Part shown: positions 1-40,939 of the stretch, piece after piece
Layout: each line of letters begins with the position of its first letter
Numbering within the stretch: the first letter of the stretch is position 1
IMG/VR virus record: IMGVR_UViG_3300028840_002452
Coordinates: 1 to 40,939 of that record
Origin: a virus
Length of the DNA stretch: 40,939 bases
Strand: one strand, 5' to 3'
Program-made: the position numbers and the translations under genes
The notes under the pieces: generated by a model
Databases searched by the model: none
Seen by the model: only the letters and a program-made list of their open reading frames with translations
What the model was told of the DNA's origin: nothing

Positions 1-144
1 AGTTTGATACATCGGGCATCGAAGAACTGCAAACAGATTTCTCACAGAAAATGGAATCTGCTACTAAACTATGGAACATGGGATATACAGCAAATGAAAT
101 AAATGAAAAACTTGACTTGGGTTTTGAAGAAATGCCCTGGCGTG
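1..144. repeat. Terminal direct repeat, left copy
   Basis: Bases 1-144 are identical to 40796-40939. The portal reading frame continues without a break from the right copy into the left one, so this is the overlap of a circular or terminally redundant assembly rather than two genomic loci. The unit length is 40,795 bp. Confidence 0.97.
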
Positions 145-1058
145 ACTCATGGTGGAAGCTAAATACTTATGAAGAGATAGCAGAAGATTATCAGGAACAA
201 GAAGAAGAAGAGCCGAATGCACCGTTTCCATTTTTTGAACCGCAAGAAGAAAGTAAGAGCGTTCCCAAATGGTACATGCAATATTATAACGAGAGTCAAA
301 AAGCATGGGATGTACTTGTTGCTGCATATCGAGCAAAACTTGTTAAATGGTTTCGAGGTATACGAGATTGGTACATGGATCAGTATGTGCCGCTCGATAC
401 AGAAAGAGCAAAGGCAGAAATATATGATCAGACATATATGGAGTTTCTTTTCTGGATAGAACAATCAAAGCAACTTGGGGAATTTACACAGACATTTTAT
501 TATCGAGCAATAAATCAGACAGGCGTTGATTTGAAAGTAGTTTTTCAGCAAACTGACTGGAATCTTGATTTTGAAATATCAGAAGGAATACCAAATGCAA
601 AACAATTAGTAGAACAACGCATACCGATATTTACGAAACAGGCAACAAGCACATTACAATCGCAGATGAAATCATTGATAGATAAAGCTGCACAAGAGCA
701 ATGGAGCAAACAGCAGCTTGCGGATGTCATACGCACTACATGGAAAGATTATGCAAGCAAAGCAGAAGTAATAGCACGAACTGAACTTGATGTGATAAAA
801 GACACAGCAAAACAAGATGCATATGAACATGAAGGTGTTGAAGAAATAGAATGGATACATTGGGGTGGTGGACAAGAAGATAGATGGTATCATTTGAGTA
901 TTGATGGTCAAAGAGTAAAAGTGGGCGAAACATTTGTTACAGGACTTGGTACAGCAATGAGATATCCTCATGATCCAGCTGCTCCAGTTGAAGAAGTAGC
1001 GAACTGTAGATGTGGAACATTGCCAGCACCAAAGGAACGAAAGAGTGCCACTACCTAA
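1..1058 (+). CDS. Portal-MuF fusion protein, C-terminal part (5' part at 39736-40939)
   Basis: This is the continuation of the portal gene that begins at 39736; the frame enters with the codon starting at base 3. Joined across the circle the protein is about 705 residues. The first ~400 are an HK97-family portal and the last ~200 match the Mu gpF/SPP1 gp7 (MuF) minor head domain. Visible MuF signatures are a helical stretch leading to VIARTELDV (about residue 611), a DRWYHLSIDGQ segment, and the terminal NCRCG motif (about residue 690). MuF proteins sit inside the capsid near the portal and help head morphogenesis or are ejected with DNA. They are usually a separate gene, so the fusion is notable. 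The stop at 1056-1058 overlaps the protease start. Confidence 0.85.
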   Translation, partial: FDTSGIEELQTDFSQKMESATKLWNMGYTANEINEKLDLGFEEMPWRDSWWKLNTYEEIAEDYQEQEEEEPNAPFPFFEPQEESKSVPKWYMQYYNESQKAWDVLVAAYRAKLVKWFRGIRDWYMDQYVPLDTERAKAEIYDQTYMEFLFWIEQSKQLGEFTQTFYYRAINQTGVDLKVVFQQTDWNLDFEISEGIPNAKQLVEQRIPIFTKQATSTLQSQMKSLIDKAAQEQWSKQQLADVIRTTWKDYASKAEVIARTELDVIKDTAKQDAYEHEGVEEIEWIHWGGGQEDRWYHLSIDGQRVKVGETFVTGLGTAMRYPHDPAAPVEEVANCRCGTLPAPKERKSATT

Positions 1059-2022
1059 ACCAAGAGATGGAGAAAGCAAAGAAGATTTTTTGAAACGCTG
1101 TATGGGAAACGATACAATGGTTTCTGAATATAGCAACATAGATCAAAGATACGCTATTTGCAATACACAATGGCGTAATCGAGGGAGGCATAACATGGAT
1201 ATGTTCTTCAAAACAGATAAGGGCTATGAATGTAAATCGATGACATCGGATGATTGTATAGCCTGGTTCAAATCTCATAGCGATGATGAAGGCAATATTG
1301 ATGAAGATGTGTTAATATTCAAAGATGCATCTATGAAGGTGAACACAGATAAAACAATATCATGGACATTAAGTGATGATAGCATAGATAGAGATTTTGA
1401 ACGATTCGATACAGCAGGATGGAATCTGAAACAGTTTAAGAAAAATCCTGTACTGCTCTGGTCACATAAACACGATATGCCAGCAATAGGTAAAGTGCTT
1501 AGTCCACGTATTAAAGACAATCGGCTTGTGGGAAAAGTGGAGTTTGATCAGGAGGATGACTTTGCAAAAGAGATAGAACGAAAGGTGCGAGCTGGTTATA
1601 TCAATGCTGGTAGTGTGGGATTTTTCCCGACTCAAGTAGAAATACCAGAAGATGATAAAAGCGATGTAGAACTTATTTACCGTAAACAGGAATTGAGGGA
1701 GTTCAGTATATGCAACGTTCCTGCAAATCCGAATGCACTTGTGGAGCCTGAGAAATCAGCAAATGAAGTAGTATTGGATGCAGCAATTGAAACAGCAACA
1801 GTAAACAATGTTGCAATTGAGAATATACAAGAGCAGATAGACGATTTAAAAGAAGCAATTGAAACGATAAAAGAAGTACAGATGCAAATGATGCAGACAA
1901 CACATAAAGATGATACCAATTATTGGCAAGCATTGTTTAACAAAGAGAAACCACAGGGGAGTGGTTTGGATAAACTCTTTGGAGAAGCAATCTCAATAGA
2001 TAATGCTGCCGAAGGTAAATAA
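1045..2022 (+). CDS. HK97-type prohead protease (325 aa)
   Basis: Head maturation protease that cleaves scaffold and capsid N-terminal segments during prohead expansion. The S78-like core is visible: LLWSHKHDMPAIGK (catalytic His at about 141-143), INAGSVGFFP (Ser about 190) and the closing ELREFSICNVPANPNAL. The N-terminal 45 residues (PKPRDGESKEDFL...YAICNTQW) form a small domain that I recall from other phage proteases and head proteins. I chose GTG 1045 because AAGGA (1032-1036) lies 8 nt upstream. An in-frame ATG at 1012 would add 11 residues and lacks a good Shine-Dalgarno site. The C-terminal ~90 residues are a predicted coiled coil (VNNVAIENIQEQIDDLKEAI) and may serve as scaffold. It lies between MuF and capsid, as is standard. 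Confidence 0.85.
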   Translation: MPLPKPRDGESKEDFLKRCMGNDTMVSEYSNIDQRYAICNTQWRNRGRHNMDMFFKTDKGYECKSMTSDDCIAWFKSHSDDEGNIDEDVLIFKDASMKVNTDKTISWTLSDDSIDRDFERFDTAGWNLKQFKKNPVLLWSHKHDMPAIGKVLSPRIKDNRLVGKVEFDQEDDFAKEIERKVRAGYINAGSVGFFPTQVEIPEDDKSDVELIYRKQELREFSICNVPANPNALVEPEKSANEVVLDAAIETATVNNVAIENIQEQIDDLKEAIETIKEVQMQMMQTTHKDDTNYWQALFNKEKPQGSGLDKLFGEAISIDNAAEGK

Positions 2023-2042
2023 ACCATAGGGGGAAAATATCT

Positions 2043-3338
2043 ATGGATGATGAAAAAGAAAAACAGGATGAAATTAAACTGCCAGAAAAAGTAGATAATC
2101 CTGAAAAGTTACAGGAGTTTGTAGATAATTCAAGCAAGTTGTTCAATGAGATTCGTGAAGAGAATAAAAGAATGGCTGATGAAAACAGGCTTTTGAAAGA
2201 AGAAATCAAAGGCTATAACACAGAACTTGAAATTATCAAAAAAGGTTCCTGGAAACGTGAAGAAGATCCAAAGGCATGGGATTATCAGCTTGGTAGATGG
2301 TGGGGTGCCTGGTTAAAACGTGATGTAAAAACGATGGTAGCTATGGGAACCGACATTGGCAACTATGATGAGAGCAACGGTAAGTGGCGAATGAAGGTAC
2401 AGGGTATTAAAAATGGTGCTCGTAATTTTGGCAACTATGAAAAAGCCGATCTTGGAACGCCGTTGACCGGAGATGCTACTGGAACTGATGCTCAGTATCT
2501 TGTCCCTCAGATTATTTATGAAGAGACAATTCTGAGAACGCTCATGGTACAATCGGAGATTATTCCACAGCTTACCAGAAAAGCCATGACAGGTCGTTTA
2601 CATCGTTATGCAGTAGAAGGTACACAGGTTTCGTTTACGTTTGTCACGAATGAAGTAACTGATAAAACGGAAGCGAATCCAACCTGGACGAATGTTGATT
2701 TGACAGCAGAAACGTATGCTTTCTGGGTAGGCGTTACCGATGAGCTTATGGAAGATACCTTTGCTGATATTGGTGCACAGATTAGAGTCCAGGCTGTCGA
2801 AGCATTACAGAATACCATCGAAGAGCAAATACTGAATGGTAGCGGTTCTCCTGCAACGGGTGTTCTTCAGGATACCAGTGTAAACGAATCTAACATTGAC
2901 TCAACAGCATTTGATGATGTTGATTGGGACGATTTGCACCTTGCCATTGAGGACTTGACCACTCGCAAGAAAAGAATCGGCGCAGCGTTCTTCATGCATC
3001 CTACTGTATGGGACAAACTGAGAACACAGGTAGATGCAAACGGTCGGTACTTCTGGGACCCTGCAACAAGTGGGCCTCGTACAGCTTATGGCTATCCGGT
3101 ATATCTATCGGATAATGTGCCAGATCTGGATGATAGTGCAACATCGACAGCGTTTATCGGATTCGGAAATCTCAAGTATGCGCTCTGGGGCGTGCGTATG
3201 GGACTTGAGTTCCGGTACTTCGATCAGACGATGTATGCCGTGCAGGACGATGAGAACTTCTGGAGAGCAAGAACAAGACAGGCGTTCGCAGTGGGTATTC
3301 CTGCAAACTTTTCAAGGCTCGTAACTGCTTCAAGTTAA
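2043..3338 (+). CDS. Major capsid protein, HK97 fold (431 aa)
   Basis: Forms the icosahedral shell. Residues 1-70 are strongly charged and heptad-like (NEIREENKRMADENRLLKEE), like the HK97 delta domain removed by the protease. The mature part follows from around the TPLTGDATGTDAQYLVPQ segment, typical of the HK97 capsid N-arm and E-loop entry. The C-terminal half has the family pattern of an A-domain (FFMHPTVWDKLRTQVDANGR, GYPVYLSDNVP) and ends in RTRQAFAVGIPANFSRL. The Shine-Dalgarno AGGGGG lies about 9 nt before the ATG. The gene follows the protease by 20 bp and is followed by two short hairpins that may protect or terminate its mRNA. Confidence 0.9.
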   Translation: MDDEKEKQDEIKLPEKVDNPEKLQEFVDNSSKLFNEIREENKRMADENRLLKEEIKGYNTELEIIKKGSWKREEDPKAWDYQLGRWWGAWLKRDVKTMVAMGTDIGNYDESNGKWRMKVQGIKNGARNFGNYEKADLGTPLTGDATGTDAQYLVPQIIYEETILRTLMVQSEIIPQLTRKAMTGRLHRYAVEGTQVSFTFVTNEVTDKTEANPTWTNVDLTAETYAFWVGVTDELMEDTFADIGAQIRVQAVEALQNTIEEQILNGSGSPATGVLQDTSVNESNIDSTAFDDVDWDDLHLAIEDLTTRKKRIGAAFFMHPTVWDKLRTQVDANGRYFWDPATSGPRTAYGYPVYLSDNVPDLDDSATSTAFIGFGNLKYALWGVRMGLEFRYFDQTMYAVQDDENFWRARTRQAFAVGIPANFSRLVTASS

Positions 3339-3339
3339 T

Positions 3340-3369
3340 CTATGTCGTTGACATAGGTGCGTAACGCAC
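3340..3369 (+). promoter_or_regulatory. Tandem hairpins downstream of the capsid gene
   Basis: CTATGTC-GTT-GACATAG (3340-3356, 7-bp perfect stem, 3-nt loop) is followed immediately by GTGCG-TAA-CGCAC (3357-3369, 5-bp stem). No U-run follows, so this is unlikely to be a full terminator. It sits directly between the capsid stop and the Shine-Dalgarno site of the next gene and may stabilise the capsid mRNA or lower downstream translation. Confidence 0.5.
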
Positions 3370-3389
3370 ATTAACGGAGGTGAAAAAAT

Positions 3390-3995
3390 ATGGGAAACAC
3401 TTTTACAAAACAGGTTGATAGTTTTGGTTACAAAGCACAATCTGCAACAGCAACTGCATTGACAGAAAATATTGATAGAGTGACAGGAGCAAGAATTGCA
3501 ATCAGGGCATTTGGATTTACACCTGGAGATGTAGCAACCTCGCTGTATTTTTTACAGACTCTTGGAACCACTACGGTAAACGGTGCAGTGGCAAGTAACC
3601 TTGTAACAATCACTCTTACGAGTGCGAGTATTGGTGGTACTACAAGCGGAACTGTTGCTGATATTGCTGCAAGTGATTATGTGGCTGTAGAACTTGACAA
3701 TGGGGATTTGATGTTTGATGTACTGGATTCAGCCGCTACAACGCTGATTTATCTTACATCGAATCTTACAGATACCGTTGCCGATGGTAATGCTGTCTAT
3801 GGTCTTGGTGCTGCTGGTGACCAGGGGCATATCGAATATGCTCTAACAGCATCAACGCAGAATACCAAAGAGCTTGAAGGTGGAATATTTTTTGGAGAAG
3901 CCAAGGGATATCCCATGATGGTTTATTATCTGGCGGCTGGTGCAACAGCTACAGCATCTCTCGATTATTTGACAGTAGAATACATCAAAGCCTGA
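3390..3995 (+). CDS. Putative capsid decoration/structural protein (201 aa)
   Basis: I do not recognise a named family. The sequence is rich in Ala, Thr, Gly and Val with short beta-prone stretches (NLVTITLTSASIGG, YVAVELDNGDLMFDVLD) and no charged helices, membrane segments or catalytic motifs, as expected of an exposed beta-sandwich virion protein. Position right after the major capsid gene is the usual place for a decoration, cement or head-fibre protein. A strong Shine-Dalgarno (GGAGGTG, about 8 nt) precedes ATG 3390. The gene is followed by a GC-rich hairpin (4018-4048), so capsid and this protein may form a highly expressed pair. Confidence 0.55.
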   Translation: MGNTFTKQVDSFGYKAQSATATALTENIDRVTGARIAIRAFGFTPGDVATSLYFLQTLGTTTVNGAVASNLVTITLTSASIGGTTSGTVADIAASDYVAVELDNGDLMFDVLDSAATTLIYLTSNLTDTVADGNAVYGLGAAGDQGHIEYALTASTQNTKELEGGIFFGEAKGYPMMVYYLAAGATATASLDYLTVEYIKA

Positions 3996-4017
3996 TGTGT
4001 TTGCTTGCTGAAAGAAG

Positions 4018-4048
4018 AGGGGCAGGGGGATTCCCTCCCCTTGCCCTT
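4018..4048 (+). terminator. GC-rich terminator-like/attenuator hairpin
   Basis: AGGGGCAGGGGG (4018-4029) pairs with a C-rich arm CCCTCCCCTTGCCC (4033-4046), giving about 11 bp with one bulged T at 4041. Only two Ts and then TTAATTAATAAT follow, so termination is probably partial. It separates the capsid-proximal genes from the connector and tail genes and could reduce distal transcription. Confidence 0.5.
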
Positions 4049-4068
4049 AATTAATAATGGAGGGCAGC

Positions 4069-4209
4069 ATGAGTAAAAAGATTGACCTACAGGACAAAGA
4101 ACTGGAAGAACTTACTGACGAAGAACTGAAGGCACTTGAAAAGGTAGGCATTATCAAGAAAACAGAAAACGGTGAATACATCGTTAAAAAAGAAATAAGG
4201 GAAAAATGA
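4069..4209 (+). CDS. Small charged protein (46 aa)
   Basis: A short frame starting MSKKIDLQDKELEELTDEEL and ending KKEIREK. It is entirely helical and highly charged (Lys/Glu), with no cysteine or membrane segment. GGAGG (4059-4063) stands 5 nt before ATG 4069 and the stop is 1 nt before the next start, which supports real translation in the head operon. Function unknown; it may be a small head assembly or connector accessory protein. Confidence 0.6.
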   Translation: MSKKIDLQDKELEELTDEELKALEKVGIIKKTENGEYIVKKEIREK

Positions 4210-4210
4210 T

Positions 4211-4801
4211 ATGTCTCTTATATCGCTGCAAGAAGTTAAATATTTATTGAATTACACAGATGACACTTATGATACACGCATTAAAACGCTGATACCATAC
4301 ATGCCTGAACGTGTAGCGTTATTGTGTAATAATAAGTTTATGAATATCGATTGTAGGACAACGAGTGCAGATGATATTGTGTTTGCATCGGCAACGAATC
4401 CTACAATCACAACAACCGATGAAGGGTTTACAGAAGATAACTTCCTTGCAGATATGGATATATATGTTGAAGGCTCACTGTTGAATGATGGTTTTTACAC
4501 CATAAGCACAGTGACCAGTACGGTAATGACATTGACAACAGCAGATGAATTGACTGATGAAACAGTAAGTACAGAAGATATAACAATAACGATAACACAG
4601 GTGAAATGGCCTAAAGGTATAAAGCCGATTATAGCAAACATGATACGATATGACATGATAGATAGGGTAGGCCGCTCAGGTGTGAAAAGCGAGCGTATAG
4701 GCAATTATGCAGTAACATATGAGAGCAGCCAGGTAGGCGTGGATTACCCGGGTGATGTTGTGGCAGGACTCGATATATACAAGGTGCCAGCAGTAGGATG
4801 A
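4211..4801 (+). CDS. Head-tail connector/adaptor, gp6-like, with inserted domain (196 aa)
   Basis: Residues 1-45 (ISLQEVKYLLNYTDDTYDTR, then IPYMPERVALLCNN) and the C-terminal part (IKPIIANMIRYDMIDR, then GVKSERIGNYAVTY) match the two halves of the HK97 gp6/SPP1 gp15-like adaptor that docks under the portal. Between them, about residues 48-130 form a Thr-rich beta domain (NDGFYTISTVTSTVMTLTT) not present in minimal adaptors, so this protein is longer than the usual ~100 aa. The place after capsid genes and before head-closure and gp10 genes fits. The stop overlaps the next start (ATGATAG). Confidence 0.7.
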   Translation: MSLISLQEVKYLLNYTDDTYDTRIKTLIPYMPERVALLCNNKFMNIDCRTTSADDIVFASATNPTITTTDEGFTEDNFLADMDIYVEGSLLNDGFYTISTVTSTVMTLTTADELTDETVSTEDITITITQVKWPKGIKPIIANMIRYDMIDRVGRSGVKSERIGNYAVTYESSQVGVDYPGDVVAGLDIYKVPAVG

Positions 4802-5124
4802 TAGACGATTATTATACACAAGATGCAACAATCTATTCAATTGTGGAGACGATAAATGAATTGGGGCCTGATGAAACGAGTGATGTATTCACTGAGGTAT
4901 GCAACATTCAGTGTGCGCTTGAAACTATGGGTAAGGCTGAGAGATTTATTGACGGCACTAATATCACGTTTGGAAGCCACAGGATGTATTGTGCTAAATC
5001 GAGTACTACGATTCAAGAGAACTATATATTACGGATTGGAACAGATGATTATGACATTAAGGCGGTATCTAATCCGATGGAGAGAAACCATCACATAGAG
5101 GTCGTGGTAGAGTTAAGAACATGA
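4798..5124 (+). CDS. Head closure / head-tail joining protein (108 aa)
   Basis: Size, order and composition match the SPP1 gp16/HK97 head-closure class: a beta-rich protein with an early Y-T-Q-D-A-T-I-Y strand and a late RIGTDDYDIKAVSNPMERNHH segment, where such proteins carry the R..D..Y.V..i.n....nhh.e pattern. It probably plugs the adaptor ring and interfaces with the tail terminator. The frame overlaps its neighbours by 4 bp on both sides, indicating translational coupling. Confidence 0.65.
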   Translation: MIDDYYTQDATIYSIVETINELGPDETSDVFTEVCNIQCALETMGKAERFIDGTNITFGSHRMYCAKSSTTIQENYILRIGTDDYDIKAVSNPMERNHHIEVVVELRT

Positions 5125-5564
5125 TACCAATGGGAATAAAAATAAGAAACACTATAAAAACAAAGAAAGCAGAAGCGATGAAAGCCGCTCTCGATTCAAC
5201 GCTAAATTATGCAGCAGACAAATTATATCTTGAAATGAGAGCAAAGGCACCTGTAAAAACAGGTCGATTGCAGAACAGCATAACAAAAGGATTTATACCG
5301 AATGGACGTACAGTGGGGCCAAATACACCATATGATATATACGTTGAGTTTGGTACACAATCACATTGGATATTTCCAAGAAACGCAACCGTACTGCATT
5401 GGGTAGACGAACAGGGACAAGACCGTTTTGCAAAATATGTATATCGTCTAAGTTCCCAAGCACGTCCATATGTACGGCCTGCAATAGTAAGCAGTAAAAG
5501 GCATATATCGAATTATTTACAAAGAAAGGTAAATAGGGCGCTTACTGATGGCAACATATATTGA
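5121..5564 (+). CDS. HK97 gp10-like tail completion protein (147 aa)
   Basis: The family core is clear: AADKLYLEMRAKAPVKTGRL (helix followed by the KTGxL motif), then PYDIYVEFGTQSHWIFPRN and ARPYVRPAIVSSK near the end. HK97 gp10-type proteins act at the head-tail joint. The start ATG 5121 overlaps the preceding stop. An internal ATG at 5130 would also be possible. The end overlaps the next gene by 17 bp. Confidence 0.8.
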   Translation: MIPMGIKIRNTIKTKKAEAMKAALDSTLNYAADKLYLEMRAKAPVKTGRLQNSITKGFIPNGRTVGPNTPYDIYVEFGTQSHWIFPRNATVLHWVDEQGQDRFAKYVYRLSSQARPYVRPAIVSSKRHISNYLQRKVNRALTDGNIY

Positions 5565-5958
5565 GGGTGCAATGAAAGCATATCTTGGAGCGGCAACAGC
5601 GGTGACTGATATATGCAGCACAAGAATATATTTTGCCAAGGCACCGGATAGGCCAACATTACCATATGTGATATTCAGTACAGTAGCTGATCCACATCAG
5701 GGGATGTATTTTGATGAGAACGGGACAAAGACAAAGGCAGGGCAACGTTTAATGCAGTTTACCTGTATAGCAACAAAAAATACAACAGCAGTTAATTTAC
5801 AACAAGAGGTAATGAACAGATTACGATATGCAAGCGGTTCTATACAGGGGTTTACTATAGAGCGAATAATGATCGAGAATATGCGGCAACGTATAGATCC
5901 CGATACACAACATTATTTATGTGATGTAGATGCACGAATAGAATATTTTGAGGCATAG
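5548..5958 (+). CDS. Tail terminator-like protein (136 aa)
   Basis: The protein has the layout of the DUF3168/gp11 tail terminator class: an N-terminal helix (IEGAMKAYLGAATAVTD), an early RPTLPYVIFSTV strand, a central QRLMQFTCIA strand, and a C-terminal DVDARIEYFEA strand. Such proteins form a hexameric ring that ends tail tube growth and joins the head. It lies between gp10-like and tail tube genes exactly as in HK97-like siphoviruses. Confidence 0.7.
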   Translation: MATYIEGAMKAYLGAATAVTDICSTRIYFAKAPDRPTLPYVIFSTVADPHQGMYFDENGTKTKAGQRLMQFTCIATKNTTAVNLQQEVMNRLRYASGSIQGFTIERIMIENMRQRIDPDTQHYLCDVDARIEYFEA

Positions 5959-5968
5959 GAGGTAAGCT

Positions 5969-6388
5969 ATGGCAGCAGTTTTGGGGAATGTAGGTTACAT
6001 TTATGTGGCGGCAGCAACAGGTGCAAGTGCTACAAGTGCGATTGCAAATATTGACAGTTGGAATATTGACCTTGCAATAGAAGCAATTGAAACCACTTCA
6101 TTTGGTACGGGAACAACCGTAACGGCAAGAACGTATGAGCCGGGAATAAAAGGTGCTACTGGTAGCATGAGCGGTAACTATGATGCAGCGAGTGGACATC
6201 AGGACTGGTTACTCGAAGTTGCTTCTGATACAACGGTTGAAAACGTTGAAATGGAACTGTACATAAATGCAAGTCATTATTTCAGTTTAACTGCAACCGT
6301 GACAGGAGTATCAATCGGTGATACAGTTGACGGTAAAGCAACATTTACTGCTAACTTTAATGCCGATGGCGCAGTAACACTTAACTAA
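5969..6388 (+). CDS. Major tail tube protein (139 aa)
   Basis: The protein shows the typical major tail protein pattern: a short beta-rich polypeptide with NIDSWNIDLAIEAIETTSFG near the N-terminus, a central GATGSMSGNYDAASGHQDWLL segment, and a C-terminal KATFTANFNADGAVT strand. These subunits stack as hexamers around the tape measure. The Shine-Dalgarno AGGAGG stands before ATG 5969. Size and position (before the tail chaperone pair) agree. Confidence 0.85.
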   Translation: MAAVLGNVGYIYVAAATGASATSAIANIDSWNIDLAIEAIETTSFGTGTTVTARTYEPGIKGATGSMSGNYDAASGHQDWLLEVASDTTVENVEMELYINASHYFSLTATVTGVSIGDTVDGKATFTANFNADGAVTLN

Positions 6389-6405
6389 TAGGCAAGGGGG
6401 GACAT

Positions 6406-6771
6406 ATGCGAGTAATCGCTAAATCGGGCCTTGTCTATATACCTGATTGGAACGGTAACAAGAAAGAACAGGAACAGATAAAAATCCATTACAGGTATTT
6501 AACAGGGCCAGAGTATGACAGATTTGTAGGGATAGGCAATGTCAAGTTTGACGAAGAAGGGAATCCTATTGGTGGATTTGAGTTCAAACTTGATAAAGAA
6601 GGAATGGTGCGTGAAGGCATCGAGAAAATAGAGAATCTATATGTGGATGATGTAAAAATAGAAACTGCTGAAGAGTTATGTAAAAGGCCAGAGCTTGCTG
6701 GTTTATATAAAGAGTTTGCAGATTTTTATCTTGAAATAAACAGGGAACCTGATAAAAAAAAATTGAAATAG
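6406..6771 (+). CDS. Tail assembly chaperone, upstream product (121 aa)
   Basis: The lambda gpG-equivalent position: between tail tube and tape measure. The protein begins MRVIAKSGLVYIPDWNGNKK and ends in a Lys run (PDKKKLK). No conserved catalytic motif is seen, as expected for these fast-evolving chaperones that coat the tape measure before tube polymerisation. The last codons contain nine consecutive As (6754-6762), where a -1 slip would fuse it to the open frame ending at 7067. Shine-Dalgarno is AAGGGGGG about 6 nt before ATG. Confidence 0.75.
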   Translation: MRVIAKSGLVYIPDWNGNKKEQEQIKIHYRYLTGPEYDRFVGIGNVKFDEEGNPIGGFEFKLDKEGMVREGIEKIENLYVDDVKIETAEELCKRPELAGLYKEFADFYLEINREPDKKKLK

Positions 6772-7067
6772 GATATTGTCTTGTCAAATCAGGATGGGCA
6801 AAACGGTATAAAGATTTCAAGGGTTTTCCGAATGAAGAGAAAAACATTGGTACTGCAAGTCATCCAGTATGGGTGTGGCTTGATGATATAGAAGGATATT
6901 TGAAAGACTACGATATTGTCAATGCGATTAATCTTTATGCAAGAACGAAACGATGGGGATTACCCTTTGATGGTGGCTGGGCAGAGCAACCATATTGGAT
7001 GTTACAAGTGCTTGATACTCTTGAACAGATAGAGATAGAATATGGCGAAAGAACAACTGGTAGTTGA
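6406..7067 (+). CDS. Tail assembly chaperone, -1 frameshift fusion (about 220 aa)
   Basis: The -1 frame is open from the A9 run at 6754-6762 through 7067 with no stop (IEIGYCLVKSGWAKRYKDF, then a C-terminal MLQVLDTLEQIEIEYGERTTGS). This downstream part has no plausible initiation site: its first start-like codon is GTG 6873 without a Shine-Dalgarno. Frameshifting to make a gpG-gpT-like fusion is widely conserved in long-tailed phages. The fusion would be about 220 residues and ends 26 bp inside the tape measure gene. The frame relation and open frame are seen directly; actual slippage is inferred. Confidence 0.75.
6754..6762 (+). promoter_or_regulatory. Programmed -1 frameshift site (A9 run)
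   Basis: Nine As cover three zero-frame Lys codons (GAT AAA AAA AAA TTG AAA TAG). Both tRNALys molecules can re-pair one base back on A AAA AAA. The zero frame stops at 6769-6771, only two codons after the run. Confidence 0.7.
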
Positions 7068-8967
7068 AATAATCACCGAAGCACAAAAAGCCATAAATGA
7101 TTTGAAGAAGTATACAGAAACGGTCAAGCAGAATGGGAAACAACTTGATAAACAAAAAGAAAAAACAGGCGCATTAACAAAAGCAGTCAAATCATACTTT
7201 GCTGAAATAACGGCAGTATATGTTGCGTTAAAGAAAGCAGCAAAGTTTGTTACAAGTCTTACCGATGCATACATAGAACAAGAACGAGCAGAAGCTCTCC
7301 TCAACTCCACGCTAAAAGCCACAGGAATATATACATCAACTTTGTCTGATCAGCTTATCAGATATGGTGAAGAGATGCAAAAGGTCACGCAATTTTCAAA
7401 AGCACAGACACTCGAAGCACAGGGTATACTTGCAACATTTACGCAGATAGGAACTGAAGCATATCCAGAAGTGATAGAACGTGCGATGGATATGTCAGCT
7501 ATATTCGGGCAGGATTTACAACAATCAATTATACAACTTGGTAAAGCAATTAATGACCCACGGCTTGCTGAAGGTTTACGGCGTATTGGTATATCTATGT
7601 CAGAAGAGCAAGTCAAGATGATTGATTATTTTCTTGAAATGGGGGATTTGTGGAGCGCACAACGAGTAATTCTTGATGAATTAAAAATAGAAATAGGCGG
7701 TTCTGCAAGGGCAATCGGTGATACGTTCGGTGGACAGGTAGAGATAGCAAAGAATCTTGTGGATGAGTGGAAAGCTGCAATAGGTGAGTTACTTGCAGAA
7801 CAAGGGCAACCGTTTATTGAATGGCTGATAGCATTTTTGAAAAATACAGAAAATCTTGAAAAGCTGAAAAAAATAGTGAAAGGGTTTTTTGGATATTTAG
7901 CTATAGGAATGAACTTGAATATAGCATTATTCAAAACCTTCAAAGTACAAATAGATATACTTGCCGCATCACTTGCAACATTGGGACAAATAGCAGCAAT
8001 TGCATTAAATCCCAAAAAATGGGGCAAGGGTGAAATGAAGAAGCATCTCGAAGATTTGAAAGCCATGATAAAAGACATGACTGCCGATACAATAGATTCA
8101 TGGGAAAATGTAGCTGCTGCAACAAAGAAGGCATATGACGATATATTCAAAGATGAAATAACAAATGTTGATACATTCGGCTATATATATCAAGCCGCAC
8201 AAGATAGAGCAAGAGAATCTACAGACAAAACAACCGAATCCATAGAGAAACAGAAAGAAGAACTTGTGGAATGGGCATCTGATTGGGAAGAGATGCGTGC
8301 AGGACATCTTGAAGCCATTACAGCAATGTTAGAAATACAAACAAGACATAATGAAGAGATGGTTCGAGCGGTTGAATATGGTGATGATTATATACAGACA
8401 TTGGGTATGTTATCGGAGCAGATTGTAGATACTGCCGATAAACTTGATGAAATGAAAAATCGTCAAATAGAACATGATGAAATGGTGCAAGATACTTTGA
8501 ATAGATCCTTACCAGTATGGCAAAAATATTTTACAGATATTGGTGATAAATCCACTACATTCAAAGATTTATTGAAAAATATGTTCGCAGACATATTGAC
8601 GATGTTTGGAAAAGAAATGTTTGCAATGGGATTAAAAGCATTAATACCGTGGCCACCGTGGAACTTTCATCCAGGGGCGGCGGCAATAGCTTTCGCAGGA
8701 TCTGCAGCAGCATTTGCAGCTTCCGGTGCAATAAAAGCACTTGCAAAAGGAGGTCAATTTGTAACGCAAGGGCCAGAACTTGTAATGGTTGGTGATAATC
8801 CCGGTGGACGTGAACGGGTAACAGTTGAGCCGATTGCATCACCCAGTACAAATAATAATCTAACATTGCCGCTTACTATACAATTCGGTAGCCAGACAAT
8901 AAGGCGAGAATTGCAGTGGCAGTTTGATAATGGTAAAGTAGCTATACCACAAAGGTTGGTTGTATGA
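7042..8967 (+). CDS. Tape measure protein (641 aa)
   Basis: The longest tail gene, immediately after the chaperone pair. Residues 1-70 and many later stretches are helical and charged (KAINDLKKYTETVKQNGKQL). Hydrophobic segments lie near residues 295-325 (GYLAIGMNLNIALF, then ILAASLATLGQIAAIAL) and around 545-570 (AAAIAFAGSAAAFAASGAI). A Gly-rich end (GGQFVTQGPELVMVGDNPGG) resembles the conserved tail-associated C-terminus of tape measures. Using the usual ~0.15 nm per residue, the tail would be roughly 95 nm, a medium siphovirus tail. The start overlaps the frameshift product by 26 bp. Confidence 0.85.
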   Translation: MAKEQLVVEIITEAQKAINDLKKYTETVKQNGKQLDKQKEKTGALTKAVKSYFAEITAVYVALKKAAKFVTSLTDAYIEQERAEALLNSTLKATGIYTSTLSDQLIRYGEEMQKVTQFSKAQTLEAQGILATFTQIGTEAYPEVIERAMDMSAIFGQDLQQSIIQLGKAINDPRLAEGLRRIGISMSEEQVKMIDYFLEMGDLWSAQRVILDELKIEIGGSARAIGDTFGGQVEIAKNLVDEWKAAIGELLAEQGQPFIEWLIAFLKNTENLEKLKKIVKGFFGYLAIGMNLNIALFKTFKVQIDILAASLATLGQIAAIALNPKKWGKGEMKKHLEDLKAMIKDMTADTIDSWENVAAATKKAYDDIFKDEITNVDTFGYIYQAAQDRARESTDKTTESIEKQKEELVEWASDWEEMRAGHLEAITAMLEIQTRHNEEMVRAVEYGDDYIQTLGMLSEQIVDTADKLDEMKNRQIEHDEMVQDTLNRSLPVWQKYFTDIGDKSTTFKDLLKNMFADILTMFGKEMFAMGLKALIPWPPWNFHPGAAAIAFAGSAAAFAASGAIKALAKGGQFVTQGPELVMVGDNPGGRERVTVEPIASPSTNNNLTLPLTIQFGSQTIRRELQWQFDNGKVAIPQRLVV

Positions 8968-9716
8968 GATTTTTATACGACAACAAGTTTGATGATTACA
9001 CTGTGACAGGCAGTAGTGCGACAACAAATTATCCTGCAACGAATGTACAGGATTATCAAGTAGCTAAAACGTGGCGTACTACCACGGTGACAACAACCGT
9101 TATTACGATTGATGTGGGCAGCGGTTTAACGATTACACCAACAGCAGCGGCAATATTGGGGCATAACTTTACAACAAGCGTACTGGCTTATGTGGAAAGT
9201 TCAAGCGACAATTTCACCAGTGTATCTACAACAACAACAATAGAACATACAGCAGGGGAGGCGGCAACGTGGCCTTTAATAGCGTATGATGTAACAGGCA
9301 CAACACGATATTGGCGATTCAGAATAGTTGATAGTGGCGTGGGCGATGGATATCACGAAATCGGTAGAATCTTTCTTGGCACTTATCTGGATTGGACAAG
9401 GGGAATGGCGATTGCGTTCCCCTATACTATTCGTGATACATCAACGATACAGTTTACACGCACAGGGCAATCATACGGCAATACAGGACACAATTATGAA
9501 ACATTCGAAATGGCGTTTACGTTTATGAGTGAATCGGACAGAGTAAACATAGCATCGATGTATAACACAGTACACAGGACAAAGCCGATAATCTTTGTGC
9601 CAGATGAGAATAGTACAAATATAGAACCGATATATGGTGTTATCGATGATTGCACATTTAATCATAAATACAATTATAAGTGGGATGGTTCACTATCTTT
9701 TAGAGAGGTGAAATAA
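8964..9716 (+). CDS. Distal tail (Dit-like position) protein with discoidin-like N-terminus (250 aa)
   Basis: Follows the tape measure with an ATGA overlap, where distal tail proteins are found. The N-terminal two thirds (residues 20-135) look like a galactose-binding/discoidin beta-sandwich: NYPATNVQDYQVAKTWRTT, then AAILGHNFTTSVLAYVESSS, then RYWRFRIVDSG. The C-terminal part (YETFEMAFTFMSESDRVNI, then KPIIFVPDENSTNIEPIYGV) resembles tail-hub domains. A carbohydrate-binding or hub role is inferred. The C-terminus GSLSFREVK is typical of baseplate proteins. Confidence 0.55.
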   Translation: MRFLYDNKFDDYTVTGSSATTNYPATNVQDYQVAKTWRTTTVTTTVITIDVGSGLTITPTAAAILGHNFTTSVLAYVESSSDNFTSVSTTTTIEHTAGEAATWPLIAYDVTGTTRYWRFRIVDSGVGDGYHEIGRIFLGTYLDWTRGMAIAFPYTIRDTSTIQFTRTGQSYGNTGHNYETFEMAFTFMSESDRVNIASMYNTVHRTKPIIFVPDENSTNIEPIYGVIDDCTFNHKYNYKWDGSLSFREVK

Positions 9717-10441
9717 TGGGCATAGATAAATATGTATATGCAGCAGGAGATGCAACATATACAGCTTTTATATCAAGGGTAGAGAAACAGAGCAAGGGAT
9801 ATAACGGTGTATCACTTACAAACTATGATGCAACCGCGGTATGTCAAATAGCAGAAGGGAGCGCATTTGAAGTGGCTGGTAGCGTTTATCTTGCAACAGC
9901 AGATACAAGCATTACAGGTTCAGTGGCAACAGGCATATGCTATATCTACGCAACAGGCGCAACAGCAACAGCAACAGTGGCATGGGATACAACGAATGAA
10001 CCAGTATGGCGTGATGATCATCAAGGGTTTTATCAAAGCGCAGCAAGTGCCGTTCGGGCATTGGGTGGTTGTTATTTTGATGGTTCTGCATATCATGCAA
10101 AATGGGTTTATGGTAGAACTGGTAACATGGAACATTCAAACGGAGCAGATGTATTAAAATTTAAAGTAATAACTATTGGTGATTGGGACATGGATACCGA
10201 TGCCACCAATGACGTGGCTCATGGTTTAGACGATAGCATAATTTATAATGTTACCGCAACAGTAAGAAATGATGATGATAGCGAAAGACATACATTAAAT
10301 GCTTATAATGTAGGGCGTATATTATGGAATGCAACAAATATCAGGCTAACAAGAGAAACAGGGGCCGTGTGCGATGATGCAGCATTTAATGCAACATCAT
10401 ATAATAGGGGATGGATATTTATATGGTATGGTTCGGTATAA
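9716..10441 (+). CDS. Tail tip/structural protein of unknown family (241 aa)
   Basis: I do not recognise a named family. It is Ala/Thr rich and beta-prone, with a central EPVWRDDHQGFYQSAASAVR stretch followed by RALGGCYFDGSAYHAKWVYG, which reads like a receptor-facing or tail-tip domain. A second beta domain follows (VTATVRNDDDSERHTLNAYN). It overlaps its upstream neighbour by one base (TAATG) and is followed directly by the next ATG, so it belongs to the tail-tip operon. Confidence 0.5.
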   Translation: MGIDKYVYAAGDATYTAFISRVEKQSKGYNGVSLTNYDATAVCQIAEGSAFEVAGSVYLATADTSITGSVATGICYIYATGATATATVAWDTTNEPVWRDDHQGFYQSAASAVRALGGCYFDGSAYHAKWVYGRTGNMEHSNGADVLKFKVITIGDWDMDTDATNDVAHGLDDSIIYNVTATVRNDDDSERHTLNAYNVGRILWNATNIRLTRETGAVCDDAAFNATSYNRGWIFIWYGSV

Positions 10442-12232
10442 ATGGGAAATTTTGAAGATTTTATAGCAAAAACAACAAGTGAAAAGATAATACTTTTTGA
10501 GCTTGATTATGGTGAAAACCAGCGCAGATGGTATAACTATCGGTCAGGGATATGGGCATGGAAGTATTATACACGTTCTTATATTGCGTCTCCAGTATTG
10601 GGTACAGGCAATCTTGGTTTTGATACATTAAGTGGTGGAACAAGTGGTGATAAAGGAGAAGATGTATTTCATACTATTATCGGTTCAGTTAAAGCAGATG
10701 GTACAACATACACAGAAGCATCAACGCTTGCTAATTGTGTATCACTTGACAGTTCGTGGTACTTTGATCAGGACGACCAGATATTATATTTTCATGGAGT
10801 GAATTACACAGAGCCAGAAATACATACAATCATTGTGGGCATAACAAAGGGCATGAGCAATAGAGGGATTAATATAAACACGATGTATTATGAGCCACGA
10901 ATAGTAAGTGATATAGAGATTGAAAAATCGCTTGACAGCTTGGAATGGGGCATAATGTCTTTTGATGGCGCATCACTTACTTTGTCTAACAATGATGGCT
11001 ATTTCGACAATATGTTTGGCAATTATATATTCGGGCAACGTGCAGTAGTGAAGTTTGGAGGTAATGCAGATAGAAATGATCCGATGGCATATGCTGATTA
11101 TCGCACTATGTTTGACGGACAAGTTAAAAGCGTATCGCTTGGAGAGAATACTGTTGAATTAAAACTGGTAGAGAATAGAGAAAAACTATCACGCATGATA
11201 CCACCTAACAGTTATGATCAGACAACTTATTCCAATTTATCGAGTGACAATATAGGAAAACCGATACAGCTTGCATACGGTACATGCTACAAAGTAAAAG
11301 CGATGTGTATCGATGAAGAAGGCAGTACACCGTATACATTCAAAGTATGTGATGTGGCAAATCATAGCGATGGTATACGGGCAATAAGTAATGCATATGT
11401 TGATGGTGTAAGCGTGCCGATAAGTACCACCAGTTTGCCATCGGCAACATTTCAAATAACGGGAACACATTACACAGCAGGTCAAAGAGTAACCGCAGAT
11501 ATAACAGGATTATATGCAAGCGGTGCAGCATCGATTGATAGCAGTGCAGATATTATAGCTGATTTGTTAGAGGTGTTTGGAGGTGTTGCATATAATTCTA
11601 CAAACTATAATACAACAGTATGGGGTAGTATAGACACTTATGATATCGGATTAGTAGTAGATGATAGAATGGCGATGCATGAAGTGGTGGAAAAAGTAGC
11701 ATACAGCAATATGGCGAACTTCGTAATAGATGATGATGCACGTTATTCATGGCACAAGTTCGATAGTTCAGAATCAGCAGATTTCACAGTTGATAGTGAA
11801 GAGATATTAGAAGGGGAATGGATAGCACCAGAATATGATAGTGAAGATTATTTAACAAGCTGTCATGTTGGATATGCTAAACAGTGGGAACCAGACGAAT
11901 ATAGATGGGTAGAGGATACGACATATGAAACATCATCTTATGCAAAGTATGGTAAATACAGGGAATTGAAAATGGAAACGCTGCTTGTTAATAGCACAGA
12001 TGCAATAGAACTTGCAAGCACAGTAATGACATACATGAATGAAGTGCGTATGAAATTAAAAAACACGGTAGGCATACAATATATTGATAAAGACATTGGT
12101 ACTACTTGCAATCTTAACGGTGATCGTGTTGACAGTGATTGGATGGGATCAGTCAAATGTGAAATAGTGGGCGTATACAAAACACTTGGCAATAATCCAA
12201 AAATGACAATTGTGGGAAGGGAGTTTCCATAA
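10442..12232 (+). CDS. Tail hub/Tal-like baseplate protein (596 aa)
   Basis: A long tail protein downstream of the tape measure. Its architecture suggests a baseplate hub: residues 155-260 (IVSDIEIEKSLDSLEWGIMS, SLTLSNNDGYFDNMFGNYIF, GQVKSVSLGENTVELKLVEN) resemble tail-hub beta domains that handle coordinate-like segments. Residues 370-470 (ADIIADLLEVFGGVAYNSTN, VEKVAYSNMANFVIDDDARY) resemble the gp27/gp44-like arms. It ends in a SVKCEIVGVYKTLGNNPKMT strand. It probably closes the tail tube and carries the fibre genes' products. No catalytic lysozyme or protease motif is apparent. Confidence 0.6.
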   Translation: MGNFEDFIAKTTSEKIILFELDYGENQRRWYNYRSGIWAWKYYTRSYIASPVLGTGNLGFDTLSGGTSGDKGEDVFHTIIGSVKADGTTYTEASTLANCVSLDSSWYFDQDDQILYFHGVNYTEPEIHTIIVGITKGMSNRGININTMYYEPRIVSDIEIEKSLDSLEWGIMSFDGASLTLSNNDGYFDNMFGNYIFGQRAVVKFGGNADRNDPMAYADYRTMFDGQVKSVSLGENTVELKLVENREKLSRMIPPNSYDQTTYSNLSSDNIGKPIQLAYGTCYKVKAMCIDEEGSTPYTFKVCDVANHSDGIRAISNAYVDGVSVPISTTSLPSATFQITGTHYTAGQRVTADITGLYASGAASIDSSADIIADLLEVFGGVAYNSTNYNTTVWGSIDTYDIGLVVDDRMAMHEVVEKVAYSNMANFVIDDDARYSWHKFDSSESADFTVDSEEILEGEWIAPEYDSEDYLTSCHVGYAKQWEPDEYRWVEDTTYETSSYAKYGKYRELKMETLLVNSTDAIELASTVMTYMNEVRMKLKNTVGIQYIDKDIGTTCNLNGDRVDSDWMGSVKCEIVGVYKTLGNNPKMTIVGREFP

Positions 12233-12582
12233 TGTTTCTGTTAGATTTATATCACTTGAACTTTATAGATCAGCGATTAAAACTTGTCATGAATGATATT
12301 ATAGGCATGTTAGGAACAGTCTATATAACATCATTGTACAGGCCAGAGGATGAAGGCATACATAATACGATACCATTAAGGGCCCTCGACATACGATGCA
12401 GGGATGGATTAATAGGTGGAGCATTGGAAAAGGCTGTAAATAAAAAATGGATTTATGATCCACAAAGGCCGCAGATGAAAGTGTGTTGGTTTCACGATTC
12501 AGGTCGTGGAATACACTTACATATACAAGTACATTCAAGAACACGCAGAAGGGGGGACGTGATATTGGATGACTCAGATTAA
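12232..12582 (+). CDS. Putative M15-like peptidase / endolysin-type protein (116 aa)
   Basis: A small protein with zinc-peptidase-like residues: TSLYRPEDEGIHNTIPLRAL then D53 (H44...D53), and GIHLHIQVHS near the C-terminus (H95, H97, H101). This mirrors the SxHxxGxAxD and HxH arrangement of M15/VanY-type peptidoglycan peptidases, though the His-Asp spacing is two residues longer than usual. It stands at the start of a lysis-like cluster of membrane proteins, which supports a role in peptidoglycan cleavage. There is no signal peptide, so export would need a holin. An alternative is a virion-associated peptidase or inactive relative. Confidence 0.45.
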   Translation: MFLLDLYHLNFIDQRLKLVMNDIIGMLGTVYITSLYRPEDEGIHNTIPLRALDIRCRDGLIGGALEKAVNKKWIYDPQRPQMKVCWFHDSGRGIHLHIQVHSRTRRRGDVILDDSD

Positions 12583-12600
12583 AATGATAGGAGGGTAATT

Positions 12601-12834
12601 ATGAATTGGGCAGTTGTTATATCAACGGTTGTTGTTGTCATCGGTGCTGTGATAGGTATTATCAAAAGCCAAAGAATCAAAAATGTTGCTATCATTACAC
12701 AGGCTTTGTTGTCATCGGTATCGGCATCACTTGCAGAAACCGATGATACGCCTGGAAAGCTGACACCAGCAGAGATTGCAGAAGCAATTGAAGCGGCTGG
12801 CAAGGCTGCCAAAGGCGTATTGAAGGATGTGTAA
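12601..12834 (+). CDS. Holin-like small membrane protein (77 aa)
   Basis: One clear N-terminal transmembrane segment (about residues 4-22, AVVISTVVVVIGAVIGII) followed by a soluble Ala-rich helix (PAEIAEAIEAAGKAAKGVL). Shine-Dalgarno AGGAGG stands 6 nt before ATG. It lies between the M15-like gene and another single-pass membrane protein. A holin or lysis-accessory role fits position and size, but no holin family was recognised. Confidence 0.45.
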   Translation: MNWAVVISTVVVVIGAVIGIIKSQRIKNVAIITQALLSSVSASLAETDDTPGKLTPAEIAEAIEAAGKAAKGVLKDV

Positions 12835-13095
12835 ATGAATGGCGGTATTGGGTATCTCATAGGAACACTTGTTATTGCTGCAATCGGTTTTGCATGTTTC
12901 CTATTGGGGAAACGTTCAAATAAAGCCTCCGGTGGAAACGTCCCTCCTTCACCGGAGGTACTTGAAAAGATTGCAGAACGTATCGAGAAGCATGATGAAC
13001 TAAAGGAACATGGAGATGAATTAAATGAAAGCACTGAAAATCTCATTAATGATTTGCTTGATCTTCTTGATAGGGCTTCCAATAATAGCGGATGA
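12835..13095 (+). CDS. Single-pass membrane protein with coiled-coil tail, spanin-like (86 aa)
   Basis: An N-terminal membrane anchor (residues 6-24, YLIGTLVIAAIGFACFLLG) is followed by KR charges and a soluble helical region (VLEKIAERIEKHDELKEHGD). This N-in anchor plus periplasmic coiled coil is the layout of inner-membrane spanins, and a secreted protein gene starts inside its 3' end in another frame, as Rz/Rz1 pairs do. The partner lacks a lipobox, so spanin function is only a suggestion. The codons for SGGNVPPSPEV form a perfect 9-bp inverted repeat (12926-12958). Confidence 0.45.
   Translation: MNGGIGYLIGTLVIAAIGFACFLLGKRSNKASGGNVPPSPEVLEKIAERIEKHDELKEHGDELNESTENLINDLLDLLDRASNNSG
12926..12958 (+). 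repeat. Intragenic 9-bp inverted repeat
   Basis: CCTCCGGTG (12926-12934) and CACCGGAGG (12950-12958) are perfect complements with a 15-nt loop, inside the 86-aa membrane protein gene. It buries a GGAGG sequence. Purpose unknown. Confidence 0.6.
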
Positions 13096-13462
13096 CATAT
13101 TAGAATGTCCTGAGCCAGAGGGCATATGGGTAACAGAAGAATGGTACAATGATACAATCGCAACTATACAGGCATCAATACAGCAGCTGACATTGCTACA
13201 GGAACAGGTAAATGTATTGACAGAAGAAAACGGGACATTAACGGCAGAAATAAATCAAATGGAAAAGATGCTTGATGTATATCGACAACGAGAGAAATCA
13301 CAGCAGGGCTGGTATGTCGGGGGGAATATTACTTATCCGCTTGGTGCAAATACAATCGGCATGTACAAGTTTAGCAGATGGGGCTGGTATGCTATCGCAG
13401 GATATAATAACGGTTTCAATATCGGTACAGGAATCGTAGTAAAGGTAGGTGGCAATAAATGA
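13025..13462 (+). CDS. Secreted coiled-coil/beta protein (145 aa)
   Basis: A signal peptide is evident (MKALKISLMICLIFLIGLP, cleavage likely after IIA), then a coiled coil (ASIQQLTLLQEQVNVLTEEN), and a beta-rich Gly/Tyr/Trp end (GWYVGGNITYPLGANTIGMY; GWYAIAGYNNGFNIGTGIVV) that looks like outer-membrane or periplasmic strands. There is no lipobox cysteine. The start at 13025 has GGAG about 8 nt upstream and overlaps the preceding gene by 71 bp. It may be an outer-membrane-facing lysis partner of that gene; I do not recognise a family. Confidence 0.55.
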   Translation: MKALKISLMICLIFLIGLPIIADDILECPEPEGIWVTEEWYNDTIATIQASIQQLTLLQEQVNVLTEENGTLTAEINQMEKMLDVYRQREKSQQGWYVGGNITYPLGANTIGMYKFSRWGWYAIAGYNNGFNIGTGIVVKVGGNK

Positions 13463-13474
13463 TTGGGGAGCAAA

Positions 13475-14296
13475 ATGGCACTACAAAAAATAAACGATTT
13501 TCTGGAAAAAAACGAGCGTATAGTAGAAGCAGACAAAAGATGTATAGAAACCGTAATCAGGTTAAAGCCAAGAAGCGACAATGTGCAGATAGTACCGATA
13601 TGTGATTTGCATGTCGGGCATCCTGGATATAAAGAAACGGTCTTTGAAAAAGCAGCCGAATACATATTGAATACAAAAAATGTATGGTGGTTTGGCGGTG
13701 GTGATTTGTTTGAAAATGCAGCCATATCACGATATGCAACATCAGAGTGTATGAATACAAGAGAGCAACGACATAGGCTACAGGAAATGTTATCGCCACT
13801 TGCATCAAAATGTATTGGGCTTATCGATGGCAACCATGAAGAGCGGTTGCTGAACAAGCAGGGTGATTTGTATATAGAGATACTTGCTGAAATAGTAGGT
13901 GTACCGTACCTGGGGCAGGAGCTTACCCTTGTGGTGTCGGCACCAGGGCGCACATATAAGATATATGGATTCCACAGCAAGATAGCATCAAAGACACCGG
14001 GGCTTGCACAGAATGTAAATGAACGTGATATTGAAAAATGGATAGGTGATACAGATGTTATGTATCGGTTTCACAATCATTATAGGGATGTACAAATAGT
14101 GAGATTTATGACAATAGATGCAACAAATCTTGTTAAGACATGGCACGATAGAGCCTTTGTGCTTGGTGGTAGTGCAATGGATAGGGCAAGATATTTGACG
14201 AATAAAGCACGGCGACCAGCCAAGTTGGGTTTTGCAGGGGTAGAACTTGAGATGAGATCCAATAAAGAAAGGAACATAAAGGAGATATATGTATGA
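13475..14296 (+). CDS. Calcineurin-like metallophosphoesterase (273 aa)
   Basis: The binuclear-metal motifs are in order: ICDLHVGH (D44, H46), GGGDLFENA (D77), IDGNHEERL (N120, H121), GFHSK (about H167) and RFHNHYRD (H200, H202). The likely reaction is hydrolysis of a phosphomono- or diester; the substrate is unknown, possibly nucleic acid ends or cyclic nucleotides. ATG 13475 has GGGGAG 4 nt upstream and is preferred over TTG 13463. Its place among lysis and secreted-protein genes is unusual, since phage phosphoesterases are more often near replication genes. Confidence 0.8.
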   Translation: MALQKINDFLEKNERIVEADKRCIETVIRLKPRSDNVQIVPICDLHVGHPGYKETVFEKAAEYILNTKNVWWFGGGDLFENAAISRYATSECMNTREQRHRLQEMLSPLASKCIGLIDGNHEERLLNKQGDLYIEILAEIVGVPYLGQELTLVVSAPGRTYKIYGFHSKIASKTPGLAQNVNERDIEKWIGDTDVMYRFHNHYRDVQIVRFMTIDATNLVKTWHDRAFVLGGSAMDRARYLTNKARRPAKLGFAGVELEMRSNKERNIKEIYV

Positions 14297-14622
14297 GTAT
14301 AACAGATGAACAAAAAGAATATATACAGCTTGTAGCAAAGACAACGGCACAGGAAACGGTGGATAAATGTATAGTGAAACTGCCATGTAAAGAACATGCT
14401 AATAAAATTGATGACCATAATAAGATATTGCATGATGGATTGAAACAAACGACAGAGCGATTAGAAAAAGAAGTAAAGCGATTGAATGAAAGAGAAGAGA
14501 AAAGGGAAACAGAAAAGAGAACAGGCCGTCAAGCATTTTGGCGTGCCTTTATCATAGGAATAGGCGTATCGGGTTTTGGTGCAATACTCGGTATGTTAAT
14601 AACACATTTTGTAGGAGGGTGA
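14293..14622 (+). CDS. XhlA-like coiled-coil protein with C-terminal membrane anchor (109 aa)
   Basis: Residues 45-80 are an almost unbroken charged coiled coil (LKQTTERLEKEVKRLNEREE). A C-terminal transmembrane segment follows (FIIGIGVSGFGAILGMLITH), ending in HFVGG. This tail-anchored layout is that of XhlA/haemolysin-type lysis proteins, which work with a holin. It overlaps the phosphoesterase stop (ATGA) and is followed by a 32-aa membrane peptide. Confidence 0.55.
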   Translation: MSITDEQKEYIQLVAKTTAQETVDKCIVKLPCKEHANKIDDHNKILHDGLKQTTERLEKEVKRLNEREEKRETEKRTGRQAFWRAFIIGIGVSGFGAILGMLITHFVGG

Positions 14623-14624
14623 AA

Positions 14625-14723
14625 ATGTCTATAGTGGCAGGAATCGGAGTAATTTTCGCATTTTGTATTGTTGTGGGAATGATACTGCTTGTACTGAGAA
14701 GATTAAAAAAGTTAATGAAATGA
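14625..14723 (+). CDS. Small single-pass membrane peptide (32 aa)
   Basis: Reads MSIVAGIGVIFAFCIVVGMI and ends LRRLKKLMK: one hydrophobic segment followed by a basic tail (N-out/C-in by the positive-inside rule). GGAGG stands 8 nt before ATG 14625. The size and location next to the XhlA-like gene suggest a small holin or holin partner. Longer upstream starts in this frame lack a ribosome site and run across the previous gene. Confidence 0.6.
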   Translation: MSIVAGIGVIFAFCIVVGMILLVLRRLKKLMK

Positions 14724-14733
14724 GGAGGGATAT

Positions 14734-15144
14734 ATGAAAAAGATATGGATAATCGCTATTGTCTTTGTTATGGTGGGATCATGGTTTGCATGGTCACAGA
14801 CAATTCATGAAGCAAATCAGGCAACAATAGCATGGGATGCACCAGAGTTTCTTTCAGATGGGACACCAATTCCAGCAGAAGATGTAATAGCATATAACAT
14901 ATATATACGGTCCGATGGTGATACATCTATACCAGACCCAATAGAAACAGTTTATGAATTGACATATGTCATTACAGTACCAGATGGTGTATTTGAACCT
15001 GGAGTATCTGCACTGAGATATGTTGGTGGGGCTGGTGCGCCTTATGAAAGTGATATACTCTGGTCATTGGATGCAACAATCCCTTTCTTATTGAGGAACG
15101 GTCGACCAACGGAGGCTGTTCCTAATATGTGGATTATTCCTTGA
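14734..15144 (+). CDS. Secreted fibronectin-III-like protein (136 aa)
   Basis: A signal peptide is clear (MKKIWIIAIVFVMVGSWFAW, cleavage near SWFAWSQ). The mature part reads as one FnIII-like beta-sandwich: ATIAWDAPEFLSDGTPIPAE, then VIAYNIYIRSDGDTSIP, then VYELTYVITVPDGVFEPG. Shine-Dalgarno GAGGAGGGA precedes the ATG. Export of an Ig-like protein by a phage suggests a cell-surface or periplasmic role during infection, or a virion-associated adhesin. The function is not known. Confidence 0.55.
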   Translation: MKKIWIIAIVFVMVGSWFAWSQTIHEANQATIAWDAPEFLSDGTPIPAEDVIAYNIYIRSDGDTSIPDPIETVYELTYVITVPDGVFEPGVSALRYVGGAGAPYESDILWSLDATIPFLLRNGRPTEAVPNMWIIP

Positions 15145-15311
15145 AAGTTGTTGGTTTTGAAATATCGGAGATTGTTGATATAGATGTACTAAGCAGTTCA
15201 GATTTTATAAAGTTGAGAACAGATATTGTACATCTTTATGTCAAGATGACAAGAGAACAAATTGAACGTAATATAAGGGCTTTGCAAGAAGCACTTAATA
15301 TAAAGTCGTGA
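15129..15311 (+). CDS. Small hypothetical protein (60 aa)
   Basis: An open frame with GTG 15129 or TTG 15141 as possible start; neither has a good Shine-Dalgarno (GGAGG lies 13 nt before the GTG). The product is an alpha/beta-looking small protein (SEIVDIDVLSSSDFIKLRTD, then EQIERNIRALQEALN). It overlaps the preceding stop and the next gene begins near its end. Real expression is plausible from spacing but weakly supported. Confidence 0.4.
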   Translation: MDYSLKVVGFEISEIVDIDVLSSSDFIKLRTDIVHLYVKMTREQIERNIRALQEALNIKS

Positions 15312-15322
15312 GAGGTAAAATA

Positions 15323-15826
15323 ATGTCAGAATTGTTGATATATATAAGAGGTAGATATAAAAAAGATCCCGGCCCCGGTAATTGGTTGGAAGATACAGGG
15401 GAATATGATAAACAGGTTGCTAAAATAATGGCAAAAGATTTGACATTAGCACAAAAAGAGAAGGCACTTGCAAGATTAGACCATAAGGTAAGTGTTATGT
15501 TGCATTATAAAGATATATTAACTGTCCATGATGATGGGTGGTGGGCATGGATTAATCAGAGAAATCCAAATAACAGATATAAAGATTCTCACGGTGTGGT
15601 ACAAGTCAATTTTGATCTTCCTGCATGGCTTCATAAGGCAAATATACCTGAAAAAAAGACTGATAAATTTGTAGTCTTATTAAACAAGGCAAGATTTTCT
15701 ATAGTGTTTCCTGTGCCAAATATTGGTCAATTGGTATCAGTTGATATAGCAAACTTAGAGATTCACGATAAAAAAACACTTCTTACACATAGGGGGGGAG
15801 ATTGGCTGCACTTACTGCCACAGTAG
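15323..15826 (+). CDS. Hypothetical protein before the fibre genes (167 aa)
   Basis: GAGAGG upstream selects ATG 15323 over GTG 15308. The N-terminal 65 residues are helical (KIMAKDLTLAQKEKALARLD), the middle is Trp/Asn rich (HDDGWWAWINQRNPNNRYKD) and the end is beta-prone. No family is recognised. It ends 25 bp inside the beta-helix fibre gene and may be a tail-fibre assembly or adaptor protein. Confidence 0.5.
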   Translation: MSELLIYIRGRYKKDPGPGNWLEDTGEYDKQVAKIMAKDLTLAQKEKALARLDHKVSVMLHYKDILTVHDDGWWAWINQRNPNNRYKDSHGVVQVNFDLPAWLHKANIPEKKTDKFVVLLNKARFSIVFPVPNIGQLVSVDIANLEIHDKKTLLTHRGGDWLHLLPQ

Positions 15827-16827
15827 ATCCCGATGGTGGGGGCGACTATACAAGTTTGTTTGATTGTGAAGCAACAGAACAGCAAGATCTTACAGATAAT
15901 GGTGGGGATACATGGACATGCACTTGTGAAGCATCAAGCAATTCGGCTGATACAACCGCAGGGGTAAGATTTGTAGGATGGACTACAAGCGCAGATTACG
16001 ATATAACAATACAAGCTGGTAGCGGAGAAGAAGCAGTAAAGGATGCATGGAAAACTGATAGATACAGATTAGATGGTGCTGATGATGACATACTATCTCT
16101 TGAAGAAGATTATATAACACTTACAGGTTTGCAAATAGGAATGTCCTCTACAGGTGATAATTCGTTTTATGAATGTATACCTGTTTCAGGTCAAACAGCA
16201 ACGAATAATAAAGTTGTTATTGAAAAATGTAGAATATCAAAAAACTCTACTGGTAATACTACAAGATATGTCGGAATTGAATTTCAAGATGCAGATACAA
16301 TTGCAGATGTTTTTAATAATATTGTAGAAAATTTCGAGAGACGAGGATTAGAATGTTCTGGTTATACTACCCTTAAAATATATAATAATATTGTCTATGG
16401 AAGCACTACCACAGATGGAATATATATAAGTGGTGGGAGTGCAGGTGGTGCCACAGTAAAAAATAATGCAGTTTTCAATACTAATGATGATATAGATAAT
16501 AGAGATAGTGCAACAGTAGATTACAATGCAACTGATGATGGAGATGGGAACAACCCGATTTCTCCAAGTGGAGGCAGTTGGACAAATGAATTTACTGCCC
16601 CATCTACAGGGAATTGGACATTAGTAGCAAGCGGAAACTGTGATGATGGTGGGGTAGGGCCTTCTACAGATTCTACCGTACCGACAACTGATATGGAAGG
16701 TGATACAAGATCAGGAACGACATGTGATGTGGGAGTAGATGAAAATGCAGCAGCAGCACCTTCAGGACAACCAACATTCAAACGATTTGCAGGAACACCA
16801 CATACTACCACATATAGGAGGTGGTGA
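15802..16827 (+). CDS. Right-handed beta-helix tail spike/fibre-like protein (341 aa)
   Basis: The N-terminus AALTATVDPDGGGDYTSLFD is typical of pectate-lyase-like beta-helix proteins (first rung). Repeating strand-turn units follow: VVIEKCRISKNSTGNTTRYV, then DVFNNIVENFERRGLECSGY, then LKIYNNIVYGSTTTDGIYIS and ATVKNNAVFNT. Such domains bind or cleave surface glycans. TTG 15802 is the first possible start in the frame and sits just behind a G-rich site. The C-terminal ~22 residues (GQPTFKRFAGTPHTTTYRRW) recur in the 75-aa protein at 18123-18350, and the last codons double as the Shine-Dalgarno of the next gene. Confidence 0.65.
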   Translation: MAALTATVDPDGGGDYTSLFDCEATEQQDLTDNGGDTWTCTCEASSNSADTTAGVRFVGWTTSADYDITIQAGSGEEAVKDAWKTDRYRLDGADDDILSLEEDYITLTGLQIGMSSTGDNSFYECIPVSGQTATNNKVVIEKCRISKNSTGNTTRYVGIEFQDADTIADVFNNIVENFERRGLECSGYTTLKIYNNIVYGSTTTDGIYISGGSAGGATVKNNAVFNTNDDIDNRDSATVDYNATDDGDGNNPISPSGGSWTNEFTAPSTGNWTLVASGNCDDGGVGPSTDSTVPTTDMEGDTRSGTTCDVGVDENAAAAPSGQPTFKRFAGTPHTTTYRRW

Positions 16828-16830
16828 TAA

Positions 16831-18123
16831 ATGGCAACTACAGATGCATTTTATTATCCAAAATCAAATACAGCTTACAGGGTGTATTTTCCCATAGTTG
16901 ATGCAGACGGTGATCTTGTAGGTGATGCATCAGGACTTGATAGTGAAATAAGTATAGATGGTGCAACTATGGCAGACTGCACCAATGAAGCAACATGGAT
17001 AGCATCAAGTGCTGGTTCTTATTATTTAGAACTTACCGCTACAGAAATGAATAGTAGTTGTAGTATAGTTGAAGTGAACAGCACAAATGGGAAAGAAACT
17101 GTACTTGTATTTTATCCAATGGGAACCGATGATTATGGAAGCACTACAGGCGTTAATGTTGGTAGTGTACAAACAGCAGTGGATGCGATTAATGCTGGTC
17201 ATGCTCAGGCGTCCACACTTGATACAGTGCTTGCAGATACAACTCATATAGCGAGTATACAGTCTGCTGTCGATGATATATTAACAGACACAGCCGATAT
17301 ACAACCAGCATACGCACAAGCAAGTGTACTTACAACTGTATTGGCAGATACAACACACATTGCATCTATCCAAAGTGCCGTTGATGATATTCTTACCGAT
17401 ACGGCAGACATACAACCAGCATATGCACAAGCGAGCGTGCTGACAAATGTACTTGCCGATACCACTCATATTGCTTCTATACAATCGGCAGTCGATGACA
17501 TATTGACCGATACGGCAGATATACAAGCGAATTATGCACAAGCAAGTGCAGTTGCAACGGTCGATACACAGACAGATCCTGTTGCATCTATACAAACAGC
17601 AGTTGATGCAATAAATGATGGTCATGCACAGGCCAGTACACTCGATACGGTGCTTGCCGATACCACACACATTGCATCGATACAAAGTGCGGTGGATGAT
17701 ATACTCACCGACACAGCCGATATACAGCCGAACTATGCACAGGCTTCAACCGTTGCAGGAGTAGCACAGACGAGTACACTTACCACCGTACTTGCAGACA
17801 CTACTCATATTGCAAGCATACAGACAGCAGTGGATGCCATAAACGATGGGCACGCACAGGCCAGTGCATTACTTACGGCAGCAGCAGTGAAGGTACAGGT
17901 AGTAAGTGCGCTTGACTCAGATACATACGCAGAAGCATCAGGTGTACCTGGGGCGACAGCTTCTATCGTTGATAAACTTGGATTTATGGCAACGGCAATG
18001 AGAAACAAGATAGAAACAACAAGTGTATTGATAACTATATATGCTGACGATACCAGTACAACAGTTGTTACATCTACTATATCCGATGACGGAAACACAT
18101 TTACACGAGGTGAGTTTGCTTAA
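16831..18123 (+). CDS. Repetitive fibre protein A (430 aa)
   Basis: Three parts. Residues 1-100 are an N-terminal domain shared with the 416-aa paralogue at 18355 (YRVYFPIVDADGDLV; ISIDGATMADCTNEAT; LELTATEMNSSCSIV). Residues ~110-345 consist of 37-aa units with the core VLADTTHIASIQSAVDD then ILTDTADIQ, predicted to form a long trimeric coiled or triple-stranded shaft. The last ~75 residues (DTYAEASGVPGATASIVDKL; GFMATAMRNKI; STISDDGNTFTRGEFA) match a C-terminal region I recall from fibre-like proteins of other phages. Probably a receptor-facing fibre or whisker. Confidence 0.65.
   Translation: MATTDAFYYPKSNTAYRVYFPIVDADGDLVGDASGLDSEISIDGATMADCTNEATWIASSAGSYYLELTATEMNSSCSIVEVNSTNGKETVLVFYPMGTDDYGSTTGVNVGSVQTAVDAINAGHAQASTLDTVLADTTHIASIQSAVDDILTDTADIQPAYAQASVLTTVLADTTHIASIQSAVDDILTDTADIQPAYAQASVLTNVLADTTHIASIQSAVDDILTDTADIQANYAQASAVATVDTQTDPVASIQTAVDAINDGHAQASTLDTVLADTTHIASIQSAVDDILTDTADIQPNYAQASTVAGVAQTSTLTTVLADTTHIASIQTAVDAINDGHAQASALLTAAAVKVQVVSALDSDTYAEASGVPGATASIVDKLGFMATAMRNKIETTSVLITIYADDTSTTVVTSTISDDGNTFTRGEFA
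17227..17853 (+). repeat. Protein-level tandem repeats with scrambled codons
   Basis: Four units (cores at 17227-17304, 17338-17415, 17449-17526, 17650-17727) encode the same 26 residues. A fifth, partial unit starts at 17788. The first three are spaced exactly 111 bp. Between units one and two, 19 of 26 codons differ and all differences are synonymous, including AGT/TCT serine switches. Confidence 0.9.
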
Positions 18124-18350
18124 TGGCAGTTGACACAAGAAGCGAAAGACAATCGGTATCAATGTTTATGATGCCATTTTACCCTAAAGGTGTAAACCCT
18201 GGTACATCGGGAGTAGATCAGGCTGAACGACAAGACGCAACATGGTGCTATTATGGAATATTAGCAGGTGGTGTGGTTGCCCCAACAGGACAACCGTTTA
18301 TAAAACGATGGGGCGGCATAAAGCACACAATTACATATAGGAGGTGGTGA
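18123..18350 (+). CDS. Small fibre-cassette protein with YRRW tail (75 aa)
   Basis: The N-terminus MAVDTRSERQSVSMF is similar in plan to the 91-aa protein at 19605 (MAIDTLQKRFSIQT...YAGI). The C-terminus GQPFIKRWGGIKHTITYRRW matches the end of the beta-helix protein at 15802. The codons TAT AGG AGG TGG TGA supply both the C-terminal YRRW and the ribosome site of the next fibre gene. It overlaps fibre A by one base (TAATG). The function is unknown; it is probably a fibre connector or chaperone, or a linker module in a mobile fibre cassette. Confidence 0.55.
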   Translation: MAVDTRSERQSVSMFMMPFYPKGVNPGTSGVDQAERQDATWCYYGILAGGVVAPTGQPFIKRWGGIKHTITYRRW

Positions 18351-18354
18351 TACT

Positions 18355-19605
18355 ATGGCAGCAACAGATGCAACACCACATCCGGTCAAGAATCAAGCAT
18401 ATCGAGTATACTTTCCTATATTTGATAATGATGGTGATTTAGTGGCAGATGCGGCAAGTCTTGATAGTGAAATATCTATTGACGGTGCAACGGCAGCAGA
18501 TTGCACAAACGAAGCCACGCAGATAGAATCAAGCTGGGGCGTATACTATTTAGAACTCACCGCCACTGAAATGAACAGCAGCTGCTCTATCGTAAAAGTA
18601 AAATCATCTACCAGTGACAGCAAGGATACCGTACTCACATTATATCCGATAGAAGAGGGAGATTTTGGTAGCGCAACACACACAAAACTAAGCAGTGTAC
18701 AGACCGATATCGGAAACCTGAACGACATCACAGCAAATGCCGTCACCAATGACATCGACCAGAATAGTACACAGCTTGCATCGATTCTTGCAGACACCGC
18801 AGACATACAGGCTAATTATGCACAGGCCTCAGCGGTAACAACTGTTGATACACAAACAGATGCTATAGCATCGATACAGACAGCAGTAGATGCTATACAG
18901 ACAGTGACCGATAATCTACCGGATTCAGGTGCACTAACAACCATAAATGATTATGTGGATGGCATCCCTTCCGTACAAACTGCTGTAGATACAATACAAG
19001 CAAAGACAGACAATCTGCCCACAGATCCTGCTGATGATAGCGATATAGATGCTAAACTTGCATCGATACAGACTGATATAGGCAATCTGAATGACATTGC
19101 TGTTACGGATATATTGAGCGATTCAACCGCCTTTGCAGGGGCAAAGATTGCGAGCATACAAACCGATATAGGTGCATTGAATAATATAGCAGCTGTCGAT
19201 GTAACAAATCATATCGATGCGAACAGTACGCAGTTGGTATCGATACTTGCAGACACAGCCGATATACAACCGAATTATGCACAGGCAAGTGCAGTAACAG
19301 GAGTGCTTACTAAGACAACGAGCGTACAGACTGATATAGGGGCGCTGAATGATTTGAGTGCAGCACAGGTAAATGCTGAAGTAGTAGATGCATTGAATAC
19401 AGATACATACGCAGAAGCAAGTGCAGTACCTTCAGCGACAGCATCTATCACAGACAAAATAGGATTTATGGCAACCGCTATGAGAAACAAGATTACATCA
19501 ACCAGTGCGCTGATGTCTATATATGCCGATGATGGCAGTACAACGGTTGCAACGTCAACTATATCTGATGATGGTACAACGGCAACCAGAGGCGAGTTCA
19601 GTTAA
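18355..19605 (+). CDS. Repetitive fibre protein B, paralogue of A (416 aa)
   Basis: The N-terminal domain (YRVYFPIFDNDGDLVADAAS; ISIDGATAADCTNEAT) and C-terminal domain (DTYAEASAVPSATASITDKI; STISDDGTTATRGEFS) are close copies of fibre A. The shaft differs: it uses SIQTDIGNLNDI-type units, ILADTADIQANYAQASAV and Pro-containing TDNLPT turns rather than the 37-aa units. The two genes thus share ends and diverge in the middle, as expected from domain shuffling after duplication. It is preceded by the same AGGAGGTGG ribosome site embedded in the upstream YRRW codons. Confidence 0.65.
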   Translation: MAATDATPHPVKNQAYRVYFPIFDNDGDLVADAASLDSEISIDGATAADCTNEATQIESSWGVYYLELTATEMNSSCSIVKVKSSTSDSKDTVLTLYPIEEGDFGSATHTKLSSVQTDIGNLNDITANAVTNDIDQNSTQLASILADTADIQANYAQASAVTTVDTQTDAIASIQTAVDAIQTVTDNLPDSGALTTINDYVDGIPSVQTAVDTIQAKTDNLPTDPADDSDIDAKLASIQTDIGNLNDIAVTDILSDSTAFAGAKIASIQTDIGALNNIAAVDVTNHIDANSTQLVSILADTADIQPNYAQASAVTGVLTKTTSVQTDIGALNDLSAAQVNAEVVDALNTDTYAEASAVPSATASITDKIGFMATAMRNKITSTSALMSIYADDGSTTVATSTISDDGTTATRGEFS

Positions 19606-19880
19606 TGGCGATTGATACATTACAAAAACGGTTCTCTATACAGACAATAGGAACCGTGCCGATACCACCAGTGAGCTGGCCTGATGGTTCAGTGAGTAGA
19701 CGTACATTGTCCTGGATGTATGCAGGAATAGACTTAGCATCACCAGTAACAAGGATATATGTGCCGTTTGAATTGATATTTTCAGCGTATAGCACAAAAG
19801 AATTAGTGTTTTCAGCATATAGCACAGCAGAGCTGACATTTGACGGCTATTCCACAAACGAATTGACCTTTGAGGGGTGA
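19605..19880 (+). CDS. Small fibre-cassette protein with decapeptide repeats (91 aa)
   Basis: The N-terminal 45 residues resemble those of the 75-aa protein at 18123 in the same relative position after a fibre gene. The C-terminus is a decapeptide repeat: ELIFSAYSTK, ELVFSAYSTA, ELTFDGYSTN, then ELTFEG. Each unit alternates hydrophobic and polar residues, as in a single beta strand with a turn, so the end could form a small beta-roll or bind a partner. It overlaps fibre B by one base. Function unknown. Confidence 0.55.
   Translation: MAIDTLQKRFSIQTIGTVPIPPVSWPDGSVSRRTLSWMYAGIDLASPVTRIYVPFELIFSAYSTKELVFSAYSTAELTFDGYSTNELTFEG
19770..19877 (+). repeat. 30-bp repeats encoding decapeptides
   Basis: Three full 30-bp units (19770, 19800, 19830) and a partial one at 19860, all in frame at the end of the 91-aa gene. 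Confidence 0.85.
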
Positions 19881-19884
19881 TATT

Positions 19885-20217
19885 ATGGGAACTAAATACA
19901 TACATGCTTCACAGGACGATCTAAAAATACGATTTGATTTCACCGAAGATTTAACAAGCTATACAGGCTGCATGTACTATTATGATGAAACAGATGGCAA
20001 TGCAAATAGAAGCACAGTGACAGCGACAATAACGGTTGTAACATCGGTGCTTGCCTATGTTTCCTATACATTCACCACGGCTTTATTCTCTGCAGTAGAT
20101 ACCAACTATATTGTATATATGGGACTCACCTCTTCATCGGGCAACACACGCTCATCAGCACCAGTAGCGATACCGATAAATACAGAGGGGAAAATCCCTT
20201 ATGCGCTCACCGATTAA
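19885..20217 (+). CDS. Ig-like/BppU-N-like baseplate accessory protein (110 aa)
   Basis: A beta-sandwich pattern: DLKIRFDFTEDLTSYTGCMY, then TVTATITVVTSVLAYVSYTF, then YIVYMGLTSSSGNTRSSAPV. This resembles small phage baseplate upper-protein N-terminal domains; the resemblance is by eye and weak. GAGGGG selects ATG 19885 over the upstream alternative. It is the last gene of the structural operon and is followed directly by the early promoter. Confidence 0.5.
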   Translation: MGTKYIHASQDDLKIRFDFTEDLTSYTGCMYYYDETDGNANRSTVTATITVVTSVLAYVSYTFTTALFSAVDTNYIVYMGLTSSSGNTRSSAPVAIPINTEGKIPYALTD

Positions 20218-20219
20218 TC

Positions 20220-20279
20220 AAAAAAAACTTCAAAAAAAGTGAAAAAAAAACTTGACAAGATGTAATAATTGTGTAAAAT
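20220..20279 (+). promoter_or_regulatory. Early promoter with phased A-tracts
   Basis: TTGACA (20252-20257), 16-nt spacer, TAAAAT (20274-20279). Three A-tracts (20220-20227, 20232-20238, 20242-20250) lie just upstream with centres about 11 bp apart, in phase with the helix, like an UP element or intrinsically bent DNA. Start of transcription is expected near 20286, upstream of the early gene cluster. Confidence 0.8.
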
Positions 20280-20324
20280 TAATATATGTATTGGGAAGAT
20301 GAAAAATTTAAAGGAGATACTAAA

Positions 20325-20669
20325 ATGGAAAGAGGAGAGATTTCACAAGCATTATTTGTATTCAGCTACATGGGTTATTCGATTATCACGTTGAAGATAA
20401 TCGACAAAAGGACACAAGATATTATTTATCGCACGTTTGATTTGAATTACAAACCTCGACACGTTACCTCGCTTGAAAACTACATAGCAGATGTGATTGA
20501 TAGTCTCACATATAATGACCACGATGATTATACCATAATATTTTCACCTGGATATGATATCCCTTGTGATGATGAAGATGACTGGAGCGACATACTTGAC
20601 GATGCAAGGGACAGGTACAGAACAAGAGTAGAGCGCAGTAAATATAGAAACGATGCATATTGGGGATGA
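20325..20669 (+). CDS. First early protein, hypothetical (114 aa)
   Basis: AAGGAG 8 nt upstream selects ATG 20325; the ATG at 20286 falls on the expected transcription start. The sequence is alpha/beta (ALFVFSYMGYSIITLKIIDK; VTSLENYIADVIDSLTYNDH) with an acidic stretch DDEDDWSDILDD near the C-terminus. A small acidic protein made first after the early promoter is a common profile for host-takeover or anti-defence factors, which is inference only. No family recognised. Confidence 0.55.
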   Translation: MERGEISQALFVFSYMGYSIITLKIIDKRTQDIIYRTFDLNYKPRHVTSLENYIADVIDSLTYNDHDDYTIIFSPGYDIPCDDEDDWSDILDDARDRYRTRVERSKYRNDAYWG

Positions 20670-20682
20670 AAGGAGAAAGACA

Positions 20683-20901
20683 ATGACAACACTTGAAATC
20701 ATCGAACAAGCACAAGCACGCATAGATGATTCAATCAAAATCGCAGAGTCTTTGTCGGTAACAGCAATAGATGAGGGGAACCGTAAATATTGGGAGGGGA
20801 GCTTAAATTGTATGCGTAATGAAAGACTTGACTTGAATAGCATTAAAACGAGTCTACTTGCTGATATACAAGAGAGACTTATCAAGGAGGGGCATGAATG
20901 A
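20683..20901 (+). CDS. Small helical early protein (72 aa)
   Basis: AAAGGAGA precedes ATG 20683. All helical and charged (TLEIIEQAQARIDDSIKIAE; LLADIQERLIKEGHE), suggesting a coiled-coil or protein-binding helix. It overlaps the next start by 4 bp. Function unknown. Confidence 0.5.
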   Translation: MTTLEIIEQAQARIDDSIKIAESLSVTAIDEGNRKYWEGSLNCMRNERLDLNSIKTSLLADIQERLIKEGHE

Positions 20902-21137
20902 GAAACGAAGAACAGATTGAAACAGTATTGACGGTGCGTATGTCACATGCACTGAAACGCAAGATAAAAGAGTATTGCAAGGCACGTACAAAGCAAGAGT
21001 TTTTTAATTATACACCATCAGTGCTTGTACGCATAGCTTGTATGAATGAAATGCTTGCACATCCAATAAAGGAGGGAGAAAATGTTGAACCAAAACCGAT
21101 TGACGAAGAAATTAGAAAACTGGAAACAGGAGATTGA
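20898..21137 (+). CDS. Ribbon-helix-helix-like small DNA-binding protein (79 aa)
   Basis: Residues 8-55 fit an Arc/MetJ-type ribbon-helix-helix: a short strand (IETVLTVRMS) then two helices (HALKRKIKEYCKARTKQEF; YTPSVLVRIACMNEMLAH). Such proteins act as dimeric repressors. This is the only regulator-like candidate in the early region, and could control the nearby promoter at 20252. Its C-terminal tail (EPKPIDEEIRKLETGD) overlaps the next gene. Confidence 0.5.
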   Translation: MRNEEQIETVLTVRMSHALKRKIKEYCKARTKQEFFNYTPSVLVRIACMNEMLAHPIKEGENVEPKPIDEEIRKLETGD

Positions 21138-21273
21138 AAAGACAAGACAACGTTATTGTGAGTATGCAGAAACAGAAGTAACCGATTATCGCTTATTCCA
21201 TGAAGGTGTAACAACAGCACTTGATAGTGTGCTACTGATGATGAATGGGCATACATCGGATCTTTTTATGTAA
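21082..21273 (+). CDS. Small helical protein (63 aa)
   Basis: GGAGGGA precedes ATG 21082, which lies inside the preceding gene by 56 bp. The product is helical (RLTKKLENWKQEIEKTRQRY; EGVTTALDSVLLMMNGH). No motif is recognised. The good ribosome site is the main evidence. Confidence 0.5.
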   Translation: MLNQNRLTKKLENWKQEIEKTRQRYCEYAETEVTDYRLFHEGVTTALDSVLLMMNGHTSDLFM

Positions 21274-21284
21274 AAGGAGAAACT

Positions 21285-21488
21285 ATGAATGATGCAGATA
21301 TTGAACAAGCAGAATATGAACGAATAGGAAATATTGTATCACACATGAGAAAACAGGGAATATGTAATCATGGATGGATACAAAAAAGAAAAGATAGTAC
21401 AGTAATATGTTTACATTGCAATAAGATTTTTGAAACAGAGAAGGATTGGGAAAAAGCGTATAATGATTTTAATATGACATATCTTTAA
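21285..21488 (+). CDS. Small zinc-finger-like protein (67 aa)
   Basis: C27, H29 and a later CLHC (C42, C45) suggest a zinc-binding site: GICNHGWIQKRKDSTVICLH then CNKIFETEKDW. AAAAGGAG precedes the ATG. It probably binds nucleic acid or a protein. The pair spacing is typical of small phage zinc ribbons. Confidence 0.55.
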   Translation: MNDADIEQAEYERIGNIVSHMRKQGICNHGWIQKRKDSTVICLHCNKIFETEKDWEKAYNDFNMTYL

Positions 21489-21500
21489 AGGAGAATGAAA

Positions 21501-21728
21501 ATGGGCTACACAGTAGAAGCGATTTTGAAAGTGAAAGCAAGAATTAATGTAAGTGCTGATGATCCAAGAGAAGCAGGGATTGAAGCATCGGCATGTAATG
21601 TGCTTGAATGGGAAATACTTGATGAAGATTATGAAGTGCTTGAAGAAACATATCATGAACCGAATGGGCCAGACTATGAGTTAGATATAATGTTTGGTGA
21701 TGTGATGGGATCATTAGAAGCGCTATAA
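21501..21728 (+). CDS. Small acidic hypothetical protein (75 aa)
   Basis: ATG 21501 is 7 nt from AAAGGAG, whereas ATG 21495 is too close. Strand-helix pattern (GYTVEAILKVKARINVSADD; PREAGIEASACNVLEWEILD) with a strongly acidic second half. It may be an anti-defence or inhibitor-type mimic, but that is only a guess. Confidence 0.5.
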   Translation: MGYTVEAILKVKARINVSADDPREAGIEASACNVLEWEILDEDYEVLEETYHEPNGPDYELDIMFGDVMGSLEAL

Positions 21729-21745
21729 TTGAAAGGAGAAAACCA

Positions 21746-22387
21746 ATGGAAGAGATAGGGCTATACAAAAAGATTGCACAAGTTATGGAGAAGGTGCAAC
21801 ATTTAGAGAAAGATGGCAACATAGAGTATGGCAAAACAAAGTACAAGTATGTCACTGAAGAGAAAGTAACGACCGCAGTGCGTGAAGCTATGATTGATGT
21901 CGGGCTTGTGATATTGCCCACTGATGTATCATGTAGACAAGATGAAAATCTTACAACAACATTTTGTGATTATCTTATCGTTGATGTTGATACTGGACAA
22001 TCACAAAAAATCTCTTCAGTAGGACAAGGCAGTGATATGCAAGATAAGGGCAGTAATAAAGCCCTTACAGGTGCATACAAGTATCTGTTGTTGCGTACCT
22101 TTGCTATTCCTACTGGTGAAGATCCCGACAAAACAAGTAGTGATGAACTGAATGATGCAGGGAAAGACCGAACAAAGAAAGCTATTATGGAGTTTCTTGA
22201 TCACCCTGCCTTCACTGGTCGACACATATACAAAGGCAAAGAAACTGATTACGATGCATCAAAGGTAAAATGTATTGAAGAAATGGAAACAATGTCATTA
22301 CAACGGCTAAATACAAGATTAAAGATTATCGGTGAAATGCACGCTGTAGCTTATGAAGATTCTGTCAATGCGGAGTTGGGTGATTGA
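21746..22387 (+). CDS. erf: ERF-family single-strand annealing protein (213 aa)
   Basis: The ERF core is recognisable: YGKTKYKYVTEEKVTTAVRE (start of the fold), then MIDVGLVILPTDVSC, then the signature QGSDMQDKGSNKALTGAYKY and LLLRTFAIPTGEDPD. ERF proteins anneal complementary single strands for recombination-dependent replication or genome circularisation. The C-terminal ~70 residues are variable. AAAGGAGA precedes the start. It is followed with a 4-bp overlap by a NinB-like gene, a common recombination pair. Confidence 0.8.
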   Translation: MEEIGLYKKIAQVMEKVQHLEKDGNIEYGKTKYKYVTEEKVTTAVREAMIDVGLVILPTDVSCRQDENLTTTFCDYLIVDVDTGQSQKISSVGQGSDMQDKGSNKALTGAYKYLLLRTFAIPTGEDPDKTSSDELNDAGKDRTKKAIMEFLDHPAFTGRHIYKGKETDYDASKVKCIEEMETMSLQRLNTRLKIIGEMHAVAYEDSVNAELGD

Positions 22388-22797
22388 AATTAGTAGCTGT
22401 AACAAGAGTAGAAGTGTATCGAGCCGTTGTACATGAATTGAAAAGCAAAAGCGATAAGGACAAGTGGACGATAGAATTAAAGAAGTATCGCCCACCATGC
22501 ACGTTGAAACAAAACAGTTTCTTTCATCTTGTATGCAGCTACCTTGCTGACCATCCACAAATACAATCGAGCATACAACACATAAAGCAATCGGTGTATG
22601 AGAATCACCCATTGAAAGTGCGTGATCCGCTACATGCTGATAAGTTTATCATAAAGACAATCAGCGATTGCGACATAGAGCAAGCAGGGCATTACATCGA
22701 AGCAGTTTTTATGGAAGCAGCAGAACAAGGAATAGATATGCGTGAGTTTATCACAGAATGGCAGGAGATAAAAAGAAAGGAGAAAGAAAATGGATAA
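22384..22797 (+). CDS. NinB-like recombination accessory protein (137 aa)
   Basis: Shares the layout of the NinB/Orf class: KYRPPCTLKQNSFFHLVCSY, the hallmark R/K..T..QN segment followed by a helix, and a C-terminal IEAVFMEAAEQGIDMREFIT. Those proteins bind single-stranded DNA and assist annealing proteins. The position right after the ERF gene supports this. Its start is TTG-like or at the ATGA-type overlap (TGATTG at 22382-22387), so the exact N-terminus is uncertain. Confidence 0.55.
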   Translation: MKLVAVTRVEVYRAVVHELKSKSDKDKWTIELKKYRPPCTLKQNSFFHLVCSYLADHPQIQSSIQHIKQSVYENHPLKVRDPLHADKFIIKTISDCDIEQAGHYIEAVFMEAAEQGIDMREFITEWQEIKRKEKENG

Positions 22798-22972
22798 TCC
22801 GATGATAACTATAAATATAGAAATATATGAACATTGGGGGAAAGAAAAATGGGCACAAGCTAAGTTATTGGTACTTGGAATTGATGATGTATTATGGACA
22901 AATAATATTGATGAGGTATTAAAATATATAAAGTATGATTTAGAAAAATTATTATCAGTGGGAATATTATGA
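22790..22972 (+). CDS. Small hypothetical protein (60 aa)
   Basis: AAAGGAGAAAGAAA precedes ATG 22790. It reads MDNPMITINIEIYEHWG, then LLVLGIDDVLWTNNIDEVLK. Acidic, alpha/beta. No family recognised. It overlaps the next start by 4 bp. Confidence 0.5.
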   Translation: MDNPMITINIEIYEHWGKEKWAQAKLLVLGIDDVLWTNNIDEVLKYIKYDLEKLLSVGIL

Positions 22973-23682
22973 AAAAAAGAATGCACGATGTAGATATATG
23001 GATTGACTGCGAATGGTTTATGGAACTTGATCCCATTGATAAATGTGCATTCTTGTTTATAATCGATAGATGCGATAATGTTGGTGTGTGGAAGCCAAAC
23101 TTCAAACTTGCTGAAACGTGTATCAATGGTAAACCAAATTGGATTGAGTTACCAGAAAAGGTAAACAACAACATTGAGATACTCGATTGTGGCAAGTGGT
23201 GGATACCAGATTTTTGTGAGTTCCAATATAAAGAACTTGATGAAAATAGTACCAGTAAACCTATACAATCTTACATTGGGTTGTTAAAGAAACATGGTTT
23301 GTTTGATAGGGTATGCAAAGGGTATACAAAGGGTATGGATAGTGTACAAGATAAAGAAAAAGAAAAGGATAAGGATAAAGAAAAAGACAAGCAAAGGGTA
23401 CAGTATGCAATAGGCGTTAAAATGTTAAAAGAAGAATATGATGATATGTGTGGGAAATATGGTAAACAGCGCATAGATACATTTATTCAAAAGCTGTCCG
23501 ATTATCAGCAAAGTACAGGAAAGCGGTATAAGTCAATGCCAGCAACGATAAAAAATTGGATGCGAAGAGAATATGGTGTTGACAGTATTGATGAAGTAGA
23601 AGCGATACATAAAAAGGAACTTGAGTCAGAAGATGAACCATTAACACATACAGGGAGGTATATGATAGATGGCAAAGTATAA
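22969..23682 (+). CDS. DnaD-like replisome organiser (237 aa)
   Basis: N-terminal ~100 residues form a winged-helix-like domain (MHDVDIWIDCEWFMELDPID; FLFIIDRCDNVGVWKPNFKL; SYIGLLKKHGLF). A low-complexity Lys/Glu/Asp linker follows (KEKEKDKDKEKDKQR). The end is DnaD-like: YGKQRIDTFIQKLSDYQQST, then MPATIKNWMRREYG. Such proteins bind the origin and load the helicase. The purine-rich linker DNA (about 23349-23397) is a possible origin, as other phages place origins inside this gene type. No replicative helicase or helicase loader was seen nearby, so host helicase use is likely. Confidence 0.65.
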   Translation: MKKRMHDVDIWIDCEWFMELDPIDKCAFLFIIDRCDNVGVWKPNFKLAETCINGKPNWIELPEKVNNNIEILDCGKWWIPDFCEFQYKELDENSTSKPIQSYIGLLKKHGLFDRVCKGYTKGMDSVQDKEKEKDKDKEKDKQRVQYAIGVKMLKEEYDDMCGKYGKQRIDTFIQKLSDYQQSTGKRYKSMPATIKNWMRREYGVDSIDEVEAIHKKELESEDEPLTHTGRYMIDGKV

Positions 23683-24061
23683 AAAAGATGGCGATATGTT
23701 ATATGGCTCTTTGAAAAGAAAGGATGGTCGAGTGTATACTGTACCGTACTATCGATTCGTCAATGAAAAAGGCGGCACATGTAGAATACCGATTGAAGTA
23801 TATGAGCAATATAAAATGCAGGGGATGTCACAAGATGAAATATTAACAAGTCATGCAGATTGGTATGCGAAGAGCAGTCACGATTATCGCAAGCAATATT
23901 ATGCAGACATAATAACACGCAATGAAAAAGAGCGTATACGCAACCAGGAAACTGGATTAAGCAAAAAAGAGATAGTGGAGGGCTATTTGACAGAATGGCG
24001 TATGTCGATAAAAAAATGGAGGGCAAAGAATGAAGAAATCAAATCATCAAGTAGCAATTGA
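23669..24061 (+). CDS. Hypothetical protein (130 aa)
   Basis: Begins 14 bp before the previous stop, with GGGAGG upstream. Lys/Arg-rich (YGSLKRKDGRVYTVPYYRF; TGLSKKEIVEGYLTEWRMSI). Basic character and position suggest nucleic-acid association. It ends 32 bp inside the next gene. Confidence 0.5.
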   Translation: MAKYKKDGDMLYGSLKRKDGRVYTVPYYRFVNEKGGTCRIPIEVYEQYKMQGMSQDEILTSHADWYAKSSHDYRKQYYADIITRNEKERIRNQETGLSKKEIVEGYLTEWRMSIKKWRAKNEEIKSSSSN

Positions 24062-24209
24062 GCGATTAGAAAATATACGATCAGCATTAATGTGTTGGGA
24101 AAAGGCATTACATTACATGATAGGCAACATGAAGAAATCGATCGATGAATACAAGAAAGTGGTGCAGGATGTAGATTTTGAGAATATACCAGAAGAGGAT
24201 CAGCGTTGA
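24030..24209 (+). CDS. Small coiled-coil protein (59 aa)
   Basis: GGAGGGC 5 nt before ATG 24030. Reads MKKSNHQVAIERLENI, then ALHYMIGNMKKSIDEYKK and an acidic end. Entirely helical. It overlaps both neighbours, with the radical SAM gene starting on its stop (TTGA). Confidence 0.5.
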   Translation: MKKSNHQVAIERLENIRSALMCWEKALHYMIGNMKKSIDEYKKVVQDVDFENIPEEDQR

Positions 24210-25042
24210 TCGGGTTATATAATTTAGAACCACAATATGTAAATATAGCATTAGAGAAAATACGTTTATATTATGAATTGTATAATAAACAAGAGGTAGA
24301 AGATTATATACCAATTGAGCATGATAAATATGAAAAAATATATTGCAGTTCAATATTTACATGGTCTAAAAAAGACTATATAAAAAATAATATGATATGT
24401 GGAGGGACAGGCTTTAATCTAAAAACAAAATTGCCAAAAGAAATCGATATAATGCGACCTTATATAAATGTTGGTTTTACTACAAGAGGATGCATAAGAA
24501 AATGCCCTTTTTGTGTTGTGCCAATTAAAGAAGGTGGATTTCATATAACAGATGAAAGTATACATAGTATATGGGATGGTAAAAGCAGGGAAATAACTTT
24601 GCTTGATAATAATATATTGGCAAATAAAAAACATTTCAAAAATATATGTGATCAGATACACAATGAAGGTTTGATAGTAGATTTTACACAAGGATTAGAT
24701 GCAAGATTAATTACAAGAGAAATAGCATATATTATAACAAATGTTCGGCATAAAAAACAAATACATATAGCATGGGATTTTATGGAAGATGAAAAAGAAA
24801 TAATGAAAGGAATAAATAATTTAATAATATATAGAAATCCTGCAAATATTATGTGCTATGTCTTGGTAGGCTATAATACAACAGAAGATGAGGATTTATA
24901 TAGAGTTAATAAATTAAAAGAAATCGGAATAGATCCATTTGTAATGTCATATAACAAAAATTCTAAATATAGACACTTTGCAAGGTGGGTAAATCATAAG
25001 GCGATATTCAAATCGGTGAAATGGGAAGAATATAAAAAATGA
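24206..25042 (+). CDS. Radical SAM protein (278 aa)
   Basis: The cluster motif is clear: FTTRGCIRKCPFCVVP (C96, C100, C103), binding a 4Fe-4S cluster that splits S-adenosylmethionine. The first 60 residues (MIGLYNLEPQYVNIALEKIR; YDKIYCSSIFTW-like segment) resemble the cobalamin-binding-like N-terminus of a phage-typical radical SAM group whose substrate is not known to me. QGLDARLITREIA and AWDFMEDEKEIMKGI follow in the barrel. The start is TTG 24206, overlapping the previous stop. A roughly AT-richer stretch than neighbours suggests separate acquisition. Nucleotide or tRNA modification is the natural guess. Confidence 0.8.
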   Translation: MIGLYNLEPQYVNIALEKIRLYYELYNKQEVEDYIPIEHDKYEKIYCSSIFTWSKKDYIKNNMICGGTGFNLKTKLPKEIDIMRPYINVGFTTRGCIRKCPFCVVPIKEGGFHITDESIHSIWDGKSREITLLDNNILANKKHFKNICDQIHNEGLIVDFTQGLDARLITREIAYIITNVRHKKQIHIAWDFMEDEKEIMKGINNLIIYRNPANIMCYVLVGYNTTEDEDLYRVNKLKEIGIDPFVMSYNKNSKYRHFARWVNHKAIFKSVKWEEYKK

Positions 25043-25278
25043 ATAAACCAACCGTATATACAAGAGAGCGTGTGTATTTCAAAGCAGGGCATCGTTGTCA
25101 ATGTGGATGTGAGAAATGCGGCATGACAGAAGGATTACAAATACATCATAGAATACCGAATACTAAACCGAATCAGCGCAAGTATGGCAAGTGGTTGCAG
25201 AGCGAAGAGAACCTGGTGCTGCTATGCGTTTATTGTCATATGAATTGTAAACATAAATTTAAAGGAGAAAGGAAATGA
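25039..25278 (+). CDS. HNH endonuclease-like protein (79 aa)
   Basis: Compact HNH pattern: CGCEKCGMTEGLQIHHRIPN (first zinc pair then the H-H), followed by ENLVLLCVYCHMNCKH (N, then the CxxC and H). It could be a nicking or cutting nuclease for packaging, or a homing-type enzyme, although no intron is evident. It is not next to the terminase (4 kb away). It overlaps the radical SAM gene by 4 bp. Confidence 0.75.
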   Translation: MNKPTVYTRERVYFKAGHRCQCGCEKCGMTEGLQIHHRIPNTKPNQRKYGKWLQSEENLVLLCVYCHMNCKHKFKGERK

Positions 25279-25613
25279 ACAAGCCGAAAAGGTGGGACAT
25301 TGAAACGCTGAGCAGAACAGAGGATGTGGACGAGATTTATATAGCCGACGAAATGGATGCGTATATAGAGTACATACGAGAAGGCAAAGAATCGACCTGT
25401 ATCCATTGTGGTGAAATACTGGACGAAGACGACAAAGACCATTGGAAACGATGCAAGAAACACCCTGCACATGCGTATATAGCCGACCTTGCGAGGCGTG
25501 TATTGCCTGCACTTGATGAATATTATATTACTCTGCCTGACAAAGATAATCCTGACACTATGGGCAGGGCATTGAAAGCCGGGCTTGAACGACTCGCCAA
25601 AGGGGGAGAGTGA
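25275..25613 (+). CDS. Zinc-ribbon-like protein (112 aa)
   Basis: A single zinc knuckle STCIHCGEILDEDDKDHWKR then CKKHPAH supplies Cys-Cys-Cys-His ligands. Acidic N-terminal half and helical C-terminal half (DLARRVLPALDEYY). The last codons (AKGGE) with stop are within a 20-bp sequence repeated at the end of the next gene. Function unknown. Confidence 0.5.
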   Translation: MNKPKRWDIETLSRTEDVDEIYIADEMDAYIEYIREGKESTCIHCGEILDEDDKDHWKRCKKHPAHAYIADLARRVLPALDEYYITLPDKDNPDTMGRALKAGLERLAKGGE

Positions 25614-25615
25614 TG
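25596..25615 (+). repeat. 20-bp direct repeat, copy 1 (copy 2 at 25766-25785)
   Basis: Exact 20-bp match, GCCAAAGGGGGAGAGTGATG, at the ends of two consecutive genes. It encodes C-terminal AKGGE, contains the GGGGGAG ribosome site and carries the stop/start overlap of each junction. Confidence 0.9.
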
Positions 25616-25783
25616 AGTAAATATTGCGTATGTTGCGGAAGCCGTATACCCGACAACCAAGGAAGCAATGTATGCTCAATGTGTTATGGCGATATGGAGC
25701 ATGGCAAAGATGGATATTATAGACAGTGGGCTGAAGAACAAAGGCGCAGACAAGAAGAACGGCAAGCCAAAGGGGGAGAGTGA
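25613..25783 (+). CDS. Small zinc-ribbon protein (56 aa)
   Basis: Two CxxC-like pairs: KYCVCCGSRIPDNQGSNVCS then MCYGD. Followed by an Arg/Glu/Gln-rich helix (QWAEEQRRRQEERQAKGGE). ATG 25613 overlaps the preceding TGA; its stop overlaps the next ATG. Its tail is the second copy of the 20-bp repeat. Confidence 0.6.
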   Translation: MSKYCVCCGSRIPDNQGSNVCSMCYGDMEHGKDGYYRQWAEEQRRRQEERQAKGGE

Positions 25784-26082
25784 TGGAGCATCACGAAGTT
25801 TTGAATAAGTTAAAAGATACCGAGGACGCTCTGTTCCGAGAATGCGAGAAAGCTGTAAAACTTGAGCAAGCCCTTGCCGAGAAAGACAAGGAGATAGAGC
25901 GGTTAAGGGAAGTACATGCTGATGAAAAAGTGGCATGGAAAGCAAAACATAATGCAGAAATGACGGTTATTGAGCAACAATGCGAGCGGTACAGGGTGGC
26001 GCTACAAAAAGCACACGAAGCATCTGATTTCAAAACAGCAATAAAGATAACTGGCGAAGCACTGAATAATGGTCGAGACTAA
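25783..26082 (+). CDS. Coiled-coil protein (99 aa)
   Basis: A continuous heptad-like helix (RECEKAVKLEQALAEKDKEI; RLREVHADEKVAWKAKHNAE). ATG 25783 with GGGGGAG upstream is preferred over GTG 25780. No other motif. A 10-codon mini-frame (26084-26116) lies after it and contains the ribosome site of the next gene. Confidence 0.5.
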   Translation: MEHHEVLNKLKDTEDALFRECEKAVKLEQALAEKDKEIERLREVHADEKVAWKAKHNAEMTVIEQQCERYRVALQKAHEASDFKTAIKITGEALNNGRD

Positions 26083-26119
26083 TATGCAGAAACGTATACG
26101 ATGGTCAAAGGAGTGAATT

Positions 26120-26326
26120 ATGGAGCCTAATCAAATAGTAGCGGTCATTGATAAACTTTTTATGTATATACCGATTTATGTTTTTGCATGGTGTTTTTTA
26201 AGTTTAATGATGGCAGGATTTTACAAATATCAAAATCCCGACAAGCGATATCCAGAGTTTGTGGCCATGGCGTATGGTGGATTTGCCGTATTGATATTTT
26301 GGATGATTACAGTAATTAAATTATAA
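26120..26326 (+). CDS. Two-segment membrane protein (68 aa)
   Basis: Two hydrophobic segments: YIPIYVFAWCFLSLMMAGFY (about 17-36) and VAMAYGGFAVLIFWMITVIK (about 48-67), joined by a polar loop (YQNPDKRYPE). AAAGGAG precedes the ATG. An early-expressed small membrane protein could act in superinfection exclusion or host membrane changes. Confidence 0.55.
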   Translation: MEPNQIVAVIDKLFMYIPIYVFAWCFLSLMMAGFYKYQNPDKRYPEFVAMAYGGFAVLIFWMITVIKL

Positions 26327-26337
26327 AGGAGATTAAC

Positions 26338-26619
26338 ATGGGCAGACGAAAGGGAGATACTTACACTATGCATAGGATAAGCTGTTTAGCATGTGGAAAC
26401 CTTATAATGTGTGGTAGAAACATTCAGAACAAGGTGCATGTAAAATGTGTAATGAATATGCTTGAGGATGGGCGATTGATAACATTGGATGATATAATAG
26501 AAAAAAAAGTAGATGCCGTACACGCCTGTACATTATTCGAAAATATGCGTGTATCAAAAGATATATCCTGGCTGAGATATATTGAAGAACTGAAAAGGAA
26601 TTACAGCTATGGAATATAA
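26338..26619 (+). CDS. Small Cys-rich protein (93 aa)
   Basis: N-terminal cysteines C16, C19, C25 and C37 (ISCLACGNLIMCGRN, VHVKCVMN) suggest zinc binding. The second half is helical and mixed charged. AAAGGAGA precedes ATG 26338. It overlaps the helicase-methyltransferase gene by 11 bp, so it may be a cofactor for it. Confidence 0.5.
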   Translation: MGRRKGDTYTMHRISCLACGNLIMCGRNIQNKVHVKCVMNMLEDGRLITLDDIIEKKVDAVHACTLFENMRVSKDISWLRYIEELKRNYSYGI

Positions 26620-28831
26620 AACATTTTTAGAGAAGAAAAAAATAATCGATGCTCCATCGGGATTACAAGACATACCACCACTGAATCCAATGTTATATGA
26701 TTTTCAAGGGGATATAGTAAAGTGGGCCTTGAGAAGAGGGCGAGCTGCTATATTTGCTGATTGTGGATTAGGGAAAACGCCGATGCAATTAGAATGGGCA
26801 AAGCATATTCCTGGCAATGTGCTTATTTTGGCGCCTTTGGCAGTATCGTCTCAAACAGTAAGAGAGGGAGAGAAATTCGGTATTGAAGTATTAAAAGCGC
26901 GTCATCAGGAAGATGTAAAAGGGAAAATAACAATAACAAATTATGAAATGTTACAGCACTTTAATACTAATCATTTTTCAGGTATAGTACTTGATGAATC
27001 ATCAATATTAAAAAGCTATACAGGAAAAATAAGAACGGCAATAATAAAGACATTTGAGAATACACCTTATCGTCTTGCGTGTACAGCAACGCCTGCACCA
27101 AATGATTATATGGAACTTGGTAATCATTCGGAATTTCTGGGAGTGTTAAATCGTACAGAGATGTTATCAATGTTTTTTGTACATGATGGAGGGGAAACAC
27201 AGAAATGGCGGCTAAAAGGGCATGCAGAAAGTGAATATTGGAAATGGCTATGTTCCTGGGCTGTAATGTTAAGAAAACCATCGGATTTAGGATATGACGA
27301 TGGGGATTTTATATTGCCAGAATTAAGAATACATCAAATAACAGTTAAAACAAATGAAACGGGTGAATATTTGTTTCCAATGGAGGCCTCTAATCTACAA
27401 GAACGAATAAAGGCACGCAAAAATAGTACATCAGAAAGGGTAAAAAAGTGTGCCGAAATAATAAATGGAAATAAAGAGCCTTGGCTATGCTGGTGTAATT
27501 TTAATATAGAAAGTGAAATGTTAAAGAACGAAATAGATAATGCAATAGAGATAAAAGGATCTGATCAAAATGAATACAAGGAAAAAATGATGCTTGCATT
27601 TTCATCGAAGGAAATAAATAGACTTGTAACCAAGCCATCCATTGCAGGATTTGGTATGAATTGGCAGCATTGTAATAATGTGGCTTTTGTTGGCCTATCA
27701 GATTCGTATGAACAATATTATCAGGCAATTCGAAGATGTTGGAGATTCGGACAAACAAAAGAAGTTAATTGTTATATTATTACGGCAGATACAGAGGGTG
27801 CAGTTGTAAAAAATATACAGCGAAAAGAGGAGGATGCACAACGAATGGCTGAAAACATGGTGGAGCATATGCATGAACTGAATAAAGAAAACATCAAAGG
27901 AACAGAACGAACAGAAAATATATATAAAACAAAAAAGGAAAATGGAGAAAACTGGACTGTGTACCTTGGAGATGCTGTTGAGATATGTAAGGATATTAAT
28001 AGTAACAGTATACATTATAGTGTGTTTTCCCCTCCCTTCGCATCTCTTTACACTTATTCAAACAGCGAGAGAGACATGGGAAATTGCAAAGATAATATAG
28101 AGTTTATGGAACACTTTCAATATTTGGTTAAAGAATTATATCGAGTTATTATGCCAGGTCGATTGGTTTCATTTCATTGTATGAATCTTCCAACAAGTAA
28201 AGTAAGAAATGGATATATCGGACTCGTGGATTTCAGGGGTGAATTAATAAGAGCTTTTCAGAAAGAAGGATTTATATATGCGAGTGAAGTATGCATTTGG
28301 AAAAACCCAGTAACTGCAATGCAACGTACTAAAGCAAAAGGATTATTGCATAAACAAATAGTAAAAGATAGTGCAGCTTGTAGACAGGGAATACCAGATT
28401 ATCTTGTAACAATGAAAAAACCAGGAGAAAATCCAGAACCGATTGCAGGGGAATTAAATCATTTCGAGGGCGATCAATCTACATTTGAAAGAACAGGCAG
28501 ACTTAGTATTGATATATGGCAGCGATATGCTTCACCAATATGGATGGATATTAATCCAAGTAACACACTTCAAAAAACATCGGCAAGAGAAGAGAAAGAC
28601 GAACGGCACATAGCACCATTGCAATTAGAAGTAATACATCGTGCATTGCAATTATGGACAAATGAGAATGATATTGTATTGAGTCCTTTCGCTGGTATTG
28701 GAAGCGAAGGTTATGAGGCATTAAAAATGAATCGGCGATTTATCGGTATTGAATTAAAAGAAGGATATTATATACAGGCAGTGGCGAATCTGAAAAAAGT
28801 AGAAACAATGAAAGGAGGGCTATTTGACTGA
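26609..28831 (+). CDS. SNF2-type helicase fused to DNA methyltransferase (740 aa)
   Basis: Residues 20-400 are a superfamily 2 helicase: DCGLGKT (51-57), LDESS (D129, E130), CTATPAPND (158-165), and motif VI QAIRRCWRFGQ (372-382). Residues 446-740 are a beta-class N4/N6 adenine- or cytosine-amino methyltransferase: motif IV SPPF (474-477), a target-recognition stretch, then the SAM motif LSPFAGIGSEGYEAL (F694, G696, G698). The order IV before I marks the beta class. It could methylate phage DNA against host restriction while translocating, or edit replication forks. There is no endonuclease domain or partner nuclease next to it, so it is not a classic restriction system. Confidence 0.85.
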   Translation: MEYKTFLEKKKIIDAPSGLQDIPPLNPMLYDFQGDIVKWALRRGRAAIFADCGLGKTPMQLEWAKHIPGNVLILAPLAVSSQTVREGEKFGIEVLKARHQEDVKGKITITNYEMLQHFNTNHFSGIVLDESSILKSYTGKIRTAIIKTFENTPYRLACTATPAPNDYMELGNHSEFLGVLNRTEMLSMFFVHDGGETQKWRLKGHAESEYWKWLCSWAVMLRKPSDLGYDDGDFILPELRIHQITVKTNETGEYLFPMEASNLQERIKARKNSTSERVKKCAEIINGNKEPWLCWCNFNIESEMLKNEIDNAIEIKGSDQNEYKEKMMLAFSSKEINRLVTKPSIAGFGMNWQHCNNVAFVGLSDSYEQYYQAIRRCWRFGQTKEVNCYIITADTEGAVVKNIQRKEEDAQRMAENMVEHMHELNKENIKGTERTENIYKTKKENGENWTVYLGDAVEICKDINSNSIHYSVFSPPFASLYTYSNSERDMGNCKDNIEFMEHFQYLVKELYRVIMPGRLVSFHCMNLPTSKVRNGYIGLVDFRGELIRAFQKEGFIYASEVCIWKNPVTAMQRTKAKGLLHKQIVKDSAACRQGIPDYLVTMKKPGENPEPIAGELNHFEGDQSTFERTGRLSIDIWQRYASPIWMDINPSNTLQKTSAREEKDERHIAPLQLEVIHRALQLWTNENDIVLSPFAGIGSEGYEALKMNRRFIGIELKEGYYIQAVANLKKVETMKGGLFD

Positions 28832-29075
28832 AAGACATATATTAGATAAGTTTTTTGATGAATATATAAGAGCATCTAAATTATTCCATAACTTTCATTC
28901 ACCACATGAAGGATATGCCGTTATCTTTGAAGAACTTGACGAGTTATGGGATGAAATACGCAATGGTGAAGATAAAGAAAAAATGAAACAGGAAGCCATA
29001 CAAGTAGGAGCGATGGCTTTACGATTCATTATGAATATTTGCTTGACAGATAATAATATATCTGATATGATTTAG
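28824..29075 (+). CDS. MazG-like nucleotide pyrophosphohydrolase (83 aa)
   Basis: The all-alpha NTP-pyrophosphatase motif is present: YAVIFEELDELWDEIR (the EExxE-type metal site) and EAIQVGAMALRFIM (second motif). Such enzymes hydrolyse NTPs or alarmones and phages use them to adjust nucleotide pools or ppGpp. TTG 28824 is the start: AAAGGAGG lies 5 nt upstream, and no ATG is nearby. Length is short but typical of the phage variants. Its 3' end contains the -35 box of the terminase promoter. Confidence 0.7.
   Translation: MTERHILDKFFDEYIRASKLFHNFHSPHEGYAVIFEELDELWDEIRNGEDKEKMKQEAIQVGAMALRFIMNICLTDNNISDMI
29043..29071 (+). promoter_or_regulatory. Consensus promoter for the terminase operon
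   Basis: TTGACA (29043-29048), 17-nt spacer, TATGAT (29066-29071); the best promoter in the window. Transcription would start near 29078. The short leader has ATTGTAG (29081-29087) complementary to CTACAAT (29105-29111), which includes the first two bases of the terminase start codon. Confidence 0.8.
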
Positions 29076-29109
29076 TATTGATTGTAGCAATAACCATAAA
29101 AAAACTACA

Positions 29110-29394
29110 ATGGCAAACCCTCATCCATCTACAGGTTTTCAAGATTACCCAGAAAAAGGCAATAAGAAAGGTAGACCTCCAAAGGGCGAATCTCTTACCG
29201 ATGCACTATTAAAGCAAATTAGTAAAGACGAACTTGCAAAGAAACTGAAAGAACTTATAGATAAAGGGGATGCAGCTACTATCAGATTTGTCTATAACCA
29301 CATAGACGGTATGCCTACACAGAAACAGATACTCGCCACAGATTCAGATGAACCTTTCAAAATAGAAGTAATGGAAAGAAAAAGGAATGGGTGA
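29110..29394 (+). CDS. terS: Small terminase-like protein (94 aa)
   Basis: Begins MANPHPSTGFQDYPEKGNKK with the GRPPKGESLTDALLKQISKD segment common in phage small terminase-type proteins, then a helical dimerisation region and AATIRFVYNHIDGMPTQKQ. It would recognise phage DNA and pass it to the large subunit. No Shine-Dalgarno is visible; the start codon lies in a 7-bp inverted repeat, so translation may be conditional. Confidence 0.65.
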   Translation: MANPHPSTGFQDYPEKGNKKGRPPKGESLTDALLKQISKDELAKKLKELIDKGDAATIRFVYNHIDGMPTQKQILATDSDEPFKIEVMERKRNG

Positions 29395-29674
29395 TAGACG
29401 ACCTGCTGTACTATCAACGCCATGTGCTAATTGTGCCGTATATCTTGTGTTTGTTAATTACGATGTAGACGGCGACCTTATACCGCTTGATGATAATCTT
29501 TACCCTACCAGAATGGATTTACAAGTAGCAGAGATGCTTGAAGGCACATATAGTAAATGCCCGATATGCGGTACTGAAAACGAGTTATATATTTCAGTGG
29601 GTACACTGCCCTTTGAATTGCGTGCAAGGAATATAAAGAAAGAAGAGCGGCGTGTTAATTATGATAGCGAATGA
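29387..29674 (+). CDS. Zinc-binding protein between terminase genes (95 aa)
   Basis: Two cysteine pairs: TPCANCAVYL (C13, C16) and SKCPICGTEN (C57, C60), spaced as a split zinc ribbon. A beta-prone middle and charged C-terminus follow. Overlap with both neighbours (8 and 4 bp) implies coupling to terminase. It may assist DNA binding in packaging, but I recognise no family. Confidence 0.55.
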   Translation: MGDRRPAVLSTPCANCAVYLVFVNYDVDGDLIPLDDNLYPTRMDLQVAEMLEGTYSKCPICGTENELYISVGTLPFELRARNIKKEERRVNYDSE

Positions 29675-30879
29675 CTCGATTACGATATACAGAAAAGCAA
29701 AGTGATGCATACTGGCTCATACATGATAGCGGTGCAACGAATATACTTTTATACGGTGGTGCACGTTCAGGTAAAAGCGTTATACTCGCATCGATGATAA
29801 TAAAGTGGAGCCTGGATTATTCCGGATTACGTTCTCTAATAGCACGTTTACGGTTCAGTCATGCTAAAACAACTATATGGCATCAAACAATAAGAGATAT
29901 AATGAAAAGTGTGCCGATGACTCAGTGGAAGGAAAACAAAGCAGATCACTATATAGAATTTAGTAATGGAAGCGAGATATGGCTTGGCGGCTTTGATGAA
30001 CGTGAACGTATAGAAAAGATATTAGGCTCAGAGTTTAACGTGGTATATCTCAATGAAGTATCGCAGCTTGATTATACGGTTGTAGAGATGACATTGCCCA
30101 GACTTGCGAAGAAAACCGAAGGGTTTATGAATATAGCATTATTCGATTGTAATCCTCCTTCACCTCTTCACTGGTCACATAGAGTATTTATCGAGAAAAT
30201 AAATCCATATACATTGAAGCCGATTGAACGACCTGAGTTATATGCATCGATGAAAATGAATCCGATAGATAATGTTTCTAATCTACCGGATCATTATATA
30301 GAGAATAACCTCGAGACATTGGCAGATAGAGCCAGGCGCAGATTTCTTGATGGCGAGTTTGTTAAAGCGGAGGGTACAATCTATGAAGAATTCGATGAAT
30401 CCTATGTACTTAAGAAAGAAGAGCTGCCTGAAATGGAACGATATAGTGTGGGTGTCGATTTTGGCCTTAATTGCGCTGCCGTTCTTATTGGTTGGAGCGG
30501 TGATAATATTTACGTTCTTGGTGATTACGGCAATTTTAATATCACCGCTAATACTCTCAATGATGCTATCAGGGAGCGATGGCAAGATAAAACATATATT
30601 GCATGGTGTGATCCAAGCGGTGGCGAGCGCATACAGGAGATTACTTTTGGCGACAAAGCGAACAACAGTGTGGAGCCGGGAATAGACGCTATAAACGATA
30701 AGATTCACAATAATCAATTCTACATAGTGGAGGGCTGTAATGGCGTGCTATCAGAGATATGGGATTATCGGCGTGACGACAAAGAGCGGATAATAAAATT
30801 GAATGACCACTACATGGATGCAATGCGATATGGCATATTCAGTGAGATAGCAGAACCAGTACAGATATTTATTGCATGA
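29671..30879 (+). CDS. terL: Terminase large subunit (402 aa)
   Basis: Packaging motor: ATPase motifs GGARSGKS (29-36, Walker A) and VVYLNEVSQ (124-132, Walker B with E129), a coupling-like LFDCNPPSP (157-165), then the nuclease domain VGVDFG (D263), AWCDPSGGE (D314) and DHYMDAMRYG (D379, D383). It is slightly short for the class. Together with the small subunit it lies 8.9 kb upstream of the portal gene, although the two are commonly close. Confidence 0.9.
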   Translation: MTRLRYTEKQSDAYWLIHDSGATNILLYGGARSGKSVILASMIIKWSLDYSGLRSLIARLRFSHAKTTIWHQTIRDIMKSVPMTQWKENKADHYIEFSNGSEIWLGGFDERERIEKILGSEFNVVYLNEVSQLDYTVVEMTLPRLAKKTEGFMNIALFDCNPPSPLHWSHRVFIEKINPYTLKPIERPELYASMKMNPIDNVSNLPDHYIENNLETLADRARRRFLDGEFVKAEGTIYEEFDESYVLKKEELPEMERYSVGVDFGLNCAAVLIGWSGDNIYVLGDYGNFNITANTLNDAIRERWQDKTYIAWCDPSGGERIQEITFGDKANNSVEPGIDAINDKIHNNQFYIVEGCNGVLSEIWDYRRDDKERIIKLNDHYMDAMRYGIFSEIAEPVQIFIA

Positions 30880-31430
30880 ACTACAGCGATTGCACACATC
30901 TTAATGAACCACCAAAGCCTGAAGGGTTTATAGATAGATATGTAGATTATCTGTGTGGGCAGTTTGGATTATGGACAGCAGGAAAGCTACTCGATGTAGG
31001 CTGTGGAAATGGTGAATATGTAGATGCATTTAAACGTGCAGGGAAAGATGCCAAAGGAATCGACAAATACAGCTATTACGATATAAACGGCGATATAGAA
31101 TTAATGACTACAAATCGATACGGATTTTACGATGTCGTGCATAGTAAAAGCGTAATAGAGCATTGCCGTTATCCAATGAACGCAATAGAGAATATGTGGC
31201 ATCTATGCGAGCCAGGCGGTATATGCATAATACTCACACCAGATATCGAATACAGCAAATGGAGCTTCTATGGCGATATCGGGCATGTATCACCGTTTAA
31301 TCGCAACAAACTATATCAGCTATTCGCATACGCTGATTTCAAAGATATATCGGTAGAGCGATTTACACATTGGCCTCATGGATGGAAAAAACCATTAAAA
31401 GGAATGTTGATAGGAAAGGGGAAAAAATGA
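30876..31430 (+). CDS. Class I SAM-dependent methyltransferase (184 aa)
   Basis: Motif I LLDVGCGNGEYVDAFKRAGK and a following acidic GID, then VVHSKSVIEHCRYPMNAIEN (motif IV/V region) and PGGICIILTPD (motif VI), the standard Rossmann fold order. The substrate is unknown; the type resembles small-molecule or sugar methyltransferases found with glycan genes. It overlaps terL by 4 bp. Proximity to the glycosylation-like genes at 37.1-39.3 kb suggests a glycan or lipid target, but DNA is not excluded. Confidence 0.8.
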   Translation: MNYSDCTHLNEPPKPEGFIDRYVDYLCGQFGLWTAGKLLDVGCGNGEYVDAFKRAGKDAKGIDKYSYYDINGDIELMTTNRYGFYDVVHSKSVIEHCRYPMNAIENMWHLCEPGGICIILTPDIEYSKWSFYGDIGHVSPFNRNKLYQLFAYADFKDISVERFTHWPHGWKKPLKGMLIGKGKK

Positions 31431-31549
31431 AAATCACCAAACTTGAAAATCCAAAGACAAAACATGAAGCACGCAGTATAGGCTTATTGATGCGTATCAT
31501 ACGCAAAATTAATGAGATTATCGATGCTGTGAATGGAGAGAAAAAATGA
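31427..31549 (+). CDS. Small basic peptide (40 aa)
   Basis: MKITKLENPKTKHEAR, then a helical LLMRIIRKINEIID end. GGGG precedes ATG 31427, which overlaps the methyltransferase stop. Very short and uncharacterised; continuous coupling into the next small gene supports expression. Confidence 0.45.
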   Translation: MKITKLENPKTKHEARSIGLLMRIIRKINEIIDAVNGEKK

Positions 31550-31656
31550 TAACGATGAATTGGGAATTGCTTATACACTTTTTCATTATACTTGGTATGA
31601 CAGCAGGATTGACTATATTAGTTTTCTATGTCGTGAAACGAAAAAATAAATCTTAG
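31546..31656 (+). CDS. Small single-pass membrane peptide (36 aa)
   Basis: MITMNWELLIHFFIILGM, TAGLTILVFYVVKRKNKS: one transmembrane helix with a basic tail. ATG 31546 overlaps the previous stop. It sits immediately before the porin gene and may accompany the accessory import genes. Confidence 0.5.
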   Translation: MITMNWELLIHFFIILGMTAGLTILVFYVVKRKNKS

Positions 31657-31666
31657 GAGGGAAAGA

Positions 31667-32485
31667 ATGAAACGAGTATGGATTATTGCGGTATTGGTGT
31701 TGTTTTGTGCAGCACCGCTTATGGCTGCTGATTTTACTGGCAGCTTCGAGTATGAAACCACTTTCGGTAAACGAGTGGAAAGTGGTGACGGATTCGGCAC
31801 ACTTGACCTTGATATCGATGCAGAAGTAGATGAACACAATACTTTGTCTCTATCAATGACAGGTGATGTCGGCAGCGATGTGAATATCGATGAAGTATAC
31901 CTAACAACGGTATATGGAATATTCACTGGCGAACTTGGCAACGTTTCATTTGATAGCAATGATTATAGCGTTACATCAGAAGGCCTCGAATTGCAGGATG
32001 CAGGAATCGATGTGAGCGGTATAACTGGCGCTATTGAGTGGAACGGGTTAAGTGTGAAAGCTGGTACAGCATTACAGCCGAATGCAGATTACGGATTTGC
32101 TGTAGGGTACAGCAAAGAGTTTCTCGATAAGATTGAAGTAGGTTATTTCAAGGGCGGCGTAATAACAGCAAATGCAAAGGTTGTGATATCACGTTTTAGT
32201 GTCGGTGGCGGTCTGGTATACGATGACGATGTAACATTTGGCGGTGGTGCTAAAGTAGACCTTGCACCTGTATGGGTAGCAGCTGGCGTGAACAGTGATA
32301 GAGAGTTTTGTGGAGATGTCGGTGTAGAGTATGACATATTCGGTGCAGAAGTAGACTTGCTCTATACCGATGCTTTCATGATCGATGAAGCAGCAGCATG
32401 GGTAGCCCCGGGGGGAGTAACGTATAAAGGCGGTTACAGGTTCAGGGACAGAGATGTATTTGTAAATGTCAGTGCAGAATTCTAA
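31667..32485 (+). CDS. Outer-membrane porin-like beta-barrel (272 aa)
   Basis: A signal peptide (MKRVWIIAVLVLFCAAPLMA, cleavage before ADF) is followed by alternating amphipathic beta strands (FTGSFEYETTFGKRVESGDG; NTLSLSMTGDVGSDVNIDEV; YGFAVGYSKEFLDKIEVGYF). The end DVFVNVSAEF closes with Phe, the BAM-recognition rule for outer-membrane proteins. It would form a diffusion channel in a diderm host. Its location directly upstream of a sugar-binding protein suggests it admits the same solute. Shine-Dalgarno AGGAGG is 6-7 nt before ATG. Alternatively it could be a receptor-masking or lysis-related barrel. Confidence 0.7.
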   Translation: MKRVWIIAVLVLFCAAPLMAADFTGSFEYETTFGKRVESGDGFGTLDLDIDAEVDEHNTLSLSMTGDVGSDVNIDEVYLTTVYGIFTGELGNVSFDSNDYSVTSEGLELQDAGIDVSGITGAIEWNGLSVKAGTALQPNADYGFAVGYSKEFLDKIEVGYFKGGVITANAKVVISRFSVGGGLVYDDDVTFGGGAKVDLAPVWVAAGVNSDREFCGDVGVEYDIFGAEVDLLYTDAFMIDEAAAWVAPGGVTYKGGYRFRDRDVFVNVSAEF

Positions 32486-32501
32486 CATATGAGGAGGGAC
32501 A

Positions 32502-33746
32502 ATGAGAAAGTTATGGTTTATTGCGTTATGTTGTTTGATAGTGCCGTTTATGTTATATGGCGGTGAGAAAACATCGGAAATCGAAAACATCATTATACTG
32601 AAATCACCAGGTGATGATACGGCAGTCAATATGGCGATTGATAGATTTACCGATGAATTTGGTGTAGATGTAGAAGTAATCGATGCCGATATATCAACAG
32701 GTTCTACAATCACGATTGATACAATGATTGCAGCAGGAGAAGCACCTGATATATACATGGATTATCTTGCACGCACAGGAAAGTTCATAGATCCTGCATA
32801 TGCAATACCGCTTGATGATTATGTTGATATGTCTGCTTTCAACGAATCGATGATGGGACAGTTCAAGCGAGGCGGTAAGTATTATGCGATTATGCGACCG
32901 ACAGGGGCTATGGGGATGTTTGTTAATCTCGATGTGCTTGAGGAGGCTGGCATAGCTGAAAGCGATATACCCGACAACTGGACAACAGATGATTTTGTAG
33001 CAATGGCTGAGAAGGTAAAAGCGGTCGGTAAATATGCTACAGTTCTATTTGCCGCTAATCAGAGTGGCGATTACTTTTACATGAATTATTTTGCATCATT
33101 CGGTGCAGACCTGTACAATGAGGATTATTCAGAATCAACAGCAGATTCACCAGAAGGACTTGCAGCATTGCAGTTTCTGAATATGCTTGTGGAAAAGGGA
33201 TATGCACCACGAGAATCGGCGGTATATACTGATGATGATTACCTCGCAGAACTTGGAATGGGCAGTTGCGCTGTTGGTGGTCTGTTTATCGGTCACCTTG
33301 GCATACTTAGTTCTATGGTGGAACAAGGGGCCATAGATGCAATGCCCAGATATAAGTTTGTATCATTTCCTAACAATGCAGCAGCCTGTTCTATGCCTCA
33401 TGCTGTTGTAGGTTATAATTCGGGTGATGAGTATCGTAATGAACTTGTCGCCACGCTTATGACTTACATCGAAAGCAAAGAAGCACAGACAGATCACCTG
33501 ATTGCAAATGGCACTTACTCCACTCGTAATGATGTGACAGCAGAACAAGACAGCGATGACTGGCGTGCCATAAAAGCGATAGTGGAAGCAAACGGGCTTT
33601 ACGATTTAGGCCTTGCGCATCCAGCGTATGGCGAAATACGAAAGCAGATGTTTCCACTATTGCAGGAAATGTACGCAGGGAAACTTTCACCAGAAGATGC
33701 AATCAAGATGTACGATGAAGCCGTTACTGCTATATTGCAGGAATGA
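32502..33746 (+). CDS. Periplasmic solute-binding protein of a sugar-type ABC importer (414 aa)
   Basis: Signal peptide MRKLWFIALCCLIVPFMLYG (no proper lipobox: the CC pair is too early), then the family 1 solute-binding fold: ENIIILKSPGDDTAVNMAID, FTDEFGVDVEVIDADIS, then AAGEAPDIYMDYLARTGKFI and IMRPTGAMGMFVNLDVLEEA with the typical NLDVLEEAG..E.P.NWTTDDF helix pattern. The C-terminal part has KEAQTDHLIANGTYSTRNDV and SPEDAIKMYDEAVTAI, usual for CUT1 binding proteins. It would capture an oligosaccharide or polyol and deliver it to the permeases downstream. No ATPase is encoded anywhere in the window. GAGGAGGGA is the ribosome site. Confidence 0.85.
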   Translation: MRKLWFIALCCLIVPFMLYGGEKTSEIENIIILKSPGDDTAVNMAIDRFTDEFGVDVEVIDADISTGSTITIDTMIAAGEAPDIYMDYLARTGKFIDPAYAIPLDDYVDMSAFNESMMGQFKRGGKYYAIMRPTGAMGMFVNLDVLEEAGIAESDIPDNWTTDDFVAMAEKVKAVGKYATVLFAANQSGDYFYMNYFASFGADLYNEDYSESTADSPEGLAALQFLNMLVEKGYAPRESAVYTDDDYLAELGMGSCAVGGLFIGHLGILSSMVEQGAIDAMPRYKFVSFPNNAAACSMPHAVVGYNSGDEYRNELVATLMTYIESKEAQTDHLIANGTYSTRNDVTAEQDSDDWRAIKAIVEANGLYDLGLAHPAYGEIRKQMFPLLQEMYAGKLSPEDAIKMYDEAVTAILQE

Positions 33747-33781
33747 ACCGTTCCTTGGTGGGCGGTGTAGTTGCTGCTCAA

Positions 33782-33821
33782 AAGTACCTCTTTGCTGACA
33801 AGTACCTAATAAGCGGTACTT
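33782..33821 (+). promoter_or_regulatory. Competing stem-loop in the transporter intergenic region
   Basis: AAGTACC occurs twice (33782-33788 and 33800-33806) and each can pair with GGTACTT (33815-33821). Pairing of the nearer copy gives a 7-bp stem with an 8-nt loop. The two alternatives could form a simple RNA switch or a processing site. The gap 33747-33854 contains no convincing gene; this is its only structure that I could see. Confidence 0.45.
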
Positions 33822-33854
33822 CATGGGATAAGCCCTGATAGGCAATGAGGTCGT

Positions 33855-33942
33855 GGCACAGTGGCGGAATAGGTAGACGCAGGAAAACGCCAAGCGTGAC
33901 CGTAGGTACCTACATGCAGGGTGCAAATCCCTGCCTGTGCCA
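33855..33942 (+). tRNA. tRNA-like element (class II fold, non-canonical anticodon arm)
   Basis: Acceptor stem GGCACAG (33855-33861)/CTGTGCC (33935-33941) is perfect, with discriminator A 33942. The D-arm TGGCGGAATAGGTAGACGC is a textbook tRNA-Leu-type D-arm. A long variable arm GTAGGTACCTAC (33902-33913) and a T-arm CAGGG-TGCAAAT-CCCTG follow. The anticodon segment (33881-33901) cannot form a 5-bp stem with a 7-nt loop; instead ACGC-CAA-GCGT forms a short hairpin. The T-loop starts TGC rather than TTC. No CCA is encoded. It is therefore a decayed or specialised tRNA-like RNA, not an ordinary tRNA. It ends exactly one base before the permease ATG (33943). Confidence 0.5.
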
Positions 33943-34797
33943 ATGCTTTTTTCTTCCAGATCGGGGGGCAGGGTTTTCTATCTCCTTTTCCCTGCCCTCG
34001 TTTTATTCGTTCTTTTTACTGTCTTACCGATTATTTATGTAGTGCAGCTTAGTTTATACAAAACGAATTTTGTACATACAACATTTGTTGGAATAAAGAA
34101 CTATGTCAAAGTCTTTCAAGACAAGGACTTCATCAGACATTTGGTTAACAGTTTTGGATATACTGGTTTCCTCATTCTTGGTTGGACTTTCCTTCCTCTT
34201 GGTATTGGACTTATTGCTTACGATTTTGGCAGAATATGGCAAAGTTATATCAGGTTTATCTTTTATGTGCCAGTATTTGCATCTGGAGTGATTATCAGTA
34301 CAGTATGGTTATATATCCTGCATCCTACAAATGGACTTGCGAACTGGCTAATAGGCCAATTGGGAGTTACACCACGATTATGGTTAGGGGAACGACTACT
34401 GGCTATTTCGACATTATCGACAATGTTAATAACCAGTTACATGGGCTTTTATGTTCTGGTTTACATGGCAGCAATATTAAGCATACCAAAAAGCATAATA
34501 GAAGCAGCAAGAGTAGACGGTGCAACTAAATGGCAAATAAAAATGCGAGTGATAGTACCGATGATAATGCCAACCGTTTTATTTATATCTCTACTGACAA
34601 TGATAGCATCGTTGCAGATATGGGAAACCATATTCATTATGAATCCAACAAGCCAAAGTTACAATATTATGTTTTCTGTATTCGACTCCGCATTTTTAAG
34701 CAGCAAATACGGTTTTGCATCAGCAAAGACACTACTCTTAGTGTTACTGATATTAAGTCTATCTATCGGCAGACGCTATCTTGAAAGGAGAATGTAA
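33943..34797 (+). CDS. ABC sugar permease 1, MalF/UgpA-like (284 aa)
   Basis: About six transmembrane segments, starting VFYLLFPALVLFVLFTVLPI, and the EAA loop IEAARVDGATKWQIKMRVIV (about 186-205) that docks the ATPase. This is the MalF/UgpA type of CUT1 permease, without the extra N-terminal helices of MalF. ATG 33943 directly follows the tRNA-like element and has no Shine-Dalgarno; GTG 33937 is two codons earlier and lies inside the element. Either the mRNA is leaderless after 3' processing of the tRNA-like RNA, or this N-terminus was created by a recombination junction. It overlaps the next gene (TAATG). Confidence 0.85.
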   Translation: MLFSSRSGGRVFYLLFPALVLFVLFTVLPIIYVVQLSLYKTNFVHTTFVGIKNYVKVFQDKDFIRHLVNSFGYTGFLILGWTFLPLGIGLIAYDFGRIWQSYIRFIFYVPVFASGVIISTVWLYILHPTNGLANWLIGQLGVTPRLWLGERLLAISTLSTMLITSYMGFYVLVYMAAILSIPKSIIEAARVDGATKWQIKMRVIVPMIMPTVLFISLLTMIASLQIWETIFIMNPTSQSYNIMFSVFDSAFLSSKYGFASAKTLLLVLLILSLSIGRRYLERRM

Positions 34798-35042
34798 TGG
34801 GATGGATAGAAGATGCGATAAACAAAGAAAGTAAATGGACGGCAAAGGGTATATGGTATAAAGACAAATTGTTTATATCATTTGATAACATAGTAGAATT
34901 AATAGATGCTGAATATCAATATGTTACCGATATATATGAAATAGAAAAAATCTCTGAAGAAGGAGCTATGGGTGCCATAGGTGCACTTACAGATATAAAA
35001 CAAACTTTAACTGGTTATTTGAAAAAAATAATTAAAAAATGA
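34797..35042 (+). CDS. Small protein between permease genes (81 aa)
   Basis: MGWIEDAINKESKWTAKGIW, then an acidic helical stretch DAEYQYVTDIYEIEKISEEG and the Gly/Ala-rich AMGAIGALTDIKQTLTGYLK. Soluble, with no signal. It is translationally coupled to both permeases (TAATG and ATGA overlaps), so it is made with them. It could be an assembly or regulatory factor for the transporter. I know of no such gene in bacterial CUT1 operons. Confidence 0.6.
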   Translation: MGWIEDAINKESKWTAKGIWYKDKLFISFDNIVELIDAEYQYVTDIYEIEKISEEGAMGAIGALTDIKQTLTGYLKKIIKK

Positions 35043-35848
35043 AATATGCTATCATCGTTCTATGCTCATTGATATTGATATTCCCACTATATCTTATGTT
35101 TATCGGTAGTTTTCAGAACATAGTGGGTTTGATGAAAATGCCACCTAATATGTGGCCAAAGAAACCAACATGGGACAATTACAAAAATCTATTGACAGGT
35201 ATACCGCTGCTCCGGTGGTTGCTGAATACGATAATAATTTCGTTCAGCACCGTAATCCTAACGGTTATAGTGACGTTTATGGCTGGTTTTGCCATGACCC
35301 GAATACAGGGCAAGTTAAAACATTTAATATATCTGATCTTTCTTATCCCCATAATGATACCAAGACAAACTTTGCTATTACCCCTGTATGTGACCGTGAA
35401 GAGATTACAATTCCCATCTATGGTTGCTACGATATTCCCTGCGGTGTTTTATCCTGTAGGGGTTTTCTTATGCATGAATTATATAGAGACTATACCAACG
35501 GAACTTATAGACGCAGCAAGAATCGACGGCGCAGGAAACTTAAAAATTATATTCAGAGTGGTTGTCCCTCTTTCAAAACCCATACTTGCTTGTATAGGGA
35601 TATTTTCTTTCATCGGTATTTTGGGCGATTATGTTTGGCAATATTTACTGCTGCGGAGTGAAGAGCAGCGTACATTGCTTGTCGGGTTAATTGGTGCAGT
35701 GCTAAAGGAGGGACGGCATTTCACACAATTAAACCCGATAGGCTTACAATTAACAGCAGGGGTAATACTGTTTATGCCCTTGCTGATAGTGTTTATATCG
35801 TTTCAGAAATACTTTCAAAGCGGATTAACATTAGGGGGGATACGATGA
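35039..35848 (+). CDS. ABC sugar permease 2, MalG/UgpE-like (269 aa)
   Basis: Six transmembrane segments from MKYAIIVLCSLILIFPLYLM onward; the EAA loop DAARIDGAGNLKIIFRVVVP (158-177) is intact. The end GLTLGGIR is the conserved GxxxGaVKG-like terminus of MalG-type proteins, here shortened. It pairs with permease 1 to form the transmembrane pore. It overlaps both neighbours by 4 bp. The missing ATPase would be supplied by a host multitask subunit (UgpC/MsmK type). Confidence 0.9.
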   Translation: MKYAIIVLCSLILIFPLYLMFIGSFQNIVGLMKMPPNMWPKKPTWDNYKNLLTGIPLLRWLLNTIIISFSTVILTVIVTFMAGFAMTRIQGKLKHLIYLIFLIPIMIPRQTLLLPLYVTVKRLQFPSMVATIFPAVFYPVGVFLCMNYIETIPTELIDAARIDGAGNLKIIFRVVVPLSKPILACIGIFSFIGILGDYVWQYLLLRSEEQRTLLVGLIGAVLKEGRHFTQLNPIGLQLTAGVILFMPLLIVFISFQKYFQSGLTLGGIR

Positions 35849-36039
35849 TAGCAGACTTTACGCCTTGGTGGGAAGATGTGTGGGAGTGGTTGATGGGATA
35901 CTTACATACGATGGGGTATACAAGGGCTGAGATAGCCCTGAGATGCAGGAATGACTTTAATCCGAACAAAGAAGATATGGAAGAATGGAAAAGAGAGCAT
36001 CCCGAAGAGTGGGAAAAAATAAAGAGGGAAAATCCATGA
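35845..36039 (+). CDS. Small Trp-rich acidic protein (64 aa)
   Basis: MIADFTPWWEDVWEWLMGYL, then helical EMEEWKREHPEEWEKIK-like charge clusters. Seven or more Trp in 64 residues is unusual. ATGA overlap with permease 2 shows operon membership. Amphipathic helix binding to a membrane or the permease is possible. No family recognised. Confidence 0.5.
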   Translation: MIADFTPWWEDVWEWLMGYLHTMGYTRAEIALRCRNDFNPNKEDMEEWKREHPEEWEKIKRENP

Positions 36040-36464
36040 AACTATGGCAATTTGTTACAATATGTGTAGTAGCTTTCTGGTTATTGCTCTTTGGTTATTG
36101 GCGAGTAGCAGAGCCAGCAGAATTACATGGTGATGCATCTATTGGTTACGATATAGAAAAGGATTTAACCTTTACAACAGTTGAATTGAATTATGAGTTT
36201 GATATATGGAAGCTGAATAATTATATGTGGATTGGTGCAGATACATATTTTATAACAAGTGATTTTATACCTAAAGCAATGACAAGGGCAGTGTTCCCGA
36301 TAGGTTATAAGATAGCATATAAATCAGTGTTTCTACAAATAGAACATTTCTGCACACATTCATTTTATCGAGAAGTACAGGGCTATAAATGGAGCAATGA
36401 ACATCTGGAACATTATAATTGGAATTCAAGCGGTACTAAAATATCAGCAGGAGTGCAATGGTGA
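36036..36464 (+). CDS. Small outer-membrane beta-barrel-like protein (142 aa)
   Basis: ATG 36036 is selected by GAGGG upstream. The signal/anchor is MKLWQFVTICVVAFWLLLFG, followed by beta strands (DASIGYDIEKDLTFTTVELN; YMWIGADTYFITSDFIP; AVFPIGYKIAYKSVFLQIEH) and a C-terminal SSGTKISAGVQW ending in an aromatic residue, as in outer-membrane barrels of the OmpX/PagP size. The His-containing FLQIEHFCTHSFYR could be an active or metal site. A second outer-membrane factor in one phage is notable. Confidence 0.5.
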   Translation: MKLWQFVTICVVAFWLLLFGYWRVAEPAELHGDASIGYDIEKDLTFTTVELNYEFDIWKLNNYMWIGADTYFITSDFIPKAMTRAVFPIGYKIAYKSVFLQIEHFCTHSFYREVQGYKWSNEHLEHYNWNSSGTKISAGVQW

Positions 36465-36673
36465 CAGTGGGCGATTTAAAAGCGAATCTATCACGTTTTC
36501 CTGATGATTGGGAATTAACATTTAATACAGAAGAACGGGTGAATTATAGCGTGCTGTCGATAAATCTATTAAGTGATAATTCATTTACCTATACACCAAG
36601 CAACGAAAAAAACTATATGGTAGATGATACTGTGCTTGGTACTGTATATGTAAATGTAAGGGAACCAGGATGA
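36458..36673 (+). CDS. Paralogous small protein 1 (71 aa)
   Basis: MVTVGDLKANLSRFPDDWEL, FTYTPSNEKNYMVDDTVLGT, VYVNVREPG. The tandem neighbour at 36670 shares the TVxDxxxxLxxxPxDW start, the YxVxDxxL motif and a V-Y/A-V-R-x-P end. Start may be ATG 36458 or GTG 36461. Function unknown; the pair arose by duplication. Confidence 0.55.
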   Translation: MVTVGDLKANLSRFPDDWELTFNTEERVNYSVLSINLLSDNSFTYTPSNEKNYMVDDTVLGTVYVNVREPG

Positions 36674-36882
36674 CAGTAAACGATTTTAGAAAAGCACTAT
36701 TAGATTATCCTGGCGACTGGAATATTGTTCTCGAATATAAACCGGATGAACAATTTAATGTTATGGTTATTGATCTTATAGACAATAACACGTTCAAATA
36801 TAACAAATCCATGATGGGCAACTATACCGTTTCAGATTCACTGTTGAAACGAATGTATGTTGCGGTAAGGCCGCCAAAATGA
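36670..36882 (+). CDS. Paralogous small protein 2 (70 aa)
   Basis: MTVNDFRKALLDYPGDWNIV, MVIDLIDNNTFKYNKSMMGN, YTVSDSLLKRMYVAVRPPK. A diverged copy of the preceding gene, ATGA-coupled to it. Divergence at the protein level indicates an old duplication. Possibly a heteromeric pair. Confidence 0.55.
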   Translation: MTVNDFRKALLDYPGDWNIVLEYKPDEQFNVMVIDLIDNNTFKYNKSMMGNYTVSDSLLKRMYVAVRPPK

Positions 36883-37193
36883 AAAAGGTACAATTAGAAT
36901 TATCGATGGATGAATTGTTAACTATTATATTCGGTTTACGCAAGGCGATATTTTATACAGAGTTTTTAGATCCTACATATTATCGATACATGGAAATGCC
37001 AGATAAAAAAGAACACTTAGATTCCTATAGGCGCATATTGCTAAAGTTTGTACATCTCGATTGTATGATGACAAATGAATATGATGAATTATTAGGAACA
37101 GATATGGCAGATTTTTATCATGTTCTAAATGCTGAAATCGTGGAGAGGCCTGATGAAGATGATAATGACAACAATGGCAAGGGCAAACAGTGA
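36879..37193 (+). CDS. Hypothetical protein (104 aa)
   Basis: Helical: QLELSMDELLTIIFGLRKAI, then DSYRRILLKFVHLDCMMTNE, and a polar acidic tail EDDNDNNGKGKQ. It overlaps the NeuA-like gene by 41 bp. No family recognised. Confidence 0.5.
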   Translation: MKKVQLELSMDELLTIIFGLRKAIFYTEFLDPTYYRYMEMPDKKEHLDSYRRILLKFVHLDCMMTNEYDELLGTDMADFYHVLNAEIVERPDEDDNDNNGKGKQ

Positions 37194-37950
37194 ACGGTTG
37201 CCGGGAAAAAATACTCGTATGTTTTGTGGCAAGCCGTTATTGGAATGGACGTTATTATGTGGGCATTTAGCAGAATCGATTACAGATATATATGCCACAG
37301 TAGATTCGATTGAATTGGCAAGAATAGTAGAGAAATACGGCACACCTATATTTCAGCCAGAGAAATCAACACATTTTGGAATGTGGGGAGGTCCTGTTGC
37401 AGATGGATATTTATTCAGCTATTTCATTAAACATGGATTAAAATTAGGACATAGAATGACATCATTGCCGACAGCACCATTAAAAAGGCCATGTGACTTT
37501 GACAATGCCACAAGAGCATATGAAGAACTTATAAAACTGCATGGGGGATATGATTTAGAATTAGTAGACCAGGCACCTATGGGTAATGTGTCTATATCAA
37601 TAGATGCTGGTAATTTTGTCATTAAACAAACTGTATCGGCACATAAAGATAAATTGCTTTATCATCCAGGTGCCCTTGGTGTACAGGATATGGAATGGTG
37701 GATAAAAAAATATGGTTATGCGGATTATATATTTGAAGATTATGAAAAAGGAATTATCAAGAAAGAAATAGATGATGGTACAGCAGACTTATCAGTAATA
37801 GATATAGCAAAGCACTGTTGGGTAAGCGATGTAGTATATTACTATCAAATGCCAGTATGGGCAGCAAGGGACATCGATGATATATATGAATGGGAATATT
37901 GCGAATGGGCGTTTGAAAAATACATACTAAACGAGGGATATTATGGCTGA
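37153..37950 (+). CDS. CMP-sugar synthetase / cytidylyltransferase, NeuA-like (265 aa)
   Basis: The nucleotide-binding motif is close to the N-terminus: MARANSERLPGKNTRMFCGK, the family R-x-(G)S-x-R-L-P-x-K-N loop, then PLLEWTLLCGHLAESITDIY and ATVDSIELARIVEKYG (VSTDDEEIA-type segment). Such enzymes activate sialic, legionaminic or pseudaminic acid or Kdo with CTP. GGAGAGG selects ATG 37153. The C-terminal half is more diverged than usual and lacks an obvious phosphatase domain. It is adjacent to a MAF-like protein, the usual user of CMP-nonulosonates in flagellin glycosylation. Confidence 0.65.
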   Translation: MKMIMTTMARANSERLPGKNTRMFCGKPLLEWTLLCGHLAESITDIYATVDSIELARIVEKYGTPIFQPEKSTHFGMWGGPVADGYLFSYFIKHGLKLGHRMTSLPTAPLKRPCDFDNATRAYEELIKLHGGYDLELVDQAPMGNVSISIDAGNFVIKQTVSAHKDKLLYHPGALGVQDMEWWIKKYGYADYIFEDYEKGIIKKEIDDGTADLSVIDIAKHCWVSDVVYYYQMPVWAARDIDDIYEWEYCEWAFEKYILNEGYYG

Positions 37951-39322
37951 ACAAGATTTTGGTAAAATGACAGAAGAAGTAAATACAGAAGTACGCAAGG
38001 GATATCAGGAATATATGGATTCATTGCCTGATGAAGTAAAAACTGAAATGAACTTGAAGCAATCAGTGAAAGATTACAACGAATCTACTAAAAAGGTGAT
38101 ATTGCCAATAGAGATTAAACACAGCTACTACAATCACAAGCGTATATGGAAAGATATAAACGAAACGCACAAAGGATTTGATCTTGGCAGTGTAGAATTT
38201 TCTAAAAGCAACGGGCCGGCCCTCATTGTAGGCAGTGGACAAAGCCTTGATAAAGCAGGGCCGTTATTGAAAAACTGGCAAGGGGCGATATTTTGCAGCA
38301 CATCGCAAGCTTCTACATTATGTTATTATGATAGGCCACCAGAATACATTGTAGCACTTGACCCTCGTCTTGCAGTAAGCGAACTATCATATATCGATAC
38401 ATGGGACAATAAAGATAGTATATTGATAGCACATCCATGTATATCTCCTGTAGTATTGGATTTCTGGCCTAATAAGATTTTCTATTATCGCATAATGGAG
38501 CCTACATCTAATTTCTATACTGAAACGCTTGCACAGTCATATGATTTTATATCATTGTATCTATTTCTGTTTTCATGTGCTATCGCAGGGCAGCTGGGGC
38601 TTGCAAAGGTAATGGGCTATGATCCGCTGTACCTGGTAGGATGTGACTTTGGGGCACCGAATGATATATATCGATATACCAGCTATCGATGGAAAACAGC
38701 AAGCATGAAAGGGCTGTATCCTACAAAGAATGAAAATGGTCAGGATATATGGCGAATGGATACGTTTACGCTTGACAAAGTACCACAGGATTTTCAGCTG
38801 ATAAAACGCAATCTTGAAATAGAAGAACTAAAGCCGTCACCGCTTGCCAAAGAACGTGAAGTGATATGTAATAACGGCGTGAAATCAGATGCGATACAGG
38901 TATATTATAAACGGAGTGTTATGTGTGTAGCACGTCTTGATATGTCGAATATAATCAACACGTCTACCGAAGGAATAATAACAGAGTTTCCAGAAGCGAC
39001 AATTGAAGAAGTAATAGAGAAACAGGGGCGAGGGTTTAGTGATCGATATTTCACGACAGCACAGAAACGAAAATCATATGATGAATATCTTGCAACGCAG
39101 AATACATTTGTAATCGAGTTCAAAGACGGCTCGTTGCGATATATAGAATCCAAAAACCCACTTGTAGAAATGCCAGTATTCCTGAAGGGCATGGAACAGC
39201 ACTATAAAGCAAGCGGCAGAAAGCCTGAAGAATATATAGATACAAAAAAAATAATGAGCAGAGTAAAAGCATTATTAAAGAAAGCGGAGGCAAAACGTGA
39301 AAAGATACAAACTGATAGGTGA
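37943..39322 (+). CDS. DUF115/MAF-like (motility accessory factor, MptE-like) protein (459 aa)
   Basis: The DUF115 signature reads PALIVGSGQSLDKAGPLLKN (motif GSGxSLD), followed by AIFCSTSQASTLCYYDRPPE and YIVALDPRLAVSELSYI (PDYIVALDP-type motif), then YDPLYLVGCDFG (GxDFG). In Campylobacter-type bacteria, MAF proteins transfer nonulosonates to flagellin; archaeal MptE uses the same fold for pterin pyrophosphorylation. Adjacency to the NeuA-like gene favours the glycosyltransferase reading. Phage relatives have been annotated only as DUF115 in my knowledge. It overlaps the cytidylyltransferase by 8 bp. Confidence 0.65.
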   Translation: MAEQDFGKMTEEVNTEVRKGYQEYMDSLPDEVKTEMNLKQSVKDYNESTKKVILPIEIKHSYYNHKRIWKDINETHKGFDLGSVEFSKSNGPALIVGSGQSLDKAGPLLKNWQGAIFCSTSQASTLCYYDRPPEYIVALDPRLAVSELSYIDTWDNKDSILIAHPCISPVVLDFWPNKIFYYRIMEPTSNFYTETLAQSYDFISLYLFLFSCAIAGQLGLAKVMGYDPLYLVGCDFGAPNDIYRYTSYRWKTASMKGLYPTKNENGQDIWRMDTFTLDKVPQDFQLIKRNLEIEELKPSPLAKEREVICNNGVKSDAIQVYYKRSVMCVARLDMSNIINTSTEGIITEFPEATIEEVIEKQGRGFSDRYFTTAQKRKSYDEYLATQNTFVIEFKDGSLRYIESKNPLVEMPVFLKGMEQHYKASGRKPEEYIDTKKIMSRVKALLKKAEAKREKIQTDR

Positions 39323-39470
39323 TAAGATGTTTGAACGGGCAAAAGGTGATTGGGTGCGATGGGATGATGTAAAACCATTTGTAGAAGGTGAAGCGATTAT
39401 ACCAACAACTTTTGATGCTTCAGGAGGTACAAGTGCAACCAATAGCGACAACAAGCGCAACCGTGAATGA
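39297..39470 (+). CDS. Small hypothetical protein (57 aa)
   Basis: GTG 39297 with GGAGG six nt upstream. Reads MKRYKLIGDKMFERAKGDWV then RWDDVKPFVEGEAIIPTTFD. It overlaps both neighbours. A strand-helix-strand small protein, function unknown. Confidence 0.5.
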   Translation: MKRYKLIGDKMFERAKGDWVRWDDVKPFVEGEAIIPTTFDASGGTSATNSDNKRNRE

Positions 39471-39621
39471 ATACATAGAGCATATGAAGAAGGACTTGTA
39501 CAGCACCGAATATGGAAAAGTAGGCATCGTATTTACCATACATGATAATCAGGTCTGCTATGTTCAAGAAATAAAAGAGAAACAATATCAGCTGTTAAAA
39601 ACGGTTGACAAAAGCGTATAA
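39433..39621 (+). CDS. Small hypothetical protein (62 aa)
   Basis: GTG 39433 with AGGAGG five nt upstream (39422-39427); an upstream in-frame GTG at 39388 lacks a ribosome site. Reads EYIEHMKKDLYSTEYGKVGI, then VFTIHDNQVCYVQEIKEKQY. The -35 box of the portal promoter (39605) lies inside its 3' end. Confidence 0.5.
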   Translation: MQPIATTSATVNEYIEHMKKDLYSTEYGKVGIVFTIHDNQVCYVQEIKEKQYQLLKTVDKSV

Positions 39622-39633
39622 ATGTGATTTAAT
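39605..39633 (+). promoter_or_regulatory. Promoter upstream of the portal gene
   Basis: TTGACA (39605-39610), 17-nt spacer, TTTAAT (39628-39633, five of six matches to TATAAT). Start expected near 39640, at the beginning of the palindrome AATGTAG-T-CTACATT (39640-39654), which could be an operator or a 5' hairpin. Confidence 0.65.
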
Positions 39634-39639
39634 ATATGT

Positions 39640-39724
39640 AATGTAGTCTACATTCATCGACCGGAAAACCGGAGGTGTTCATCCTAAAGAATTGATTTCT
39701 TCAGGATGGGCATCTCCTTTTTTT
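39640..39724 (+). terminator. Structured leader ending in a strong intrinsic terminator
   Basis: After the palindrome, CCGG-AAAA-CCGG (39661-39672) is followed by a long hairpin. GGAGGTG (39671-39677) through CATCCT (39680-39685) pairs with AGGATG (39703-39708) through CATCTCC (39711-39717): 15 continuous pairs including G-U wobbles, one mismatch and five more pairs, then seven Ts (39718-39724). This is a textbook Rho-independent terminator between a promoter and the portal gene, implying an attenuator, antitermination site or short RNA of about 85 nt. It may also end the accessory operon. Confidence 0.75.
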
Positions 39725-39735
39725 ATGGAGTGTTG

Positions 39736-40939
39736 ATGGCAAGTCCCTTAGATAAACTAATCAATAGAACTAATCGAAAGCGTATTGCATCAGAAATCAT
39801 TACACAATTAAAAAGCTCTCGACAAAATCTTACTATTGATGAATTCGGTAAGATGCTCGAAGAGGCCAAGCTTGAAGATAGTGCAGGGAAAAGTGTAACT
39901 GATGCATACATGCAGCATGATTGGGCAAACATCGCCATACATACCATCGCACGCAATATATCAAGGGCACCATTCAAATTGTATAAAGGGCAAGATACAG
40001 AAGTAAAGAAAGGGCCGCTCTATGATGTATTTGCTCATGTGAATCCTTATTATTCACCATCACAATTATGGGAAGCAACGAGTGCATGGATTAATTGCCG
40101 TGGTGAAGCAATATGGTATATGGTGAAAAAAGATATAATGCCTACTGATATATATGTGCTTGATCCGACAAATTGGGTTCATGTGCTGAACAAGAAACAA
40201 ACAGAAATTATACAGTGGATATATGTTGATCCACAAGATGGTAAAAAAGTGCCCTTTAATGTGCGAGATATTCTGCATTTTAGAGCATGGAATAAATGGG
40301 ATCAGTGGCGAGGTAGAAATCCACTTATAGCACAAACAGAAAATATAGAGCAGGATTATCAGGCAAATGTAAGCAATACATCACTGGTAAAGAATAACAG
40401 TGTGCCACTTGGCGTATTATCAGCGCAACAGATAATCAACGAAGATACAGCAAAGAAACTTGTAGAGCAGTGGGAAGCACAACACAAGGGAGCATCGAAA
40501 GCACACAAGATAGCTGTCATCGGGCATGGTGCTAAATATGAGCGAATAGGATTAATGCCTTCTGAAATGCAATATATAGATATGCGTAAATGGAACAGGA
40601 ACAGCATACTCGCCCGATATGGTATACCGCCAATACTCGTGGGTGTTAAAGATGACATGACTCCTTTGAGTGGTGAAGATACCAAAGAACAGGAAAAACG
40701 ATTCTGGACAAAGAAATTGATACCAGATATGAAGTTTATAGAAGATGTACTGAAATCAAAGTTTTTTAGTGTATATGCACCTGAAATATATGGCGAGTTT
40801 GATACATCGGGCATCGAAGAACTGCAAACAGATTTCTCACAGAAAATGGAATCTGCTACTAAACTATGGAACATGGGATATACAGCAAATGAAATAAATG
40901 AAAAACTTGACTTGGGTTTTGAAGAAATGCCCTGGCGTG
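39736..40939 (+). CDS. Portal-MuF fusion protein, N-terminal portal part
   Basis: ATG 39736 with GGAG 5 nt upstream (39727-39730). The frame is open to the window end and continues at base 3 of the left end through 1058. HK97-type portal: QHDWANIAIHTIARNISRAP, then PSQLWEATSAWINCRGEAIW, YVLDPTNWVHVLNKKQ, FNVRDILHFRAWN, and the C-terminal wing pattern MRKWNRNSILARYGIPPILV then TPLSGEDTKEQEKRFWTKKL. It forms the dodecameric portal for packaging and ejection. The MuF domain at the C-terminus is described at 1-1058. Confidence 0.9.
   Translation, partial: MASPLDKLINRTNRKRIASEIITQLKSSRQNLTIDEFGKMLEEAKLEDSAGKSVTDAYMQHDWANIAIHTIARNISRAPFKLYKGQDTEVKKGPLYDVFAHVNPYYSPSQLWEATSAWINCRGEAIWYMVKKDIMPTDIYVLDPTNWVHVLNKKQTEIIQWIYVDPQDGKKVPFNVRDILHFRAWNKWDQWRGRNPLIAQTENIEQDYQANVSNTSLVKNNSVPLGVLSAQQIINEDTAKKLVEQWEAQHKGASKAHKIAVIGHGAKYERIGLMPSEMQYIDMRKWNRNSILARYGIPPILVGVKDDMTPLSGEDTKEQEKRFWTKKLIPDMKFIEDVLKSKFFSVYAPEIYGEFDTSGIEELQTDFSQKMESATKLWNMGYTANEINEKLDLGFEEMPWR
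40796..40939. repeat. Terminal direct repeat, right copy
   Basis: Identical to bases 1-144. It lies inside the portal-MuF gene, which continues in frame across the junction. Confidence 0.97.

Follow-up and report, generated by a model that had tools for sequence, protein, structure and literature searches.

Six phage sequences carry a five-gene cassette that encodes, in the same order and on the same strand, a solute-binding protein (SBP), two permeases (P1 and P2), a NeuA-like CMP-sugar synthetase and a Maf-like (DUF115) transferase. One is the window analysed here, the whole of IMG/VR record IMGVR_UViG_3300028840_002452 (40,939 nt), and the others are five further phage contigs (L001/L121, L122, L126, L331 and L336). 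The cassette probably constitutes a scavenging and glycosylation pathway, which would import a nonulosonic acid, activate it with CMP and transfer it to an acceptor on the virion or the host surface; the exact substrate, the docking to a host ATPase, the catalysis and the acceptor are what we infer. A literature search of partial coverage returned no import-activate-transfer cassette in phages, and the arrangement is likely new to the literature.

The cassette in a complete phage genome

The window bears an exact 144-nt direct terminal repeat and is therefore taken to be a complete phage genome of ~40.8 kb. Among its products are a PBSX-like terminase, a major head protein, a head morphogenesis protein, a tape measure protein, a Phage_portal protein and an ERF recombinase. 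The cassette is part of the late region, with the terminase on one side and the portal on the other. The original prediction described an importer directly after the terminase genes and ending at 35848. The order of the genes is as described, but a methyltransferase gene and short ORFs intervene before the porin-like ORF, and the functional unit reaches past 35848, to 39322. The region contains the following features:

30876-31430: methyltransferase gene, with short ORFs, between the terminase and the porin-like ORF
31667..32485, + strand: porin-like secreted beta-rich protein, 272 aa, with a signal peptide and a C-terminal F
32502..33746, + strand: CUT1-type extracellular SBP, 414 aa (PF01547, PF13416)
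33937-34797, + strand: P1, MalF/UgpA-like permease (PF00528)
34797..35042, + strand: 81-aa ORF without a match, lying between the permeases; unsure whether part of the unit
35039-35848, + strand: P2, MalG/UgpE-like permease (PF00528)
35985..36464, + strand: small beta-rich protein with a signal peptide, described from sequence features; membership of the unit unsure
37129..37950, + strand: CMP-nonulosonate synthetase-like (NeuA/PseF type) cytidylyltransferase (PF02348, CTP_transf_3)
37943..39322, + strand: Maf/MptE-like putative CMP-sugar glycosyltransferase, 459 aa (PF01973)

The SBP matched PF01547 (82.6 bits, cut-off 26; 6.5e-23) and PF13416 (3.5e-22), and its PDB matches are CUT1 sugar SBPs; it is a family-1 type solute-binding protein of a CUT1 ABC importer. 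P1, whose start may be the ATG at 33943, and P2 matched PF00528 with 51.6 bits (1.3e-13) and 64.4 bits (1.4e-17), respectively (cut-off 26.4). Both are BPD_transp_1 permease subunits whose EAA-type loops, EAARVDGATKWQIKMRVIVPMIMP and DAARIDGAGNLKIIFRVVVPLSKP, are intact and kept across the aligned phages. These matches confirm the CUT1-type SBP and paired permeases that had been predicted. The importer genes had also been described as largely overlapping on one strand; they are co-directional, but overlap is confined to P1, the 81-aa ORF and P2, and a gap of ~190 nt separates the SBP from P1. The 81-aa ORF has no homologue in L001, L122 or L126, and the protein at 35985..36464 matched no family. 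An AlphaFold model of the SBP (pLDDT 52) was too poor for its ligand pocket to be read.

Going by its signal peptide and C-terminal F, the porin-like ORF is a possible outer-membrane channel, the barrel being putative. It matched no Pfam family and no PDB structure, had no convincing spirochaete match, and gave a fold model too poor for fold analysis (pLDDT 27). A homologue occupies the same position in L001 (29–33% identity), and in L336 the SBP is preceded by a similar beta-rich secreted protein; the gene is missing from L126 and was not seen in L122, and the L331 record starts at the SBP.

Within the SBP-P1 gap, positions 33855-33942 resemble a tRNA-Leu with good acceptor and T stems and a broken anticodon arm, and the terminal CCA abuts the in-frame ATG 33943 of P1. 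This element had no Rfam match and was not called as a gene by ARAGORN at default settings; relaxed ARAGORN gave only low-scoring, inconsistent calls. The SBP-P1 gap of L001 holds an HNH endonuclease (16688-17089), and in L122 and L126 the SBP and P1 genes overlap, leaving no gap. Elsewhere in the window, 16831-19605 encodes a pair of long proteins rich in internal repeats, probable fibres and paralogues of each other that share ~70% DNA identity in parts, and 26609-28831 encodes a fusion of helicase and methyltransferase, relatives of which occur in at least 74 viral contigs (38–66% identity). An anti-phage defence library gave no match.

The synthetase-like protein matched PF02348 (8.2e-7), and a profile of the phage family matched NeuA structures at 6.4e-24; KdsB structures were far weaker in an earlier profile. 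It shares with the NeuA/PseF CMP-nonulosonate synthetases a CTP_transf_3 fold, the N-terminal R-x2-S-x-R-x3-KN signature, which is kept in four phages, and a C-terminal DID motif. However, the phage proteins are divergent and fall well below the NCBIfam equivalog cut-offs (34.4 bits for the window protein and 99 bits for those of L331 and L336, against 205.7 bits for PseF).

The Maf-like protein matched PF01973 (56.7 bits, 3.4e-15; gathering score 34.6), and its profile matched the Maf structure 5mu5 (5.5e-6) and, weakly, the CstII sialyltransferase (0.024), in alignments that match up the GSGPSLD and G-x-DF motifs. In these respects it resembles the Maf/PseD flagellin nonulosonate transferases and GT42 CstII. 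The central domain of Maf, pfam01973, is itself reported to resemble CstII, and Maf enzymes accept CMP-activated nonulosonates (PMC11339370). In contrast to cellular Maf proteins of 530–660 aa, those of the phages are ~450 aa long and lack the extra flanking domains; against the full-length Maf architecture (NF050051, cut-off 670 bits) the window protein scored 23.5 bits, in the central domain only. The isolated-phage collection held no match to the Maf-like protein.

Conservation among phages

Identity between the cassettes of different phages is ~30–40%. Pairwise permease identities are 29–41%, except for L122 and L331, at 65–70%; P2 homologues are 38–41% identical in L001 and L122 and 39% in L126. 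These relatives came from profile searches, single sequences being insufficient: the SBP or P2 searched singly against viral contigs, and the SBP against genome contigs, returned nothing. Matches to the permeases and SBP in the isolated-phage collection were set aside; they are mostly unannotated fragments of 22–33% identity that bear names such as Listeria phage, and they probably represent bacterial DNA in phage preparations.

L001/L121 (41,491 nt) comes from another metagenome, and its terminase is 59% identical to that of the window. Its genes run terminase, porin-like, FAD-oxidoreductase, SBP, permeases, synthetase, Maf-like, portal, matching the order in the window; the FAD_oxidored gene (PF12831; L001:13130-14431), inside the cassette, was seen in this phage only. 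The neighbours of the cassette vary, from a PBSX-like terminase and Phage_portal in the window to Terminase_3 in L126 and, in L336, Terminase_6N with Head-tail_con and GP7 capsid. In L122, an intein-like insertion (CFIPDTLMQGQITCGSRLKYAG...) lies at ~10700-11242 in a head-morphogenesis or portal fusion protein.

Between L122 and L331, dN/dS was ~0.08–0.13 for all five genes (0.085 for the SBP), values that are rough because dS is near saturation but that indicate purifying selection. The original prediction had named inactivating mutations in all relatives as a finding that would speak against it, and none was common to the cassette-bearing phages; the SBP and permeases that it described in one phage recur in five others, within the five-gene cassette.

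Maf-like genes also occur in other phage contigs. L335 (9971-14282) has one next to genes for PseB-like (287 bits) and PseC-like (186 bits) proteins, as if biosynthesis replaced import there and offered an alternative sugar supply to the same transferase family. Lone Maf/MptE-like genes lie in the structural modules of L332, L333 and L334, with no importer or synthetase within the stretch read, and those of L333 and L334 are flanked by tail-type genes. In phage contig L337 (9776-18184), a Maf-like gene adjoins PseB/PseC-like or other nucleotide-sugar genes.

Likely hosts, the missing ATPase and sialic-acid operons

No ABC ATPase (PF00005) was found anywhere in the window, so that the absence noted in the original prediction holds across the full record. 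PF00005 was likewise missing from all six cassette records, several of which are fragments, and none of them has a dedicated MalK-type ATPase. When a terminase profile was searched against 85,000 species genomes, it gave 56 loci, nearly all in Treponema and other Spirochaetota, and full-length relatives were 45–52% identical; the cassette was absent from these loci within the stretch covered. Because their terminase relatives lie in Spirochaetota, the window and L001 lineages probably infect spirochaetes, a call limited to these two, as L122, L126, L331 and L336 have other terminases. Phages of spirochaetes are poorly studied, and a survey of 38 Treponema prophages makes no mention of sugar, sialic acid or ABC transporters (PMC11144348).

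Exactly one OB_MalK ATPase was present in 38 of 80 Spirochaetota genomes sampled, and these 38 genomes have a median of 6 SBP_bac_1 proteins (range 2–24). Since one MalK-type ATPase often serves many importers, the absence of an ATPase from the phage would be ordinary in spirochaete hosts. The idea that phage-encoded specificity parts join a CUT1 ATPase shared by the host's importers thus finds a suitable genomic setting, the docking itself being a predicted step. There is a bacterial counterpart: the sialic-acid importer SatABC of Streptococcus pneumoniae draws its energy from the shared ATPase MsmK (PMC4519317). It too consists of an SBP and two permeases without an ATPase of their own, and sialic acid is the kind of substrate that we propose for the phages. 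SatABC is bacterial and catabolic, however, whereas the phage cassette adds CMP activation and transfer.

The closest cellular relatives of the phage permeases belong to spirochaete nan operons with the same SBP-P1-P2 order (L245, L246, L305-L307 and L310-L312). The phage permeases form one clade (100/99 for P1, 100/99 for P2, 100/100 concatenated). In concatenated trees, phage and nan-operon importers together stood apart from the remaining CUT1 permeases of spirochaetes (32 or 23 of them), at 99/97 and, with six phages included, at 98/97; in P1-alone trees, they grouped at 97/85 in one and weakly, at 65/60, in the other. The concatenated trees support kinship between phage and nan-operon transporters among spirochaete relatives, which are what the trees cover.

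These sister operons encode a NanR-like GntR regulator, SBP, P1, P2, an N-acetylneuraminate-lyase-like protein (NF003164, 233 bits, below the cut-off of 281) and an N-acylglucosamine 2-epimerase (309 and 317 bits). A NanA-like lyase adjoins 8 of the 11 sister loci (three lack it) and none of 32 control loci (Fisher p 1e-6), a count that is not fully independent, since the first three sisters, two with the lyase, came from a phage-only profile and the other eight from a profile including those three, and since the controls, some on short contigs, were chosen by the same kind of search. As in the phages, no CUT1 ATPase lies beside the permeases in the nan operons examined. The operons carry genes for degradation (lyase, epimerase and NanR-like regulator), whereas the phages carry the synthetase and Maf-like transferase, and neither NanA lyase nor epimerase was found in the phage stretches examined. 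This lack of the catabolic enzymes argues against feeding and supports an anabolic, glycosylating role. The SBP is only ~24% identical to its cellular relatives, and its ligand specificity may, judging from this divergence, have changed.

Among spirochaete SBP relatives, L267-L271 lack a permease gene next to them and give no clue to a substrate. Those of L267, L270 and L271 adjoin a ~700-aa membrane sensor-like protein, perhaps pointing to a use in sensing.

Proposed pathway and its alternatives

The linkage of the two downstream genes to the importer in six phages, together with the sialic-acid character of the nearest cellular importers, points to scavenging for glycosylation. In the pathway that we propose, a nonulosonic acid (a sialic-acid-like sugar) would cross the outer membrane, possibly through the phage porin-like protein, and be captured in the periplasm by the phage SBP. 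Import through P1 and P2 would draw on the MalK/UgpC-type ATPase shared by the host's importers, and the NeuA/PseF-like enzyme would turn the acid into a CMP-sugar. The Maf-like transferase would then attach the sugar to its target. This would most likely be a virion protein, given the late position of the cassette between terminase and portal, and otherwise a host surface structure. We suggest only tentatively the more specific reading that spirochaete phages import sialic acid or another nonulosonic acid through their own host-powered importer and glycosylate their own virions. If it is true, part of the viral coat would consist of sugar taken from the surroundings of the cell, perhaps for camouflage or mucus binding.

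The transport genes known from phages are for the most part single components that aid the nutrition of the host. Those reported for phosphate and glycerol-phosphate transport (pstS, pstABC, ugpE and others; PMC10987575) are, like the cassette, phage-borne parts of ABC importers, but they serve phosphorus acquisition and are not tied to sugar activation and transfer. A cassette common to unrelated phage structural types would show phage specificity components at work in a shared host ATPase and feeding glycosylation. It would also tie environmental sialic acid to host transport machinery and to phage or host surface glycans, a link that is testable.

The same pathway could instead place the CMP-sugar on host flagellin or a surface glycan, altering the phage receptor and excluding superinfection. 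Maf proteins normally modify flagellin (PMC11339370), long Maf-type relatives are present in spirochaete genomes, and phage-encoded nonulosonate-modifying enzymes that alter the host capsule have been reported in Acinetobacter (PMC12053666). We nevertheless consider a host target rather unlikely, given that the cassette sits in the late structural region, that the lone Maf-like genes of L333 and L334 lie between tail-type genes, and that the phage proteins are without the additional domains of cellular Maf. A nutritional role, with the carbohydrate as a carbon or energy source and the two downstream genes as unrelated neighbours, appears improbable. CUT1 importers are usually catabolic, as are the sister operons with their NanA and epimerase, but in six phages, whose structural modules differ, the importer is always accompanied by the synthetase and Maf-like genes, and the degradative enzymes were not found in the phage stretches examined. 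Of the original proposal that a new sugar is brought into infected cells, import is thus retained, and the auxiliary, carbon-source part is judged less likely.

Hijacking or blocking of host uptake had also been proposed. ATPase-less permeases could titrate away the ATPase that the host's importers share and so stop sugar uptake by the host, and the lack of an ATPase in six records, in hosts that often have a single shared one, would fit. We regard this as very unlikely: titration needs neither a conserved SBP, here under purifying selection, nor linked CMP-sugar genes, and the cellular nan operons examined share the lack of a CUT1 ATPase near their permeases. The chance that the region is an assembly chimera or a recent passive pick-up of host DNA, for which a slight composition shift over the SBP (GC up to 0.46) might speak, is negligible. 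The genome is complete with its terminal repeat, the permeases form a deep phage-only clade, and independent relatives refute a chimera: L001, which comes from a different metagenome, carries the block at the corresponding position, and four more contigs have it as well.
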